64,000 nt of DNA. It comes from Sclerodactyla briareus (taxonomy: Eukaryota; Echinodermata; Holothuroidea; Dendrochirotida; Sclerodactylidae). This document shows positions 1 to 64,000 of this stretch, piece after piece; position 1 is the stretch's first letter, and each line of letters begins with the position of its first letter. A model generated the notes under the pieces. The model was not told the origin of the DNA, searched no databases, and was given only the letters and a program-made list of their open reading frames with translations. The DNA is taken from contig JAODTK010005577.1 in NCBI GenBank assembly GCA_026419785.1, forward strand, positions 62,001 through 126,000. Reading direction: 5' to 3'. Both the position numbers and the translations under genes were made by a program.

Positions 1-474
1 TATCCGATATGGGACATAGATAGTTCCTGTTTCAAGGAGATGATGTTCTGTAACAATAGGTAGGGTATCTGATTCATTAAAGAAATAAAATGTTTTTTTT
101 TTGACCGCATCGATGCTTGGGGGGTTTTGTAACCCCATGAAAACACACTCATTTTTATGTCACGCGAGTCACAAAAAAATGTGAATGGTTGGGGGGCTAA
201 GTTAATTTCACGTGGACGGTTGCTTAATATTTTTTCATGTGCAATGGTAATTCTAGTAAATGAACATTAAGCCAATTATTTAAAGTTAACAATTTTTTCA
301 GTGCCACTTCTATATTCTAGAGAAAATCACCTCAGTGGACGGTTCACGCGAGTTGGTGAAAAATATCACATAATTCCATCTTCCCCGGGCCCAATGTAAT
401 TAAGAAACTATAGTAATGTGATGTTTATGTGTAAATCAATATACCTAGTTTCATGTGACTATGTACACCTATTT
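1..474. other. unassigned AT-rich sequence
   Basis: No coding region or known repeat is recognised. It carries one perfect copy (158-172) and one degenerate copy (about 343-354) of a 15-base word, TGTCACGCGAGTCAC, that recurs at 2050-2064, 2815-2829 and, degenerate, at about 2995-3008. This suggests that 1-474 and 2000-3010 derive from one older repeat, later split by the inserts between them. Confidence 0.4.
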
Positions 475-1985
475 TCAACCAGAAGCTAAAAAAATGAGCG
501 ATTCTTGACTCTCCTGGACAAACCTATAGCAAGGAACAGAGACAAATCGAGGTTGTACCGTTTCCGTATGGGGCACATAGCGCCGACAAATTTCCCATTT
601 TTCCCAACCAACCCATAGGTTCCCTGTACTAAATGTCAGGGTCTTAAGACTTCGACCTTGGGTGACCTCAGAATCTGATGACCTCTGACCTGACCCCAAA
701 ATAATAAGGTTATGTAATCCTATGGGACACACAAGTATGAGCTTAACCTATCCAGGTGGGGTCTATTCATCGTGTTTACAAGCCAAAATTTGCCAAAATA
801 TTTCCACGAATTTTCTATTTTTGACTAAAATTCACCCCCGACCTAATCCAAAAACAATAGGGTTCCTGTGACTTCCCAAAAGAATGCTATACGCCGAATT
901 TCAAATTGATTGAACCAGCCATTCTGGACTACTCGTGTTAACAAGTTTTCAGTTGACCCTCTCTTGACCTCAGCTGACCTCTGACCTGACCCCCGAAACA
1001 ATAGGAATCATGTAATCATTATGGGGAACCCATATACCAGGTATGAATTGAGTTCAATCTGAGTGGGGACGAGTTATAAAGCTAAGTTAACAAGCTGAAA
1101 TTTGACAAGTTATCAATTTTTCAATTTCCCAATTAGTCTCAAATGACCGCTGGTCTGCATCAGAACAGTAGTGTTCTTGTACTCCCCATCGAACACAAGA
1201 AGGTTGCCTGACGAATATCAATATATCATGACATCAGATGACCTCTGACCTGACCCCAGAACAATATGACTCGTGTACTCATTATGGGGAACCCATTTAC
1301 CGAGTATGAGATGATCCATCCAAATGGGGTCGAGTTATCGTGTTAACGAGCTACAATTGACCAAAATTATCAAGTTTTCAAAATTTCTCAATATTTTCCT
1401 CAAATCTGACTCTCGATTTACACCAAAAAACGATAGGGTTCCTGTACTTCTCGTAGGAAAGCTGCATACCGAATTTTAAACTGATCGGTCCAGGCATTCT
1501 GGACATATCGTGCTAACAGGATTTCTCAGACGTTGACCTCTCTTGACCTCAGATGACCTTTGACTCAACCCCAAAACAATAGGGATATGGACTAATATGA
1601 GGGAACCCATATACCAAGTATGAACTGGATCCAAGTGGGGTCGAGTTATTGTGTTATAGTGCGTGGTCCGCACCGAAAACAACAATGTTCCTGTAATCCC
1701 CATAAGAGCGTTGCATAACGAATTTCAACATGACGGATCGGCATTATGGATCAACATGTTAACAATATTTTCCGACTCTGATCTCTCTTGACCTCAGATG
1801 ACCTTTGACTCAACCCCAAAACAATAGGGCATCATGTACCATTATGGGGAACCCATACACAAAGTATGAACTTGATCCATCCAAGTGGGTTGAGGTATCG
1901 TTCAACAAGGCTAGGCGTTACACGCACACACACAAACACAGTCAGGACTGCATAGATTCCTCTGACTTCGTCAAGGAATAAAAAA
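475..1985. repeat. diverged tandem-unit element ending in a hairpin, family 1 copy 1
   Basis: About five diverged units of roughly 245-315 bases each contain a TGACCTC/TTTGAC-rich block, then words such as TATGGGGAACCCATATACC and GTGGGGTCGAGTTATCGTGTT. Unit anchors lie near 664, 966, 1230, 1546 and 1790. The array ends in a CA microsatellite (1921-1940) and a small stem-loop near 1957-1978 (TTCCTCTGAC, loop TTC, GTCAAGGAA), followed by A-rich sequence. The same 3' end is found at 12371-12402. No transposase or other protein is encoded. The layout suggests a non-autonomous mobile element with internal tandem repeats; the class is not established. Confidence 0.7.
679..1251 (-). promoter_or_regulatory. 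perfect DR1 nuclear-receptor-type half-site pairs in repeat units
   Basis: The 13-mer TGACCTCTGACCT, which is AGGTCA-G-AGGTCA on the minus strand, occurs exactly at 679-691, 975-987 and 1239-1251, once per repeat unit. AGGTCA pairs spaced by one base (DR1) are the known consensus for RXR/HNF4/COUP/PPAR-type nuclear receptors. Whether anything binds here is inference. The later units carry weaker forms such as TGACCTTTGACTC. Confidence 0.45.
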
Positions 1986-2049
1986 AAAAGTTACTTCCTA
2001 AACTAGCCGTGAAATACAAATTACCTCTAAAACTCCCTCATATCGCAAC

Positions 2050-2064
2050 TGTCACGCGAGTCAC
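2050..2064. repeat. recurrent 15-bp word TGTCACGCGAGTCAC
   Basis: Exact copies lie at 158-172, 2050-2064 and 2815-2829, with shorter matches near 343-354 and 2995-3008. The word contains a direct repeat of GTCAC spaced by four bases. I did not notice the core elsewhere in the window. It may be a remnant of one older repeat or a binding-site cluster. Confidence 0.5.
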
Positions 2065-2135
2065 ATTTTCCATCTTGAGCTATTGTAGCCATAAAAAAAA
2101 GGGTTCCAAGTAGAAAATAGTATACTTTCTAGCCC

Positions 2136-2600
2136 AATAATAATAATAATAAAGTGACACTTCTAGAGCGCTCACTTCTCAGCAAGCTGCAATCAGTGGC
2201 GCTGTACAGAAAAGGAAAAATGAAGCAATGTGGAAAAAGCCCTAATGAAAAGCATGAGAAAAAAGATACGTTTTAAGTTTCCCCTGAAAGTTACAAACGA
2301 AGTACACTCCTTAATATCTAATGGGAGTTTGTTCCACTCCCGAGGACCAGCTTAAGAGAATGCGCGATCGCCATACTTCTTAGTCCTAGTGCGAGGCACG
2401 GAGTAGGTGGAGCCATTCCTAAGAGAAACCAAGTACTAGTGCTAATAAAATACTGACACAAATACACAGGGGCCGTACCATGAATCACTTGAAGGCCAGC
2501 AAAGCACTCGACAGATCTGTATCTTTAGGCAACCAATGAATGTTATATTTCACTTTGCAAGATATATGCCTTCAGTTCACCACTGCATTTGGTCTAGAAC
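2136..2600 (-). mobile_element. 3' end of an L2/CR1-type LINE
   Basis: Read on the minus strand, this translates with frameshifts into the C-terminal end of a non-LTR retrotransposon ORF2. It shows IHWLPKD (SLHWLP-like), then VIHGTAPVYL, SVPRTRTKKYGDRAFS and EWNKLPLDIK. This is the conserved series after the reverse transcriptase in L2/CR1 LINEs. A 3' UTR with two GCGCT words and an (ATT)n tail (2136-2153 on the plus strand) follows. The piece is 5'-truncated and frameshifted, so not functional. It matches in type the 3' end at 45490-46397. Confidence 0.8.
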
Positions 2601-3374
2601 TATCCGAGAAGTGAACTTGTCACGTTTTCTCGTCTCACAAGACACAATACACATTCATGGTTATTTTCACGTGTTACAACGTATTATTTAAGTTGCATAG
2701 TTATTGAGGTAGTGTTTCCAACTCCGGTATGAATGTAAAGAGTTATTGGAAGCATTTTAATAAGACATGAAAAATCGAACATTAGTGTGTCATTCACATT
2801 TTGTTGAGAGTATCTGTCACGCGAGTCACGTTCAGATTTGTGTTAATTTCACTCTCAAGACTTGAGTTATGAATTTGATTTTCTACTGTTGTAAGCATCA
2901 GGGAATACCTCCACTGACTACATGAGTGATTTTCCCCAGGAAATTTCTTTATTCTTTCAATGATATCAAAAGAAGAAGAAATTCAGTAAAAAATATCACG
3001 CGAGTCCCTATGGAATTGACTAAGGTGGTTTTGTTCGACACACTGGACTAGAGGATAGTTCATCAATATCCGGCATCATAAGGACGTATGATCCACTTAC
3101 TCTGAGCATCCGTTCGTCGGCATGTGTTGTTGTGATTTTACGATTAAAAGTGTGGGGGGGGGGGGGGGGGGTGTTTTATTTGAAAAAATGAACAAAAATG
3201 AAAATGAAAAAATAAATATGTAAAGACTGCCACGGATGGGGATGTATATGTACCACACAGCTACAATTCGAAAATGCGAGCATGTTGCCTCGTTGAGGTA
3301 TATATTATTTGACTGAACCCCCCCCCCCCTCCTCTCCGATTGATGACGTGACGGAAAGGGTTGGGCTGCCTACA
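2601..3374. other. unassigned sequence with an 18-base poly(G) run
   Basis: No gene is recognised. G18 occupies 3154-3171 and a poly(C) run lies near 3319-3329. Two CACGCGAG words (2815-2829, 2995-3008) link this stretch to 1-474. Confidence 0.4.
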
Positions 3375-3560
3375 TTTAACGACTCGACACAGTCAGTGTT
3401 GTAGGTTGTATCTCTGACAAACTACTACAGGTACGCGAAATCATGTCCTCACAAAACTTGCATGACATAAAATCATTTAGCAAATAACTGTTGTGTATTC
3501 TTTCAAGGATACTCGCCGGGCAGTGGACGGTCGCGTACAATGCCGGGTGAAGGCACAACG
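3375..3560 (-). pseudogene. possible fragment of a LINE endonuclease-RT linker
   Basis: The minus strand has a 60-codon open frame whose FCEDM segment, encoded near 3445-3465 (plus-strand GTCCTCACAAAACTTG), matches the FCED segment of the LINE at 60014-60800. The resemblance is local and short. If real, this is a decayed piece of the same LINE family; otherwise it is a chance frame. Confidence 0.3.
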
Positions 3561-4105
3561 GATATTTTGAATGGTTGAATGTTGAATATTACGTCAGGTA
3601 CACCGAAGAGTCATGCACTCTTTGAAAATGGACTCAAATATGGGGGTGGAAAATTGGATTTGAAAATACAAGTAGATTGCAAAGGCGGATACAAGGGGGG
3701 GGGGGGCAACTAGGGGAAGTTTGCTCCTCCACGGATTTTGACGGTGAATTTGCGCTCTCCCGTCCAGGAAAATGCGCCCCTCTACTCAAGAAGTCAGAAT
3801 TATTATGTTGCGAATGTGAACTCGAAGAGTAATTTTGACAGATTCTTCATCAATATTCTGAGAAAATCTTGCGCTACGCGGAATAAGTACAAGTGTTACT
3901 TTGTTCTTGTCTGCGGTATCTTCATAAGTCATGACTGCGCGAAAGATGGAACTGTCTAGAATGTCGGTATATTAATGTGATCGAGGACTCTCAGATTAAA
4001 CTTTTTACCAGAGTCGTATATGTTTGCAGAATGAAGTGCACTGAGTGCAGTTGGCGTTGGGTTGTTGGGGAGTGATCCCAATTGGTTACCTCCACTCCTT
4101 TGGTT
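3561..4105. other. unassigned sequence
   Basis: A plus-strand frame of 73 codons (3738-3959) has no recognisable domain and starts beside a G10 run (about 3697-3706). It is not called as a gene. Confidence 0.35.
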
Positions 4106-4501
4106 TAATAATAATAATATCTCGTTCTTGTATAGCGCTTTTTCACGTCGAAGACATGCTCAAAGCGCTTCTCAAATATTACCCTGATCATCAGTGACTT
4201 GTCACACCCGTACTATAGAGCACGCACCTTTAGCTTGTTCCCTCCAGACGCACTATTTCAGTGCGCCCCTTTTCCGTGGTCCACGGGGGACTACCAATAG
4301 GGCTGCAACATACGGCGCTCGCTACTCTCACAAGTCACCTCACAAGGTACCCATTTCAACACGTGGGTGGCGTGGACATTTCAGGAGACATGCCTTGTCC
4401 AACAGCACTGCGGAAAAGTCCTCGGGCTACTAATGGGCTCCGAACTCGCAATCAATGGTTTTGCAGTCTGGAGCTCTACCGACTGAGCTAATCCGCCTCC
4501 C
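4106..4501 (-). mobile_element. tRNA-headed SINE, full-length form
   Basis: On the minus strand it starts GGGAGGCGGATTAGCTCAG, a clear tRNA 5' half with A-box (TAGCTCAGTCGG), followed by GCGAGTTCGGAGCC, a B-box-like arm. Next comes a body with TTTTCCGCAGTGCTGTT and GGCATGTCTCCT. The 3' end has paired AAGCGCTTTGAG and AAAAGCGCTATAC words and an (ATT)n tail (4107-4121 on plus). That tail type is shared with L2-group LINEs, which would supply the reverse transcriptase. A second copy with the same body lies at 28708-28951. Confidence 0.75.
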
Positions 4502-5232
4502 TTATTACGAACATCATGGATTTAGGTTAGCAAGGTGGGCAGGTGGAGGGCAAACTAGGAGAATATTTCTTCCGGGATATGAGAGACTGTAAAATCGACC
4601 AACGAATGGGCCAAAAACTGGCCTAGTTGAATACGAAAAAATACCACCAGCAGGCTGATTTTGTGCGCGCAGTCGCTTTCTCGGTTCGTATCGACTACGT
4701 ACAAAGCTGAATATTGGGTATAGGCTGTTCTTATGCGACCTAAAGATACCAACATGAACATGGCCTCCATCGCAACAACTTCAACAGTCACGAGGGCACT
4801 GCATGTTTCTTCCCACACTGCTATCACATATATGGGCTGTATCCAATATAGTGATACCCAGTAACATGCCTCTCCGGTGGGCGGAGAATTGAGGAAACAT
4901 TTCGGAACTACTAACCGATATGGAACAGCCCCGATGCCTCACAAACTGCCATTTGCTATCTTGGGGTCTTTCAGGCTAACGAAAAGTTCGGATTTCTCTC
5001 CATGCCAACAAATGGTAGCGCTCCGCTTAGAAAGTCTCTCGCAGCACCCTCCATAAAATTAGTAGGCCCCACCGCGTCTACCTATATATTTCGTAACCCC
5101 ATCCGCAATTGGGGGATTTAATTGGCTCACACCTAGTGAATGCCCCTCAGTATCGGTCTAGAGTCCGTCCATGTAGTTGATACTAAAAGGGAACGCAATA
5201 TTGAGTAAATGCAACGATGAGACCTCACCTGC

Positions 5233-5705
5233 AGGTTTCTGTCAGAGTATGGAATCCTTACTTCTCGGAAGATAAGCAGGTAATTGGAAACTCCAAACGG
5301 AGGTATACTAGCTGGATTCACGTCTTGAACATTTCGAGAAGGGATTAAGGGTCTCGGTCTAACTTCGAGGAAGCTGAGACGAAGCGAGGGCTTCGATTCA
5401 GGTTTTCAAAAATGTTCATGAATTAATGTGTAAATATTTCTCTCGCAAAGTTATTAATGATGGAATATCCTTCCCGAAGATGTTGTTCTCGCTAAGAGTG
5501 GAGGGGGGTATGTGTTCAAGAACAGTTTGATTCAAATTCAGTTTGTGGGGGAATGATCTAGACATCTGGGTTATATGCTCTTTGGGGATGTTGTGGCTTC
5601 AGGCAAGTCTTCCACGAGGGTTTTGTCCTAAACTAAACTAAACTAAACTAAACAAAACTGAAAATGACTAAACTGAAACAAAATAAACTAAAATAAACTG
5701 AACTA
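5233..5705 (+). mobile_element. 3' end of a CR1/jockey-type LINE inserted near a splice donor
   Basis: This aligns by eye with the last part of the LINE at 36870-39790. Shared stretches are GGAATCCTTACTT and AAGCAGG (5250-5280 versus 39278-39308), AGGGTCTCGGTCTAA (about 5347-5362 versus 39391-39406) and TTCAAGAACAGTTTGATT (about 5515 versus 39645). It ends in a pentameric (TAAAC)n-like tail at about 5626-5705. Its end lies about 20 bases from the splice donor of the minus-strand exon 5725-6011, on the opposite strand. Confidence 0.75.
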
Positions 5706-5724
5706 ATTGTATACAATATATTAC

Positions 5725-6011
5725 CAGCTTGAGGAGATTGTAGTCCTTTTGACAATCTGCTGTGGGCCTCCGGTTGAGGTTACTTCAGGCAGTTCGTCTC
5801 CATGACGCAGCAGTAGAAGAACGGCATCATATCGACTTATAAGGGGAAGCGTCGGTACTGTACCGGCTGTGCCGTAAGGAGTTGACCCCGCGACATGGGC
5901 CTTCTGTGACATGCCGCCTACGGACCTATCCCCGGTTTTTGTAGTCCCGGGTTGCGTGCACCAGGGTTGCCATACATATCGTAGCAGCAGGAACTTCCAG
6001 CGTTGTCGTCA
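5725..6011 (-). CDS. AMOP domain C-terminal half, exon of a NIDO-AMOP gene
   Basis: Minus-strand exon with acceptor AGTCCATCTCTTCCACAG before 6011 and donor CTG|GTAATA at 5725/5724. It starts in phase 2, matching the end of the exon at 7151. Visible in order: DDNAGSSCCYDMYGN, KAHVAGSTPYG, LISRYDAV, PFFYCCVMETNCLK, RRPTADCQKDY. This is the cysteine-rich second half of AMOP and its extension (CCYD, HVAGxxPYG, PFYYCC, RPSxxC) known from Mesh, SUSD2 and mucin-4-like proteins. At least three single-base or small indels break the frame (after GN, before PFFYCC, after CLK). The encoded part is extracellular in the family. It ends in phase 0, and the following VWD exon was not found with confidence. 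Confidence 0.75.
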
Positions 6012-6858
6012 CTGTGGAAGAGATGGACTACCAAACAGTCAATGCGAAGAGGTGTATGCTAGTATGGGACTATATGTATTTTTTCCTGGGATTTGATTGG
6101 AGCGAAATTTTTGATTTACGAGTTGCACTTGACCGTATAAAATATCAAGAAATACGAGGGTTACACTAGGGGTAATCTGTTCCACGAATGTGAACAAGTG
6201 TATATAGGCCCCTGAGGCTGGGATTCTATTGTTGTGTATGCGTGTCTGGTTGGATGTGAAAATCACATATTTACGAAAACGAACGTTTGTCTCAGAAAAG
6301 CACACACTATAATTTTGTGTGGAGAGACAATGAAAATATACCAGAAGCCCTCGCAAATGTTCGTTGGGGGATTTGACCTTTCGATGAGAATCTTATAGAT
6401 TGCATCCGCGATGATACGCATGCCGTATACGCATAGAACATGTGCCTTTTTTGCCTATGAGTGTTGGTTTGGTGTACAGTTCGGAAGTTTTTTTCCCTAC
6501 GGCATATCAAAGATATCTTTGCCAAACTAAATAGGGCATATCCAGATAATGGCCGATCTCAGCTAACGTGAATTCGCGATTTTTCACATGCGCACCGGAC
6601 CCCGCATACGCAGCAATGGAATCCAAGCCCGACTCCGGACGTGACCGAAACCCTTTTTGTCTCTCTGAAGGAATGTCATTGGAATGAATTGAAGCGACCA
6701 AGCCAGACTCCTTCCTGTTGTATACGGTAAGACATTAACATATTTCTGGACACCTTTTTGTCCCTTTTACTAGTGAGGTGAAGTTCACGGCTCTCCATAG
6801 ATCGCAGGATGGCTCCCTATAGTGGGCCGCTGCAGCGTACAGACTGGCTCACTTCTGG
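6012..6858. other. intron sequence of the NIDO-AMOP gene
   Basis: Lies between the exons 7151-7442 and 5725-6011 on the minus strand. Short minus-strand frames here (6039-6356, 6307-6525, 6507-6701) show no domain and overlap each other. It contains no recognised repeat besides the MITE that follows. Confidence 0.5.
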
Positions 6859-7134
6859 CAGTTGCGTACGTGAGGGAGGTGGGGGGGGGGGGCAGAACCC
6901 CCACCAGGTGACCGATACTTGCTCAACAGATAAAAAAAATCATTTTCATCATGCATCAGAAAGCCGTTTCACAGTTTGTTACCAAACATTGCAACAGCAT
7001 GTGTCTTATGGCCCATCAATTGCAATTATTTTCCAATGGGTGGGGGGGGTGGAGGCACAATTAAATGAGGGCACTCCTCTTGGATCCTAACCGCAACCCC
7101 AATCCCCCTAGAAAAATCTCACGGAACGTCACTG
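6859..7134. mobile_element. hAT-like MITE with perfect 8-bp target duplication
   Basis: The 276-bp element starts CAGTTGCGTACGTGAGG and ends CACGGAACGTCACTG, an imperfect terminal inverted repeat of the CAGTGGCGTA type. It is flanked by ACTTCTGG on both sides (6851-6858 and 7135-7142). An exact 8-bp duplication with CAG..CTG ends is typical of hAT transposons. A G12 run follows the left end. The body word GTGTCTTATGGCCCATCAATTGCA is also seen, diverged, at about 11039-11062 and 18425-18450. It encodes nothing, so movement would have needed a transposase in trans. It sits in an intron 16 bp from the end of exon 7151-7442. Confidence 0.85.
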
Positions 7135-7150
7135 ACTTCTGGTTTCTTAC

Positions 7151-7442
7151 TTTGGGAAGATGCTCAGCACACAGTGCACGGCCTCCCTGTGGAGGAGACA
7201 CTCGTCATCGTTGAACATGTTGCAGTTTAGGTCGGATACGAATCTGGAGGTGTCGACGAGGCCTGTTCCATGGTACAGGGACATTCGTCTAGGCCCGAGA
7301 CGAAATCCGCCCCCAGATGCGTGTCATCCTGCGGTGGAGCTCGGCAAGCCTCACATTCATCCTCTGCCCAACCGTATGGTCATCCTGGAATTCCTCCTCC
7401 AGTAGATAGCCGAGTGGGTGAATGTCGCTGTAAAGCATCGTT
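7151..7442 (-). CDS. AMOP domain N-terminal half, exon of a NIDO-AMOP gene
   Basis: Minus-strand exon. Acceptor TTTTACTTGGCCTTACTCTGACAG precedes 7442 and donor CCAAA|GTAAG lies at 7151/7150. Entry is phase 2, as required by the upstream exon 8203-8407, and exit is phase 2. The order is YSDIHPLGYLLEEEFQDD, GWAEDECEACR, FVSGLDECPCTMEQA, DTSRFVSDLNCNMF, DDECLLHREAVHCVLS. This fits the AMOP consensus (CPCT, then RFxxDxxC, then CxxHxGAxHC). Two single-base deletions break the frame, one between EEFQDDHT and GWAED and one after MEQA. Apart from them all key cysteines and both splice sites are intact. AMOP domains are extracellular and are thought to act in cell adhesion. Confidence 0.82.
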
Positions 7443-8202
7443 CTGTCAGAGTAAGGCCAAGTAAAATAAAAAATCAGTTTCTCGACCCCGCCTGAAGCTG
7501 TTCCGGGTCGCATAGAATTTCATTTTTTCAAACTTTTTTTCAGTATCATATAACTCGTACATTTTGAGAGAAGTGTCTCGTCCGGACCCCCAACTGCGGC
7601 CCATTTGGTGTTCCTATAGTTAAACATACCGCAGCATTGACATAAAAGGCTCGCAAAAGCGTGTGCTGCCACAGTATGGTCGGGACCATCCCCCCCCCCC
7701 CCAAAAAGAGAACCCCCCCCCCCCTTCAAAAAAGTGGAAAAAGTCCCTCACTTTCCTGCGAAGTTAGGACAACAAAAAATTACTTCTTCTTGGCCTACAT
7801 GAGATAAAGAAGTCAGTCACCCAGTTTGATGATGTTACTACTTTATTTCAGAACGTCCTTGAAAGGTAATGCTAGCGGCGTGGAAGAGTCGTGGGGCTTT
7901 TGTTCGAAGGTTGATACACCCCCTTGCGGTGAGGCTGACATGAGCCACTTGAGTGAGCAAATCATCATAACGTATGGGGCCCTGTTCATGTTTCGACGAG
8001 CAGTGTCCCTCATCCCCGTCTTAAGCAAGTTAGACACAGGAACGAACATTTGAGGAGTTTTTTACAAATATTAAGCTCGCCGCCATGCGGGAATATGCTT
8101 CTGGTGAGTCCTTTTTACACTCTCTCAATCGATATACCACTCAAAAGTTGGATCACCCTCGTCAGTTTAACAAAATAAACAGGAAGAAATGTACGCACTC
8201 AC
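7443..8202. other. intron with two poly(C) runs
   Basis: Intron between exons 8203-8407 and 7151-7442. It holds poly(C) runs at about 7690-7702 and 7713-7723. Minus-strand frame 7843-8049 has no domain; the flanking exons already join in phase 2 without it. Confidence 0.5.
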
Positions 8203-8407
8203 CCCCTGTTCACGGAGGGTTGTACTCGGATAGTACCGAAAGCGTTAGTGGAAGTCACATTGTCCAGGCCGTATGGTCTGAAGGTGAAGGTGCCGGAGTT
8301 TTCGACGTTCCTCCCGACGGTGAAGATCTTCTGCCAGCGTGGTCCCAGTGGTTTTTCTTCCTCGTAGTTCAAGATGTGGATGTCCCGCGGGTGTTGGTAC
8401 CATACAC
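8203..8407 (-). CDS. connecting exon between IPT-like and AMOP domains
   Basis: Minus-strand exon, fully open for 205 bases. Acceptor CATCACCTGCGCCTCTGAG precedes 8407 and donor CAGGGG|GTGAGT lies at 8203/8202. It enters in phase 1, matching the exit of the IPT-like exon 13874-14128, and leaves in phase 2, matching the AMOP exon. Readable parts are VWYQHPRDIHILNYEEE, GPRWQKIFTVGRNV, NSGTFTFRPYGLDNVTS and FGTIRVQPSVN. The pattern NSGxFTFxP followed by GxIRVxPS is what I recall for the stretch just before AMOP in Mesh/SUSD2-like proteins. The longer plus-strand frame over the same bases (8085-8513) is its antisense shadow. Confidence 0.75.
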
Positions 8408-8515
8408 CTCAGAGGCGCAGGTGATGGTTCAGTTCGCTACTGCAGTGTACGCACGTCACCATCCGTACCCGCCCGGGTTACCTTCTCTTCTACAGAGATT
8501 CGATCCAGGTTAACG

Positions 8516-8520
<5 letters not shown>

Positions 8521-8550
<30 letters not shown>
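8521..8550. repeat. (GA)15 microsatellite
   Basis: Uninterrupted GA dinucleotides within the 5.5-kb intron. Confidence 0.95.
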
Positions 8551-8555
<5 letters not shown>

Positions 8556-9262
8556 AACACCGTGGGATAACTATATAGCATACCTATAGTGGTGTAAGAA
8601 ATCACACTACATTATATAAAGGTTGTGTATACATTTACAGAAATTGTGCAGCTCATGCACGATGATTATTGTGTGACTTCTTGCACAACATCGGATAGGT
8701 GTTCTAGTTACACAACGTTTCAGGATTTCATGTTTCCACCCCCCTCCCCCCTCCTGGAAATATTGGGACCAAAGGAAGTCTGGAAGAGGACGACCCAAAT
8801 ATCCGGAAGAGTAGACAGGAACTCGCTAATTCAAACTAAGGTAAGAAAATGCCCGAAGTCAAAAGGGAAAGTGCAACTGGCGCGCCCTAGTGGCTCCATT
8901 TCGTCTTTCATTCGTGCGATGTCAATGGGATTCTGCAGATTTCGAGATTCCTGTTAACAGCTGTAAGTAGTATTTCTAGCAAAGGTAACAACAACAAATA
9001 CAAAAACAACACAAAAACAACAGCCACTACCACCACCAACCCCCCACCAAGACAGGTACCATGGCGGATACGTAAGAAATACAGTCAGGTGGCGAGTACA
9101 TGGTTCCCAATTGATGAGGTGAAAATCGGTTTCTGAGTCCTGATTTAACGAACTGCGTTGTCTGACAACAAGGCAATTAATTAATACAACTATAAAACCT
9201 TGACAAAGTCAAAGGAACTATGTAGTCATGACAGTGTGTGCATTCGCATATGTGTGTGTGAG

Positions 9263-9298
<36 letters not shown>

Positions 9299-10890
9299 TG
9301 TGTGTGTGTGTGTGTGTGTGACTTCCAGATTATTAATCGAACCCACTGACAAAGGAATAACTTATTCAGTATGTGGTTCCCCGTGATGAGTAGCATACAT
9401 GACAGAGGATGTCAGGTGGAAGTGTTTGTTATGCCCAAACAGCGCCCCCATTCCCCGTGCCCTATTGACCTATACGACAAAACTTCACTGTTTTCCTCCT
9501 CCTTTTTCCGAACTGCATCAATATATCAATTCAAAAATAGCTCCATGGTTAGAACGTGAATCCACCATTTTCGACACTTGAGTTCTGTGTTAGTGGGATG
9601 ATGAGTCAATTTTGACAACTAGTTTTAAAGTTTGTTTTGGGGAGCGTGTTTGCCTTTTTGTCCTGATGATAACTGTATCATTAACTGTAACTGCGAATTG
9701 GACTATTACGATTATTAACATTCAATGAATATTTCTATTTGTTGGAACTATGAAGTGAAAAACGATTAGAAAACAGGAGACAATAAGTGCACTAACAATC
9801 ATGTCGAAATGAATAGGTCAGTACTGCTGGAAACACGAAATAAAATGACCATCCAACTAACACGATCCAACGTTATGGGGACATACAAATGTTATAAAAT
9901 CTATAAGTTCCAGTGAAATGTTTCAATAACGTTGACGCCTGATGGTAAATGCAAATGTCACGTGACTTTTGGTACTTTCCATTCCATAAATTTAATTATG
10001 GAAGCAAAACCTCAGATATTTCAAGTGCTCGATCCGTTATTCCTCGAAAAACCCTTCTGGCATAACGAGGGGTGACCTGTAATACAAGTTAATGTCAAAC
10101 ACGCACTTTTGAAAACCCCGCAGGCCCCATGTTTTCGCCCCTGCTTGCGTATATTTATGTGTCCCTCACAACATCGTGCTTATGCTCCTTCCAATAGTCA
10201 TTACGAGGGTTTGTGCCCAAAACATTTTTTTTTTGCGGAGTACCTTCTTCCTCATAAGGCGAAATGATTTGTATCCAAACAAGTTCGACGGAATTGAATG
10301 CCACATTTTTCAAAGGCGGCGTCTCCCACCCCTCTTCATCGCAACGACTTGTACCTGAAACGAGTTCTATGTAAATACAATGCTGCCTTTCTCTGGGGTA
10401 AGAGTCTCCATCAACCCCCCCCCCCCCCACCCTGTTGTCTTTTCCGCGCCCTTGTGCTATCTGGCTGTACGCCTTTATATATATCAATTACATGATTTGT
10501 TCCTCTAACCTGTTTGATGATGCCACTCCTGGTTTTCCTGGTCCCTCACGCGACCGTGCGCACGCCCCTTAACTCAAAGACTCGAACAATTATGAGTGTT
10601 CAGTTAACGCCTGAATCCATCGAGCGTCAATCTTACCAACGCATCCGTTGCTACATGTGATCACAAAAAAATAATCCTGCCAGGCCCCAAGAGACCATAA
10701 GGATGAAATGTCATTGCAGCACTTGGTTTTGGCATTTTGGTCTATCATCCAAACTATATTAGTATATCAGGTTATGGAACGAATGTGAGCAGAAAGTGGG
10801 TCCCCCAAAAAAACGTTGAAGCATGTCGTGAGTGAATAACCTTAGGCATGCGATCCAGAGTGGTTGATTAGACGTTTGTTACCTTGGGAG
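8551..10890. other. intron sequence without recognised gene
   Basis: Part of the 5.5-kb intron between exons 13874-14128 and 8203-8407. It holds a (TG)n tract at about 9250-9320 and a poly(C) run near 10417-10429. Short frames such as 8625-8957 and 10155-10487 show no domain or splice context. Confidence 0.5.
9250..9320. repeat. (TG)n microsatellite
   Basis: About 70 bases of TG with a few interruptions. Confidence 0.95.
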
Positions 10891-11164
10891 CAGTGGCGTA
10901 TGCAAGGGGCAGACCTCCCCCCCCCCTCCCTCTTGACCCAAGTGACCAATCAGACCAAATAATTGTAACACTAAAAACACTTTCCTTGTTGTTAATAGAC
11001 GTTTTACAGCTGTTGTTGTTCACATTTTCAACAGTACGTGTCTAAGGGCTCATAAATTGCACTTATTTGCCAATATGGAGGGGGAGGATATAAATAAGGG
11101 CACCCGTTCCCTTGGGTCCCGACCCCCTACCCCTCCCATTGACAAATCTCTTGGTACGCCAATG
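10891..11164. mobile_element. hAT-like MITE, second copy
   Basis: Begins CAGTGGCGTATGCAAGGGG and ends TTGGTACGCCAATG, giving a 10-base inverted repeat with one mismatch. Its length of 274 bp matches the copy at 6859-7134. Flanks CTTGGGAG and CTTGAAAG agree at 6 of 8 bases, as expected for an older 8-bp target duplication. A poly(C) run sits near the left end. Confidence 0.75.
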
Positions 11165-11630
11165 CTTGAAAGTGACAAGAATTCTGTGCAAGCGTAGTGA
11201 AGCTACAGTCAGCTCATGCAGAGAAAATGAGCAGTACGCTGAACATTACATGCATACATGCTAAACAAATGTCGTTTGACAACGTTTCATAGATACCATA
11301 TAAGGTTCAGTGGACATGGAAATGTGGAATCCTAAAAAGTGTCCTCAAACGTAGAAGGGTATAGGGTACATTTCTACGTTCCTCGAACGTTACCAAGTGG
11401 TAATGTATAACGAGATGCAACATCCTCAGAACGTCATATTGTTAGTGAGCATAGCAGCGATGCAGGGATAGGAGAATGGATTAGTTTGCGAAAAAAGGCA
11501 TGCGAGAGAATAGAAGAGTATAGGAGTTGAAGATCATTGTTCCGTCAATAGAGGTCTGGCCTATTCAAAGATTAATATTATGTTCTGTAACGACTGAAGT
11601 AACGGATAGAATAGATAAATCAGAAAGCCA

Positions 11631-11825
11631 GGGGACCTTATGATTCCTTGACTGCTTGATGGTCAATGACCTCAGATGACATTTGACCTAACCTAGGGGA
11701 CCTTATGATTCCTTGACTGCTTGATGGTCAATGACCTCAGATGACATTTGACCTAACCTAGGGGACCTTATGATTCCTTGACTGCTTGATGGTCAATGAC
11801 CTCAGATGACATTTGACCTAACCTC
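11631..11825. repeat. three identical 65-bp tandem copies
   Basis: The unit begins GGGGACCTTATGATTCC and ends GACCTAACCTA. Copies start at 11631, 11696 and 11761 with no differences seen. Perfect identity is unusual here, where other repeats differ by many indels. Confidence 0.95.
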
Positions 11826-12402
11826 AAAACAATAAGCACTAAATACTTACCACGGAGAACCCACATGCCACGTTAACAAGGTTTTCAGACTTTGAACTAG
11901 AGTGACTTTAGATGACATTTGTCCGGATCCCAAAACAATTGGGAATATATATCAGGCATTATGGGGAACACACATACCAAGTATGAACTCCACCCATCCA
12001 GGTGGAATCGAGTTATCGTGTTTACGCGCCAGATTTGGCAAAAATATCTTCGAAAAAGTGACTCCTGGTCAACCCCAAAAAACAGTAAGATTTTCGTACG
12101 TGAGTCACACGCCAAATTCCAGCTTGACCGGATCAAGCGATGTGAACTTAACGAGTTCACACTAAACTCAGACTTTTACCTCTGGTGACCTCGAGATGAC
12201 ATTTGACCTGACCCCAAATTATTAGAGATTTTGTACTAATCATTGCGGACACGCATGCCAAGTTTGAGCTACAACCCTCTGGGTCGTTACGTGGGGTCGA
12301 GTTATCGTGTTCACGAGCCAAGAGTCACACCCACACATACACACGCACATACACATACAGTGTGATTTCATAGATTCCTCTGGCTTCGTCAGGAAAAATA
12401 AA
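11631..12402. repeat. diverged tandem-unit element ending in a hairpin, family 1 copy 2
   Basis: After the 65-bp triplication come units with TATGGGGAACACACATACC, AAGTATGAACT and TCGAGTTATCGTGTTTACG, the same words as in 475-1985. It closes with a CA-rich tract (12327-12360) and GATTTCATAGATTCCTC followed by a short stem-loop (about 12375-12395) and A-rich sequence. The shared 3' end with 1957-1981 defines a family boundary. No protein is encoded; overlapping frames at 11897-12188 are chance. Confidence 0.7.
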
Positions 12403-12649
12403 GAAGAGTTTTGTATAGTGAAGTGGGGATACGAGAAGAGTACGAGGGTTCACGGGATCAGCGAGGATGAGCGTACGTAAGGACATATTGCTATTGCAAA
12501 TGCTATTACCGTACCGCTGTCAGGCTGCAGGTATACAAAGTCATCACCTGTAACGAGAATCAGTTACAATAAGATAACGGAAACAACAAAAACAAAAACA
12601 ACAACAACAACAACAACGAACAAACAGTCAATGAACAACCGGAAAACCT

Positions 12650-13700
12650 CAAGTTCATTGGGGGAAATGATAATAATGCCAATCGGAAGGGTGTTCCACA
12701 TAGTTGGACCAATTCAAGGGAACTGGAACTCATCGTGGGACTTCGTCGAGATCCGATGGGTGTGATACTGGTTGTGAGAGGATCGATCGAAGAACTCTGG
12801 AAGGCACGTTCGGATCAAGAAGGTAAACCGGAACTAGTTCTCTTATTATCTTGAATACGATGAGGAGGAGGAGTTTGCAGGAGATGCGGACCAATGAAGA
12901 GATGGAAGCGACATGTCGGCTAAGAGGAGATCGAGATGGTACGTTTCTGGGATCAACGTTTTGAATTTACTGGAGCTTTGAACCTCCGATAACGGGAGAC
13001 CAGTTAATGAACTCAAATCGAAACGACACAAAGTTATAGGCGAGCTATACAGCTGAACTCTGACCCAAGTATTTACAAACTTTACCGATCTTGTGTACAT
13101 CGTATCATCATGTACATCGTAGATGGTGAAGAGGAGACCACAGGTTCATGTTGAATGTCACTCATAGGTTTCTAACCGACCCGACAGGAACAATTATGAG
13201 TTGTCACGCCAATTAGCCATGAAGAAAATGGATCGTATTTGAATAATTCTGAAGTCACGTGGACGATTACTGTTTTGGAATGATAGAATCGTTCACACTT
13301 TATTGTGGGATGTCCATTCTATGAACAATTTCCAATGCCAGCAATGCGGCAACACGGTTATTAAGATCAAACGATATGTATAGCTGAGTATCTTCAGCGT
13401 TAATCATGTGATTGACCTGATAGACGGTTATGTCATTCAGCAGGAAGTGTGAAATGTGTATATGAGGTCCACGAACAGATCCCTGTGATACTCGGATTTT
13501 CAGACAGCGTGGCTCAGACTTTGAGTTTGCTACTGTTGGTAATTGAGATATGTTACTCAGGTAAAATGTGTGCGATACTTTCTAAGCCCTACCATGAGCG
13601 GCGACGTTCCGGTAATATATCGTGGTCGATCGTTTTGTCAAGTAGAACTAATCTAGTTTCCATGCTAATCGGAAAACACCCCTATTTGGCGAGGCGCTCC
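12650..13700 (-). mobile_element. decayed L2-type LINE reverse transcriptase
   Basis: Minus-strand reading gives in order TIDHDILPER (FDTIDHDIL-like), a degraded GSVxGP turn, EDTQLYISFDLNNRV (YADDTQLY with A changed to E), then VKFVNTWVRVQL, DLSSLTGLPLSE, LPSLHWS and SSSSYSR. This is the usual order of RT motifs through the LHWLP region of L2/CR1 LINEs. Many stops and frameshifts are present. It lies inside the 5.5-kb intron in the same orientation as the host gene. Confidence 0.75.
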
Positions 13701-13873
13701 AAGCACTGCATCTAACAAAGTGTATTCTAACCGACTGCTAGTATTAGAATTAATCGAGTTTGGGGTTTCAAGGCTTAGAGAGATAACGTTGGTGCTTAGG
13801 GCTAGCCTTCGCCGTATTGTTACTCAACCAAGTTACCCAACATGGACGAGATCTTACGTTTGCTTATACTTAC

Positions 13874-14128
13874 GTATTCTATAATGTCCTGTCTTCGCGC
13901 CGATTTCGGACTGGACGCGAACTTCGACCTCTCCAACGACAAAGAACGGGTCAGGAATACAATAGGCGGAGTTGATGCCGTCGACCGTGCCATTGACCGT
14001 CTGCAATAACGTCCCGTAGCGGGACCGGAACTCGCAGGTGATGCTTCTGCTCCAGCACGGCCCGTATAGGAACACCTTCTCCCCGCCGAGAATGCTGCCA
14101 AACGGCGGATGGGTCACGAAAGTGGCCA
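13874..14128 (-). CDS. IPT/E-set-like domain exon of the NIDO-AMOP gene
   Basis: Minus-strand exon of exactly 255 bases, fully open. Acceptor TTTTAATTTCCTCATCAG precedes 14128 and donor GAATAC|GTAAGT lies at 13874/13873. It is symmetric phase 1-1, typical of shuffled extracellular modules. It reads FGSILGGEKVFLYGPCW, then SITCEFRSRYG, TVNGTVDGINSAYCIPDPF, VVGEVEVRVQSEIGAKTG. The set GGxxVFxxGPC, ITCxF, AYCxxP and GxVxVxVS is the signature I recall for the IPT-like domain lying between NIDO and AMOP in Mesh/mucin-4-like proteins. Two overlapping minus-strand frames (13820-14101, 13951-14205) are its shadows. There is no sign of decay in this exon. Confidence 0.77.
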
Positions 14129-15334
14129 CTGATGAGGAAATTAAAACAATCGGAATAGAGATAATAGAATATTTGCTTAGCGCTCGTTTCGATGCCCGTG
14201 AGCAATAGTTATTTCCAATTGAATATAGTATAACTCTGGAATCATGACTCCATAATTCCGGCCAACCACTGGACCATTTGATCTTGGTCTGTTATACTAC
14301 TTCTGCAAATTTGACATAATTCCGTAGCCATGAGTAATTTTGAGAGTAAAATCTTCCCGAAATATGTGACTCCAAATTATTTGTATAACATTCTGCAGTG
14401 TCACACGTCACCCTTGCAAATTTTTCGGCATACCATGACGTGATTGATCTGTCATTGACGTCTCCTGAGGCTCTATGGTTACATACATTCAGGATCGATT
14501 ATCCGCGAGCCTGGTGTTAATCTGCAACTCGACAGTTATTACCGAGCGTCGATAAAATGTATGTAGTACCGTATGTTGTAAAGCTACGTTCACGTTTCTA
14601 TAAGATCCTTTAACCGGCAACGGCGACTGCAAGAAGAAAAAAAATCGCATACATATAGTGTGCGAAATGTGAACGCCGCTGATGGATAGGTAACCTATTC
14701 TCCTGACAGAAGAGACGAATGAGTGTTTCCTTCATTAGTCCAGGAGATTCTCCCAATCGGGAGAATAAAATTGTCTCTTGTTTAGGAGAATTGGAATTGT
14801 TCATGATACTGCCATATCGTCTTTTTTCCACAATGCAACGTACACCCATATAGAAATGTATATGGGAGACATTTGTTTTCACTCCTCTCAACTACAAAAA
14901 AGCTTGGTTTGGTTTGGTAGTTTTCAATATAGATTTCGGGATATTTGAATAGGAATAGACTACTTCCGGAGGTAGTTTTCGGGATTAGATTTGTCACCGT
15001 CCTTTCGAACAACAATTCGTTGCGATGTTAATAGGAGGTACTACCCTACTTGGCAATAACGTCAATACAAATCACACATACTAATGGGAAACCCACGTAG
15101 TTATCATCGACCTAATGTTAAACTACTCAAATAGCGCACTTTTCATCAGCGGGACGTTGTTTTGTGTCTAATAGAATACCGCATATGATATTCACCTATC
15201 TGTATTACACATAATGATTCTCCCGACCAAGGGATTCTCGAAATCTCCCAAACAAGGATATCTCCCGGACTGTTCATAGTGTTCGAGAGGCCAATTAAAC
15301 TATAGGCCAACATTTTTAGTCCTATGACATTTTT
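14129..15334. other. intron sequence without recognised repeat
   Basis: Part of the intron upstream (gene sense) of the IPT-like exon. Short minus-strand frames (14610-14891, 14782-15015, 15146-15340) have no domain. Confidence 0.45.
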
Positions 15335-15481
15335 GCGCACGAACGGAGTTGGGGGACCAGAGCCCCCTCCATGACCCTAGTGAAACAATAGGTTTCAACA
15401 AAGAACAGTAAAAACATTTTTTACTGTTTTGTAGACGTTTTTTTTCCCCCCGCCCGAGACAAATTTCTCGCTACGCCACTG
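15335..15481. mobile_element. truncated hAT-like MITE end
   Basis: Ends TTTCTCGCTACGCCACTG at 15481, the usual right end of CAGTGGCGTAG-type hAT MITEs, preceded by C-rich sequence. Its left end lacks a matching CAGTGGCG terminus, so it is truncated or interrupted. Confidence 0.55.
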
Positions 15482-15877
15482 ACCCTCGGCCCTCACACTT
15501 GAGTTTCCTCCTGAATTTATTCAACGCAGTGTGGCGCGACATTTGCGAGAGGAGATTCCCACCTCTGCACGGATTCGGGGGAAATTCAGTCAGTCGGGGG
15601 AAATTAGGAGGTAGTCTGACGGAGTAAGAGTAAGAACAAGAGGCGAGGAAGTATCGTTCCGCTCCCACTTTTCGAGTCAGAAACCGCCTTCTCGTTTCTC
15701 AAATAATGATCACTTCGTAGCCATTGTTGGAATAACCGTGTGGGTGTCATTTTGAGTGCGTCATATTGCACCAAATTGCACCAAGAGCCACTTGGAATGC
15801 CACCCCTCCTCTTGGGTACACACGTGGCCAATCATCACGGTTCATCCCCCACTCAAAATTACCGTGTTACGTCACTG
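15482..15877. mobile_element. second successive MITE end
   Basis: Ends ACCGTGTTACGTCACTG at 15877, again a right-hand terminus without a visible left partner. The minus-strand frames 15471-15668 and 15604-15831 run across it and show no domain. Confidence 0.4.
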
Positions 15878-15929
15878 GGTAAATTAGTCATCAATTACAA
15901 CGGAACATGTCACCCTATAGTGCACTAGA

Positions 15930-16067
15930 AAGCGCCATTTTGCGTCTACCCATTTTCAACTGAGAAAAGCATTCCCAGAGGTAGGGAGACCCTCTCTTAG
16001 ACCCCCATATCTGTCGGGGGGCTAAAAATTCGGGTTCCGCACCATACAACCCCTGGGCACGTCACTG
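15930..16067. mobile_element. third successive MITE end
   Basis: Ends CCCTGGGCACGTCACTG at 16067. A CTCTCTTAGACCCCCATA block precedes it. Same orientation as the two ends before it. Confidence 0.4.
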
Positions 16068-16312
16068 ACCCAAAAGCCTGCTTCTGCGGGAACACTAATA
16101 TTAATTTTCAAACGCATTTGCATTGTCCTGAGGATCCCGGCTGCCGGTCTTGATGTTATGTGGCTTGTGGCTCTGACACCTTAAACAATCTAATGTGAGG
16201 CAGTCCATGGAGATCGTTATAAGCGTGACCGGTCCTCTAGAGAGGAAAACCAATCAAATAGAAAACCGTTACCGCTTGGAGAGCACCCGGCAGCGACGAT
16301 CTCGTGGTTTAC

Positions 16313-16377
16313 TTGGAACGCAAAACTCCCCTGCTCCTCGAAGTTCGACAAACTGTGCAATTCCGTCCCTGTCTGCA
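16313..16377 (-). CDS. possible short linker exon between NIDO and IPT-like domains
   Basis: A 65-base minus-strand segment with acceptor GGGTTTCGATGCATTTCAG before 16377 and donor TTCCAA|GTAAAC at 16313/16312. Read in phase 2 it gives ADRDGIAQFVELRGAGEF and leaves in phase 1, which is what the candidate exon end at 18578 (phase 2) and the IPT-like exon (phase 1) require. There is no domain match, so the call rests only on splice sites and phase. It could be chance. Confidence 0.33.
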
Positions 16378-16610
16378 CTGAAATGCATCGAAACCCATCG
16401 GTGCTAGCCGTCAGCCCATCGCCAGCATTGAATCCGATCTATCAGGTAGGGAATGGCGGAAAGGGGATAGCTGAAACGGCGAGGTCATTAGGCCATTATA
16501 AGCTGTGAATTACGGCTGAACAGTGTTATGATTTTGATGCATATTCTATAAAGTCCGTGTTCGCACAGTACGATTCGGTGACAGGGAATTTGCCTCTGCT
16601 GCCTTAATGC

Positions 16611-17100
16611 TGCGTTCTTTCGAACTCGTATATACCGTACATACCAGTTCCCAACTGGTGAAATGCGTTCTGTCGACAACCAACACTTTCAATACGCGGG
16701 GTCGTTTAGAGGCGGCCCTATCGAAACTCTACTGTATGATTGCTTCATTGGGTAGTGGTTACGCGAAAAGCCCTCGCTTTTCGAACTTCGAGGCTGCACT
16801 AATTTGACTGAAATTGCTCCGTACGTATGATATTTTTCCATTCAATTGCATGAATTCAGGTCCTAATCTTCTCATCTACAAATTAATCCATATGAATTAC
16901 TATTCATGGATGGAACAATACGAATAACCTCGATTTCTTTCATGAATCGAGAGTATCGAATAGTCGCCATTTTGAAAAAAGGCTGTGGAAAGTGGAGGTT
17001 CACTGATAATCCCAAAGTCACCACTAAAAGTCACCACTTGTGTACCGAAAGAACGCGTTTTATCTCGTATATACGGTAATACCAGTTCGAAAAGAACGCA
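16611..17100. mobile_element. 490-bp TIR element, copy 1
   Basis: Left end TGCGTTCTTTCGAACTCG..TATATACCGTA and right end, reversed, TGCGTTCTTTTCGAACTGG..TACCGTATATACGAG form inverted repeats of about 35 bases. A near-equal-length copy lies at 56319-56807, with its body in opposite orientation. No coding capacity, so probably non-autonomous. No clear target duplication was found. Confidence 0.75.
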
Positions 17101-17382
17101 CCATTCGTCGCACATGGAACGAGCTACCGCGCAATATCCGAAATGCAACTACTTTGAGCACTTTTAGGAAACATCCTAAAACATACTTTTTCTTGTAAAT
17201 ATTCGAATCTATTTTTGCTACCCCACTTTTGTTGACTTTTTGTTCTCTTTTTAGAGTTTTCTCGCTTTTTCTCTTTTTTTTTTCCCCCACCTTGTTTTTT
17301 TGGTTAATTCCCTATATTCTATTCTCTTTACTACATGTAGGCTACAGTTTAATTCTTATGCAATTGTCCTTAATTATCGTTT

Positions 17383-17832
<450 letters not shown>

Positions 17833-18299
17833 TGTGCTCAGGGTGCAGCCACTGATAAGCACGATCGTCTCCTAGTTTCAAACTCGAGCAAAATTTATAT
17901 TTTTGCTAGCATGGAATTTAGGTATCATCCATACATAGTGCACTTGTCAATTACATGACGGATCCCCACTATCCCGCTATGGTGGGTCATAGCACTTTAT
18001 ATGTGGTCACTCTTGTGACTGACATATCATGAAAAGTGACACACCCCATAGTCACTTCAATCGCCCAAAAGCCTACGCTGCTGTCCGATCAAAACTACTA
18101 ACAATGACTCACCCCGCAGTCACATTGAGTGACTGGCAACATCAGTGCAATGACTGGCGTGTGCGTCTTCTCGCTATCTGACTATGACCCATCTTGACCA
18201 TGCAGTGAGGGTGTGTCATGCGATTAGAAAGTCCCAAACTTATACAATAGCATGATCGAGGAATTAACTTATACTTTGAGGACATTATTTTGTGGTGTA

Positions 18300-18515
18300 T
18301 AAAATTGGTGTTACAAAAACATTTTTTGCAACATTTTATTCATTAGAATGATGATATTTTAGATTTTCAATAACACCACATTCTTCCACGTATTGAAACA
18401 GTATCACATATAGGCATCGGCAATGTGTCTAGGGCTCAAAAATTGCAACTCCCCTAAACCCTAACCCCCCCCCCCCCCCGCCTCCATGACAAAATCTTCT
18501 GCTGACTCTACCGTC
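18300..18515. mobile_element. decayed hAT-like MITE copy
   Basis: Contains GTGTCTAGGGCTCAAAAATTGCA (about 18427-18449), which corresponds to the body word of the copies at 6859-7134 and 10891-11164, then a poly(C) run and ATGACAAAATCTTC near the right end. Termini are not clean. Confidence 0.5.
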
Positions 18516-18577
18516 AGACGTACTACGGAGTAAGCCTACTGAAATGTTGCTAAAACGGAAGCATTTAGAGTCATAAC

Positions 18578-18720
18578 GCAGTGAATCTGAAAATGTATAG
18601 CGATCAGCATTTCCCTTTCATCTATCGAAAGATTCGAACTGTGCGCAGAAGGCGCTTCGTACTCGTAACAACCGTTCACGATTAGGCCTTGCCAGGAAGA
18701 CCTGCGAAACTCATCGGTAA
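18578..18720 (-). CDS. possible end of NIDO domain, exon of the NIDO-AMOP gene
   Basis: Minus-strand segment with acceptor GGGGAAAACATTATATCCAG before 18720. It starts in phase 0, matching the upstream exon exit. It reads LPMSFAGLPGK, then after a shift NGCYEYEAPSAHSSNLSID, then YIFRF. A turn with AGxxxG, a Y-x-x-PxSxxSxxL stretch and a final Y/W-x-FRV are usual in the last part of NIDO domains. At least two frame breaks occur. The proposed donor GC|GTTATG at 18578 is weak, so the 3' limit is uncertain. Confidence 0.42.
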
Positions 18721-18866
18721 CTGGATATAATGTTTTCCCCAAAAACAATTGTAAGTCCAACTGTCGACGAATATGATGGATTCTCTGTGAATTTCGAGAG
18801 AACAGACAGAGGGAAAACACCCACACACGACAACACACACCACACACATTTTTTAGGCGAACTTAC

Positions 18867-19058
18867 AACTGCCTGTGGAGCTTGTAGCCGTTGTTCCAGT
18901 TTCTGCGTTTTAACCACCACGTTACATGTTCGCTTTCCACATGTCCATGCAATTTTGTCATAGTAGAAATACAAAGGAACCTAGCTGGCGTGGTCGGTGA
19001 CAAACTGTTTGTAAATGTATTTCTCTGAACGGTGAAAGGCGCTTAGACGTAACATCGA
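18867..19058 (-). CDS. NIDO domain middle exon
   Basis: Minus-strand exon with acceptor CATATTAATTTCAG before 19058 and donor GCAGTT|GTAAGT at 18867/18866. The stretch covers, in mixed frames, NTF, QTV, VTD, SFVFL, then FYYDKIAWTCGKRTC. NIDO domains carry NTFQxVLxTDxxxSFxxFxYxxIxWTxG at this point, so the match is good although the frame changes several times between NTF and FYYDKI. Exit is phase 0, as needed for the next segment. The overlapping minus-strand frame 18711-18974 reads through the intron. Confidence 0.6.
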
Positions 19059-19307
19059 CTGAAATTAATATGCGAAGTTCGAACCTTTATGATTTGAGGC
19101 ATAATACCTTCCTCGTTCGGTCCTTCTTTACATGTCGTTTTGCTCAACCCTGCCTAATCGCACTGTGATTCGGTGTGTTGTCTTTAGCCTACTCCTCGGT
19201 TGGTTTCCTCCCTTCCCCTGTTTTCCTAGGTCCATCAACGGCTACCCGGACGTAATGTTTATTACACATACATACTACACCTCCATAGAAACCTCCATAC
19301 ATACACC

Positions 19308-19376
19308 CTACAATACTACATACATACATACATACATACATACATACATACATACATACATACATACATACATACT
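19308..19376. repeat. (TACA)n microsatellite
   Basis: About 15 tandem TACA units in the intron after the first NIDO exon. A minus-strand frame (19189-19599) reads through it as repeated VCMY residues, which is not real protein. Confidence 0.95.
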
Positions 19377-19394
19377 TATCATGTAAGGTCTTAC

Positions 19395-19643
19395 CGGGTC
19401 CCCTTTGCTGAGGCCTGGGGGTTTCTGTTAGAGAATTAACCTCCTCCCACGTGACACTATCACCCACTTGGCCTTGAAGTCGACCTGGCTCGGGAATTCC
19501 TGCTGAACTCTCCTCCGACGCCTTCAATGTCTCGTCAGTCGAGGAAGATCGCTGTCGGTAACGGACGGTCCCCCGGTTGTTGGTGTCGACGTCCCCCATA
19601 TGGTGCTATCAATACTCTTCTCAAGGTCTCCGTCATCACCGTC
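19395..19643 (-). CDS. NIDO domain first recognised exon
   Basis: Minus-strand exon with acceptor AATTGTTCCTTCCTCTTACGAAACAG before 19643 and donor GGACCCG|GTAAGACC at 19395/19394. It shows RRVLIAPY, GDVDTNNRGTVRYRQ, STDETLK, VQQEFPSQVDFKAKWVIV and VTWEEVNSL. These correspond to the NIDO core (IAPYWxDVDTRxxGxVxYR, then FPxxxFxAxWxxIVTWxxV). Small indels separate the blocks: two bases missing at the expected APYW, one after TLK and one before VTW. NIDO domains are extracellular modules found in nidogen, Mesh, SUSD2 and mucin-4. The NIDO N-terminal half and the signal peptide would lie at higher coordinates and were not identified. Confidence 0.7.
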
Positions 19644-19774
19644 CTGTTTCGTAAGAGGAAGGAACAATTCCGAATATATTCCTGAGAAAGGGATGCCTCG
19701 AAATGTTGGTTCTTGTCGCTGTATAAATCCTAATTCGGGGCGTTCTTTCTTGGTTAATAATCGTCGATCCTTGT

Positions 19775-20242
19775 CTACGTTTCTATTCTTTTCTTTATAT
19801 ATGAAGTCCTCCCCCCCCCCCCCTCCCCCATTGTCACGACAAGCACCTGGGAAACCTTAACCCAGCCCTTCTCAAAGAGTCCCTGTCGCATAAATTGGTA
19901 AATTTTTGTTGGGACATGTGAAACAGTTTTTTTAAATCCCCTGTCTATACTCATTCTGTTCTTGAAAGAAGCCCCCTTACTGTCACGACACGTCAACGAA
20001 GACTCCTCTCTAATGCTGCATTTGTCGTCACAATTTTGTAACTCCTTGGGAATCGTGGAACAGTCTCTTATCCCCTCTTTATGTAATGTTGAAATAGTAC
20101 TCAGTATTTCCGCATGCGGTGTTTCGCAATAGTAGTTTTTGCCGTTTTCATTTTTACCACTGTCCAAACTGCCTCCACCGCAATTACAACATATCATACA
20201 ACGTCGGCGACGGCTATTGGCACGATAGACTAACCGCTCCAA
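19775..20242 (-). CDS. unassigned 155-residue open frame
   Basis: Longest unexplained minus-strand frame in this part. It has several cysteines near its start (CMICCNCGG, then YYC) and two more at DKCS and SLTC, but I recognise no family. It runs into a G-rich stretch (poly(C) on plus, 19810-19821), after which another frame continues with GFIQRQEPTFRGIPFSG up to the acceptor at 19644. It could be a preceding part of the same gene, a decayed transposon ORF, or chance. No signal peptide or membrane segment is seen. Confidence 0.25.
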   Translation of the reverse strand: MERLVYRANSRRRRCMICCNCGGGSLDSGKNENGKNYYCETPHAEILSTISTLHKEGIRDCSTIPKELQNCDDKCSIREESSLTCRDSKGASFKNRMSIDRGFKKTVSHVPTKIYQFMRQGLFEKGWVKVSQVLVVTMGEGGGGRTSYIKKRIET

Positions 20243-20702
20243 AACTTGGGCCTATGTTCTCTCCCTCTCCCCAAGAACGGAACTGATACTCATACTTAGG
20301 TGACCTATGGAATCTTTGTCCCAGTTGAATATTACCGCTCCGCCACTGTATGGTTAGGCATTGATTGATTTTCCCACTGACCATCTGAATAACCATTCAC
20401 AGAATTTTAGAGCTAGCAACTGGTTGATATTGTGGAATTCTGGCCTACATCCTCGGTTACTGATCCTACTATAATAGGCAAGTGGAGATTCTTGACCACT
20501 TGTCACATGACCCATCCTAACAAAATTTCATTTTTAAGTTTCGTTCATTTTTTGAACCAAACAGTGTACCTCTTTACAGAAAGATAACTCACAACACGAG
20601 GAAGGACCCTGGCCACCTCCAGTCGTGACAATAACCATCCAGATACCACCCCCCTCCCCTTCTCTCACAACAGGGATTGTTGAACTATCGGGAAGATTCT
20701 GA
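20243..20702. other. unassigned sequence
   Basis: Short minus-strand frames (20214-20396, 20534-20716) without domain. Nothing else recognised. Confidence 0.4.
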
Positions 20703-22486
20703 ACAAGGCATTCCATATGTTGCCTTAATATCCCAATACCTCCTTAAAATATTTCAACTTCATTGCCATCATTGCCTAAAAAAACCCCTTATCTACCTAC
20801 TGTGTAGCGCCCTCCCATATAAATCATACTTACTGAGTTAATATTCCTTCAGTCACGTATTGTCCCCACAATGTAATGACCCTAAATCTAATAAGTTATC
20901 CTATATTCATCAAAGATAACTGTCCCTTTATACATCTCATACTTTCAATCAACTCAACTAACTCCCTAGGATTTTCACAACCCAACCCCCCTCCACTCCC
21001 CTATCCTAAGAGTGAATAAGCCATCTAATTAGGCCTTCCTGGCAGTAGCATACGGCACGACTGGCTGAGCTATGACATTAATATCCCCCCACCCCACACC
21101 CCAGAGCTACTGCAGTGGCACCTTACACCATTCCTCTTGCCATAGGTGCCTGGGAGTAATTAAACAAATGACTGAGTGCTTTCCAACTTGCTAGGGTCAG
21201 TGTAGGTGCCCAAAGAGGTTTGACAGATGATGTGAACCTCAAGGTAAAAAAGGCAGGTTTTGACACTGGTGAAATCTTCTGTTCTTTCACAGATGGAATA
21301 CTATTTCAGGATAATGAAATCCATGCCTGAGGGGTTGAAAGAGTAACATTTTGTTATTGATAGCATGCTATGAAATGTGATTTCAGCCATGCTGTGTCAG
21401 CTAGGGTGCCCCAAAACTAAACCATTCTTAAAGGTTGCGTACCGTCCTCTGAGGCTTGTTTGGCAGTACCTGTTATTCTTTGACAGTTTTTTGGTCTCAT
21501 ACGTGACCTTGAATGCCCTTGATGACATTACGGTTTTTAATGAAACTGTTCCCGAAATTGTCCCGAAATTTCAGTTATCTAACACACAGTCACTAAAAAT
21601 GATTTGGTCAAGAAAATTTTAATATTTATGGCAGTGTTCTTGACCTCGACTGACCTTTGATGACATTGACGGTTTTTATGAAAAATGCTGCCTCAATGTG
21701 ATTGCACCAAGCCCCAAAAAGCATTCTGTCATCAGGTACACACACTCTATCTATCGCCCAAAATGTATTAAAAATCAACCTTTAGCCCCTTGTAACTTTA
21801 AGACCAGGTGTCAGATTGAAGCATGAGTTGGTTTCGTCTATGTAGCAGATATATAACTATCACATATCCAAAAAATCGACAGTTTTTATTTTCTTTGGCC
21901 TGTAACTCCTAAATAATCACATTTTCTTAAAACTTGAACCTTTGACCTTGACCTTGTCTCATAGAGGTCGTTTATACTGAACCCAAAATACCAATGACAA
22001 ATCTCTACGAGCACCCTATCTGCATTCATCCAATTGTTACTGGCGCATTTGTACACAATTAAAAAATGGTGTAATTTTTTCACATTAAATGACCTAATTG
22101 ACCTTACAAACTTTTGTTAAATTTACGGGACCAAAGGGGTAACCATCCCCTAGTTTCATGAGGATCACAATGAACAGCCTAATGTGATTGCGCAAAGCAT
22201 TAACTTAACTTTTGACCTCTGGTAACTACCATAGTATGCGTCCGATCGAAGCGTGCGTTGGTTTCCCCCATGAACCCACAAAGGTCTACAGACTATCCAA
22301 AAAACCATTTTTTTTGTGGGGGGGGGCCCGTAACTCTTAATAATCACACATTTATTCAAGACTCACTTAACCACATGACCACCCGACAGAGGGTCACATT
22401 GAGGTCAGAGTCACACACTATGCAGCCCACAATTATAATCACAATGGTGAACCTTCCCCCTTCACAGATATTCAATACGCCGATTA

Positions 22487-25400
22487 GGCCCAGAAAACAG
22501 TTTTTTGACCCCTAAGTGACTTGAATGACCGTTATGACATGGCAGTTTTTATGAAATGTAACATAATCCATGTGAACATCCACTCCTAGGAGATTTTTAC
22601 ATTCTGATCTGATGAACATGCCCATGCTATTGCCAAACGTAACTATAATCATTTTTTACCCCTCTTTACCTTTGATGACTCATGACATGACGGTTTTTAT
22701 CAAAAATGTTACACTCCATGTTATTCTCCACTCCTATAAGCATATTGCATTCCATGAACACGCTAATGTTTTATTGTGACAAAAAAAGTTTTTAAATTCA
22801 AATTTGACCCTTGTACGTCCAAAATATTCTTCCGAATCGAAGCGGAGTTGGTTGTCCTCCATGAAGCACACAAAGGTCTATCACAATCCAAAATAAACTT
22901 TTTCTAATTTTTTTTTGTTTTTTGGGCCCGTAACTCCTTAATAAGCCATTTATTCAAGACTCAACCTTTAACTTCAAACACATGACCACCCGACAGGGTC
23001 AAATTGAGGTCAGAGGTCACTCACCTGCAGGTCAACAATTATATAACAATAGTGAAACTTTCAGCCTTCACAAATTAAATTCTCTGATATGGCCAAAAAC
23101 AGTTTTTTGACCCTTAAGTGACCTTGACTGACCTTTAATGACATGGCAGTTTTTTTGAATTGTAACTCTCCATGTGATACATCACTCCTAGAAGCATTTG
23201 CATTCTGAATATAACATTCCCAGTGCTATTGCCAAAACGTATCAATTCCAGTGTTTGACCCCTAAGTGACCTTGATGACCTTCATGGACATGGCGGTTTT
23301 TATAAAAATTGTTACTCTCTCCATGTGATGCATCCATCCTAGAAGCAATATTGCATTCCACTGAACACACCCAATGTTAATTGCGACAAAGCTATTAAAT
23401 TAAACTTTTGACCCCTTGTAACTACCAAGTATGCGTCCGATCCACGCGGGAGTTGGTCTCCTTTATAAAGCACACGAAGGTCTATCACATATCCAAAAAT
23501 AACCATTGCTATTTTTTATGCCCGTAACCTCCTTAAATAAGCACATTATCAAGACTCAACCTTTTAACCATGACACCCCAACAAGGTCAAATTGATGGTC
23601 AGAGTGTCACACAACATGCAGGTCAACATTATATCACCCAATGGTGAACCTTCCAGCCTCACAGATATCAGTTCTTTTTCTTTGGAAAAAAATTATGGCC
23701 AGAAAAACCGTTGTTTTTGCCTCTACGTGACCTTTGAAGATCTTCAATGACATGGCGAGTTTTTATGAAATTGTAACTCATCTCATGTGATACATCCACT
23801 CCTAGAACATTTTGGCATTCTGATGAACATGCCCATTGCTATTGCAAAAAGTAACTAAATTCAGTTTTTGACCCCTCTAGTGACCTTGAATGACCTTCAT
23901 GACATGGCGGTTTTTATAAAAATTGTTTACTCTCCATGTGATGCATCCACTCCTAGAAGCATATTCATTCCAATGAAAGCACACTGTGCTATTTGCGAAA
24001 AAAGCTATTAAATTAAACTTTGACCCTTGTACTACCAAAGTAGCGTCCATCGAAGCGGGGTTGGTCCCTCCTCCATAAGCGCACACAAAGGTCTATCACA
24101 TATCCCAAAATACCAGTTTCTATTTTTTGTGCCTGTAACCCGTCCTTCATAAGCAATTTATTTCAAGACCAACCTTTAAAATTAACCACATAACACACCA
24201 CGAGGTCAGATTGAGGTCAGAGTCACAGCACATGCAGTCAACATATATCACATGGTGAACCTTCCCCCTCAACAGATATTCAATCTATTCTCCATTATGG
24301 CCAGAAAACAGTTTTTTGACCCCTAATAGTGAGACCTTTGAATACCTTTCATGACATGGCATTTTTATAAAATTGTAACTCTCCATGTGATACCACATCA
24401 CTCCTAGGAACATTTTACTTCTGATGACATGCCAGTGTTCTATATTGCCAAAAGGACCATGATATTTTTTTTTATTTCCCCTACTTGACCTTTGATAGAC
24501 CTTCAATGACATGACGGTTTTTATAAAATTGTTACTCCCATGGGATGCAATCCACTCACTAAATCTATTGAATTCAATGAACACGCCCTAATGTTATTGC
24601 GAAAAGCTTTTAAATTACTTTGACCCCTTGTAACTACCAAAGTATGCGTCCGACGAAGCGGGATTTGGTTTCCCCAATGAAGCACAAAAGGTCTCACATA
24701 TCCAAAAATACCATTCTATTTTTTTGTCCCGTTAACTCCTCAATAAGCACATTTATTCAAGACTCAAACCATTTTTAACCACATGACCCCCGACAGAGGG
24801 CAAAATCAGGTCAGAGGTCACACCCTGCAGGTTCAACAATTATATGAGCAATAGTGAACCTCCAGCCTTCCACAATATTCCATTCTCCCGATTATGGCCA
24901 GAAACAGTTTTTTGACCCTTAAGTGACCTGAATGACCTTTATAAGACATGGCAGGTTTTTATGAAATTGTAACTCTCCATGTGATAACCATCCACTCCTA
25001 GGAGCATTTTGCATTCTGATGAACATGCCCAGTGTATTGCCAAAAAGTACCATGATCAGTTTGTTATACCACCCCTAATCGTAACGCTTTGCTGACCTTC
25101 AATGACATGACGGTTTTTATAAAAATTGTTACCTCTCCCATGTGAGCATCCACGTCTAGAACTATTGAAATTCCAATGAACCCGCACTAAGTTATTGCGA
25201 CAAGCTTTTAAATTAAACTTTGACCCCTTGGTAACTACAAGTATGCGTCACGTATCCCAGAAGGTACGGGATTGGTCTCCTCCATAAAGCACAGAAGGGT
25301 AGGTCTATCACATATCCAAAAATAACCAGTTTCTATTTTTGTGCCTCGTACCAAATCCTTAAGAGATAAGCACATCTATTAATAATCAAAACCTTTACAC

Positions 25401-25524
25401 CCACATAACACACCCTACGAGAGGTCAAATTGAGGGTCATAGTTCATACACACGTACATGCAGGTCAACAATTATCACAATGGTGAGCCTTTCAGCCTTC
25501 ACAGACATTCATTCTCCGATTATG
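22487..25524. repeat. five full ~600-bp tandem units
   Basis: Anchor spacing is 604, 606, 602, 597 and 628 bases. Each unit carries the series CTCCATGTGATRCATCCACTCCTAG, CTATTAAATTAAACTTTGACC, CTATCACATATCCAAAAA and GGTCAAATTGAGGTCAGAGG, all partly degraded by indels. Confidence 0.85.
24808..24820 (+). promoter_or_regulatory. perfect DR1 motif inside a tandem unit
   Basis: AGGTCAGAGGTCA. Related forms recur once per unit, for example near 22996-23018 where GGGTCA-AATTG-AGGTCA-G-AGGTCA combines five-base and one-base spacing. This is a nuclear-receptor-type sequence by consensus only. Confidence 0.4.
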
Positions 25525-25996
25525 GCCAAAAAACAGTTTTTTGGACCCCTGAGTGCCTTGAATTAGATTATTAACATTAAATGATTACTGGGGCCCTCGT
25601 CCCTCTCGTCCCTACTGTCTAATTCATTGGGACTATAGTTAAACCCTCTCCACCAAGTTTTGTCACAATCCCACAAACCTCAAAAATCCGCAGAAATGAT
25701 GCAAATTAGACTACTTAAAATTTAGCATATACATGCCCGGATCTGATCGATTCGTTTACTCTCTTCATAGTTTTATCTACCACGAACAAAAAGCATCACA
25801 ATGCATCTACCGATCAAGAGATACTTGTACACAAGCTTCCGGCCAATTGTGCATTAAAATAATGCAAATTAGAAATGAGCATGGTCTTATCGGGACGAAA
25901 AGTGGAAGCATATCGGCAACTCTTCACCGCGCACCTCCACAAAAAGTCCCACATGGTGGCTTCCACGGTTCATGACATATATCTACCCGCACATAT

Positions 25997-26040
25997 GCAC
26001 AGACAGACGGACAGACAGACAGCCAACAGACAGACAAGCA
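25997..26040. repeat. CAGA microsatellite before the element's 3' end
   Basis: Repeated ACAGACAGACGG units. The other copy has the same tract at about 51797-51830. Confidence 0.85.
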
Positions 26041-26114
26041 CGGACAGAACAGACACAAACACACACAAGTGACCACTATGTCTCTCTTGAACACAGTTCA
26101 TTCGTAGACAAAAA

Positions 26115-26584
26115 TGAACACCAAAGATCTAATTCCACATCCGCATTAAAATGATCGCATATAAAACTGAAGATTCCTTGCCTGAATCTGAAAAGGGGGA
26201 GATCCCTTACGAAGACACAAAAGGCCCGTTACATGACATAAAATTAGTCAAATACCCAGGATTGGCAGATGGTTAGAGTGCTTAGGAAATCTACCCACAG
26301 AATCACCAAACTGGTTTACCGCAAAAACCTAAACGCATCTGGTTCCTTGTAAAGAACTGCGGAAAAGACTGGGAGCATCCCCCACTCAAAGCAGGGGGTC
26401 TGATGCCGACATGTGGGAGAAAACCGAGTTTGTGTTGAAGCTGCAAACTGATTTGTAAGCCTACTTCTAATCTGCAACATGATGTAGGCCTACTTCTGTT
26501 TGCACTCAAGAGGGCCAGCTATGGGTTAGAAGATTTCCATCCATGCTCGAGATTAACTACAAAACCTAAAACTCCATATACAGC
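26115..26584. other. unassigned sequence
   Basis: No gene is recognised. A minus-strand frame (26303-26509) shows no domain. It may include 5' parts of the LINE that follows. Confidence 0.35.
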
Positions 26585-27115
26585 TGGCCTTGATGAGAGA
26601 CCTACCAGGGTCCTCAACGAGATGCTACTGATGATCCCCTGTCCTGGGGCCTCTTTGGACACTGGACTATTGCCTGAGAATTGGAGGAGTGACGAGGAAT
26701 CTCTCCAATCTATAGGAAAGAGGCCACCCAGCCAGAGGCCAAGTTCCATCGACCTCAGTGAACGCTTCTATAGCGCAAGGGACATTCACATATTCAGGGG
26801 AAGCATCCCGTGAAACTCAACTGATGCAAACTTTTCATGACTTAGCACCTTCCTTGAACAAAAGTAAACAAACGGACATCATTCATGGCAAACTTTTAAA
26901 GGCATTTGACACCGGTCCGCATGAGCGCCTTCTCTCGAAGCTCATTCAGTATGGAGTGAACGGTACGGTGAAGATGTCGATATCCTGTTCCACTGAGAAG
27001 TGCAAACAGCCCGTGGTAATGGGTGTGGTGGGGGGGGGGGGGTTAATGGGTCAGTGTTGATTCTGGTGTTCCGCAAGGTACTGTCCTTGGCCCATTGCTG
27101 TTTATTAAACATCAA
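26585..27115 (+). mobile_element. LINE reverse transcriptase fragment
   Basis: Plus-strand translation shows LDTGLLPENWR, SLNKSKQTDII, KAFDTGPHERLLSKLIQYG and, after a G12 run (27029-27040), SGVPQGTVLGPLLF. These are RT blocks of jockey/CR1-type non-LTR retrotransposons in the right order. Frameshifts between blocks, and the missing endonuclease and C-terminus, mark it as a dead fragment. Confidence 0.8.
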
Positions 27116-27167
27116 ATTCACACAGGATCTGCTACAAAGTACAAACTTTCTCTTGACGCGCGCTTTT

Positions 27168-27283
27168 TCTTGACGCGCGCGTGCTGAACAGTCCACACTC
27201 TAGTTCTAAATTTGCTCTATGTACTGCCCATAGAGCATAATTTAGAACTAGAGTGCGAACTGCTCGGCACAAGCGCGTCAAGA
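27168..27283. repeat. 116-bp near-perfect hairpin
   Basis: Left arm 27168-27221 and right arm 27229-27283 are inverted copies of about 54 bases, with six mismatches and one gap, around a 7-base loop (TACTGCC). Both arms include CACTCTAGTTCTAAATT (reversed on the right). TCTTGACGCGCGC also occurs just left of the arm at 27151. It could be a fold-back element or a microRNA-like hairpin; no expression evidence is available. Confidence 0.8.
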
Positions 27284-28707
27284 CAGAGCCTACACCTCAC
27301 ACAACATATATCACAACGTCGTAGTTAACAGGTTAACGGCTCGCCATACGCGCGCGTATAAAACTAATATCAATTGCGTTGGTTTTTGTACAGAATTCCG
27401 CACCATCAGGAACACGCGCAAGAGGAGCAGCAGCTGGGGCAATCTTTGAACGCGCCTCTGTAGAGTAAACAGGACCGCGATCCTATGTTAGCGCCACGGC
27501 GACTGTGATTCATGGAGAGATTGGTGCGTGCGCGTCTTAAAAAGTATTGTTCTGCGTCGGGCCACGCATAGGGATTTTGTACATGATATAGCTTGTTGAA
27601 CAACGCATTCTCACGCAAAGACGCAAAACCAGCTACGCGGCAAATTTCAACTTTTGCCCGGAATAAAAAAACTTGCGGCAATGTAAATTGTACATAGCTT
27701 AGGCCTCCATGCCATCATGCGCGTCTAAAGCAAGTGCGCGCTTTAGCAGTTATTATACTCTATTGGTACTGCCTCAAGGAATACAAACGAGCGAATTAAC
27801 GAACCGTCGCTCGTTCCTGCATTGATGAAAGCATTGTCACACGCGCAAAAGTCTCCCAGTTGCAGTTGAATTTTATTCCTTATATATATACCCCGGGTAA
27901 TACTACACTCACACTGCAACGCATGCTACCTCCAATACTGAGCACGACTCAATGGAATGCTCACCTAAACAAACGGGTAATTGTCGCTGACAGTGTGTAG
28001 GAAAATATGAGTGAGTACCACACACGTCGGGACTGCTATAAATGCTCATCATCCGGCGAAACCATTCAGCGGACTGGAAGCCACCAGTGACTGGAATAAC
28101 TTGCAGTCACCCGACTCGCCAAGCAGAGGATCGAACCTATTCAAGTTCCACAAGGTTGCACACCTTGATACTGCACTGTATTGTCTGTTGCGAATCTTTC
28201 AGCTACACGGAACGAGGCAGTGAATGTTGTTACTTTTTGGGGGTAATCACACGCAGACGGCAACTTGCCTACACCTCGTTTTTCCCAGTGAGCGACCAGC
28301 GGGAAGAAGGCAACCGGTATATTTTAAAAGTATTTGGTTTGATTCAACGAAGCCTATTACGTATACGATAGGTACGAGGCTCGGATCAATAACACTTATT
28401 GTAACGTTATAAAGATAGCGGCGAACTAACGGAACTAAACATGAAAACACCGTGCCCGACCCGAATGATTCCAGACGTAGGCTATTTGAAACAGAGAAAA
28501 ACGACTACTCACCAAATCTGGATTCAATGGAAACCGTTCGAATAAGTCAAGACTTGAGGATCTGGCTTCGAGGTACCAAACGCCAGAGGCCATTCGTTTT
28601 CAATCTGTAATTAATAATAGGTAGCGTGTAATTGGGTCATCATGCTGACAGGAGGTCACAGTAAAATTAGCTTTACGTCTCGTTATTCCAATCACAAAAG
28701 ACGGATT
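27284..28707. other. unassigned sequence rich in CGCGC
   Basis: Frequent GCGCG words between 27280 and 27860 may belong to the hairpin-containing repeat. Frames at 27406-27681, 28011-28223 and 28042-28371 have no recognised domain. Confidence 0.35.
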
Positions 28708-28951
28708 GAGGAGGCTGATTTGCTCAGGTCGGTATAGCTCCGGACATGAGATCAAGCCCGAGTGCTTTTTCCGCAGTGCTGTTAGACAAAGCATGTCTCC
28801 TCGAATGCCCACGTGTAAAAGTGGGTACCTGCGAGGGTAACGGAAGTGGGCGCCGCTGCGTTGGCTGCCAGGGTTGTAGTAGGGCGGAGAACGTGCATCC
28901 AGCTGGTGGTGGCCCCAGGGGATTAGGGCGCTGCCGTGATACAAGACTATA
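28708..28951 (+). mobile_element. tRNA-headed SINE, partial copy
   Basis: Begins GAGGCTGATTTGCTCAGGTC (A-box-like), lacks the B-box region, then continues with GCTTTTTCCGCAGTGCTGTT, AAAGCATGTCTCCT and GTGGGTACCTGCGAGGGTAA. The body is shared with the SINE at 4106-4501. It lacks the LINE-like 3' tail. The 178-codon minus-strand frame 28600-29136 runs antisense across it. Confidence 0.72.
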
Positions 28952-29697
28952 ACCCGAATCCTAAACTTACACAAACATTCATGCGCTATAAAAAAGTGTG
29001 TGCATATACGCCGCCATATGACTAGATGGAATGCCGCTGAGCAGAGTATTACATTGTAGAACTTCAGCTTACGTTCGACAGCACTTCCTAGTTTGAGCTT
29101 CACATTTGATTGTTTTGTTGTTTCTGCCAGGCGCAACCAGGTTGTGTAAATTGTAATATTGAAAGGGGAGTGGGTTGTTACTGTTTCAGTTTTTTAGGGG
29201 TGTCAACAAATTTCGTTTCTCATGTGGAATATAGCGCAAAATAATATATATAATAATGCAACTATGTTGTTTCTACTATACGACCGCGCTTCCATAAGAC
29301 CTGGTTTTGTGTTCACGAATTTCTCCCAACGGCGTCATTGAACACGGGTTTATGACCTCTCGGAATCTCAAACTTTTCCTTGATCTGGATGGCAATATAC
29401 TTGGGGGATGGGGGAAATATGTGCGCGTGATACTCAAAGAACACGGGATTCGAAAGGAGAAAATATGAAAAAGGGACACGCCCGCCAAGGCACCATAGTA
29501 GGACTAAGGCAAAATAATACTGTGTTCCATTCAACTCTGTGGAAAATTGAAAATCGTAATTACCAGCTTTGGCAGACAATGCTCGAGAAGGTTTCTAATA
29601 ACCTCAAACAACTGTCTGGGAAAACGATCCAATCATATGGAATCAAATTCAATCTTAGTAGCTATGATATTGAATTTATAGCGTTGGCCTGCATGCG
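28952..29697. other. unassigned sequence
   Basis: No domain in frames 29313-29579 or 29408-29725. No recognised repeat. Confidence 0.35.
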
Positions 29698-29707
29698 GCC
29701 TTTGCTT

Positions 29708-31551
29708 GTACGACCCATCCCATGATGAACAATTGACCAAAATGTAACAACTTGTTCCAAAATGTAACAACGTTTGACCAAAATGTAACAGTTTGGAAGG
29801 TGAGTCCAAAATGTAACAACTTTCTGTTCAAAATGTAACAACTCTCAAAGTTGTTCCAAAATGTGACAACTTTTTGACCAAATGGAACAATCTGAGGAAT
29901 GTTTTCAAAACACACCACGGCAATGGGGGCGTTACGCTCCTATAGGAGGGCTGTGGGCGTCGGAACGCACTATTTTTGGGAATCCGCCATTTTTACCTTT
30001 TTGAACCTCACAGAATCACCTCAAAAAGATGTATCCGCGTAGAACTGGGCACGAGAAATCAATTGGTGCAACTTTCAGACCAATACTATCTTGTTTGGAT
30101 GGGTAGTGGTTGAAAAACAACTGACGACAGTCATCTTACTGTTTTTGAGCGTCACAGAAACCATTTAGCGTTTTCCCAGCACGATAAATTCAATACATCA
30201 ATTTCATTTTTCAGTGCAATGTACCCTCTCAGAATATAAACGGTTCCCCAGCCTACTCGCCCTAGTTTAATAGTGAAAAAAAAAATGGGTCGTTCTACGC
30301 CAAAAATAAAAAACATGGTTCAATATTATTTCAGTATTTTCAGCCCCTTTCCTCTGGGAGCTATTCAGGCTGAGAGTCGTGGTAGTACTATCCGAGTTCT
30401 ATCTAGTGCTGTATAAATTTTGGGTACAGACTTCCCCCGGGGTGAAATTACGATTGACCTATACCGTAAAAACGCGTATTGCCAATTACATTATGGGCAA
30501 CGAATAATTGCGCGCATTGTTAGGAAGTTTTTGGTAAAGGTTCCTCAACCCGGCCGTCCAATGACGAGGTCTCAGGTCGGTTTTTCTTTTAGGTTCCCCC
30601 CCTGACTACCCCTCTATCAATTTTCATATGGGCATTACCCGAGAAACGGGAAGAAAATAATGTCGCAATAGTCAAAGACGACTTTTTTAGGCCTCGTTGA
30701 AATACAAAAGCTACTGAATTAATTACGGCGACAAACATGGCATGCCCCATTATGTGCAATGCCTATATCGGGTTCCGTGGGGGAAGGGGGGGGGTACCAC
30801 CAATTCCGTTGAAAATAAACAATATTTAAAAACAATGCAAGACAAGCCTAGTTAGCTACTGACTTTTTTCCATTAGTTTTATGATTATGAAACTAATTAG
30901 GCTTTGTAATCGCAATTTGACTCAATTTTAGGGGCGGAGTGCAACGCCAATATAGGTAATAGAGTACGCCTAGCGCCATTGCAGTAGAACTAGGCACGTC
31001 ATAATTTTGGAAGTACGACCATGACAATCAGCGCCACAAAATACCCCAGTTAGGATGTTTGCGCACTTGTTGGATCGAGGGCTGATGATGCGCCCACCCG
31101 GACGCGCTCGCCCCATAAATCAAGAACGCCAACATGCTATTGAGTTCGGGGGGGTTTCAGCATAATACTCGGCCTACCGTTTAAGGTCGAACTATGTCAT
31201 TTCTGAGGGGCAGACAAATTCCCCCACCCCCGGATTGCGCCATTTCGTCAGCATGCGCTTTGGATCTGGACTGCGGCGGTAGCTCCGGACTCGAGTAGAT
31301 CCCCACCAATTTGCACGCCTTTCCGACGCCCACAGCCCCCTCTAGGGCGATTGGCGTTTATCGCACCCAAGCCGGTGTGTTTGAAACCAACAACGTTCCT
31401 CAGATTGTACCATGGATTCAAAAGTTTACATTTGGGAAGAGATTGTTACCATTTTGGGGACCACCGCCAAATGTTACATTTTGGTAAAAAAGTTGTTACA
31501 TTTTGGACCAAGGTGTTACATTTGGGTCAATTGTTACATAAGGGTCGTAAC
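29708..31551. mobile_element. 1.85-kb TIR element with tandem-repeat arms
   Basis: Outer ends are GTACGACCC..CAATTGACC on the left and, reversed, GTTACGACCC..CAATTGACC on the right. Each arm contains several copies of a unit like CCAAAATGTAACAACTTT (left 29738-29900, right 31400-31545, reversed). Inside, GGGCTGTGGGCGTCGGAA (left about 29946-29963) is repeated inverted at about 31318-31335, so arms are roughly 260 bases. The flanks GCCTTTGCTT (29698-29707) and GCCTCTGCCT (31553-31562) agree at 8 of 10 bases, a possible 9-10-bp target duplication as in Mutator-like elements. The 1.3-kb core has no transposase, so it is non-autonomous or fold-back type. Confidence 0.75.
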
Positions 31552-31563
31552 AGCCTCTGCCTT

Positions 31564-32213
31564 ACTTTCTTTTTCTGGGTTTGTTATCTGAATTGCGTTA
31601 TGCCGACGCAATTTATTCACGTTGAATGTAAATTACCCCCCCACCCCAACCCCCAGAGACACTCCCAATCCTATCACGCGGACCGAGTTTCAACGCAGAC
31701 TCGAATCGTCAATACCTGTGGTACAAAGTCCAGCGCTCTCTCCTAGCTTCGTATACACCCGTTGTTTGATGTACTACTGAACAGTTAGTATATACACTCA
31801 GTCAGAATCATAGGGTTAGATCATTTACGTCTTAAGTTTTCAAGCCAGACGATGGTTCCATTAGTTACGCTTTATGGGTAATACCAACATCAAATGGCGG
31901 AAACAAGACTTTTTGGTTCAGTTAGGGCTTGTGAAAAAAGGCAGAGCGATGGTTTCCCTTATTGCAAATAATATTATAAATACATACAATATTATTACAT
32001 AGAATTGTACAAAGAATACTTATCAGTGCATTATGGAAGTAATCAGTGACCACTATCAAATTCTTAGAAATGCTCTTGGACTATATCCGGCGGGGGATAC
32101 GATGTTTACGGAACACTATGACAAAATTGCATACAATAGGCGAACTAAACAAATTGAATGACACGAAATTATGTTGTGACATCGGGTGGGGGGGGTCGGG
32201 GGTGAGGGTGGCC
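31564..32213. other. unassigned sequence
   Basis: Nothing recognised apart from a short C-rich tract near 31637-31652. Confidence 0.35.
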
Positions 32214-32570
32214 AGGCGAAGGTAAACCGTTCCCATCACGTTTCATGAAAAATCCAACAAATTCTAAGATTCCGCACAAAGTATGCAAACTAGACATGAT
32301 TGAATGACCTGCAGGGATCCGGAATCTATGTTTAAAAAGAATAGGAGCTAGAGGTAAACCATACACACCTGGTTTCATGAAAATCGAACAAACTTCAGGT
32401 TTTCCCATTAATATGCATGTTCGAGGCAAATAAATGATCTCAAGTAGCACCGAATCTTTGTTAAAAATAATTCGGCCTTGAAGGCCTAGACCTATTCCCA
32501 GTTACCGGTAAAATCGAAAAACTTGAATGTCCGCATATAAATTATTCAGATTAGTTGACTCATTCAGCAT
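32214..32570. repeat. three degenerate ~130-bp tandem units
   Basis: Units begin near 32214, 32346 and 32475. Shared words include GAGGTAAACCAT, GGTTTCATGAAAATC and TCCGCANNAANTATGCA. The third unit is the most diverged. Confidence 0.65.
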
Positions 32571-35500
32571 ATTTCGTGCTAATTAATCTAATCACTCCAT
32601 CTACCGTGTATCCAAGGACCTACTGTGCCATAACCAAATAACTATAGCACCCACGATTCAGTCCAAAATCCTTGGCTGACGGACATAAAAAACACGCGAA
32701 AATCACATAATATACTAATCACCCCACACACTACAAACAATATTTCATGAAGATCATTCTTACTCGTTCAGAGAAATCCTGCTACAAGAAAATGGGACAC
32801 GCACACACATATAAAACGCACATATACAAAGTGATCGCTTCATGGACTTTGTTCAGGCGAGACAATGAAAAGCAGTCTGAAACGCTGCCTCTGTATTTGA
32901 TAAATGGTGGTTGCAGAGGGAGGGGGGGGGGGGGGTTGTTAATTGTGGTTCCGTGTAAACGTTGCTATTTTTCGTTGATGTATTCGGTTGAAGTGTAACC
33001 CCGTCTACAGGCTGACGAGATAGCGTTTGATCATGTTTGCAGGATTTTGCCAACCACGAATTGGGTACAGCCTATTTCTGTCGCGAAAGTGGAAAAAATC
33101 TTCCCCTTCCCTTTCCACTCCGGTCACAGGAGGAAAGAGACTTTGAAGGAAACCCTAAAATGAAGAGTGTAGACGTTCGATTTGCACGGGCGTGATAATT
33201 TCTACACACGTTATGGCCCCCGAAGTCGATGGGTGAACCCACCTCTTGACAAACTTCCAGTTATAAGTTGCAACTTGACGGTGATATGGCAACAACTTAC
33301 ATTTAGGAAATGTGGAAGTAGGCCTACTTAATCTGTTCCCAGTTTCGAAATACCTGAATGGTCGCTGTTGGGCAATTACGTAACGACAAATCTGGCTCAC
33401 TGACACTGATTACTGGCAATAGCAACACTCTGACACTTACTGGTTTAGAGCAGTTTTGGAGCGCCTCTCAGTCATACTTTATACTAGGCTCACCATTGCG
33501 GGCGCTTGCTTTAATTGCCGAACAGATCAGAACTGGACATATGCAGGCGGGGAAGGAAAACTGGCGACGTATATATTCTAAAATTATTCTTGTGGACCTC
33601 GTTCAGAAAGACACTATCGTGTCCATTAACTTCAAATGATCTGCATGTTGTTAAGACCAAGTTCAGTACACATCTAAAGTGTTCTCAAATCGACAAGTTG
33701 GTAAAATCGCAAAAAAAAGCCGCAACTTTTGACCACCCGTGACCTGGAAATCACTGCTTTCCCGATAAACTTGCCGCTGGGTCGTAACCAGTTAGCCGGG
33801 TAGCTGCCCATAGGGTTTCATTGATGCCTTGGAGACATGTTTGTTGCACTGTGGTAATTATATCGATCATTGTGGTCCAAATTGCGCTTTTGGCCATCGA
33901 ATTCCAAGGTTTACTTTATTCTTTGCTACAAGGTCGAAGCTAGATTTGACATTGGAGTCATTAGACTATTAGGAAGCGTAATATTCTAACATGCAGGGAA
34001 ACAGCGGTGATTGGGATACGTTCTATGATGGTCAGTATTTAGGCATATGCGCGCATCTCGCCGCGAACGATCTATTTTCGTGTTGTGTCAGCCACAGTCC
34101 CGGTGGATTTGGGCTGGCCGCTGTACAGCGCTGCAGCCAAATATTTGAATTGGAGTGGCGTGAAAAATAAAATATTACGGTGTACGCAAAACGTATTCCT
34201 CACAAAAAGGCCGGAATACGATATCCCGGAATAGGGGAGGTCAAAAGTCGGGGCAACTCACTAGAGCTGTTCGTCATTGCCTGGTGGGGAGGCTTTCGTC
34301 GTCGAATCAGCTTCCGTGTGTAAAGAAAATTGTTTCTGAAGAGAAGAATGGATTGGATATGCGCATAGATTCGAAAGGTTTCTGATTGGCTAGTGTTGGT
34401 ATTGTATTGTAGCTATCATGTCTTTGGTATGGTGGGGATTTAGGGATTGGGGAAGTGTTTAGTCCACAACAGCATTCTTGATCCGAATTCGACCCGGAGT
34501 TGCTAGCCGGTTGGTAAAGTAGTGATGAAAAATAGACCCTTTTATCACGTGTCTTGCTCTATGGGTTGTTGACAGAAGTCGTTCGAATGAAAGACGTGTT
34601 TGGAACAAGACCTAATATTGTTGAAACCTGAAAAGGTTCAAAATACATAAGCTTGCCTCAGTAGCTGAATAGTGAGCAAGTTCGGTCGAATCTGGAATTT
34701 GAATGCTTTTCAAAAACTATTTCGGAAGGGAGCCGACACATTCCATTCATACGAATCACGTTGATTTCTCCAACTTCACATTCCTTCTTACATAAGTTTG
34801 AACAGTGTCATTACGACCATTGATATTAAGAGAGTGTTATTAGGGGTTTCGGGGACAATGTGGGGTCAATAGACAGAAAGCTTCTTCTGTGCCTATATAG
34901 GCCTTACAGTCGGTGCAATTACTGTTTGCACAGCGCCAGTATGTATAATATAAATATATATATCATATAGGAGATGTGAACAACTATCTGATACCGCCAC
35001 CGATGAGTCTACATATTTCAAAATGTTGGAGTAATTGTTTCGAAAGCTCCAACTGGAGGACAGAGTACTCACCCTGGCTGGCATTGGACTCTTGTGGCAT
35101 TGTAAAAGGAACCAGACAGCACCAGGCCTAACGATCTTCTTCCTCCCACCATTTTGTTCTTATTTGCAGCTGCACGTAGGCCCATATAATAGCATACAAT
35201 AGTATAATAAAGGACTGACAGCACAGTCTATTCCACGCCCCAGGTAATCATTTTGCGCGTCCCAAAGTCGATTGTCGGTTTGCCTTAGGTGGCAATATTT
35301 GCTTCCTTCGTCACTTAGTGCCTGAGTCAGAGGCATGTGTTCTCTTTCACCGTATTTTGGAGTTCAAGTTTCAACCTACTACATTCGAAGGGGACTGGGT
35401 GGATGCTCTAGATACTTTGCACAACTGTACATCTAGGACTAATTTATTGCGATCATTAGTGCTATTGCTATTGCCGATTTAGGTAGAGTTCGTTCAGAGC

Positions 35501-36869
35501 GGGTTCTTTCAATAAATTTCCGAATTCTGGTCAGTGTGCGACTGTCGGAAAATATGGTATGTACGGGACACCAAACAAAAGGGGCGATAAGCTTGTCTAT
35601 TTATTTACGATTTCAGTTTGATGTGTCCTTCAGTTAATTTGGCGGGAGATCTGAGGTTGATATCACCTGGTATTATCAACATGTTTTCAATCGACTTATG
35701 GCATGTCTGGCGGAATGATTGCGAATTTCTGATATATAGAAGGTTCATTCAATACTCCTGTACGAGGAAAGAAGATCAAGAAACCGCAACATTCATTTTT
35801 TTTTTTTTTTTTTTTTTTTGTCTCGTTTGTGTTGCGCCCCACTTGATCTCGCGACAGCGAATCAAGCGGCCAAGGCCACGGGGGCATCACAGTAACGGAA
35901 CTAACCGCGCTTCGCTTTGCTGTGTAGGGTCTGCCAGACAGTAATGTTAGTGTGTTAATCCCCTATTACGGCACAATATTCGTTAGAATTGCAATAACTC
36001 TGAAAACGTGGTAAGCTATCACCCAGTTATCAATAAACTGAAAGAGATTTCCCGCTTTCTTCATTCATTCCACTTCAAAACGATATTTTCCCAGGTACCG
36101 ACGGCCTTTTTCGGCTAAAAAAAATATTTCGAATGAATTCTCAGTAGAGAATCGGTAGATTTAACAAATTTATAAGCAGTGGGGTGTACAAGAATTGCAG
36201 TCATTGGGAAACTCCGTGTTATTGGTCCAGTTTGAGCTGTTTAATAGAGGGTTCTTTGTGGTCGAACTGCCAATGTTAAACTTATTCTGATTGGACAATG
36301 GGAGACAGACGGTTTTAGGTCCAATAAAAAATCGCACTAGAAATTTCCACAGGGTCCCATTGCCTTAGGGTTGCCAACTGATTTTTGTAATAGTGAATGG
36401 GCGCTAGGCAGCAAATATCGAAATTTCAGAGTTATTAGCATGTTTCATTACATTAATGTAAGGTTACTAAAATTTATAATGTGTGCATGTCTATTTTTAT
36501 GTCAGTCGAATTATTCACATACGAAGTAAAGTTAAGGTGAATATCGAGAGGCATATATGTTGGCAAGTAAACTGACCTGCGCGAAGCAAGCGAGCCTAGT
36601 TTTCATAACGCCACGGAACGTTGTCGAATACATGTGATTATTAGGGAGGATTATGCGCTGGTAATATAGATCAATGTATTATAATCCATATCCCGACGGC
36701 ATTTTTTATCAATACACATCTAAAAGGTGCTATATCGGGAAGTTTGTTTACGTGGGTCAGCATAGGCTTATGGCCGGGTTGTAAATATTAAGCATCGCAG
36801 TGGGAGGTCGGGCGAGGTCAACAATGGCGAGAGATATGTTAGCCAGCTGTCCTTTTTTTTAATGTTCCA
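32571..36869. other. unassigned 4.3-kb stretch
   Basis: No coding domain could be recognised in any frame and no known repeat was found. It contains G14 (32922-32935), a 24-base poly(T) (35796-35819) and a short TA-rich patch near 34950. Frames at 33155-33406, 33358-33639 and 35618-35944 are not supported. Confidence 0.4.
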
Positions 36870-39790
36870 AAGTATCAGGCACAAGTTTGATGAGTTGCGA
36901 TTTGGTCAAGGAAGACAAGCCTGACGTAATTGGTATTACAGAGGCGGGTTGAACAGTGATATTTCACAGCGAAGCACTTCCTGGTTATGTTGTTTTAGGC
37001 AAGATAGGACGGATACTCTCCGTGGCGTTGGTGTGGAGTTTTGTTGTATGTGAAAGGCTGCTTGAATAGTGTTGAGAGGCCGGATATCTGGTTGTGAGTT
37101 TTGTCAACTTTCTGTTGGTGTGAAATTCCGTCTAACTCATCCGGTTCTTTCCAGTTCTGTATTAGTTGGCGTTGTGTACCGTTCTCCAAATAGCTTGAAG
37201 ACAACAAATCTCTTATTTCCGACATGCTTTTACGAAGTTTCTAGGAGAGTACAATTATTAAGGTTGATTTCAATTATCCAGATAATTCTTGGTCTGATGG
37301 TACAAGTGGCAGTCATGATCTGGCTTTTTCAATGTAACGCAGGATTGTTTCCTTTTCTCAGCATGTACATTTCACCAGAAAGCAATAATATTGTCGATTA
37401 GTTTTGAGCAGTGACCAGATTCTGAGATAACGTAGAGAGTTGGGTAAGATCGATGCAAGTGATCACGATATTTTAGCTTTCAATGTGTCTTGTTCCGTCC
37501 ATATCCCAAAGACGTGTAGAGCTTGTTCCGGTTCGGAAAGGCCAATGTCGATGGCCTTTCTAGGTTATTTAGCGAAATAGATTGGCGTTAACGGTAAAAT
37601 GATGAGAAATAGAAAGTACGAATGCTGTTTGCTCTTGGAATGGTTTCATTAAAAGTTAACGGGTTACTGAAAGTTTACGTTCCATGGAGGAAACGTTCGC
37701 AGTAGTAAGAACAAGGCGGCCTTCTTGGATGAATAGTTAAGTTTTCCTGGTCATCAAACCGTAAGCGACACTTTATGGCGACTTTATCGTTCGTCTGGGT
37801 CCGTGTCTGATAGAGCATTTCAAAGTTACAGCAAAGCTTGCCAGCGTTTAGTTTCTTTCAGCGTTTAGTTTTTCGTGGCCTCTAAAACGGGATTTTGAGA
37901 GGCAGATGTGCCTCATAATATTCAAGGAGAATCTCGTGCATTTTTCTCTTATGTGAGGGGGACGGAAGCAGAAAGGCAATGGACAGCATTGGTCCTTTTA
38001 TAGATTCCGACTCGGGTAGTACAATTAGCGATAGCCAGGAGATGGCTTAGGTTCTCCATAAATTATTTCTCGTCTGTGTTTTTACTATGAGACTTGGGAT
38101 AATTTTGGAGACCTAGTTGTCGTGGTTTCTCCGCACAGTAGTAATTGGTAATATGGTGTGCTAGCCGCTTTAGAAAAAGGAAGAAACTGCAGAAGAAGCC
38201 CAAAAGTGATAAAGCTCCTGAGATCCGACGGAGTTATCATTTCCTCCTAAATCCTTGCCGCGAGTTGTCTGTTTAATTAGCTATTATTTTCAATAAGACT
38301 ACTGCAAGAAGGTATTGTTCGGATGATTGGAGGGAGAGGCCAAATGTTTCTCCTATTTTCAAGAAAGGTAAACGGTCTCGTCCTTGTAATTACAGGCAGG
38401 CGCCAGTCTTACAGTGTTGTCTGCAAGGTCAATGGAATCAATCATTCGGTGATCATTATGGTGATTATTTCAATGAGCCTAGTCTGATTAGGGATTCTCA
38501 GCATGGGGTTAGGAAGAATCGTAGTTGTTTGAATAATCTTATACGAATTTGCTGAAGTGGAAGATGTTACATGTTCTGTTGACAAACGGCAATGCTTGTT
38601 ATATAATTTTCATGGACTTTCAGAAAGCTTTTGACAAGGTTCCTCATGAGCGTCTCTTGCTCAAGTTGGAGAGATTTGCATTGAGGGGAATGTCCTTAAG
38701 TGGATTCGTGAGGGGCGTCATAATAGGGAAACAAAGAGTTGTCTATAATGGGCTGTAGCTTCTTGGGCAAACAGGTCACTAGTGGTGTTCCCCAGGGAAC
38801 CGTTCTCGGGCACGTTACTCTTTATGGGTTATTGACGATCTTGAAGGGTTCTGTTCATTCCAGGGTTAGGAAGTTCGAAGACGATACCAGTTGTATCGGG
38901 CGGTTGCTTCGAACGTTGCTGCTGAAATTGTTTAAAGGGATCTGGCATAAGTGCCAAATGGATCTTCCAACTGGCAACTGTTTTCAATGTCGGACAAGTG
39001 CAAAGTTATTCATGTTGTTTTTCACAATCGAAACGCTTCCTTCAAGTTGAATGGCAAAACCAAAATATTCAGGAGGGAATTTCAGAAAAAAGATCTTGGG
39101 GTTTGTTTGATTCTTTTTGGATGAAACCATCTAAGCAGTGTTCGAACGAAGCTGCTAGTAGAAGAGGTAATTGGATTCTGGCTTGATAGACGTGGCACTC
39201 AGTTTCTTTATAATGATATGTTGTCAGGCTGTTTAGCAACTGGTGAGACCGCCCTGGAATTATTCTGTACAAGTGTGGGATCCTTACTTTGCAAAAAAGA
39301 CAAGCAGGTTATGAAAAAGTTTGGCGTTCAGGGTAGGGCAAATAGAATGATTGACTGTCTGAAAATTTATCCTACGAGGGAAAAGATTAAGGGGTCTCGG
39401 TCTAATACCATGGAGCTGAGGCGAAAATTCGGGTGGATACTTGATTCAGTTTTCAAAATGGTCCATGGACTCGACGGGCTGTCTCCCTAACTTCTTAATT
39501 TTCCCATTTACGCAAATAAAGGCCACTGTATCAAAGCTTGTGGCAAGCGCTGCAGATTGGACTTCGTAAAGTTTCTTCCCAGAGAGTGATCAGTGCGTGG
39601 AATTGTCTTCCTGAAAATGTGTTCTGTCTAGAGTGGGAATGCGTTCAAGAACAGTTTGATTATTTCAGGAATCAAAGGCGAATTATCGTGGTTTTGTTCA
39701 TTTTTTTTTTCCTGGGATGTTGTGACTCCGGTGTCGTTTATGACGATTTTTGCCGTCTGACACCTTATATTCACTAAAACTAAATAACTG
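36870..39790 (+). mobile_element. nearly full-length but decayed CR1/jockey-type LINE
   Basis: Plus strand, about 2.9 kb, ORF2 broken by many stops and frameshifts. The endonuclease part shows KPDVIGITEAG (36917-36950), SVLVGVVYRSPNS (about 37163-37200) and VDFNYPDNSW (37263-37292). The RT part shows VSPIFKKGKRS (about 38346-38380), FMDFQKAFDKVPHERLLLKL (about 38607-38668), TSGVPQGTVLG (about 38778-38810) and KFEDDTS (about 38872), where the catalytic FADD has become FEDD. The C-terminal part shows RMIDCLK, TMELRRKFG and RVISAWNCLPENV (about 39583-39622). The 3' end is short, with CACTAAAACTAAATAACTG. Its 3' region matches 5233-5705. ORF1 was not recognised. Confidence 0.85.
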
Positions 39791-42700
39791 GGGCGTATAC
39801 AATTAGTACTACTATTTGGCCTATGCCGAGTTCGCCAACCGTAAACACTACTAACTTAGGCCGCCCGAGTTTTTCGCGCCGCCAGCCAGCCCGCATATCG
39901 TACCGGTAGAGCGAAGCAGCTACGTCATTGATCTCGGGTCACCTTGATCTCCCGAGCGTTCACCACTCAAAAGAGTTGATCCGGAGCACGTCACAGGATT
40001 GATCTCCCCAGACTGCACAGAGGGAGAAGCAATTGGGACTCTAGTAAACTCTGCCCAATCCAACCCATCCCCATGGAGAGAAATAAATATGAAATCGATA
40101 TAGGATCAGACATCGCCGGTACGGGCGGCGATCAGGGGCGGGGGGGGGGGGGGGGGTTGGAGCGGACGGGGGGCGTCCCCTCAATTATTTTGGTTGAGGG
40201 GGAACGCGATGCAGTTTTCTCCCAATATTTGAGCCCGTCTTTTCCGGACACTGTGATCTGGACATTTACAGCAGCAACCGTGTTTTTTGTTTAAACAAAT
40301 ACATAAGACCTAAATGATCAAGTTTTTATTTATGTACTGGTAGTGTGCGGACTGGATGTGCCTTGTGCCGACATATGATGTGCCTCTAACAAAAGAGGTC
40401 TGAAATTTAATCCGGGTTGTTCTGATTATCACATGAAAAAAAGGGTTCTCTTCAACAATATGTGATAAGAATTGGGGCTTACCAGCTTGGTGTGTGGTTT
40501 CTCATCTATGGACCAGCGGCGATTGAACTGAGGTAGCCTAGGCTATCAGACTGCTTGGATTTTCAACGCATGTTTTTCTACGAGGATAATGCTACTCGGG
40601 AGCGCCATGTATCTCGGGCATGCATCATATCATGGGTTGGGGAAGTACAGCTAAAAAGCTAGCTAAATGTCGCAACATTTCGAGTGAGATCCTGTTTTTA
40701 CTGTTTGAAGCACAAATGGTTGAATATGCTGGCCAAAAAGATGGGGCAGTGATATGACCGAGGTCTGACAAATTGTTCAAATTTCACGATTACAGAATTT
40801 GTGATCACAAAATGGCCAGATTACGAGCTTGGTACATGTAGCCTAAAACCCCGAGAGAGGTCATTTCCGGCCATCTGGGGGGGCTTGCGCAACCTTTTTT
40901 TTTTTTTTAATAGAGTATTCAGCAATCAATTATGACGTCAGAACACTTGTTTTGCAGAGTGAATTGAGTGGTGCACGGTGCACATATAAGCCAATAAAAT
41001 AGCTCTCGAAGATTCGGCAGGGAGGAAACGCCACAAATTCGTGCAAAGACATGATTCAAAAATTCAGATGAGGAAAAGTTCATATCCAAAGATTGCCTGA
41101 TGTTTCGATAGAATGTCCAAGAGTGTAAAACTTTCGCGCGCGCTTCGCGTATAGTCTTAACTCTGGCCACCTGTCTCGTCTCCGAATGGGAGCGTACCTC
41201 CCATGCGCCACTGGTCCGCAAATAGGCTAAAAATGGGCGACGTAATCTCTGAGTAAAGAAAAACTCAGGCCTACTAAGTTAATAGGTCCAGAGGGTTCAG
41301 TGCAATGTCGTGTGGGTCAAATTAGATTCTGCAAAATCTCGCGCTTCGTGCAAAATGGTGGTTGTTATTGCCCATTTCCGTTGCTCATTTCAGAACACTT
41401 TGCCACGCATTTTAGAAATGTTTCTCACAGCACCCAACGACACCTTGAAATGGATCCCTGAGGCGATAGTTTCGGAGAACCTTTCCTAAAGTAACAATTT
41501 GTTATTCAATTTTATGAATGCTACTGTTAAAAGTACGCAATTACGGTACCGATTACCGATATATTAGATATATACCGTGATTAGAGATATGGGCAGTCTA
41601 GCATCTGCTCAAAATCGAACCGGTATCCGGATTATCAGAATTTACGCAAAATACACACCGGTATCTTGAAGATCAGGCTATACATCAAAATCTAAAGCTG
41701 TATTATGTCCATCTCCTCTCAGCTTTTTGGTGTGTTTATATCATGCGTATATCGAGAAGCTCCCATCCATAGATTCTTTTCGTTTCGTTTATTGTTTTTC
41801 CACAGTAAGGTTTTTAACAATATCAAGAAAACAAGGTCAGAAATAAGAACAAATATTCGTTACTTCTAACGAATACTTGTGCATGGGCGCTGCCATTTTA
41901 ACTATATTACCCAGAATTCCTTTGAGCCTTTGTGTGTATTGTCAATTGAGGCTTGTTCAACCTTCTTCACACTCCCTGTGTGGACTGTTAAATCGTAGAA
42001 AGGTCATATTCGTGAAGATGGCTATCACATCCACGAAAACGCCTTGTCTGTTTGAGAGTTCTCCACGCCGTTCTTGAAATATTCAAGATGTTGTCATCTA
42101 ACGATTGTAATTCAAAATAATAGAACCAGTCCAATCGTTTCTTATCGAGCGATTGTGTCAGGAAAAACAGTTGTGTTCAAACGTATGAAATCGTGTAGAA
42201 TATGAAGCCTCTGAAAGAAAATAATAAGAATGGCTAAGTCTGGTCTCTGTTCAATATCGCAATATGTACGCAATAATATTTCGTCTCGTGATGAAAACGT
42301 TCCTGCGGTTACTTGTGAACTTACCATCAGATTCAACTTACAGGTTTCATCATTTCGTGGTCTGGTTGTTATTGTGTGCATCGCATTAGTGACTAACTGG
42401 GATGATATGGAAAAGATGCGGAAAATACCAAAATAACATTCAGGTAACGGTCATTATCAAAGTGATTAATTACCTGCACTGGGATAGAGGGTGCTTTTTT
42501 AATTTGTACCTTCTAATGTGTTCTCATCCACCAATGTTCATAGCGCCCCCTTACAAACTACAACGACTCGGTTCAGTCCGTGTATTGTATGCCTTACTGT
42601 AGCGAAGAGAAATGTGTTATGTTGGGGTTGTGTGGAGCCTCATCAATGATTTCCGGGCAATACTTCCGAGCCATTCTGATAGTAAACTCACAATATGTAT

Positions 42701-43849
42701 CAGCATAATTGGATAGGTTATGCATTGATTAGTAGATGATGTATCACATGATAGTGGCTCCAGTCTGTATCACTGAATAATTCGGTCAAGTGATCTTTAC
42801 AAGCTGCAATATCATTATATGCAGAGCACTGCCGAATAAACATTGATGGCAGGTTTTTGCTTCTTTGTCTTCATGACAGAAGAATTGCGTGACTTTACCT
42901 ATTCCACAAAAAATAACCGAATGAAAGGCTTTGTTAATTCTCATCGAGGTTACCACAGTTAACAGCCTATTACGCCGCTCTTACTAGGCTCGCGAATGCG
43001 TGGAAAGTGCGGAAAGCAAATCGCCAGGCAAATCCCCAGATAGGCGAATCGCGGAATCGCGTAGGTCTTTACAAAGCACTTGACTAGCGAAATGAAATCG
43101 CGAAGGGGAACACTGATGAGAGGCTATTCAGCGCCAAAACGGACAAGAAACGTGGCGCTATGATGCCCAGAGTAGTAAAGCACATAAAATTAGGCAAGAT
43201 GCCATTATAGCCGGAGGAACTATACCTCTTATGAGGAAGAAAAACAGATGCGAACGCAGTCGTCGACGGCAGTCCACCCATCAACGACAACGGATATAGG
43301 CTATTGCATATAGGCCTACGGGTCATCCTAAACACGTATGCTCTACATTCGAAGTGTGCATGTATGAGTGACATGATTCAAGACATGACTGACATTTGTT
43401 TCCGGAGAAGTTGTCCAAGTATTTTCGAGTTCATTACTATGCCTTTGGGGGTCAAAGAAGGCCGAAAATATACTTTTCCGGGTTGGTCGTTTCCTCCCGA
43501 GTGATTGCGGAGATTCTCGAGATCTTGGGGTCAATTCACTCCGACCAGCGTATAAAACGCTTCAACATCTATCATGCCGGCCTTATTCAAACCAGGACAA
43601 CAGTAGAATAAGGCAAAGACTATGTAGGCCTATTGAACAGGCGAAATGAAGGGAATTGCATGATGTATGTGACACATGTCCTATTTGTAAGCAAAAATAC
43701 TGACTGCTCAGGTATTACGGTGTTTTTTTTTTTTTCCCACGATCGCGTTTCTATCTTTCATCAAAATACTCCAAATCGCTCGTTCGCATTGATGGAGGAG
43801 AGTTGGTGTGCAGAAACAAACATGTATTGGCCATGTAGCAAGTATCAAC
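39791..43849. other. unassigned 4-kb stretch
   Basis: No domain or repeat recognised. It has G17 at 40140-40156 and a poly(T) near 40898-40909. Frames at 40919-41221, 42142-42436, 43084-43374 and 43304-43611 overlap one another and show no domain. Confidence 0.4.
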
Positions 43850-45075
43850 TGTTTCTTGACGGCATTCTCTCCATCAGTCCAGCAATGCTTGGAGGGAGCT
43901 TGTTCCATTTAGATACGGTCCTTAATTGGAAAGAGGAGCCCCTCGCGACATCTACACAGTAAAATTTATTTGATGATTGTGTGTTGGAACGAGTGTCACT
44001 AGTATGGAAAAGGAAAATACCATGAGTGGGAATTTCTAATTTGCCATGAAGAATTTTATTGCAGGTGATGATGTCAGCAAAATCTCTCCCTATGTTCGAG
44101 AGAGTCCCCATTTTCAGAGATAGAGAATATCATGTAAAATCTATCGGCACGCCTGTAGCGGCCCCAGTGACCTATCTACCAGCCTGGTTTGAAAACCTTT
44201 GATCGATTTTTTCTTTTATCAGTCACAGTATCATGGGACCAGACGTGGGAAGGCATATCTTTTGCGGACGCCACTAAATTATGTATGTAAGCACTTCTTT
44301 AAACTGTCTAGGACGACCATGGAAATTCTGGAGAAGGAAAATTTGAATGACCTGGTAGCCTTGCAAGCCGTGATCACTGTGAGAGTGCAGGACCAACTTG
44401 GAATCCAAAATAACTAGTGGGTTTTTTTGAAAAGGTCTGGGTGTGGCCCCGAAAAGACTTAAACAACTTTAAAGGCTTGTTTTTTCAGGGTAGTGGTGAG
44501 TACGTAAAATTTGGATGGATTGAAGAACATACGCCAGTCTTTAGACCACTTGGTCCAGGGAGTCCAATCAGCACTGAAGTGCTCATTGAGTGGTCAGGGG
44601 AGTCGTCGGGTCTGTACAAAGATGCTTCCATCAAGCAAAAAGACGGACCTTAGAAGACACACAGTTATGGAGATAATTAATATAACAAAGAAAGAATAAT
44701 GGACCCAGAACAGTGCCTGTGGGGCCTTAACGAAAGGACCTCTCGAGAAGTTTCCCCATCGATAACAGTTCTTTGGGGCGGATATAAGGAAGGATTTTTG
44801 CCACTGGAGGTGGTTCCTCTACGACCGCAGAATTTCTTTTGTAGATAAGATGTTTGTGAGAGACTTTATCGAATGCTTTGGAAAAAATCAAGTAATATCC
44901 CATCTACCTGGGAACGACCATTGGATAGAGTTTGCCAAGTCATTACAAGTGAGAGGAAGTTGGCTAACGGTGGATTTTTGCTTACGAAAGCCATGCGGCA
45001 AAGGGGGTGATTAGTATTTATTCGTCTCAAGGTTGATGATGCCTTTGACGGCTTTAGGTATTAGCACCTTTTCAT
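43850..45075 (-). mobile_element. decayed LINE reverse transcriptase
   Basis: Minus-strand reading gives HGFRKQKSTVSQL, LTCNDLANSIQ, LDFSKAFDKVSHKHLI (RT block with F-x-KAFD), FLCYINYLHNCVSSKVRLFA (catalytic FADD region, broken just after RLFA), WRMFFNPSKFYVLTT, then GDFADII/TCNKILHGKLEIPTHG and QLRTVSKWNKLPPS near 43900. This is a continuous RT-to-C-terminus series of about 1.2 kb in a CR1/jockey-like LINE, with many frame breaks. Confidence 0.8.
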
Positions 45076-45489
45076 AGTGTCATCTAATCGGCGAGCTGTC
45101 GCGCGCGACACACGCATTCGAATTGTCACCGACAATTCGATTTTTGTAGCGACCCGCGAAAAAAAGTTCGCCTATTCGTGCATTCATTTCATGCTATTCA
45201 GAAGTCGGCGGTAACATCGGCATCGCACCACAATGCATCGGGACCTCGCGCCCTTTGGACATGGTTCAAATTTTTGGTTATCGGTTTGGCATCGAGTGCG
45301 CATATTCGCAGGGATGTCGCACAGTGGGCTACCGAACATCCTAATGAATATCATTAGGTCGCAACGCTCGCACCCAGGCCGACGATTTTTGATGTCGGGC
45401 CAACAGCTTGTTTTTTTTATGGGGCATCACATTATGATTCCACGCAAATTCCCCATTTTGCATACATGTAGGTCTACCGGTACGTATCA
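45076..45489. other. unassigned sequence with GC-rich words
   Basis: Contains GGCGAGCTGTCGCGCGCGACA and AGAAGTCGGCGG; similar words (reversed or direct) occur at 46398-46450, on the other side of the LINE end at 45490-46397. A pair of flanking repeats is possible but not shown. Confidence 0.3.
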
Positions 45490-46138
45490 AATGCTATTGG
45501 CATTTATATGGCCTACATAATCTCTGGTCATCACGGGTTGAGAAAAACGAAAAACAAAATGCAACTATCTCAGGCCGAATTGGACTCATGCCAACTCCAT
45601 GCTTTATGGTGTACTCTGCCCAGATATCAAAACTACAAAAAATACAAAACATTGCTGCGAGAATCATCATCAGGGCTGACAAACGTACCTCAATGACCCT
45701 GATTCGTAAGGAGCTTCACTGGCTACCGATCCATGCCCGCATAGATTTAAAATCCTCATTCTTGTATTCCGTGCCATCAAGTTCGGCAAACCAGCATAAC
45801 ATCTCGATGTCCTGGATCCTCCACTAGTACCAGGCCCTTACGATCATCACAGCAGCCTGCGAGTCTTCAACCCCCAGTAACAAGATTGAAATCGTTTGAC
45901 GACCGCAGTTTCCGGTACTTCGCCCCCTTCTGTGGAAAACGCTCTCCCAGCAAGTCTCGAGTGCATGAGCTCCTTCGACTCTTTCAAGCGTGGACTTCAA
46001 GACCATTTGTTTTGTTTAGTACTAGCTTTTGTGTCTTGTATGTATATATATATATATAATATATATATATATATATAATATATATATATATATAGTATAT
46101 ATATATATATATATTATATATATATATATTATATATAT

Positions 46139-46171
<33 letters not shown>

Positions 46172-46316
46172 CTATATATATATTATATATATATCTATAT
46201 ATATATTATATATATTTTTTTTTTTTTTTTTTCTAGTCACCCGTAAAGCGCTTTGAGCAGCCTTGGGTTGGATTCCGCGCTATATCAACTGTAAATGCTC
46301 TATTATTATTATTATA

Positions 46317-46382
<66 letters not shown>

Positions 46383-46397
46383 TATTATTATATTATA
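45490..46397 (+). mobile_element. L2-type LINE 3' end with (ATT)n tail
   Basis: Plus strand in shifting frames gives KLQKIQNIAARIIIRADKR, LIRKELHWLPIHARIDLK, DRSFRYFAP, SFKRGLQDHLF. This is the conserved C-terminus of L2/CR1 LINE ORF2. The 3' UTR has AAAGCGCTTTGAGCAGCC and GCGCTATATCAACTGTAAATG followed by (TTA)n. The UTR is expanded by a (TA)n tract (about 46039-46215) and poly(T) (46216-46232). Same type as 2136-2600, and its tail resembles that of the SINE at 4106-4501. Confidence 0.85.
46039..46232. repeat. (TA)n microsatellite and poly(T)
   Basis: About 175 bases of TA with short interruptions, then about 17 T. Apparent long frames here are artefacts. Confidence 0.95.
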
Positions 46398-46996
46398 AGC
46401 TCGCCGATGCGATGCGGTGCATTGCAGGCGCATCGCCAGAAGTCGGCGGATAGAGATCGTTAGAAGCTCGTCTGTCGTTGTCACCATGGTAGCCAAAATA
46501 AAACTGCATTGTCGGCAATCAAAACGAACAGTAGCGATGGTACCAAATCAGTCAAACATATATAGACACAACCGAAACCTACCCTACAATCATGGGACTG
46601 ACGGCCGACAGGTACGACACATCAGCCACAGCCACACAGTTTTTCAGTCACATGAGAGAAACCTGCGGGTCATGCACTCCCCCTAAAATAGCGAGATGGT
46701 GGGGGGGGGGGGGGCAACAGCAGGTGATGACTATATAACTGGGTCGAGCGCTGCAACGGGATCACGCGCAACTGACATATAAATGTTCGTCGGTAGCAGG
46801 TAGAGATTTTTATTGAAAAATAATGGAAATAAACCTAAATTTGAAAAAAAAAGGACTTTCACTTCAGCCAACCAGTTGTGGTTACGATAATATCCTATGA
46901 CAGCAGAGCGGCACCATTGCGTTGCCGCCGCCGCGTAGGATTCTTTTCGGAATTAATCATTAATAAATGCAAACTAGTGATTTCCAGATGGCCATT
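46398..46996. other. unassigned sequence
   Basis: Contains G14 at 46701-46714. A plus-strand frame (46417-46686) has no recognised domain. Confidence 0.4.
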
Positions 46997-47089
46997 TAAC
47001 ATTACAAATTAACATTACAAATTAACATTACAAATTAACATTACAAATTAACATTACAAATTAACATTACAAATTAACATTACAAATTT
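46997..47089. repeat. seven 13-bp tandem copies
   Basis: The unit TTAACATTACAAA is repeated seven times without spacers or variation. It is a minisatellite, not a CRISPR array. Confidence 0.95.
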
Positions 47090-48339
47090 AAAAAAAAGAA
47101 GATATTTGTGGGTGCAAATGTTAGTTTGAGATATGCATTAATATAAAAAAAAATAACATATTGCCCGGAAAATATATAGTGGTCTCAAAAATTGAATGAA
47201 AACTTATTTGGTATTTTATTGATAGTGACATTTCGTACATACATCGACGTTTTCTAGCGTCTATGAGCGTTCGCTAAGGATTCCTACCTTTTCTTGTCTG
47301 AAAAACCTCAAAATATTCTTCCTCCTTGCATTAATGGTGTGCCGGATTGCATAATCTGGCGGACCGCTATTTTGGAACCCCGAGAGGCTGTTTGTGTATG
47401 GTTGAACACATTCTTTGAGAGAACAAAACAACCCACAATATCAGGGGAACCAGCGTGTAATTTACTACTCAGTTTTGAACGCATCAGCTCTGCACTTCTC
47501 GTCCGGTAATAAAGCGTGATCTGTAATGACCTCAAGTTGGTGACGCTATGTACATTTGATATCAAATAACAAGCGCGAGCTTAGAGCAGACATATTCGAA
47601 GGCAATGGCATTACTAACTCGACATTCTTAATTGATGTTAGTGGGGGGGGGGGGGGGCAATTCTCAACGATTCTCAACTTAACGAACAATTGACTATATA
47701 ATCTATACTTTTCGATTTCGAGAATTTTTAATTTAATCATGCAAAAACTTTTAGGGCACCTCTGACAAAATTGGCACGACGCCACTTCGTGCATGTTACG
47801 AGATAGCAGGTTGATTTCTGCGCAAAGTTCATGCCATCTGCTCAAAAGATGAAACAACAATCTTTCTCAAAGAAGGACATCTTCCGGAATGACTGCAAAT
47901 GTCACCCCCATACAACGGTAGATCCCATGCATCCGGGGAACATGTCGATTCCGATGTAAACATTCATACTACAAAAACCATACGGCAATTCACCACCAAC
48001 GCACGGCCCCCGAAACCAATATTTGTCGTCTTTCGCATAAATGTTTGAAATGTGTAATTTTATCCATAGTGGGCGATTATATGAACGTGGATCCATATTA
48101 AAAAACACTGTTGGGTACGTTACCACTATGACTACGCGATGTGTACTACCCATTATGAGTAAACATCAATTATCCTAATTATCTACCCATGTTGATTCCC
48201 TTACAGAACATCCGACTTCAAACAGCGAGACAAGTCAGCGAGTGCATGATGGCATCTATTATAACAAGGCGATCGCCCCCAGTTTCTCGCCTGGTTGCGC
48301 GATCAGTGATTTATTCTTTTAGTCACCATGCAAACAATT
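47090..48339. other. unassigned sequence
   Basis: Contains G15 at 47643-47657. Overlapping frames at 47294-47565, 47546-47860 and 47902-48153 have no recognised domain. Confidence 0.4.
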
Positions 48340-51300
48340 ACAAGGCATTCCATATGTTGCTTTATATCCAATACCTCTTAAATATTTCAACATTCAGTTG
48401 CCATGCATTGGACTACACCCCTGATCCTTACCTACGTACCCTCCTCCCATTAGAAATCAATACTTACTGAGTTTAATAGTCCCTTCAGATTACGTATGTC
48501 CAAACATGTAAATGGACCCTAAATCTAATAAAGTTGATCCTATATATCATCAAAGAGTATGACCTTTATACATCTACTACTTCCATCAACTCCTAGGGAG
48601 TTCACACCCACCCCTCTCACATCCCCTGTCTAGAGGTAGAATAAGCCATCTAAGTAGGTTCCCTGGCAGAGTCATACAGGCCCTACATGGCTGCACTGAA
48701 GCTCAGAATAGGATAAGGGATACAAGGGAGTACCCTCCCTCCCCCCCATCCACACCACAGAGCTACTGCAGGTGACACCTGACACCATTCATTAGTTGAA
48801 TAGGATGCCTGCGGAGTAAGTAACAAATGACTGAGTGTTTACACTTATTATGCGTTCAGGTAGGGGGCCCAGAAGAGGTTTTATGACAGGATGATGTGAA
48901 CCTCAAGGTTTTTAAAAAAGGCAGGCGTTTGTTGACAATGGATGAAATCTCGTCTGTCACAGAGGGAATATCGTTAGGATGAATGGCAATAACATGCCTG
49001 AGGGGTTGAAAATGAGTTAAAACATTTTGTATTGAGTAGCATGCTATGTAATAGTGATTTCAGCCAATCATGCTGGTCAGCTAGGGTGCCCCAAGGACTT
49101 TTGTACAACCATTCTTAAAAAGGTGCATACAGTCTCTGGAGCATGTTGCCCAGAAGAGTAAATGTTATTATTTGACAGTTTTTCTGGTCCAAAGTGACCT
49201 TGAATGACCTTTGATGACATAACGGGCTGTTATGAAAAATGTCCCGAAATTGTCCCGAAATTTCAGTTAAATAAAACACAGTCACTAAAAATATGCGAAC
49301 ATGTTAATATTTGCATTTGCCTTTTGACCTCGAATGACCTTTGATGACCATGCGGGTTTTTTTTATGACATGCTTGCCTCATGTGATGCCACCAAGCCCC
49401 AAAACATTATGTCATCAGGTACACACACCCGAATCTAGTCGCACCACTATTAAAATCAACCTTGAGCCCCTTGTAACTTTAAGACCGGTGTCAGATTGAG
49501 GCGGGAGTTGTTTCGTCTATGTAGCAAATATAGAACTATCACATATCCAAAAATCGACAGTTTTTTATTTCTTTTGCCCGTAAACTCCTAAAATAAGCAC
49601 ATTTCTTAAAACTTGAAACCTTTGACCTTTTGACCTTGTCTATAGATGTTTGATTACTGAACACCAAAATTACCATGAAAATCTCTACGAGCACCCCAGC
49701 TGCATTCATTCCAATTGTTACTGGCAGTTTACAAAATTCAAAATTGTGTAATTTAAATATCCAAATTCTCACATTAAAATACCTAGTGACCTTACCACTG
49801 TTGTTAAATTTATCGGGATCAAAGGTGTACCATCTTCACGAAGTTTCATGAGGAGTCACAATGAACAACTCTCTAATGTTATTGCGAAAAGCTATTAAAT
49901 GAAACTTTGAAGACCCCTTGTAACTACCAAAGGTATGCGTCCGCTCGAAGCTGGTAGTTGGTCTCGCCTCCATAAGCGCACACAAAGGTCTATCACTATC
50001 CAAAATAAAACCGTTTCTATTTTTGTGCCTGTACCTCCTTGATTAAGCACATTTAGATTCAAGACTCAAACCGTTAACCCCATGACCACCAACATAGTCA
50101 AATTGAGTCAGAGGTCACACACATGCAGGTCACAATTTATTCACATGAGAACCTTCCAGCCTTCACAGATAATTCAATTCCTCCGATTATGGCCAGAAAA
50201 CAGTTTTTGACCCTAGTGACCTTGAATGACCGTTAATGACATGGCAGGTTTTAAAAATTGTAAATCTCATGTGAAAATCACTCCTAGGAGAATTTTACAT
50301 TTGATGAACATGCCCCGTGCTATTGCCAAAAATTAATAATCAGGTTTTACCACTACGTGACTTTGATGACTTCCAGTGACATGACGGTTTTTATAAAAAT
50401 GTTACTTTCCTGTGATGCATCCACTCCTAGTCGCATATTGCATTCCAATGCCCACGCCTAATGTTATTGCGAAAAGATTTAAATTAAACTTTGGACACTT
50501 GCTAACTACCAAAGTTATCGTCGACTCGAAGGAGGAGTTGGTTTCATACATGAAGCACACAATAGGTCTATACATATCCAAAAAGAACAGTTTCTATTTT
50601 TTTGGCCCGTAACTCCTTAATAAGAACATTTTTCAAGACTCAACCTTTAACCACATTGACCACCGGACAGAGGTCAAATGAGGTCAGAGGTAACACACAT
50701 GAGGTCAAAAATTATATGAAATAGTGAACCTTCCAGCCTCACAAATATTCATTCTCCGATTATGGCCAGAAAACAGTTTTTGACCATTAAGTGACCTGAA
50801 TGACCTTCAATGACATGGCAGTTTTATAAAATTGTAACTCTCCAGTGATACATCCAACTCCTAGGAGCTTTTTGCATTCGGATGAACAGGTCAAGTGCTA
50901 TTGACAAAAAGTGCTAAATTCAGTTTTTGACAACTAAGTGATCTTTGATGACATTCAATGACATGGCGGTTTTTATAAAAAACGTTACTCTCCATGTGAT
51001 GCAGCCATCCTTAGAAGCATATTGCATTCCAATGAAAACCGCCCAATGTTATTGAACAAAAAAAGCTATTAAATTAAATTGACACCTTGTAACTACAAAG
51101 TATGCGTCCGATCCGAAGAGGGAGTTGGTCTCCTCCATAAAGCACACAAAGGTCTATCACATACCCAAAAATTACAAGTTTCTATTTTTTGGCTGTACCT
51201 CCTTAAATAAGCATTTTATCAAGCTCAACTTTAACCACAGAACACCGACAGAGGTCAAATTGAGGTCAGAGGTAACAACAGTGCAGGTCAACAATTATAT

Positions 51301-51904
51301 CACAATGGGAACCTTCCAGCCTCACAAGACAATTCAATTTCCGATTATGGCCAGAAAACAGTTTTTGACCCTGAGGGACCTTGAATGACAGATTAGTAAC
51401 ATTAAATGAAGCTCTGGGGCCCTCGTACCTACTGTAAAATTTGGGACTATAGATAAACCATCTCCACCAAGTTTGTCAAAATCAACAAACTCAAAAAATC
51501 GCTGAAATTATGACAAATTAGACTACTTTACTTAGCTATATCATGCAGAATCTGATCATCGTTTGACTCTCATAGTGGTTATATACCCGAACGCATCACC
51601 AAGCAGCTACGATAAGAGATCTCTTGTACACAAGCTTCCGGGCCCAATTTTCATTTAAATATGCAAAATTTATGCAAATGAGCAACTGGTCTTCGGGAGA
51701 AAAGTGATGCAACCGCAAATCTTCACCGCGCATCTCCACAAAAAGGTGCCAGCATGGTGGCCTTCCAAGGTTCAGGGATATTCTAACCGCACATACGGAC
51801 AGACAGACAGACAGCAGACAGACAGACAGGGAAGAAGCGGACAGACACCACCACAACAAAGTGACCCACTCTGTCTCTCCTGAACAAATGCAGGCGAGAC
51901 AAAA
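48340..51904. mobile_element. 3.6-kb element with three tandem-unit anchors, family 2 copy B
   Basis: Starts ACAAGGCATTCCATATGTTGC and ends CAGGCGAGACAAAA. Same orientation and order as the 20703-26114 copy, but unit anchors occur only at 50191, 50764 and 51349 (spacing 573 and 585). The length difference of about 1.85 kb equals three units. The 3' end has TGTCTCTCCTG, an 8-base loop and CAGGCGAGACA, an 11-bp stem with one mismatch. No protein is encoded. Confidence 0.82.
51871..51900. repeat. terminal hairpin of family 2 copy B
   Basis: TGTCTCTCCTG-AACAAATG-CAGGCGAGACA, immediately before the terminal A-run. In copy A the right arm is degraded (GTAGACAAAA). Confidence 0.7.
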
Positions 51905-53504
51905 GGATGAATCTGACGTCAATTTGGCCTAATATGAAAATGTCAAAGATATATGGTGGTGGTATGGTGGAAATTTGGATTATCCGGGGAAAAGGAATAA
52001 GAGATCGAGCCAAATGGGATATGTGTTCAGTTTGAAATTGAGGATCTTACTGGTGGATATGACATTACAACGTTTGTTATGAGTATTCATCGTGTAGCTT
52101 GGTTAATTCTACGGGCCCAATCTTGTACCCCGATCAGTGCTTGCCACCGTGCAGGATAGATCTCTGGTAGCTATCCAAGTTCTTAACAAACGAGGGGTCT
52201 CTACACATCGATGTTGGGAAATTACATACTATGAGGATATCGCGCACCTTTCAACGTTGGGCGGAGATTGTAGAGTGGTATCAGTGACACTTTACAACCG
52301 AAATATTCCGGGTTCGAATTCCAGTCGGACACCGGGTGGACGATTTTCTCTAGTTGCAGTTGCGATGGGCGAGGTCTTGGTCTTCCACCAGGGGTTTGCT
52401 GTAATACAGTGGTTTTGTGGGGGGGGGGGAGCGGGGTGGGGGGCGGGGGTTACTGGGATTTGTTACGGGATACTAAGTATAGCCAGTCTGTCGGCGGGGT
52501 TGGAGCAGTTCACGTTGAACTTGACTCCGCTCCTCCGGTTCCGAGAAAGGGTCGAGTCCTGGAGTCACCGATAGTACTTTCGTATGGGGACGTAAAAGGG
52601 CGCTCCGGTTACCAGAAGTTGGGATTGGTTACACCCCTTTCCCCCCCCCCCATGCTTCGTATATCATTGAGCACTAGTCGAGAAGAGAAGGCGAGTTATC
52701 GCCGGTGATCATCCACGATCAATAAGGTCAGGGTTCCTAGATGAGCCTTAGTGGCTGCCTGAACCCGTAGAAATCAAAATTAATAGAATTCAAATCAAAC
52801 AACTGCAAAAACGCGACGTCTATCGAGGCGCACATGCAACCACATCCAGGGTGGCCAACAGTTTTGCTCACTCAGCGTTGATTGAACACCGAAATCGTTA
52901 GCATACTTTCACTCATCATAGAGCACAATACGATGATCATTAACATGTGTTTCAGTCTTAAAAAACAGTAAAACCGTATCAAAACATACGGTTTTCCCAT
53001 GTCTTATGTTACGCGTTGTTGACAACCCTGCCCGATATGCGTTTTTCTTTCTGCGTAAGCCTTCTCACATTTTTGAGGTGCGCCCGCAGTAACTGCAGTG
53101 TCTCACAAACCTGCAGTGCCTCACAAACCGGGATTATATTCAACAGAGCGGTAATGGTTGTCAATCAAAGTACTTTTTTTTTATTGCAGCAGATAAGGTA
53201 ACATTCAGTCAAACGAGTAAGGAATAAAATCAAATATCGTCTTAACATAAGACTACATAAGACTAGTTTTCCCCAGCGATTATGACGGAACTTTCTACAC
53301 TTAGCAAAAAACTATGGAGAAAACGGATTTCAGCCATATTTTGAGGATTTCTCACAATTTACGAGATTTTGGAGATCGAAATGACCAAAAGTTCAGGCTG
53401 AGAGATCTATACAACAAGTGAGCTCCAGTACAATTCAATCGCTTCGATCTAGAACAAAATGTTATCATCAGACAAGACTATTGCAGACTATGGATTAACG
53501 TTGA
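51905..53504. other. unassigned sequence with a possible SINE and poly(G)
   Basis: A B-box-like CCGGGTTCGAATTCC near 52307-52321, with TAGAGTGGTATCAGTG upstream (about 52271-52286), suggests a tRNA-derived SINE head. Poly(G) lies near 52418-52430 and poly(C) near 52640-52650. The 145-codon frame 52137-52574 crosses both and shows no domain. Confidence 0.3.
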
Positions 53505-54880
53505 ATAGATCGATAGATAGATAGATGATAAACTTATTTCACCAGCATTAGAATTAAATGCCTGAATAAGATATAATGACATACGCGAAAATAGGTCATT
53601 GCACAATGTAGAAAAACATTAAATACAAAACCCGAGAAGAATGCAAGAAAACACACAACACAGTGTGTAAAAGCGGTGTGAGATGTGTGTAAGATGCGTG
53701 TATGATGCGTGCTAAGATGCGTGTAAACGTTATGATATTACAAAATGTTGTGATAATGTGGAAGGATAAAAATAATTAGACCCACAAGGTGAAAAACCAA
53801 AGGCAAGAATATTATCGAGTATAAGACAATTTGAAAACTCACATAGCTACTGGCACAAACAAAGGAGGAAGGATAGCGATTGGTGTAATGGAAAGCCCTT
53901 GGTGGGCCTCATCTCCACTGGGGTGGAATTCAATGGAATTTGACAATTTTTCCGTGGAGGGGTGATTGACATCCTTGCGAAAACGGGAAGTTTCTTTGCT
54001 CATCCCGATTCATACACTCCGTCAACCGTGGGCAAAACTTTCCCAATAGTCCTACCAGAACGCCTTTTATGTCGTTTAGAATTAGAAATGTGGTGGATGT
54101 TGTACTTGCATTACCACCCTACGCTGCCATACTGTAAGACCAAACACTACACAAGTAATAGAGTGATCAATATGAACTAACTTTGAAAGAGACGAGCTTA
54201 CGCATACAGAGTACAATCGAGGTGGAGGCGTTTCGCAACATAGTCAACATGGGCGTCCCACTTCAATTTATCATCGAATAATACACCCAGGTATTTGTAC
54301 TCATTTACTCATCGATATTTGTCCTTAAGAACAGCGGCTGCAGGCAGTCCCATTTTTTTCCTGTAGTCAATAACCAATTCCTTTGTCTTACTAAAATTTA
54401 ACTGGAGGTAATCCTGCCATTCTGTAACAAAATCATCAATTGTTTCCAATGGTTTGCATCGTCATCATCTTGATCAGCCAATAAGAACGGTGTCATCGGC
54501 AAATTTGATCAAAGGGCAACATGAATCAGTTGAAAGCATGTCAGAGTTATACAAAATAAAAAGAAAGGGTGGCAAGAAGACGGTGCCCTGGGGAACTCCA
54601 GTGTTACAATTCCTCAAAACCTCAGATAAAACATTACGACCAATGCGGAAGAATGGGACCGGCTGCTTATTAAGATATTATAGTACCCATCGATGGAAGG
54701 AGGGATAGTGTCAGTTTTAAGCAAGGAACTAGCTAAAATGTGGGGCTCGATAGTATTAAAAGCAGAGGAGAATCGAAGAAAATAACACGAGCTGAACATT
54801 ACCATGTTCTAGAGTAATCAAGAGGAGAATATAAGTTGTTCAGTGTATACAATATAGCATCTTCTGGTTACGATCCTTAA
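53505..54880 (-). mobile_element. Rex1/CR1-group LINE, RT to 3' tail
   Basis: Minus-strand reading from 54880 gives AYLKDRNQK, FSSAFNTIEPHILASSLLK, NTGVPQGTVFLPPFLFILYN, LIKFADDTVLIG (catalytic FADD intact), NFSKTKELVIDYRKK and YKYLGVLFDDKLKWDAHVDY. A degraded C-terminal part follows, near 54150-53900. The 3' end is a tetranucleotide tail, plus-strand GATAGATAGATAGATGATAAA at about 53510-53532. Several frameshifts. The N-terminal part is missing here; a piece of similar type is at 60014-60800. Confidence 0.8.
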
Positions 54881-54934
54881 GATAGGCAAGCGGGAGAGCA
54901 TCATTAGAGGGGGGTTGTACTTGTAAGTTCACGG

Positions 54935-55130
54935 AGGTGGTTAGCACAGTTGTGTGAGCGTCCGCTTTCCACCCGGTAGGCCGGGAGATAGAAACCCCGT
55001 CGGGTCATACAAAGACTTTAAAAATGGGACCTGTGCATTCTCGCTTGGCGCTAAGCATGTGAGGTAGGAACAGGGCAAAAAAGTGGGGGAGGCAATCTGT
55101 GAAGTAGTTGCCGTCGGCGTGTAAGTACCC
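54935..55130 (+). mobile_element. tRNA-headed SINE, possibly of the MetaSINE type
   Basis: GGAGGTGGTTAGCACAGTTG (A-box-like) and GAGATAGAAACCCCGTCGGG (B-box-like) are followed by CTCGCTTGGCGCTAAGCATG and a GCCGTCGGCGTG word. A CTTGGCGYTCAGCATTAAGG-like central block is common in SINEs of marine invertebrates, from memory only. The 3' limit is not clear. Confidence 0.5.
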
Positions 55131-55842
55131 CCACCCGCACATTAAAGTACCGCCAAAGAGCATCGCCTTGTCCGTTTGTACCTTGGTGAAGGTTTCGACG
55201 AGGGACAATTCGTGCGATAATATCCAGGTACGCACCCTTGCCAGGCCTCGTATAGGAGGGTCCTTTGTCCGGCAGTGATGTGACGGAAAAACAAAAAAAG
55301 AAAAAGATAATGCAAGAGGAAACGGTCACATGATTTCATCACCACAGACGTGAGGGCAACTGGAACGAAGGTCGTGCATGGAGTTATAATGATTGTTTTG
55401 GTACTGGGATGATACAAGATTGATTTCCATATGTGAGGGATTGTCTGCATTTCGAAACAAGTTGGAAATGTAAGTAAAACTGTACAATTAACGGCGCAGT
55501 ATGTCAGGACAGGAGAGAAAGTTTGTCGGGGCCAGGCCACCAGACTTCGATGATTCACCGTGAAAATTCTTAGATGTGAAAAAAAAAAAAAAATCTGGAA
55601 AACGTTCTATATCAACCCTGTGTTTACTTATATGATAATTTTAGTTTTAATGACGATAATCCATTAATGACCAATCTATCTTTCAACGTGTGAAGATCCC
55701 GTTGTTTGGTTCCGAGTTTCGTCAGTAAATAGACATGTATGAACATTAATCGAGAAGCCCGTTTTGTTTAATAACTTTTCCGGATTAATTGACCTCAAGT
55801 TAGCAATTGAAAAATAACCCACTATGTCGGCTTTCTTCCAGT
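55131..55842. other. unassigned sequence
   Basis: No domain recognised. Minus-strand frames 55051-55329 and 55142-55558 overlap in different frames. A short poly(A) lies at 55580-55593. Confidence 0.35.
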
Positions 55843-56040
55843 GTTGTAGTGTCTCGAGACCGGGTATCGGTCTCGAGGGACGTCTCGGTCTCGAGACGGT
55901 TCTCGAGACCGGTCTCGAGGACCAGCTTTTGTGTCTCGGTTCGGATCGCGGTTATCGACACCTGTGCGTATCGGTCTCGGTCTCGGTCTACGAACCCTTT
56001 GGTATAGGGACAAGTTCTTCCGGTATCGCTTCGAGACCAG
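55843..56040. repeat. GGTCTCGAGACC-rich low-complexity repeat
   Basis: Dense GGTCTCG / CGAGACC words, many palindromic. The left edge is AGTGTTGTAGTGTCTCGAGACC. A related block at 58672-58808 ends GGGTCTCGACTAGAACAATGG, which resembles the reverse of this left edge. Confidence 0.7.
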
Positions 56041-56318
56041 CAAAAATACTGGTGTCATCTTTTTCTCGGAATAATTTCAAAGTTCAGCAAAAAAATCATC
56101 CTGCAACTCATGCGTTGAGGTGCTATGAGCTAGGAAGTGGAGTGGGCCTTTAACTGTACTTGGCAATTGTGGGAAGGAACAGCCAGGGCTAGTATTAGAG
56201 CCCAATATTGTTGGTAGCTTAAAATGTTGGCAGTCACCCACAGTGTACCGTACAGTAGGCCACGGAGTCAAGAAGCCTGAACTGGGTCATCGTGTTTGCT
56301 CATAGTGAAGGATTTATG

Positions 56319-56807
56319 GTGCGTTCTTTAGAACTGAGTATATACCGTATATACGAGCTAAAACGCGTTCTGTCGGTACACAAGTGGTTGCTTTTTAAGT
56401 GGGATTGGGGAATTCTCAGATGAACCTCACTTCCACGGGTGTATCAAAAATGGCGACATTTGATACTCTCAATTCAGAAAATTAGAGGATTCCTAAAGAT
56501 TCCAAATTAATAAGTAATTCATGTGAATACAATTTCTAGTGAGAAAGGTAGGACTGAATTCATGCAATTGATTGAAAATATGTAAGTATGGAGCAATAGC
56601 CAATTTCAGTCAAAGGTAGTGCAGCGTCGAAAGTCGGAAAGCGAGGACTTCTAGCGAACCAGACTCCATGCATTGCAATGACACGGAGGACTTTCGATAT
56701 GGTTCGCTAAACGGCCCGCTGTATTGGAAAAAGTGTGGGGCCGAAAGAAAGAACGCTGTCACCAGGTGGGAGTCGATGTACGGTATATACGAGTCGAAAG
56801 GAACGCA
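56319..56807. mobile_element. 490-bp TIR element, copy 2
   Basis: Left end GGTGCGTTCTTTAGAACTGAG..TATATACCGTATATACGAG and right end GAGTCGAAAGGAACGCA. The interior matches 16611-17100 in reverse order (for example CAATTGCATGAATTC versus GAATTCATGCAATTG). No coding capacity. Confidence 0.75.
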
Positions 56808-58671
56808 AGCAATAAGTGGCTCCTTCTCTATGGTGCTGCTCCACTTTAAGAATGCCTGTATTTGAAGTGGGATATGTTAGGCATTACCCAATCAAATTGC
56901 TCCGAATAATTGTTAGTGTTTGTTCAAACCTGGATAGTATCCTGTTCTTCCACGATTTTCGAAGCCGTATTGTTATAAGGGACTATTCAACCTAGTTTCT
57001 ATCCAACCCTAATATATGAACCCTAATCATGATGAAAAAGAGATGGAATAAAAAAAAGAACCGGGCCTCTAAACATGGGAACCCCGTTACGTTATGTTAT
57101 CTTATACAAACTCAAGCAGCACTAACCGGATTTTTACTGTGACAGGAGAGAAGGAGGAGGTGAATGGCTGAATATTTGATTTCAGTTACTAATTAGTGGG
57201 GAGGAGGGAGCAGTAAATTGGTAATTTAAATATGCTAGTAACTCCCGTGTAGGTAGCCTAAATGACTATCAAGTATCAGTTATGGAAATGTGACAGGAAT
57301 TATTTCGATTTCCAGATGGGTTAGGGACATTTAGGACATTGGTACCAGGTTTCGCGAAAGTTGATCTGGCATTCGCTGCACTGTCCTTGAATGAGGAATT
57401 GTTTTCAGTACACTTATTCACATGTACATTGAATGCTTCATTGGCTACTTTGTCATGGAGTATGCATGCCTGTGTTTAAATGGAGTAATTCAAGGAGACT
57501 TTATAGCAATTCAGGTCTACGATAATAGTACTAGTATACTGGCGCGACCGTCCAGTCGGTCACCTATCACGTGACTTCTCAGGTTATAATTGCTTAATGT
57601 ATGGCAATTGACCGGACTTCCACGCTACATGACCCGACTTATGATACATAACTAGTAGTACTAGGCATAGCCCCAGTGGTTTGCATGTTTGTCCAGGGGG
57701 TTATTTGCTAGTGTGATTAGGTGAGAAATGACCAATCTTATACGGTAACTGGTATTTGTGAAAAGGTCACACGTAGAAAAACCTGGCATAAAAAACAGAA
57801 TTCTCATTGTGACAGGCCGAACGTTACAGTACATGGTATGGAATTGGTATCCCAAATCATAGGACAAAAGTAATGGTACGTAATGCATTTTAAGGAGTCA
57901 AGTCATTGTTTGATTTTGGAATATAGGGATTAGGGCTATGGATGAGGACACAAAGCGTCCCACCTGGCCACATGAGGAAAGCGGGTGGTCTGGGGTGGAA
58001 GGGGAGGGGGAAATACGACATAAGAAGCTAAATTGGCACTACAGAGGAATGAGCGAAATGATCAATAATTTCCTGGTTTAGGAAGTGTAGTATTCTGAAT
58101 GCTTGAATGAAGGATGGCAGGGAAAGATGCTTCCAGGCCAGGGGGGGGGAAGAGGTATAAGAGGGTAGACCAAGTGAAGAGGTGGGAGGGGAAGTGGGCT
58201 TCATCCAGGGGAGTCGCGCTGGCAATTGTTACTGTGTATTGGTGCCATCTTCAGTAGTGTTGAATGATATAGAGGTCAGTCGATTCTGGAGGGGTCTTCA
58301 CATCTGATTTTTTAAATTTTATTTTATGTGATGAGGCCATGAGGGGTGGGTATTTTGGTTCATGGCTTGATTGGCTTAACCGATGAATTAGAAAAATAGA
58401 GGGGGGGGGGGGGGCTGACCGGAACTGGCGGGGGCATGCATGCACACATGGCACCACCCCCGATTTATGATCAGTGGTTTTAGACATATTCCTCGTCGAT
58501 TGTGGAGAAGATCGGAAGTGTGGCTTGTTTTGCTGATCGTAGAAAAAGCAAATGTATCAATGAGCAGATGGTTGTCTATCATGTCAAAAAAATAGAGCAT
58601 GTGAATGTAAATAGGCCTACAATACAGTTCGGACTTGAATGTATGCCATATACAATATTATAACCTTCAGG
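56808..58671. other. unassigned sequence
   Basis: No gene or repeat recognised apart from G runs near 58141-58149 and 58400-58414. Frames at 57661-57888, 58028-58225 and 58251-58600 are not supported. Confidence 0.4.
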
Positions 58672-58808
58672 TTCTTCGAGAGTCTCGGTTCGGACTTGCT
58701 GGGGTCTCGGTCTCGGTCTCGAAGAGTTTTGCTCCTGGTCTCGGTATCGACACCCCTCTGGTTCTCGGTCCGGTCTCGGTCCGGGTGTTGACGGGTCTCG
58801 ACTAGAAC
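58672..58808. repeat. second GGTCTCGG-rich block
   Basis: Repeated GGTCTCGGTCTCGG and CGGTCCGG words on the plus strand, related to 55843-56040. Confidence 0.7.
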
Positions 58809-59289
58809 AATGGTTTCCTCTCACTTTACTAGCTCAATCGGCGGTTAACGGTAACCGCGGCAATTGAAGAGCAATTACCGTTCATCCAAACGACAAATTA
58901 GGGATAACTGGATAATATATACGACGTGTTACGCAGTGTCGGTTGCGTCAAGCAAAACCTGGTAGATTGGGTGAGTTTTAATGATATTTCATGATACTGG
59001 CCCCAATTCTATTGACTACTGAGGAACTGCTATATACGTATTGGGTAGACATTGATGAACTGGAATGAATTTGTAGTGAAATATCGACTTTATAGGTCAA
59101 TTCCTCTTCGATGACCATGCATGCTCAATGCGATAGGCTAGGCCCCAGTAGGTCAGGCCTTGTGTTGTAACGCTAGGCAAAAATGAGTGTTAGATAGAAA
59201 GGCCTTATCAGTAGTGTATTCACACTCACACTAGAACTCGGTCCCAAACGCCACGAGTAATGGCTTCAACTCATTTGAAGTGGCCCGAT
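58809..59289. other. unassigned sequence
   Basis: Nothing recognised. Confidence 0.4.
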
Positions 59290-59569
59290 GATTCGACCAG
59301 ACAGTGCATGGTGGCGAAAACGATACGATAACACAATAGTGTCCTCAAAACTGGGGAGGGGCAAAATTGGGAGAGGCGGACAAATTCCCATTCCCAGCCC
59401 CCGTAGTGCAACAACGTCTGTCTGGATCAATACCCCCAAAACTTGGGCCACTTGTCTCCCAATTGTTTGTACCCTCAGCCTCCCCAAACCTAGAGGGGAA
59501 CATAATGGGGGCGGGCACCAACTCCCAGCCCCCCCCATCCCCCAGCAGCGCCACTGTCTAGTCTGAATC
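59290..59569. mobile_element. 280-bp TIR element
   Basis: Left end GATTCGACCAGACAGTG and right end reversed GATTCAGACTAGACAGTG form inverted repeats of 17-18 bases with small differences. The interior is G- and C-rich, with CCCAGCCCCC tracts. Frames on both strands (for example 59266-59592) are antisense pairs without a domain. Confidence 0.6.
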
Positions 59570-59610
59570 GCATGATGCACCCCCTTTCCCAAGAAGAATT
59601 GATTATATTG

Positions 59611-60007
59611 TACATTGTAAAAATACGCTTACAGAAAAAAAAAGGTTGAAATGTTGTTGGCACCACGAACAGTCGAACCCAAAGAAAACACCAAGTGGTT
59701 GAGGGTAGAACTTTGAAAGTAGTTCCCAGAATCTAGGGTTAACCATAACGCGGGGTGGTGGTTGGTAGGGCTTTTCCTGACCCAGAAACTCTATGAGTTT
59801 TCTGTAGGAGAAACTCCATAAAATGGTTGCGACAACTCAGTTCTGTTGGCAACACGAGAAATAGGTTTAACGTTCAACTCATAATACGGTTAATCTGATA
59901 GTTGACGTTCGCCCTGTAACGCGGTTAATCAAAGGAAACACGAATGGTCGTTGCAGCAACTTTCAACCATTTTTCTAGTAAACGTTTGCAATTCTTTTTA
60001 CAGTGTA
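59611..60007. mobile_element. 397-bp TIR element
   Basis: Left TACATTGTAAAAA..AGAAAAAAAAAGGTTGAAA and right reversed TACACTGTAAAAA..AGAAAAATGGTTGAAA give inverted ends of about 50 bases with gaps. It begins about 40 bases after the previous element and ends about 6 bases before the truncated LINE. Non-coding. Confidence 0.65.
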
Positions 60008-60009
60008 CG

Positions 60010-60800
60010 CACTTCACCCTCTGCGACGGTAAAAAAAAAACGCTGTGGAAACTTCCGAAGTTGCCCTTAAAATGTCGTTGACTTCATTCGAAAAATCCTG
60101 GTTGTCAAAGCAATTATAAAATGAGTTCAGATGATTGGCATATGTCGGAGAAATTTCTGGCACTGGGAAATATTTTGAGTTAGTGTTAGTGTAACCCGTG
60201 CTCATCATCCGCATGCCCCCTTTCCAGACAGTTCTCATGTTATTTGTTGTGAAGGATTTTCTCAACTTTCTGTTTGTATGCTCCCTTTTCTTGCCTAATG
60301 ACAGTCTTATCTCCCTTTGAATCATTTTCAGTTGTTGTTTATTTCCTTCGTGGAAGACTTTCTTTTTCTCTTATCAACTGTTTCACCCACCCAGTTACCC
60401 AGTGTTTGTTGTTCGGGTAACATTTAACCCGTCTGGTAGGAATGATGGCGTCCTCACAAAACTTGATGTAGGAACTGACAATTGTTGTAACTCTGGATGT
60501 CTGCTGCGGTTTCAATAACATATTCCAATCTGAAGAGTCCAAACAGTCCTGAGTTGATCCAGGGCTTCATATGACCCTTTCTTTGAGTTCGATCACTCGT
60601 GACTTTTCCCGTTGGATAATCGGTTATACTTTGGTAGCAAGAGCACCATATCATGGTCAGCGTCACCGAGCTTAGTCAATGGAGATGCCACGTAAGCGTC
60701 TTTGACGTTCGTATAACAAAGGTCCAAAGCTTATTGACCACGAGTGGGGGCCGTTACGTGTTTGATATAGACGTAATCCTTGGTGCTTTATGCCTAGGTC
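60010..60800 (-). mobile_element. LINE fragment: end of endonuclease and linker to RT
   Basis: Minus-strand reading gives DLCYTNVKDAYVASPL, LGDADHDMVLLLPKY, WINSGLFGLF, SSYIKFCEDAIIPTRRVKCY, NNKHWVTGWVKQLIREKE, KMIQREIRLSLGKK, MRTVWKGGMRMM and EISPTYANHLNSFYNCFDN. These match the endonuclease C-terminal (LDLCYxNVKDAY, GxSDHxxVxLLPxY) and linker region of Rex1/CR1-like LINEs. It is truncated before the RT at the 397-bp TIR element. It may be the same family as 53505-54880. Confidence 0.78.
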
Positions 60801-61682
60801 ACATTTGCTCTACGGCGGGGTTACGGCGGTCGTAGAACCCCAAAATCGCGGAATAAGTGCGGCGGACGCAGTTATTCTACGTAGACCGCAGGGTCGTCCT
60901 ACGGCGTAAGACTCTCTTCCACGGTCGCCTTCTTCTACGGTCGCCTTAGAAGTTTGAACTCGGAGTCAAAATTTCTACGATCGGTGTGGGCTAAAACACG
61001 CCGTAGCCATGCCGTAGAACGGTCCTACGGTGACCGTACGGTGGGCGTACGGCGGCCCTACGCTAGCCTTAGCTTTTTGTAGCTTCTTGGACACTCACAA
61101 AAGCTACGGCAGCCGTAGGAAGTACACAGGCGCCCTACGGCCACCGTACGGCGTCCGTAGGATGCCCGTACGGAGACCCTAACGGTATGCTGTATAACTC
61201 TCGGCCTCCTTACGCCCTCCCTACCGCCACCGTACGCCTACCGTTGATCACTCGTGAGCGCCGGGAGTATTTTTCACATTGTATTTTCAATATATCATAA
61301 TACCAAACAAAAATGGCGCTGGTTGTTCCACAACGATCGAGGCAGGGCTACCTAGGTATGAAGCCGAGGCGAGTACGACGAGAACGAGACTATTTTATTG
61401 CTGCTGCCCTCATTCGCGTACGTCCTCCCTATAACGGCGCCTCACGTACGCTGTGGTATTTGCCAAGAAATCCACGGCGACCGTAAGAAAAACCCTACAG
61501 TGAGCGTACGTCGTCCCTTGAAGTACGGCAGCCGCAGTTTCTCTGTGCTCAGAAATTCTGAGTACGCCGTACGGCAGCCCTAACGAGGTGACTGCTGAGC
61601 TGCGGTGACCGTGGAACTACTGCGGCGGCGGAAATACGATCGGCCGTAGAAATTTCAACCGTACGGCCACCGTAGCAAATGT
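60801..61682. mobile_element. 882-bp element packed with CTACGG/CCGTAG words
   Basis: Left ACATTTGCTCTACGGCGG and right reversed ACATTTGCTACGGTGG form the ends. Between them lie dozens of CTACGG, CCGTACGG and CCGTAG words in both orientations on both sides of a non-repetitive core (about 61260-61420). The arrays are strongly self-complementary. The core has a 57-codon plus-strand frame (61313-61486). No transposase recognised. Confidence 0.7.
61313..61486 (+). CDS. 57-codon open frame in the core of the CTACGG element
   Basis: ATG at 61313 and TAA at 61484-61486. It begins MALVVPQRSRQGYLGMKPRR and continues VRRERDYFIAAALIRV, arginine-rich at first. The last third runs into the CTACGG array. 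I recognise no family. It could be the N-terminus of a lost transposase, a captured exon, or chance. Confidence 0.2.
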   Translation: MALVVPQRSRQGYLGMKPRRVRRERDYFIAAALIRVRPPYNGASRTLWYLPRNPRRP

Positions 61683-62330
61683 TGTAGGGTCTTGAGGTCA
61701 CGACCTTGTCCTATATTGCTGCTGTACTAGAAGATCCTTTATTAGGTACATGTATTTATTCAGCTGCCCTGTGGTAGCCCTCAGCTGCTGCAGGATTAGT
61801 GGGCTCAGGTATCTATACTATTACTGTATATTGTATTTGTTAATCTGCTGTGAGTTGATTCTATTGTTTTATCCTTACCTGGAGCTCAATAGAATGATTT
61901 AATAGTTTGCTGGGCCATTGTTACTATGTTAGGAATTGTTTAAAGCTGTGTGGATCTATTCCTGGTATGAGGGGGGAGCTGGTAGTTAATTACTGCTAGT
62001 TGTACTCAGTTGATTGTTCTGTTTAGTGTATGAGTATTAATTGGATGCGTTCTGATGTTCAGAGTGTCAGCTCCACTAAGTGAAAGAGAAAATTATCAGT
62101 GGTGACTGACCAGCCATGTGTTCACTTCTGTTATGTTGACTTCTTCTTTGTTGTTATATCGTTCACTACAATGCGTTGTAAGGGCAAGTGAGTGTAGAAC
62201 TGTGATTAATTTGACTGGTTTGTTACAGATTTCTGCTTAGTTTTTGTATCACCAATAAATTGATAATGGATCCCGACTGCAATTCCTGAACGTTACCGTA
62301 CCTCAATATTATGCTGGCAGATTATATAAA
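61681..62330 (+). repeat. candidate 5' LTR of a gypsy-like element
   Basis: Starts TGTTGTAGGGTCTTGAGG directly at the end of the CTACGG element and contains a polyadenylation-type AATAAA at about 62252-62258. Its 3' limit is not clear and the second LTR, if any, lies beyond the window, so this rests on position before gag-like sequence. Confidence 0.35.
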
Positions 62331-62505
62331 GGACCTGTGTGAGCAAAATGGACTAGATTGGCAATTATGAAAACCAAGAGGATAGCATTAACGCTCTGCA
62401 AACTTACAACTACTGACGGGGGTTGCAGCCGATTAACAGTAAGGCTGGCACAAGACCATTAAAACTGAGAGTTTCCATTCTCGGAGTGACGCTGCTGGAA
62501 CTGGA

Positions 62506-63225
62506 GTGACTAACTGTCAACATGGAGAGGTTGTGTATTCATCACACACACCAAAAGGCGGAGTGGACAATTGTTTTGGAACCCTTCCTCACCGGTATTT
62601 TTTTTTTAAGGACTCAGAAAACTTTCCATATTTAACAGAAATCCAAAAACAGGATTTTGGAATGTCAAGCGAAGACGATCCATTTTGTCCAGCCTTAAAA
62701 GCTGACACTGATGCCTACAGGAGAGAATTAAGATGCCCAGAAACTGTTCATCTGAAAACCATTCAGGACAATATGGAGCAGACTGAATCTATTACCTCAG
62801 AAGGTGGATCAAACCCTTTATGATCACTTCTTTCCATCCGAGTCGTGTTCGGTGATGGACAAGATGTGGTCGACCAGCATTTCTTCACTCCGTGACGAGG
62901 CCTTACGTATGAAGTTACTGGAGCAACGGTGGTCAAAGCTTGATGACTTCTCAAGTCATAGCTGAACAACATCATAATTGCTAGGATTTCCAGCAGGAAT
63001 CGGCAATGGCAGATGAACATCCAAATGTACATCGAGTGATGCTTATCAAGCTGGGAGCAATCTCAGTTCACTGGACAATCACTGCCACCACAAACGCACG
63101 ACATACCAGGTTCTGGGTAGACGATTGCGAATCTTCAGGGAAAGGACAGACCCATCGAGGCAGCGACAATAGGACTGACTTGTCGAATGTCCAGTGCTAC
63201 TCGTGCAATGACTGGGGCCACTGAC
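62506..63225 (+). pseudogene. gag-like region of an LTR retrotransposon
   Basis: A 105-codon frame (62506-62823) has no sharp domain of its own. Frameshifted text downstream gives SLRDEALRMKLLEQRW, then at about 63196-63225 CYSCNDWGH, the first part of a CCHC zinc knuckle (C-x2-C-x4-H). Its last cysteine appears a few codons on in another frame. A zinc knuckle preceding a protease-like region is the Gag C-terminus arrangement of Ty3/gypsy elements. Frame breaks show it is not intact as given. Confidence 0.5.
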
Positions 63226-63489
63226 TACAGTTGTCCACCGAACAGGGAAGGGTGCAGAGCATCAACGTGGTGAGGCAATCGAGTGATTGAAACTCAGCAT
63301 GAGGAGCTTGTCAAGTAAAAGACCAGCGCCACTGGAGGACGATGACACGAAGCAGTCTCAAAGCTCTGCCAATTGGATGGAGCATACTCGAAGCAGACTT
63401 GGATGACAAGCGGGGTTTGCCATGTTGACAGAGGAAGGCCAAGTCCTTCGTCAATCCTGCGTGGTGGACCCTCAACGATTCACCAATGG

Positions 63490-63975
63490 AGGAAGCCAGG
63501 TGACTGTATTTCTGGACAATACACCTTGCTCTTCGTGAGTGGAAAAGTGTACTGCACACTGTCAATTGCAGGTGAGACAGATAATGTAACAGGTATGTTT
63601 CAGAATCCCTTCCCCACTGCTGCTTGGTGGAGATCTGTTGATGCATTTGAATTAGTTGGTTTAACATTCATTGAGAATTCCTATTGGTCTGAGAGATGTG
63701 CCCTAAATTAACATTCCACTTGGGGTGGTCTGGGAAGGGTGGTGGTGAATTGACCAATGACCCCATCAGAGAAAGAGGCAAAAGCTGTGTCGACTCGAGA
63801 TCTCGTGTCAGAGAGCACTTTGGGATGAGCATAGTTCAGATGTGTGTCTGGCAAAAGGAGGTTTTGCCGGACAGGTGGAATCCGTGAGTCAATGACTACA
63901 AGGATGTTTTTGATGATAAGCCTGGTCTTGTATTGGCTGACTTCAAGGAATTGATACAGGTGATGGCTAGACAAT
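63490..63975 (+). pseudogene. protease and pre-RT linker-like region, cut by the window edge
   Basis: Around 63497-63530 the frame gives VTVFLDN, similar to the aspartic protease start (xVxxLxDTG), with N in place of the T and G after D. Near 63605-63640 LLLGGDLL resembles the distal protease motif. At 63893-63975 NDYKDVFDDKPGL resembles the FxDVFSDxPG linker before gypsy reverse transcriptase. Spacing is shorter than usual and the frame is broken. The RT would lie to the right of the window. Confidence 0.4.
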
Positions 63976-64000
63976 AAAGGCAAAAGACCTTACAAATTGT

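Follow-up and report, generated by a model that had tools for sequence, protein, structure and literature searches.

Results

A probable Mesh-type gene on the minus strand

The window analysed here is a stretch of 64,000 nucleotides, positions 62001-126000 of contig C2820, in an assembly of 319,486,128 bases and 3171 contigs. Its minus strand carries what we regard, with a probability of about 0.75, as a genuine Mesh-type animal gene, whose frame breaks are most likely uncorrected single-base consensus errors (Table 1). The domains of the family follow one another in order on this strand: NIDO, IPT-like and AMOP in the window and, beyond it, VWD and C8-3, then a pair of Sushi repeats and one membrane helix. 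A sequence-only reading had placed exons of the Mesh/SUSD2/mucin-4 family on this strand and in this order, and the NIDO and AMOP matches, ordered on the minus strand, bear it out. Four of its six segments stand (the IPT-like exon, the connector and both AMOP exons), and two, the end of NIDO and a proposed linker, had been drawn wrongly. As redrawn, the in-window exons have AG/GT at 12 of 12 borders, the borders having been picked to be AG/GT. The AG/GT borders of the four retained segments were confirmed, and after translation in three frames so were the phases proposed earlier, 1-1 between the IPT-like exon and the connector, 2-2 between the connector and the first AMOP exon, and 2-2 between the two AMOP exons; AMOP exon 1 closes in phase 2 only when read in its final frame, the entry frame giving 0. 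The letter N is absent from the window and from 21 loci of the assembly, which would fit long-read contigs.

Table 1. Positions of the probable Mesh-type gene and of its exons within the window (window coordinates unless a contig is named).
Feature	Position	Strand	Description
Mesh-type gene	~C2820:81643 (window 19643) past the window's low end to ~C2820:49500	minus	~32 kb
NIDO 5' exon	19395..19643	minus	pieces in three frames; donor and acceptor read
NIDO 3' exon	16273..16438	minus	55 codons, open throughout; phase 0 to 1; stands in place of the proposed linker
IPT/TIG-like exon	13874..14128	minus	open, 84 aa, phase 1 to 1
Connector exon, IPT-like to AMOP	8203..8407	minus	open, 67 aa, phase 1 to 2
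AMOP exon 1	7151..7442	minus	phase 2 to 2; contains two frame changes
AMOP exon 2	5725..6011	minus	entry phase 2; contains one to four frame changes

Pfam was run on each exon singly, because short exons are lost in long concatenated frames; such frames, made from two of the three on the minus strand over 14 kb, gave nothing at E 0.1. The single-frame matches, with no pieces joined, run in family order on one strand as NIDO, AMOP, VWD start, VWD end, C8-3_MUC4, Sushi and helix. Among them only Sushi cleared the Pfam cut-off, the VWD end just equalling it. Unrelated families reached 0.0019 in the single-frame scans and 8.9e-4 with a joined AMOP query, which sets the noise level, and NIDO, VWD start and the helix therefore weigh little singly. 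Because the single-frame matches lie near the E values of unrelated families, the weight of the case lies in the set as a whole, in its order and its single strand. Once pieces were joined, two of the domains that the sequence-only reading had named for a Pfam search were matched strongly, AMOP at 1e-18 and NIDO at 2.8e-13, while the IPT exon of the window gave no TIG match.

Exons within the window

One frame of the NIDO 5' exon matched PF06119 at E 0.042, or at 0.01 in a shorter stretch, both short of the cut-off. The joined NIDO pieces reached 8.2e-10, and with the 3' exon added the match came to 2.8e-13 in two stretches, the second of which is the 3' exon; alone, the 3' exon gave only E 0.19. 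NIDO had been placed at 19643-18578. The domain is present, and its homology halts at a GTAAG donor near 19395; from there down to 18578 lies intron with stops and an ACAT array. An optional linker exon proposed at 16377-16313 is not an exon, as both of its splice sites lie inside the open NIDO 3' exon. When the NIDO-end exon of a relative on contig C2819 was used as a tblastn query, it matched 16438-16307 in one open frame at E 0.020, spanning both of these splice sites. The NIDO 3' exon ends in phase 1 and therefore joins the phase 1 IPT-like exon directly.

The IPT-like exon, proposed earlier within the same borders, was recovered as an open exon with AG/GT borders and matching phase. Its label is drawn from the collinear exon of C2819, which matches TIG (PF01833) at E 5.4e-4, just under the cut-off, and with which the window exon aligns weakly (22% over 73 residues, E 0.049). 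An AlphaFold model of the exon was all beta but weak, with a mean pLDDT of 63.8. Four WRAP-T entries also matched the exon (1.1e-5 to 6.8e-5); no stretch passed singly, and these matches were treated as chance. The connector had likewise been placed correctly, being an open exon with AG/GT borders and matching phases. It gave no Pfam match of its own, and its resemblance to the family is our assumption.

Both AMOP exons hold as first drawn. AMOP exon 1 in one frame matched PF03782 at E 2.4e-4 (21.7 bits against a cut-off of 25). AMOP exon 2, which takes up the profile at 73-135, reached only E 1.5 alone. The joined pieces of the two exons matched at E 1e-18 (68.3 bits) over positions 16-135 of the 143 in the profile. 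The AMOP pieces had no match at E 1 among PDB sequences. In a DNA search with 5725-7442, in which 40 of 1047 candidates were scored, a second copy of the AMOP exons was not found, and the other matches listed covered intron only.

The minus frames of window positions 1-5724 held no family domain in Pfam, the sole match being a chance one to YvrJ at 0.035, and ten other open frames of the window had no Pfam match below E 0.01. A protein search with a joined 420-residue query returned no relative at E 0.001 among 2105 candidates, under length limits of 0.55 to 1.75 times the query that exclude full-length Mesh proteins.

Continuation beyond the window

The gene runs on past the low end of the window, with VWD, C8-3, Sushi and membrane exons on C2820 at about 61.6, 54.8, 53.2, 52.5, 50.7 and 49.6 kb. 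A motif scan of the minus strand placed the VWD start at window coordinate -369 (C2820:61631), and its unjoined frame matched Pfam at 0.0072. The VWD domain was matched at both ends only, the VWD end at 1.2e-4 unjoined and 5.8e-5 as an end piece. C8-3_MUC4 followed at 7.1e-5 unjoined. One open Sushi exon matched at 4.1e-6 unjoined and 2.2e-8 as a piece, and a further open Sushi exon at 9.5e-6 when entered as a typed open piece. The membrane helix was picked up by Syndecan at 0.0028 unjoined, and one open piece matched the Syndecan membrane segment at 1e-5 and other membrane-helix models as well. We did not find the middle of NIDO or of VWD, a signal peptide, or the point where the cytoplasmic tail ends, and Pfam gave no EGF match in the minus frames of two loci (L004:5001-10000 and L005:1001-10000).

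The predicted product would be a type I membrane protein that crosses the membrane once and whose extracellular part holds NIDO, IPT/TIG-like, AMOP, VWD and C8-3 domains and a pair of Sushi domains. Mesh of insects is a large protein of the cell surface with a part in sealing the cells of the gut to each other; by analogy, and judging from its layout alone, the window gene product may serve an adhesion or barrier role in epithelium.

Frame breaks and relatives in the same genome

By motif reading we placed three frame changes in the NIDO 5' exon, two in AMOP exon 1, four in AMOP exon 2 and one in the VWD start. Frame-aware alignment to a relative on contig C1048 called for one shift in AMOP exon 1 (92 with the shift and 57 without) and one in AMOP exon 2 (71 and 49), and for none in the VWD start, C8-3 and Sushi, where only short parts were aligned. 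A second shift in AMOP exon 1 is supported by the AMOP profile, and two or more shifts in NIDO by the profile of that domain. The total is at least five and perhaps ten frame changes across ~1 kb of four exons. They cluster: by our own count, seven of about ten fall between window positions 7442 and -500. No break is visible in seven exons, namely the NIDO 3', IPT-like, connector, VWD end, both Sushi and membrane exons.

A search of the assembly for AMOP picked out three exons, a pair on C1048 and a single one on C2819. The C1048 relative has open exons for AMOP 1 (1.1e-6), AMOP 2 (1.5e-12), VWD start (1e-7), a C8-3-like domain and Sushi, the C8-3 label being given by eye and the Sushi label by alignment to the window gene (49% over 41 residues); a possible second Sushi there hits a stop. 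The C2819 relative keeps the same order, with NIDO end (1.5e-6), TIG (given above), AMOP and VWD start. The NIDO end, TIG and AMOP exons are open, and the VWD start has one frame change and a stop; a putative VWD end on C2819 gave no Pfam match.

Housekeeping controls

HSP70 and actin served as controls. Of 14 matches to HSP70, 13 lay on C2424 and the other on C11, and six of the 14 held stops. At the exon C2424:94846-95132, overlapping matches with stops lie in two frames, and we read three frame changes in its translation; when its pieces are joined with X, 80 of 89 residues are identical to Hsc70 (2bup_A). For actin there were 16 matches, spread over C2792, C1260 and C2088, and two of them held stops. 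On C1260 three successive actin matches lie in three frames, with three frame changes in the translation by our own reading; the joined pieces of the last exon are identical to actin (1nlv_A) at 154 of 167 residues, and this exon ends at the canonical C-terminus. Adjacent actin matches on C2792 (267460-267684 and 267689-267940) lie in different frames, as judged from their coordinates only. Three further matches on C2792, at 242-249 kb, are without a stop, so that individual copies, the actin on C1260 among them, could be pseudogenes of recent origin.

Discussion

Consensus errors, decay or chance

We put assembly consensus errors as the source of the frame breaks at about three in four. They fit better than decay because in HSP70 and actin high conservation coexists with several indels. 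The main competing view, to which we give appreciably less credence, takes the locus for a pseudogene: the frame would have been lost in the NIDO, AMOP and VWD exons of this Mesh-type copy, and other copies would carry the function. The density of frame changes in the four broken exons speaks for it, as does the C1048 relative, which is open in the five exons looked at and thereby indicates that errors are not everywhere. Against it, the profile matches are strong after the pieces are joined, the exon borders are canonical, seven exons are open and, by our own reading, the frame changes can be read with no stop that must be a substitution; HSP70 and actin, moreover, share the same kind of break. 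Uniform neutral decay was also considered, and was weighed against the facts that the breaks cluster and that seven exons are open. A more specific form in which the breaks are real seems somewhat less likely again: one member of a small Mesh-type family would be decaying, with NIDO, AMOP and VWD lost first and the Sushi and membrane exons still open. If so, a shortened membrane protein perhaps remains, and the C2819 relative, whose VWD start holds a frame change and a stop, would be another decaying member.

That the exons do not form one gene, and are separate NIDO and AMOP fragments joined by chance or drawn from different genes, we consider very improbable. Judged from exon positions, the introns are long (those in the window up to ~5.5 kb, those outside it 6 to 7 kb), and some expected exons were not found. 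Yet the exons share one strand and the family order, their phases match at every consecutive in-window pair from NIDO 3' to AMOP 2, and two relatives in the same genome keep the domain order among the domains found.

Read as one gene with consensus errors, the locus is of a known kind and holds little surprise; it adds one more Mesh-type gene and by itself raises no new question. It is ordinary but easily missed, because the broken frames are most likely assembly errors, and the earlier explanation of why it escapes notice, that its exons are short and carry indels, agrees with our results. The locus offers an example of how a multi-domain gene of 32 kb can escape frame-based annotation through consensus indels, and the corrected exons and the two relatives should be useful to future annotators.

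Comparison with known systems

Mesh of Drosophila and DVSSJ2 of the western corn rootworm are described as smooth septate junction proteins that carry NIDO, TIG, AMOP and VWD domains, Sushi repeats and one membrane domain (PMC4964579), and these junctions, according to a review, are organised by a complex of Mesh, Snakeskin, Tsp2a and Hoka (PMC9281564). The order of domains in the window gene (NIDO, a putative TIG-like exon labelled through the C2819 relative, AMOP, VWD, Sushi repeats, one helix) is that of Mesh and DVSSJ2, a likeness of layout. It differs in that its TIG-like exon has no Pfam TIG match and in that several of its exons are broken in the assembly.

SUSD2 is laid out as AMOP, VWD, Sushi and a membrane helix and, to our knowledge, has no NIDO domain. 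The window gene has those four elements in common with SUSD2 and differs from it in carrying NIDO. In a table of PMC9281564, SUSD2 stands beside Mesh, and we take it as the human counterpart of Mesh.

With MUC4 the window gene shares NIDO, AMOP and VWD, together with the C8-3_MUC4 match (7.1e-5). We know of no Sushi repeats in MUC4, which has EGF repeats after its VWD domain, whereas the window gene has two Sushi repeats and gave no EGF match in the stretches scanned. MUC4 is described with NIDO, AMOP and VWD domains (PMC5354666). The family of the window gene can be narrowed to the Mesh layout on account of the domains that follow in order, first VWD and C8-3 and then the Sushi pair and the membrane helix, with TIG supplied through the C2819 relative.

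Mesh-type relatives and repeats

Two further members of the Mesh-type family are found in the same genome, on contigs C2819 and C1048 (Table). In the C2819 gene, the start of the VWD is interrupted by one frame change and one stop. NIDO was not seen at the C1048 relative in a motif scan; the profile scan of this relative covered L007.

Table. Family members and tandem repeats (G000, whole assembly)
Feature	Location	Strand	Content
Second Mesh-type gene	L009-L011, G000:C2819:5001-35000	minus	exons for NIDO end, TIG, AMOP and VWD start, in that order
Third family member	L006-L008, G000:C1048:115001-145000	plus	open exons for AMOP, VWD, C8-3-like and Sushi
65-base unit	window 11630-11824		three perfect copies
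13-base unit	window 46996-47088		TTAACATTACAAA, about seven perfect copies

One housekeeping control for such frame breaks, HSP70, is concentrated on contig C2424, where positions 19056-123210 hold 13 of the 14 matches listed in a search of the assembly (21 candidates scored). These matches apparently represent at least two copies of the gene, with clean as well as broken exons.

Between the two AMOP exons of the window gene lies an intronic interspersed repeat (6211-6632). A DNA search of the assembly, in which 40 of 1047 candidates were scored, listed 57 matches; apart from the query itself, these at least 56 sequences are 67-82% identical to it and are spread over many contigs. Window positions 732-2234 and 11957-12342 resemble sequence on C2819 and C1048 and probably represent a further interspersed repeat family.
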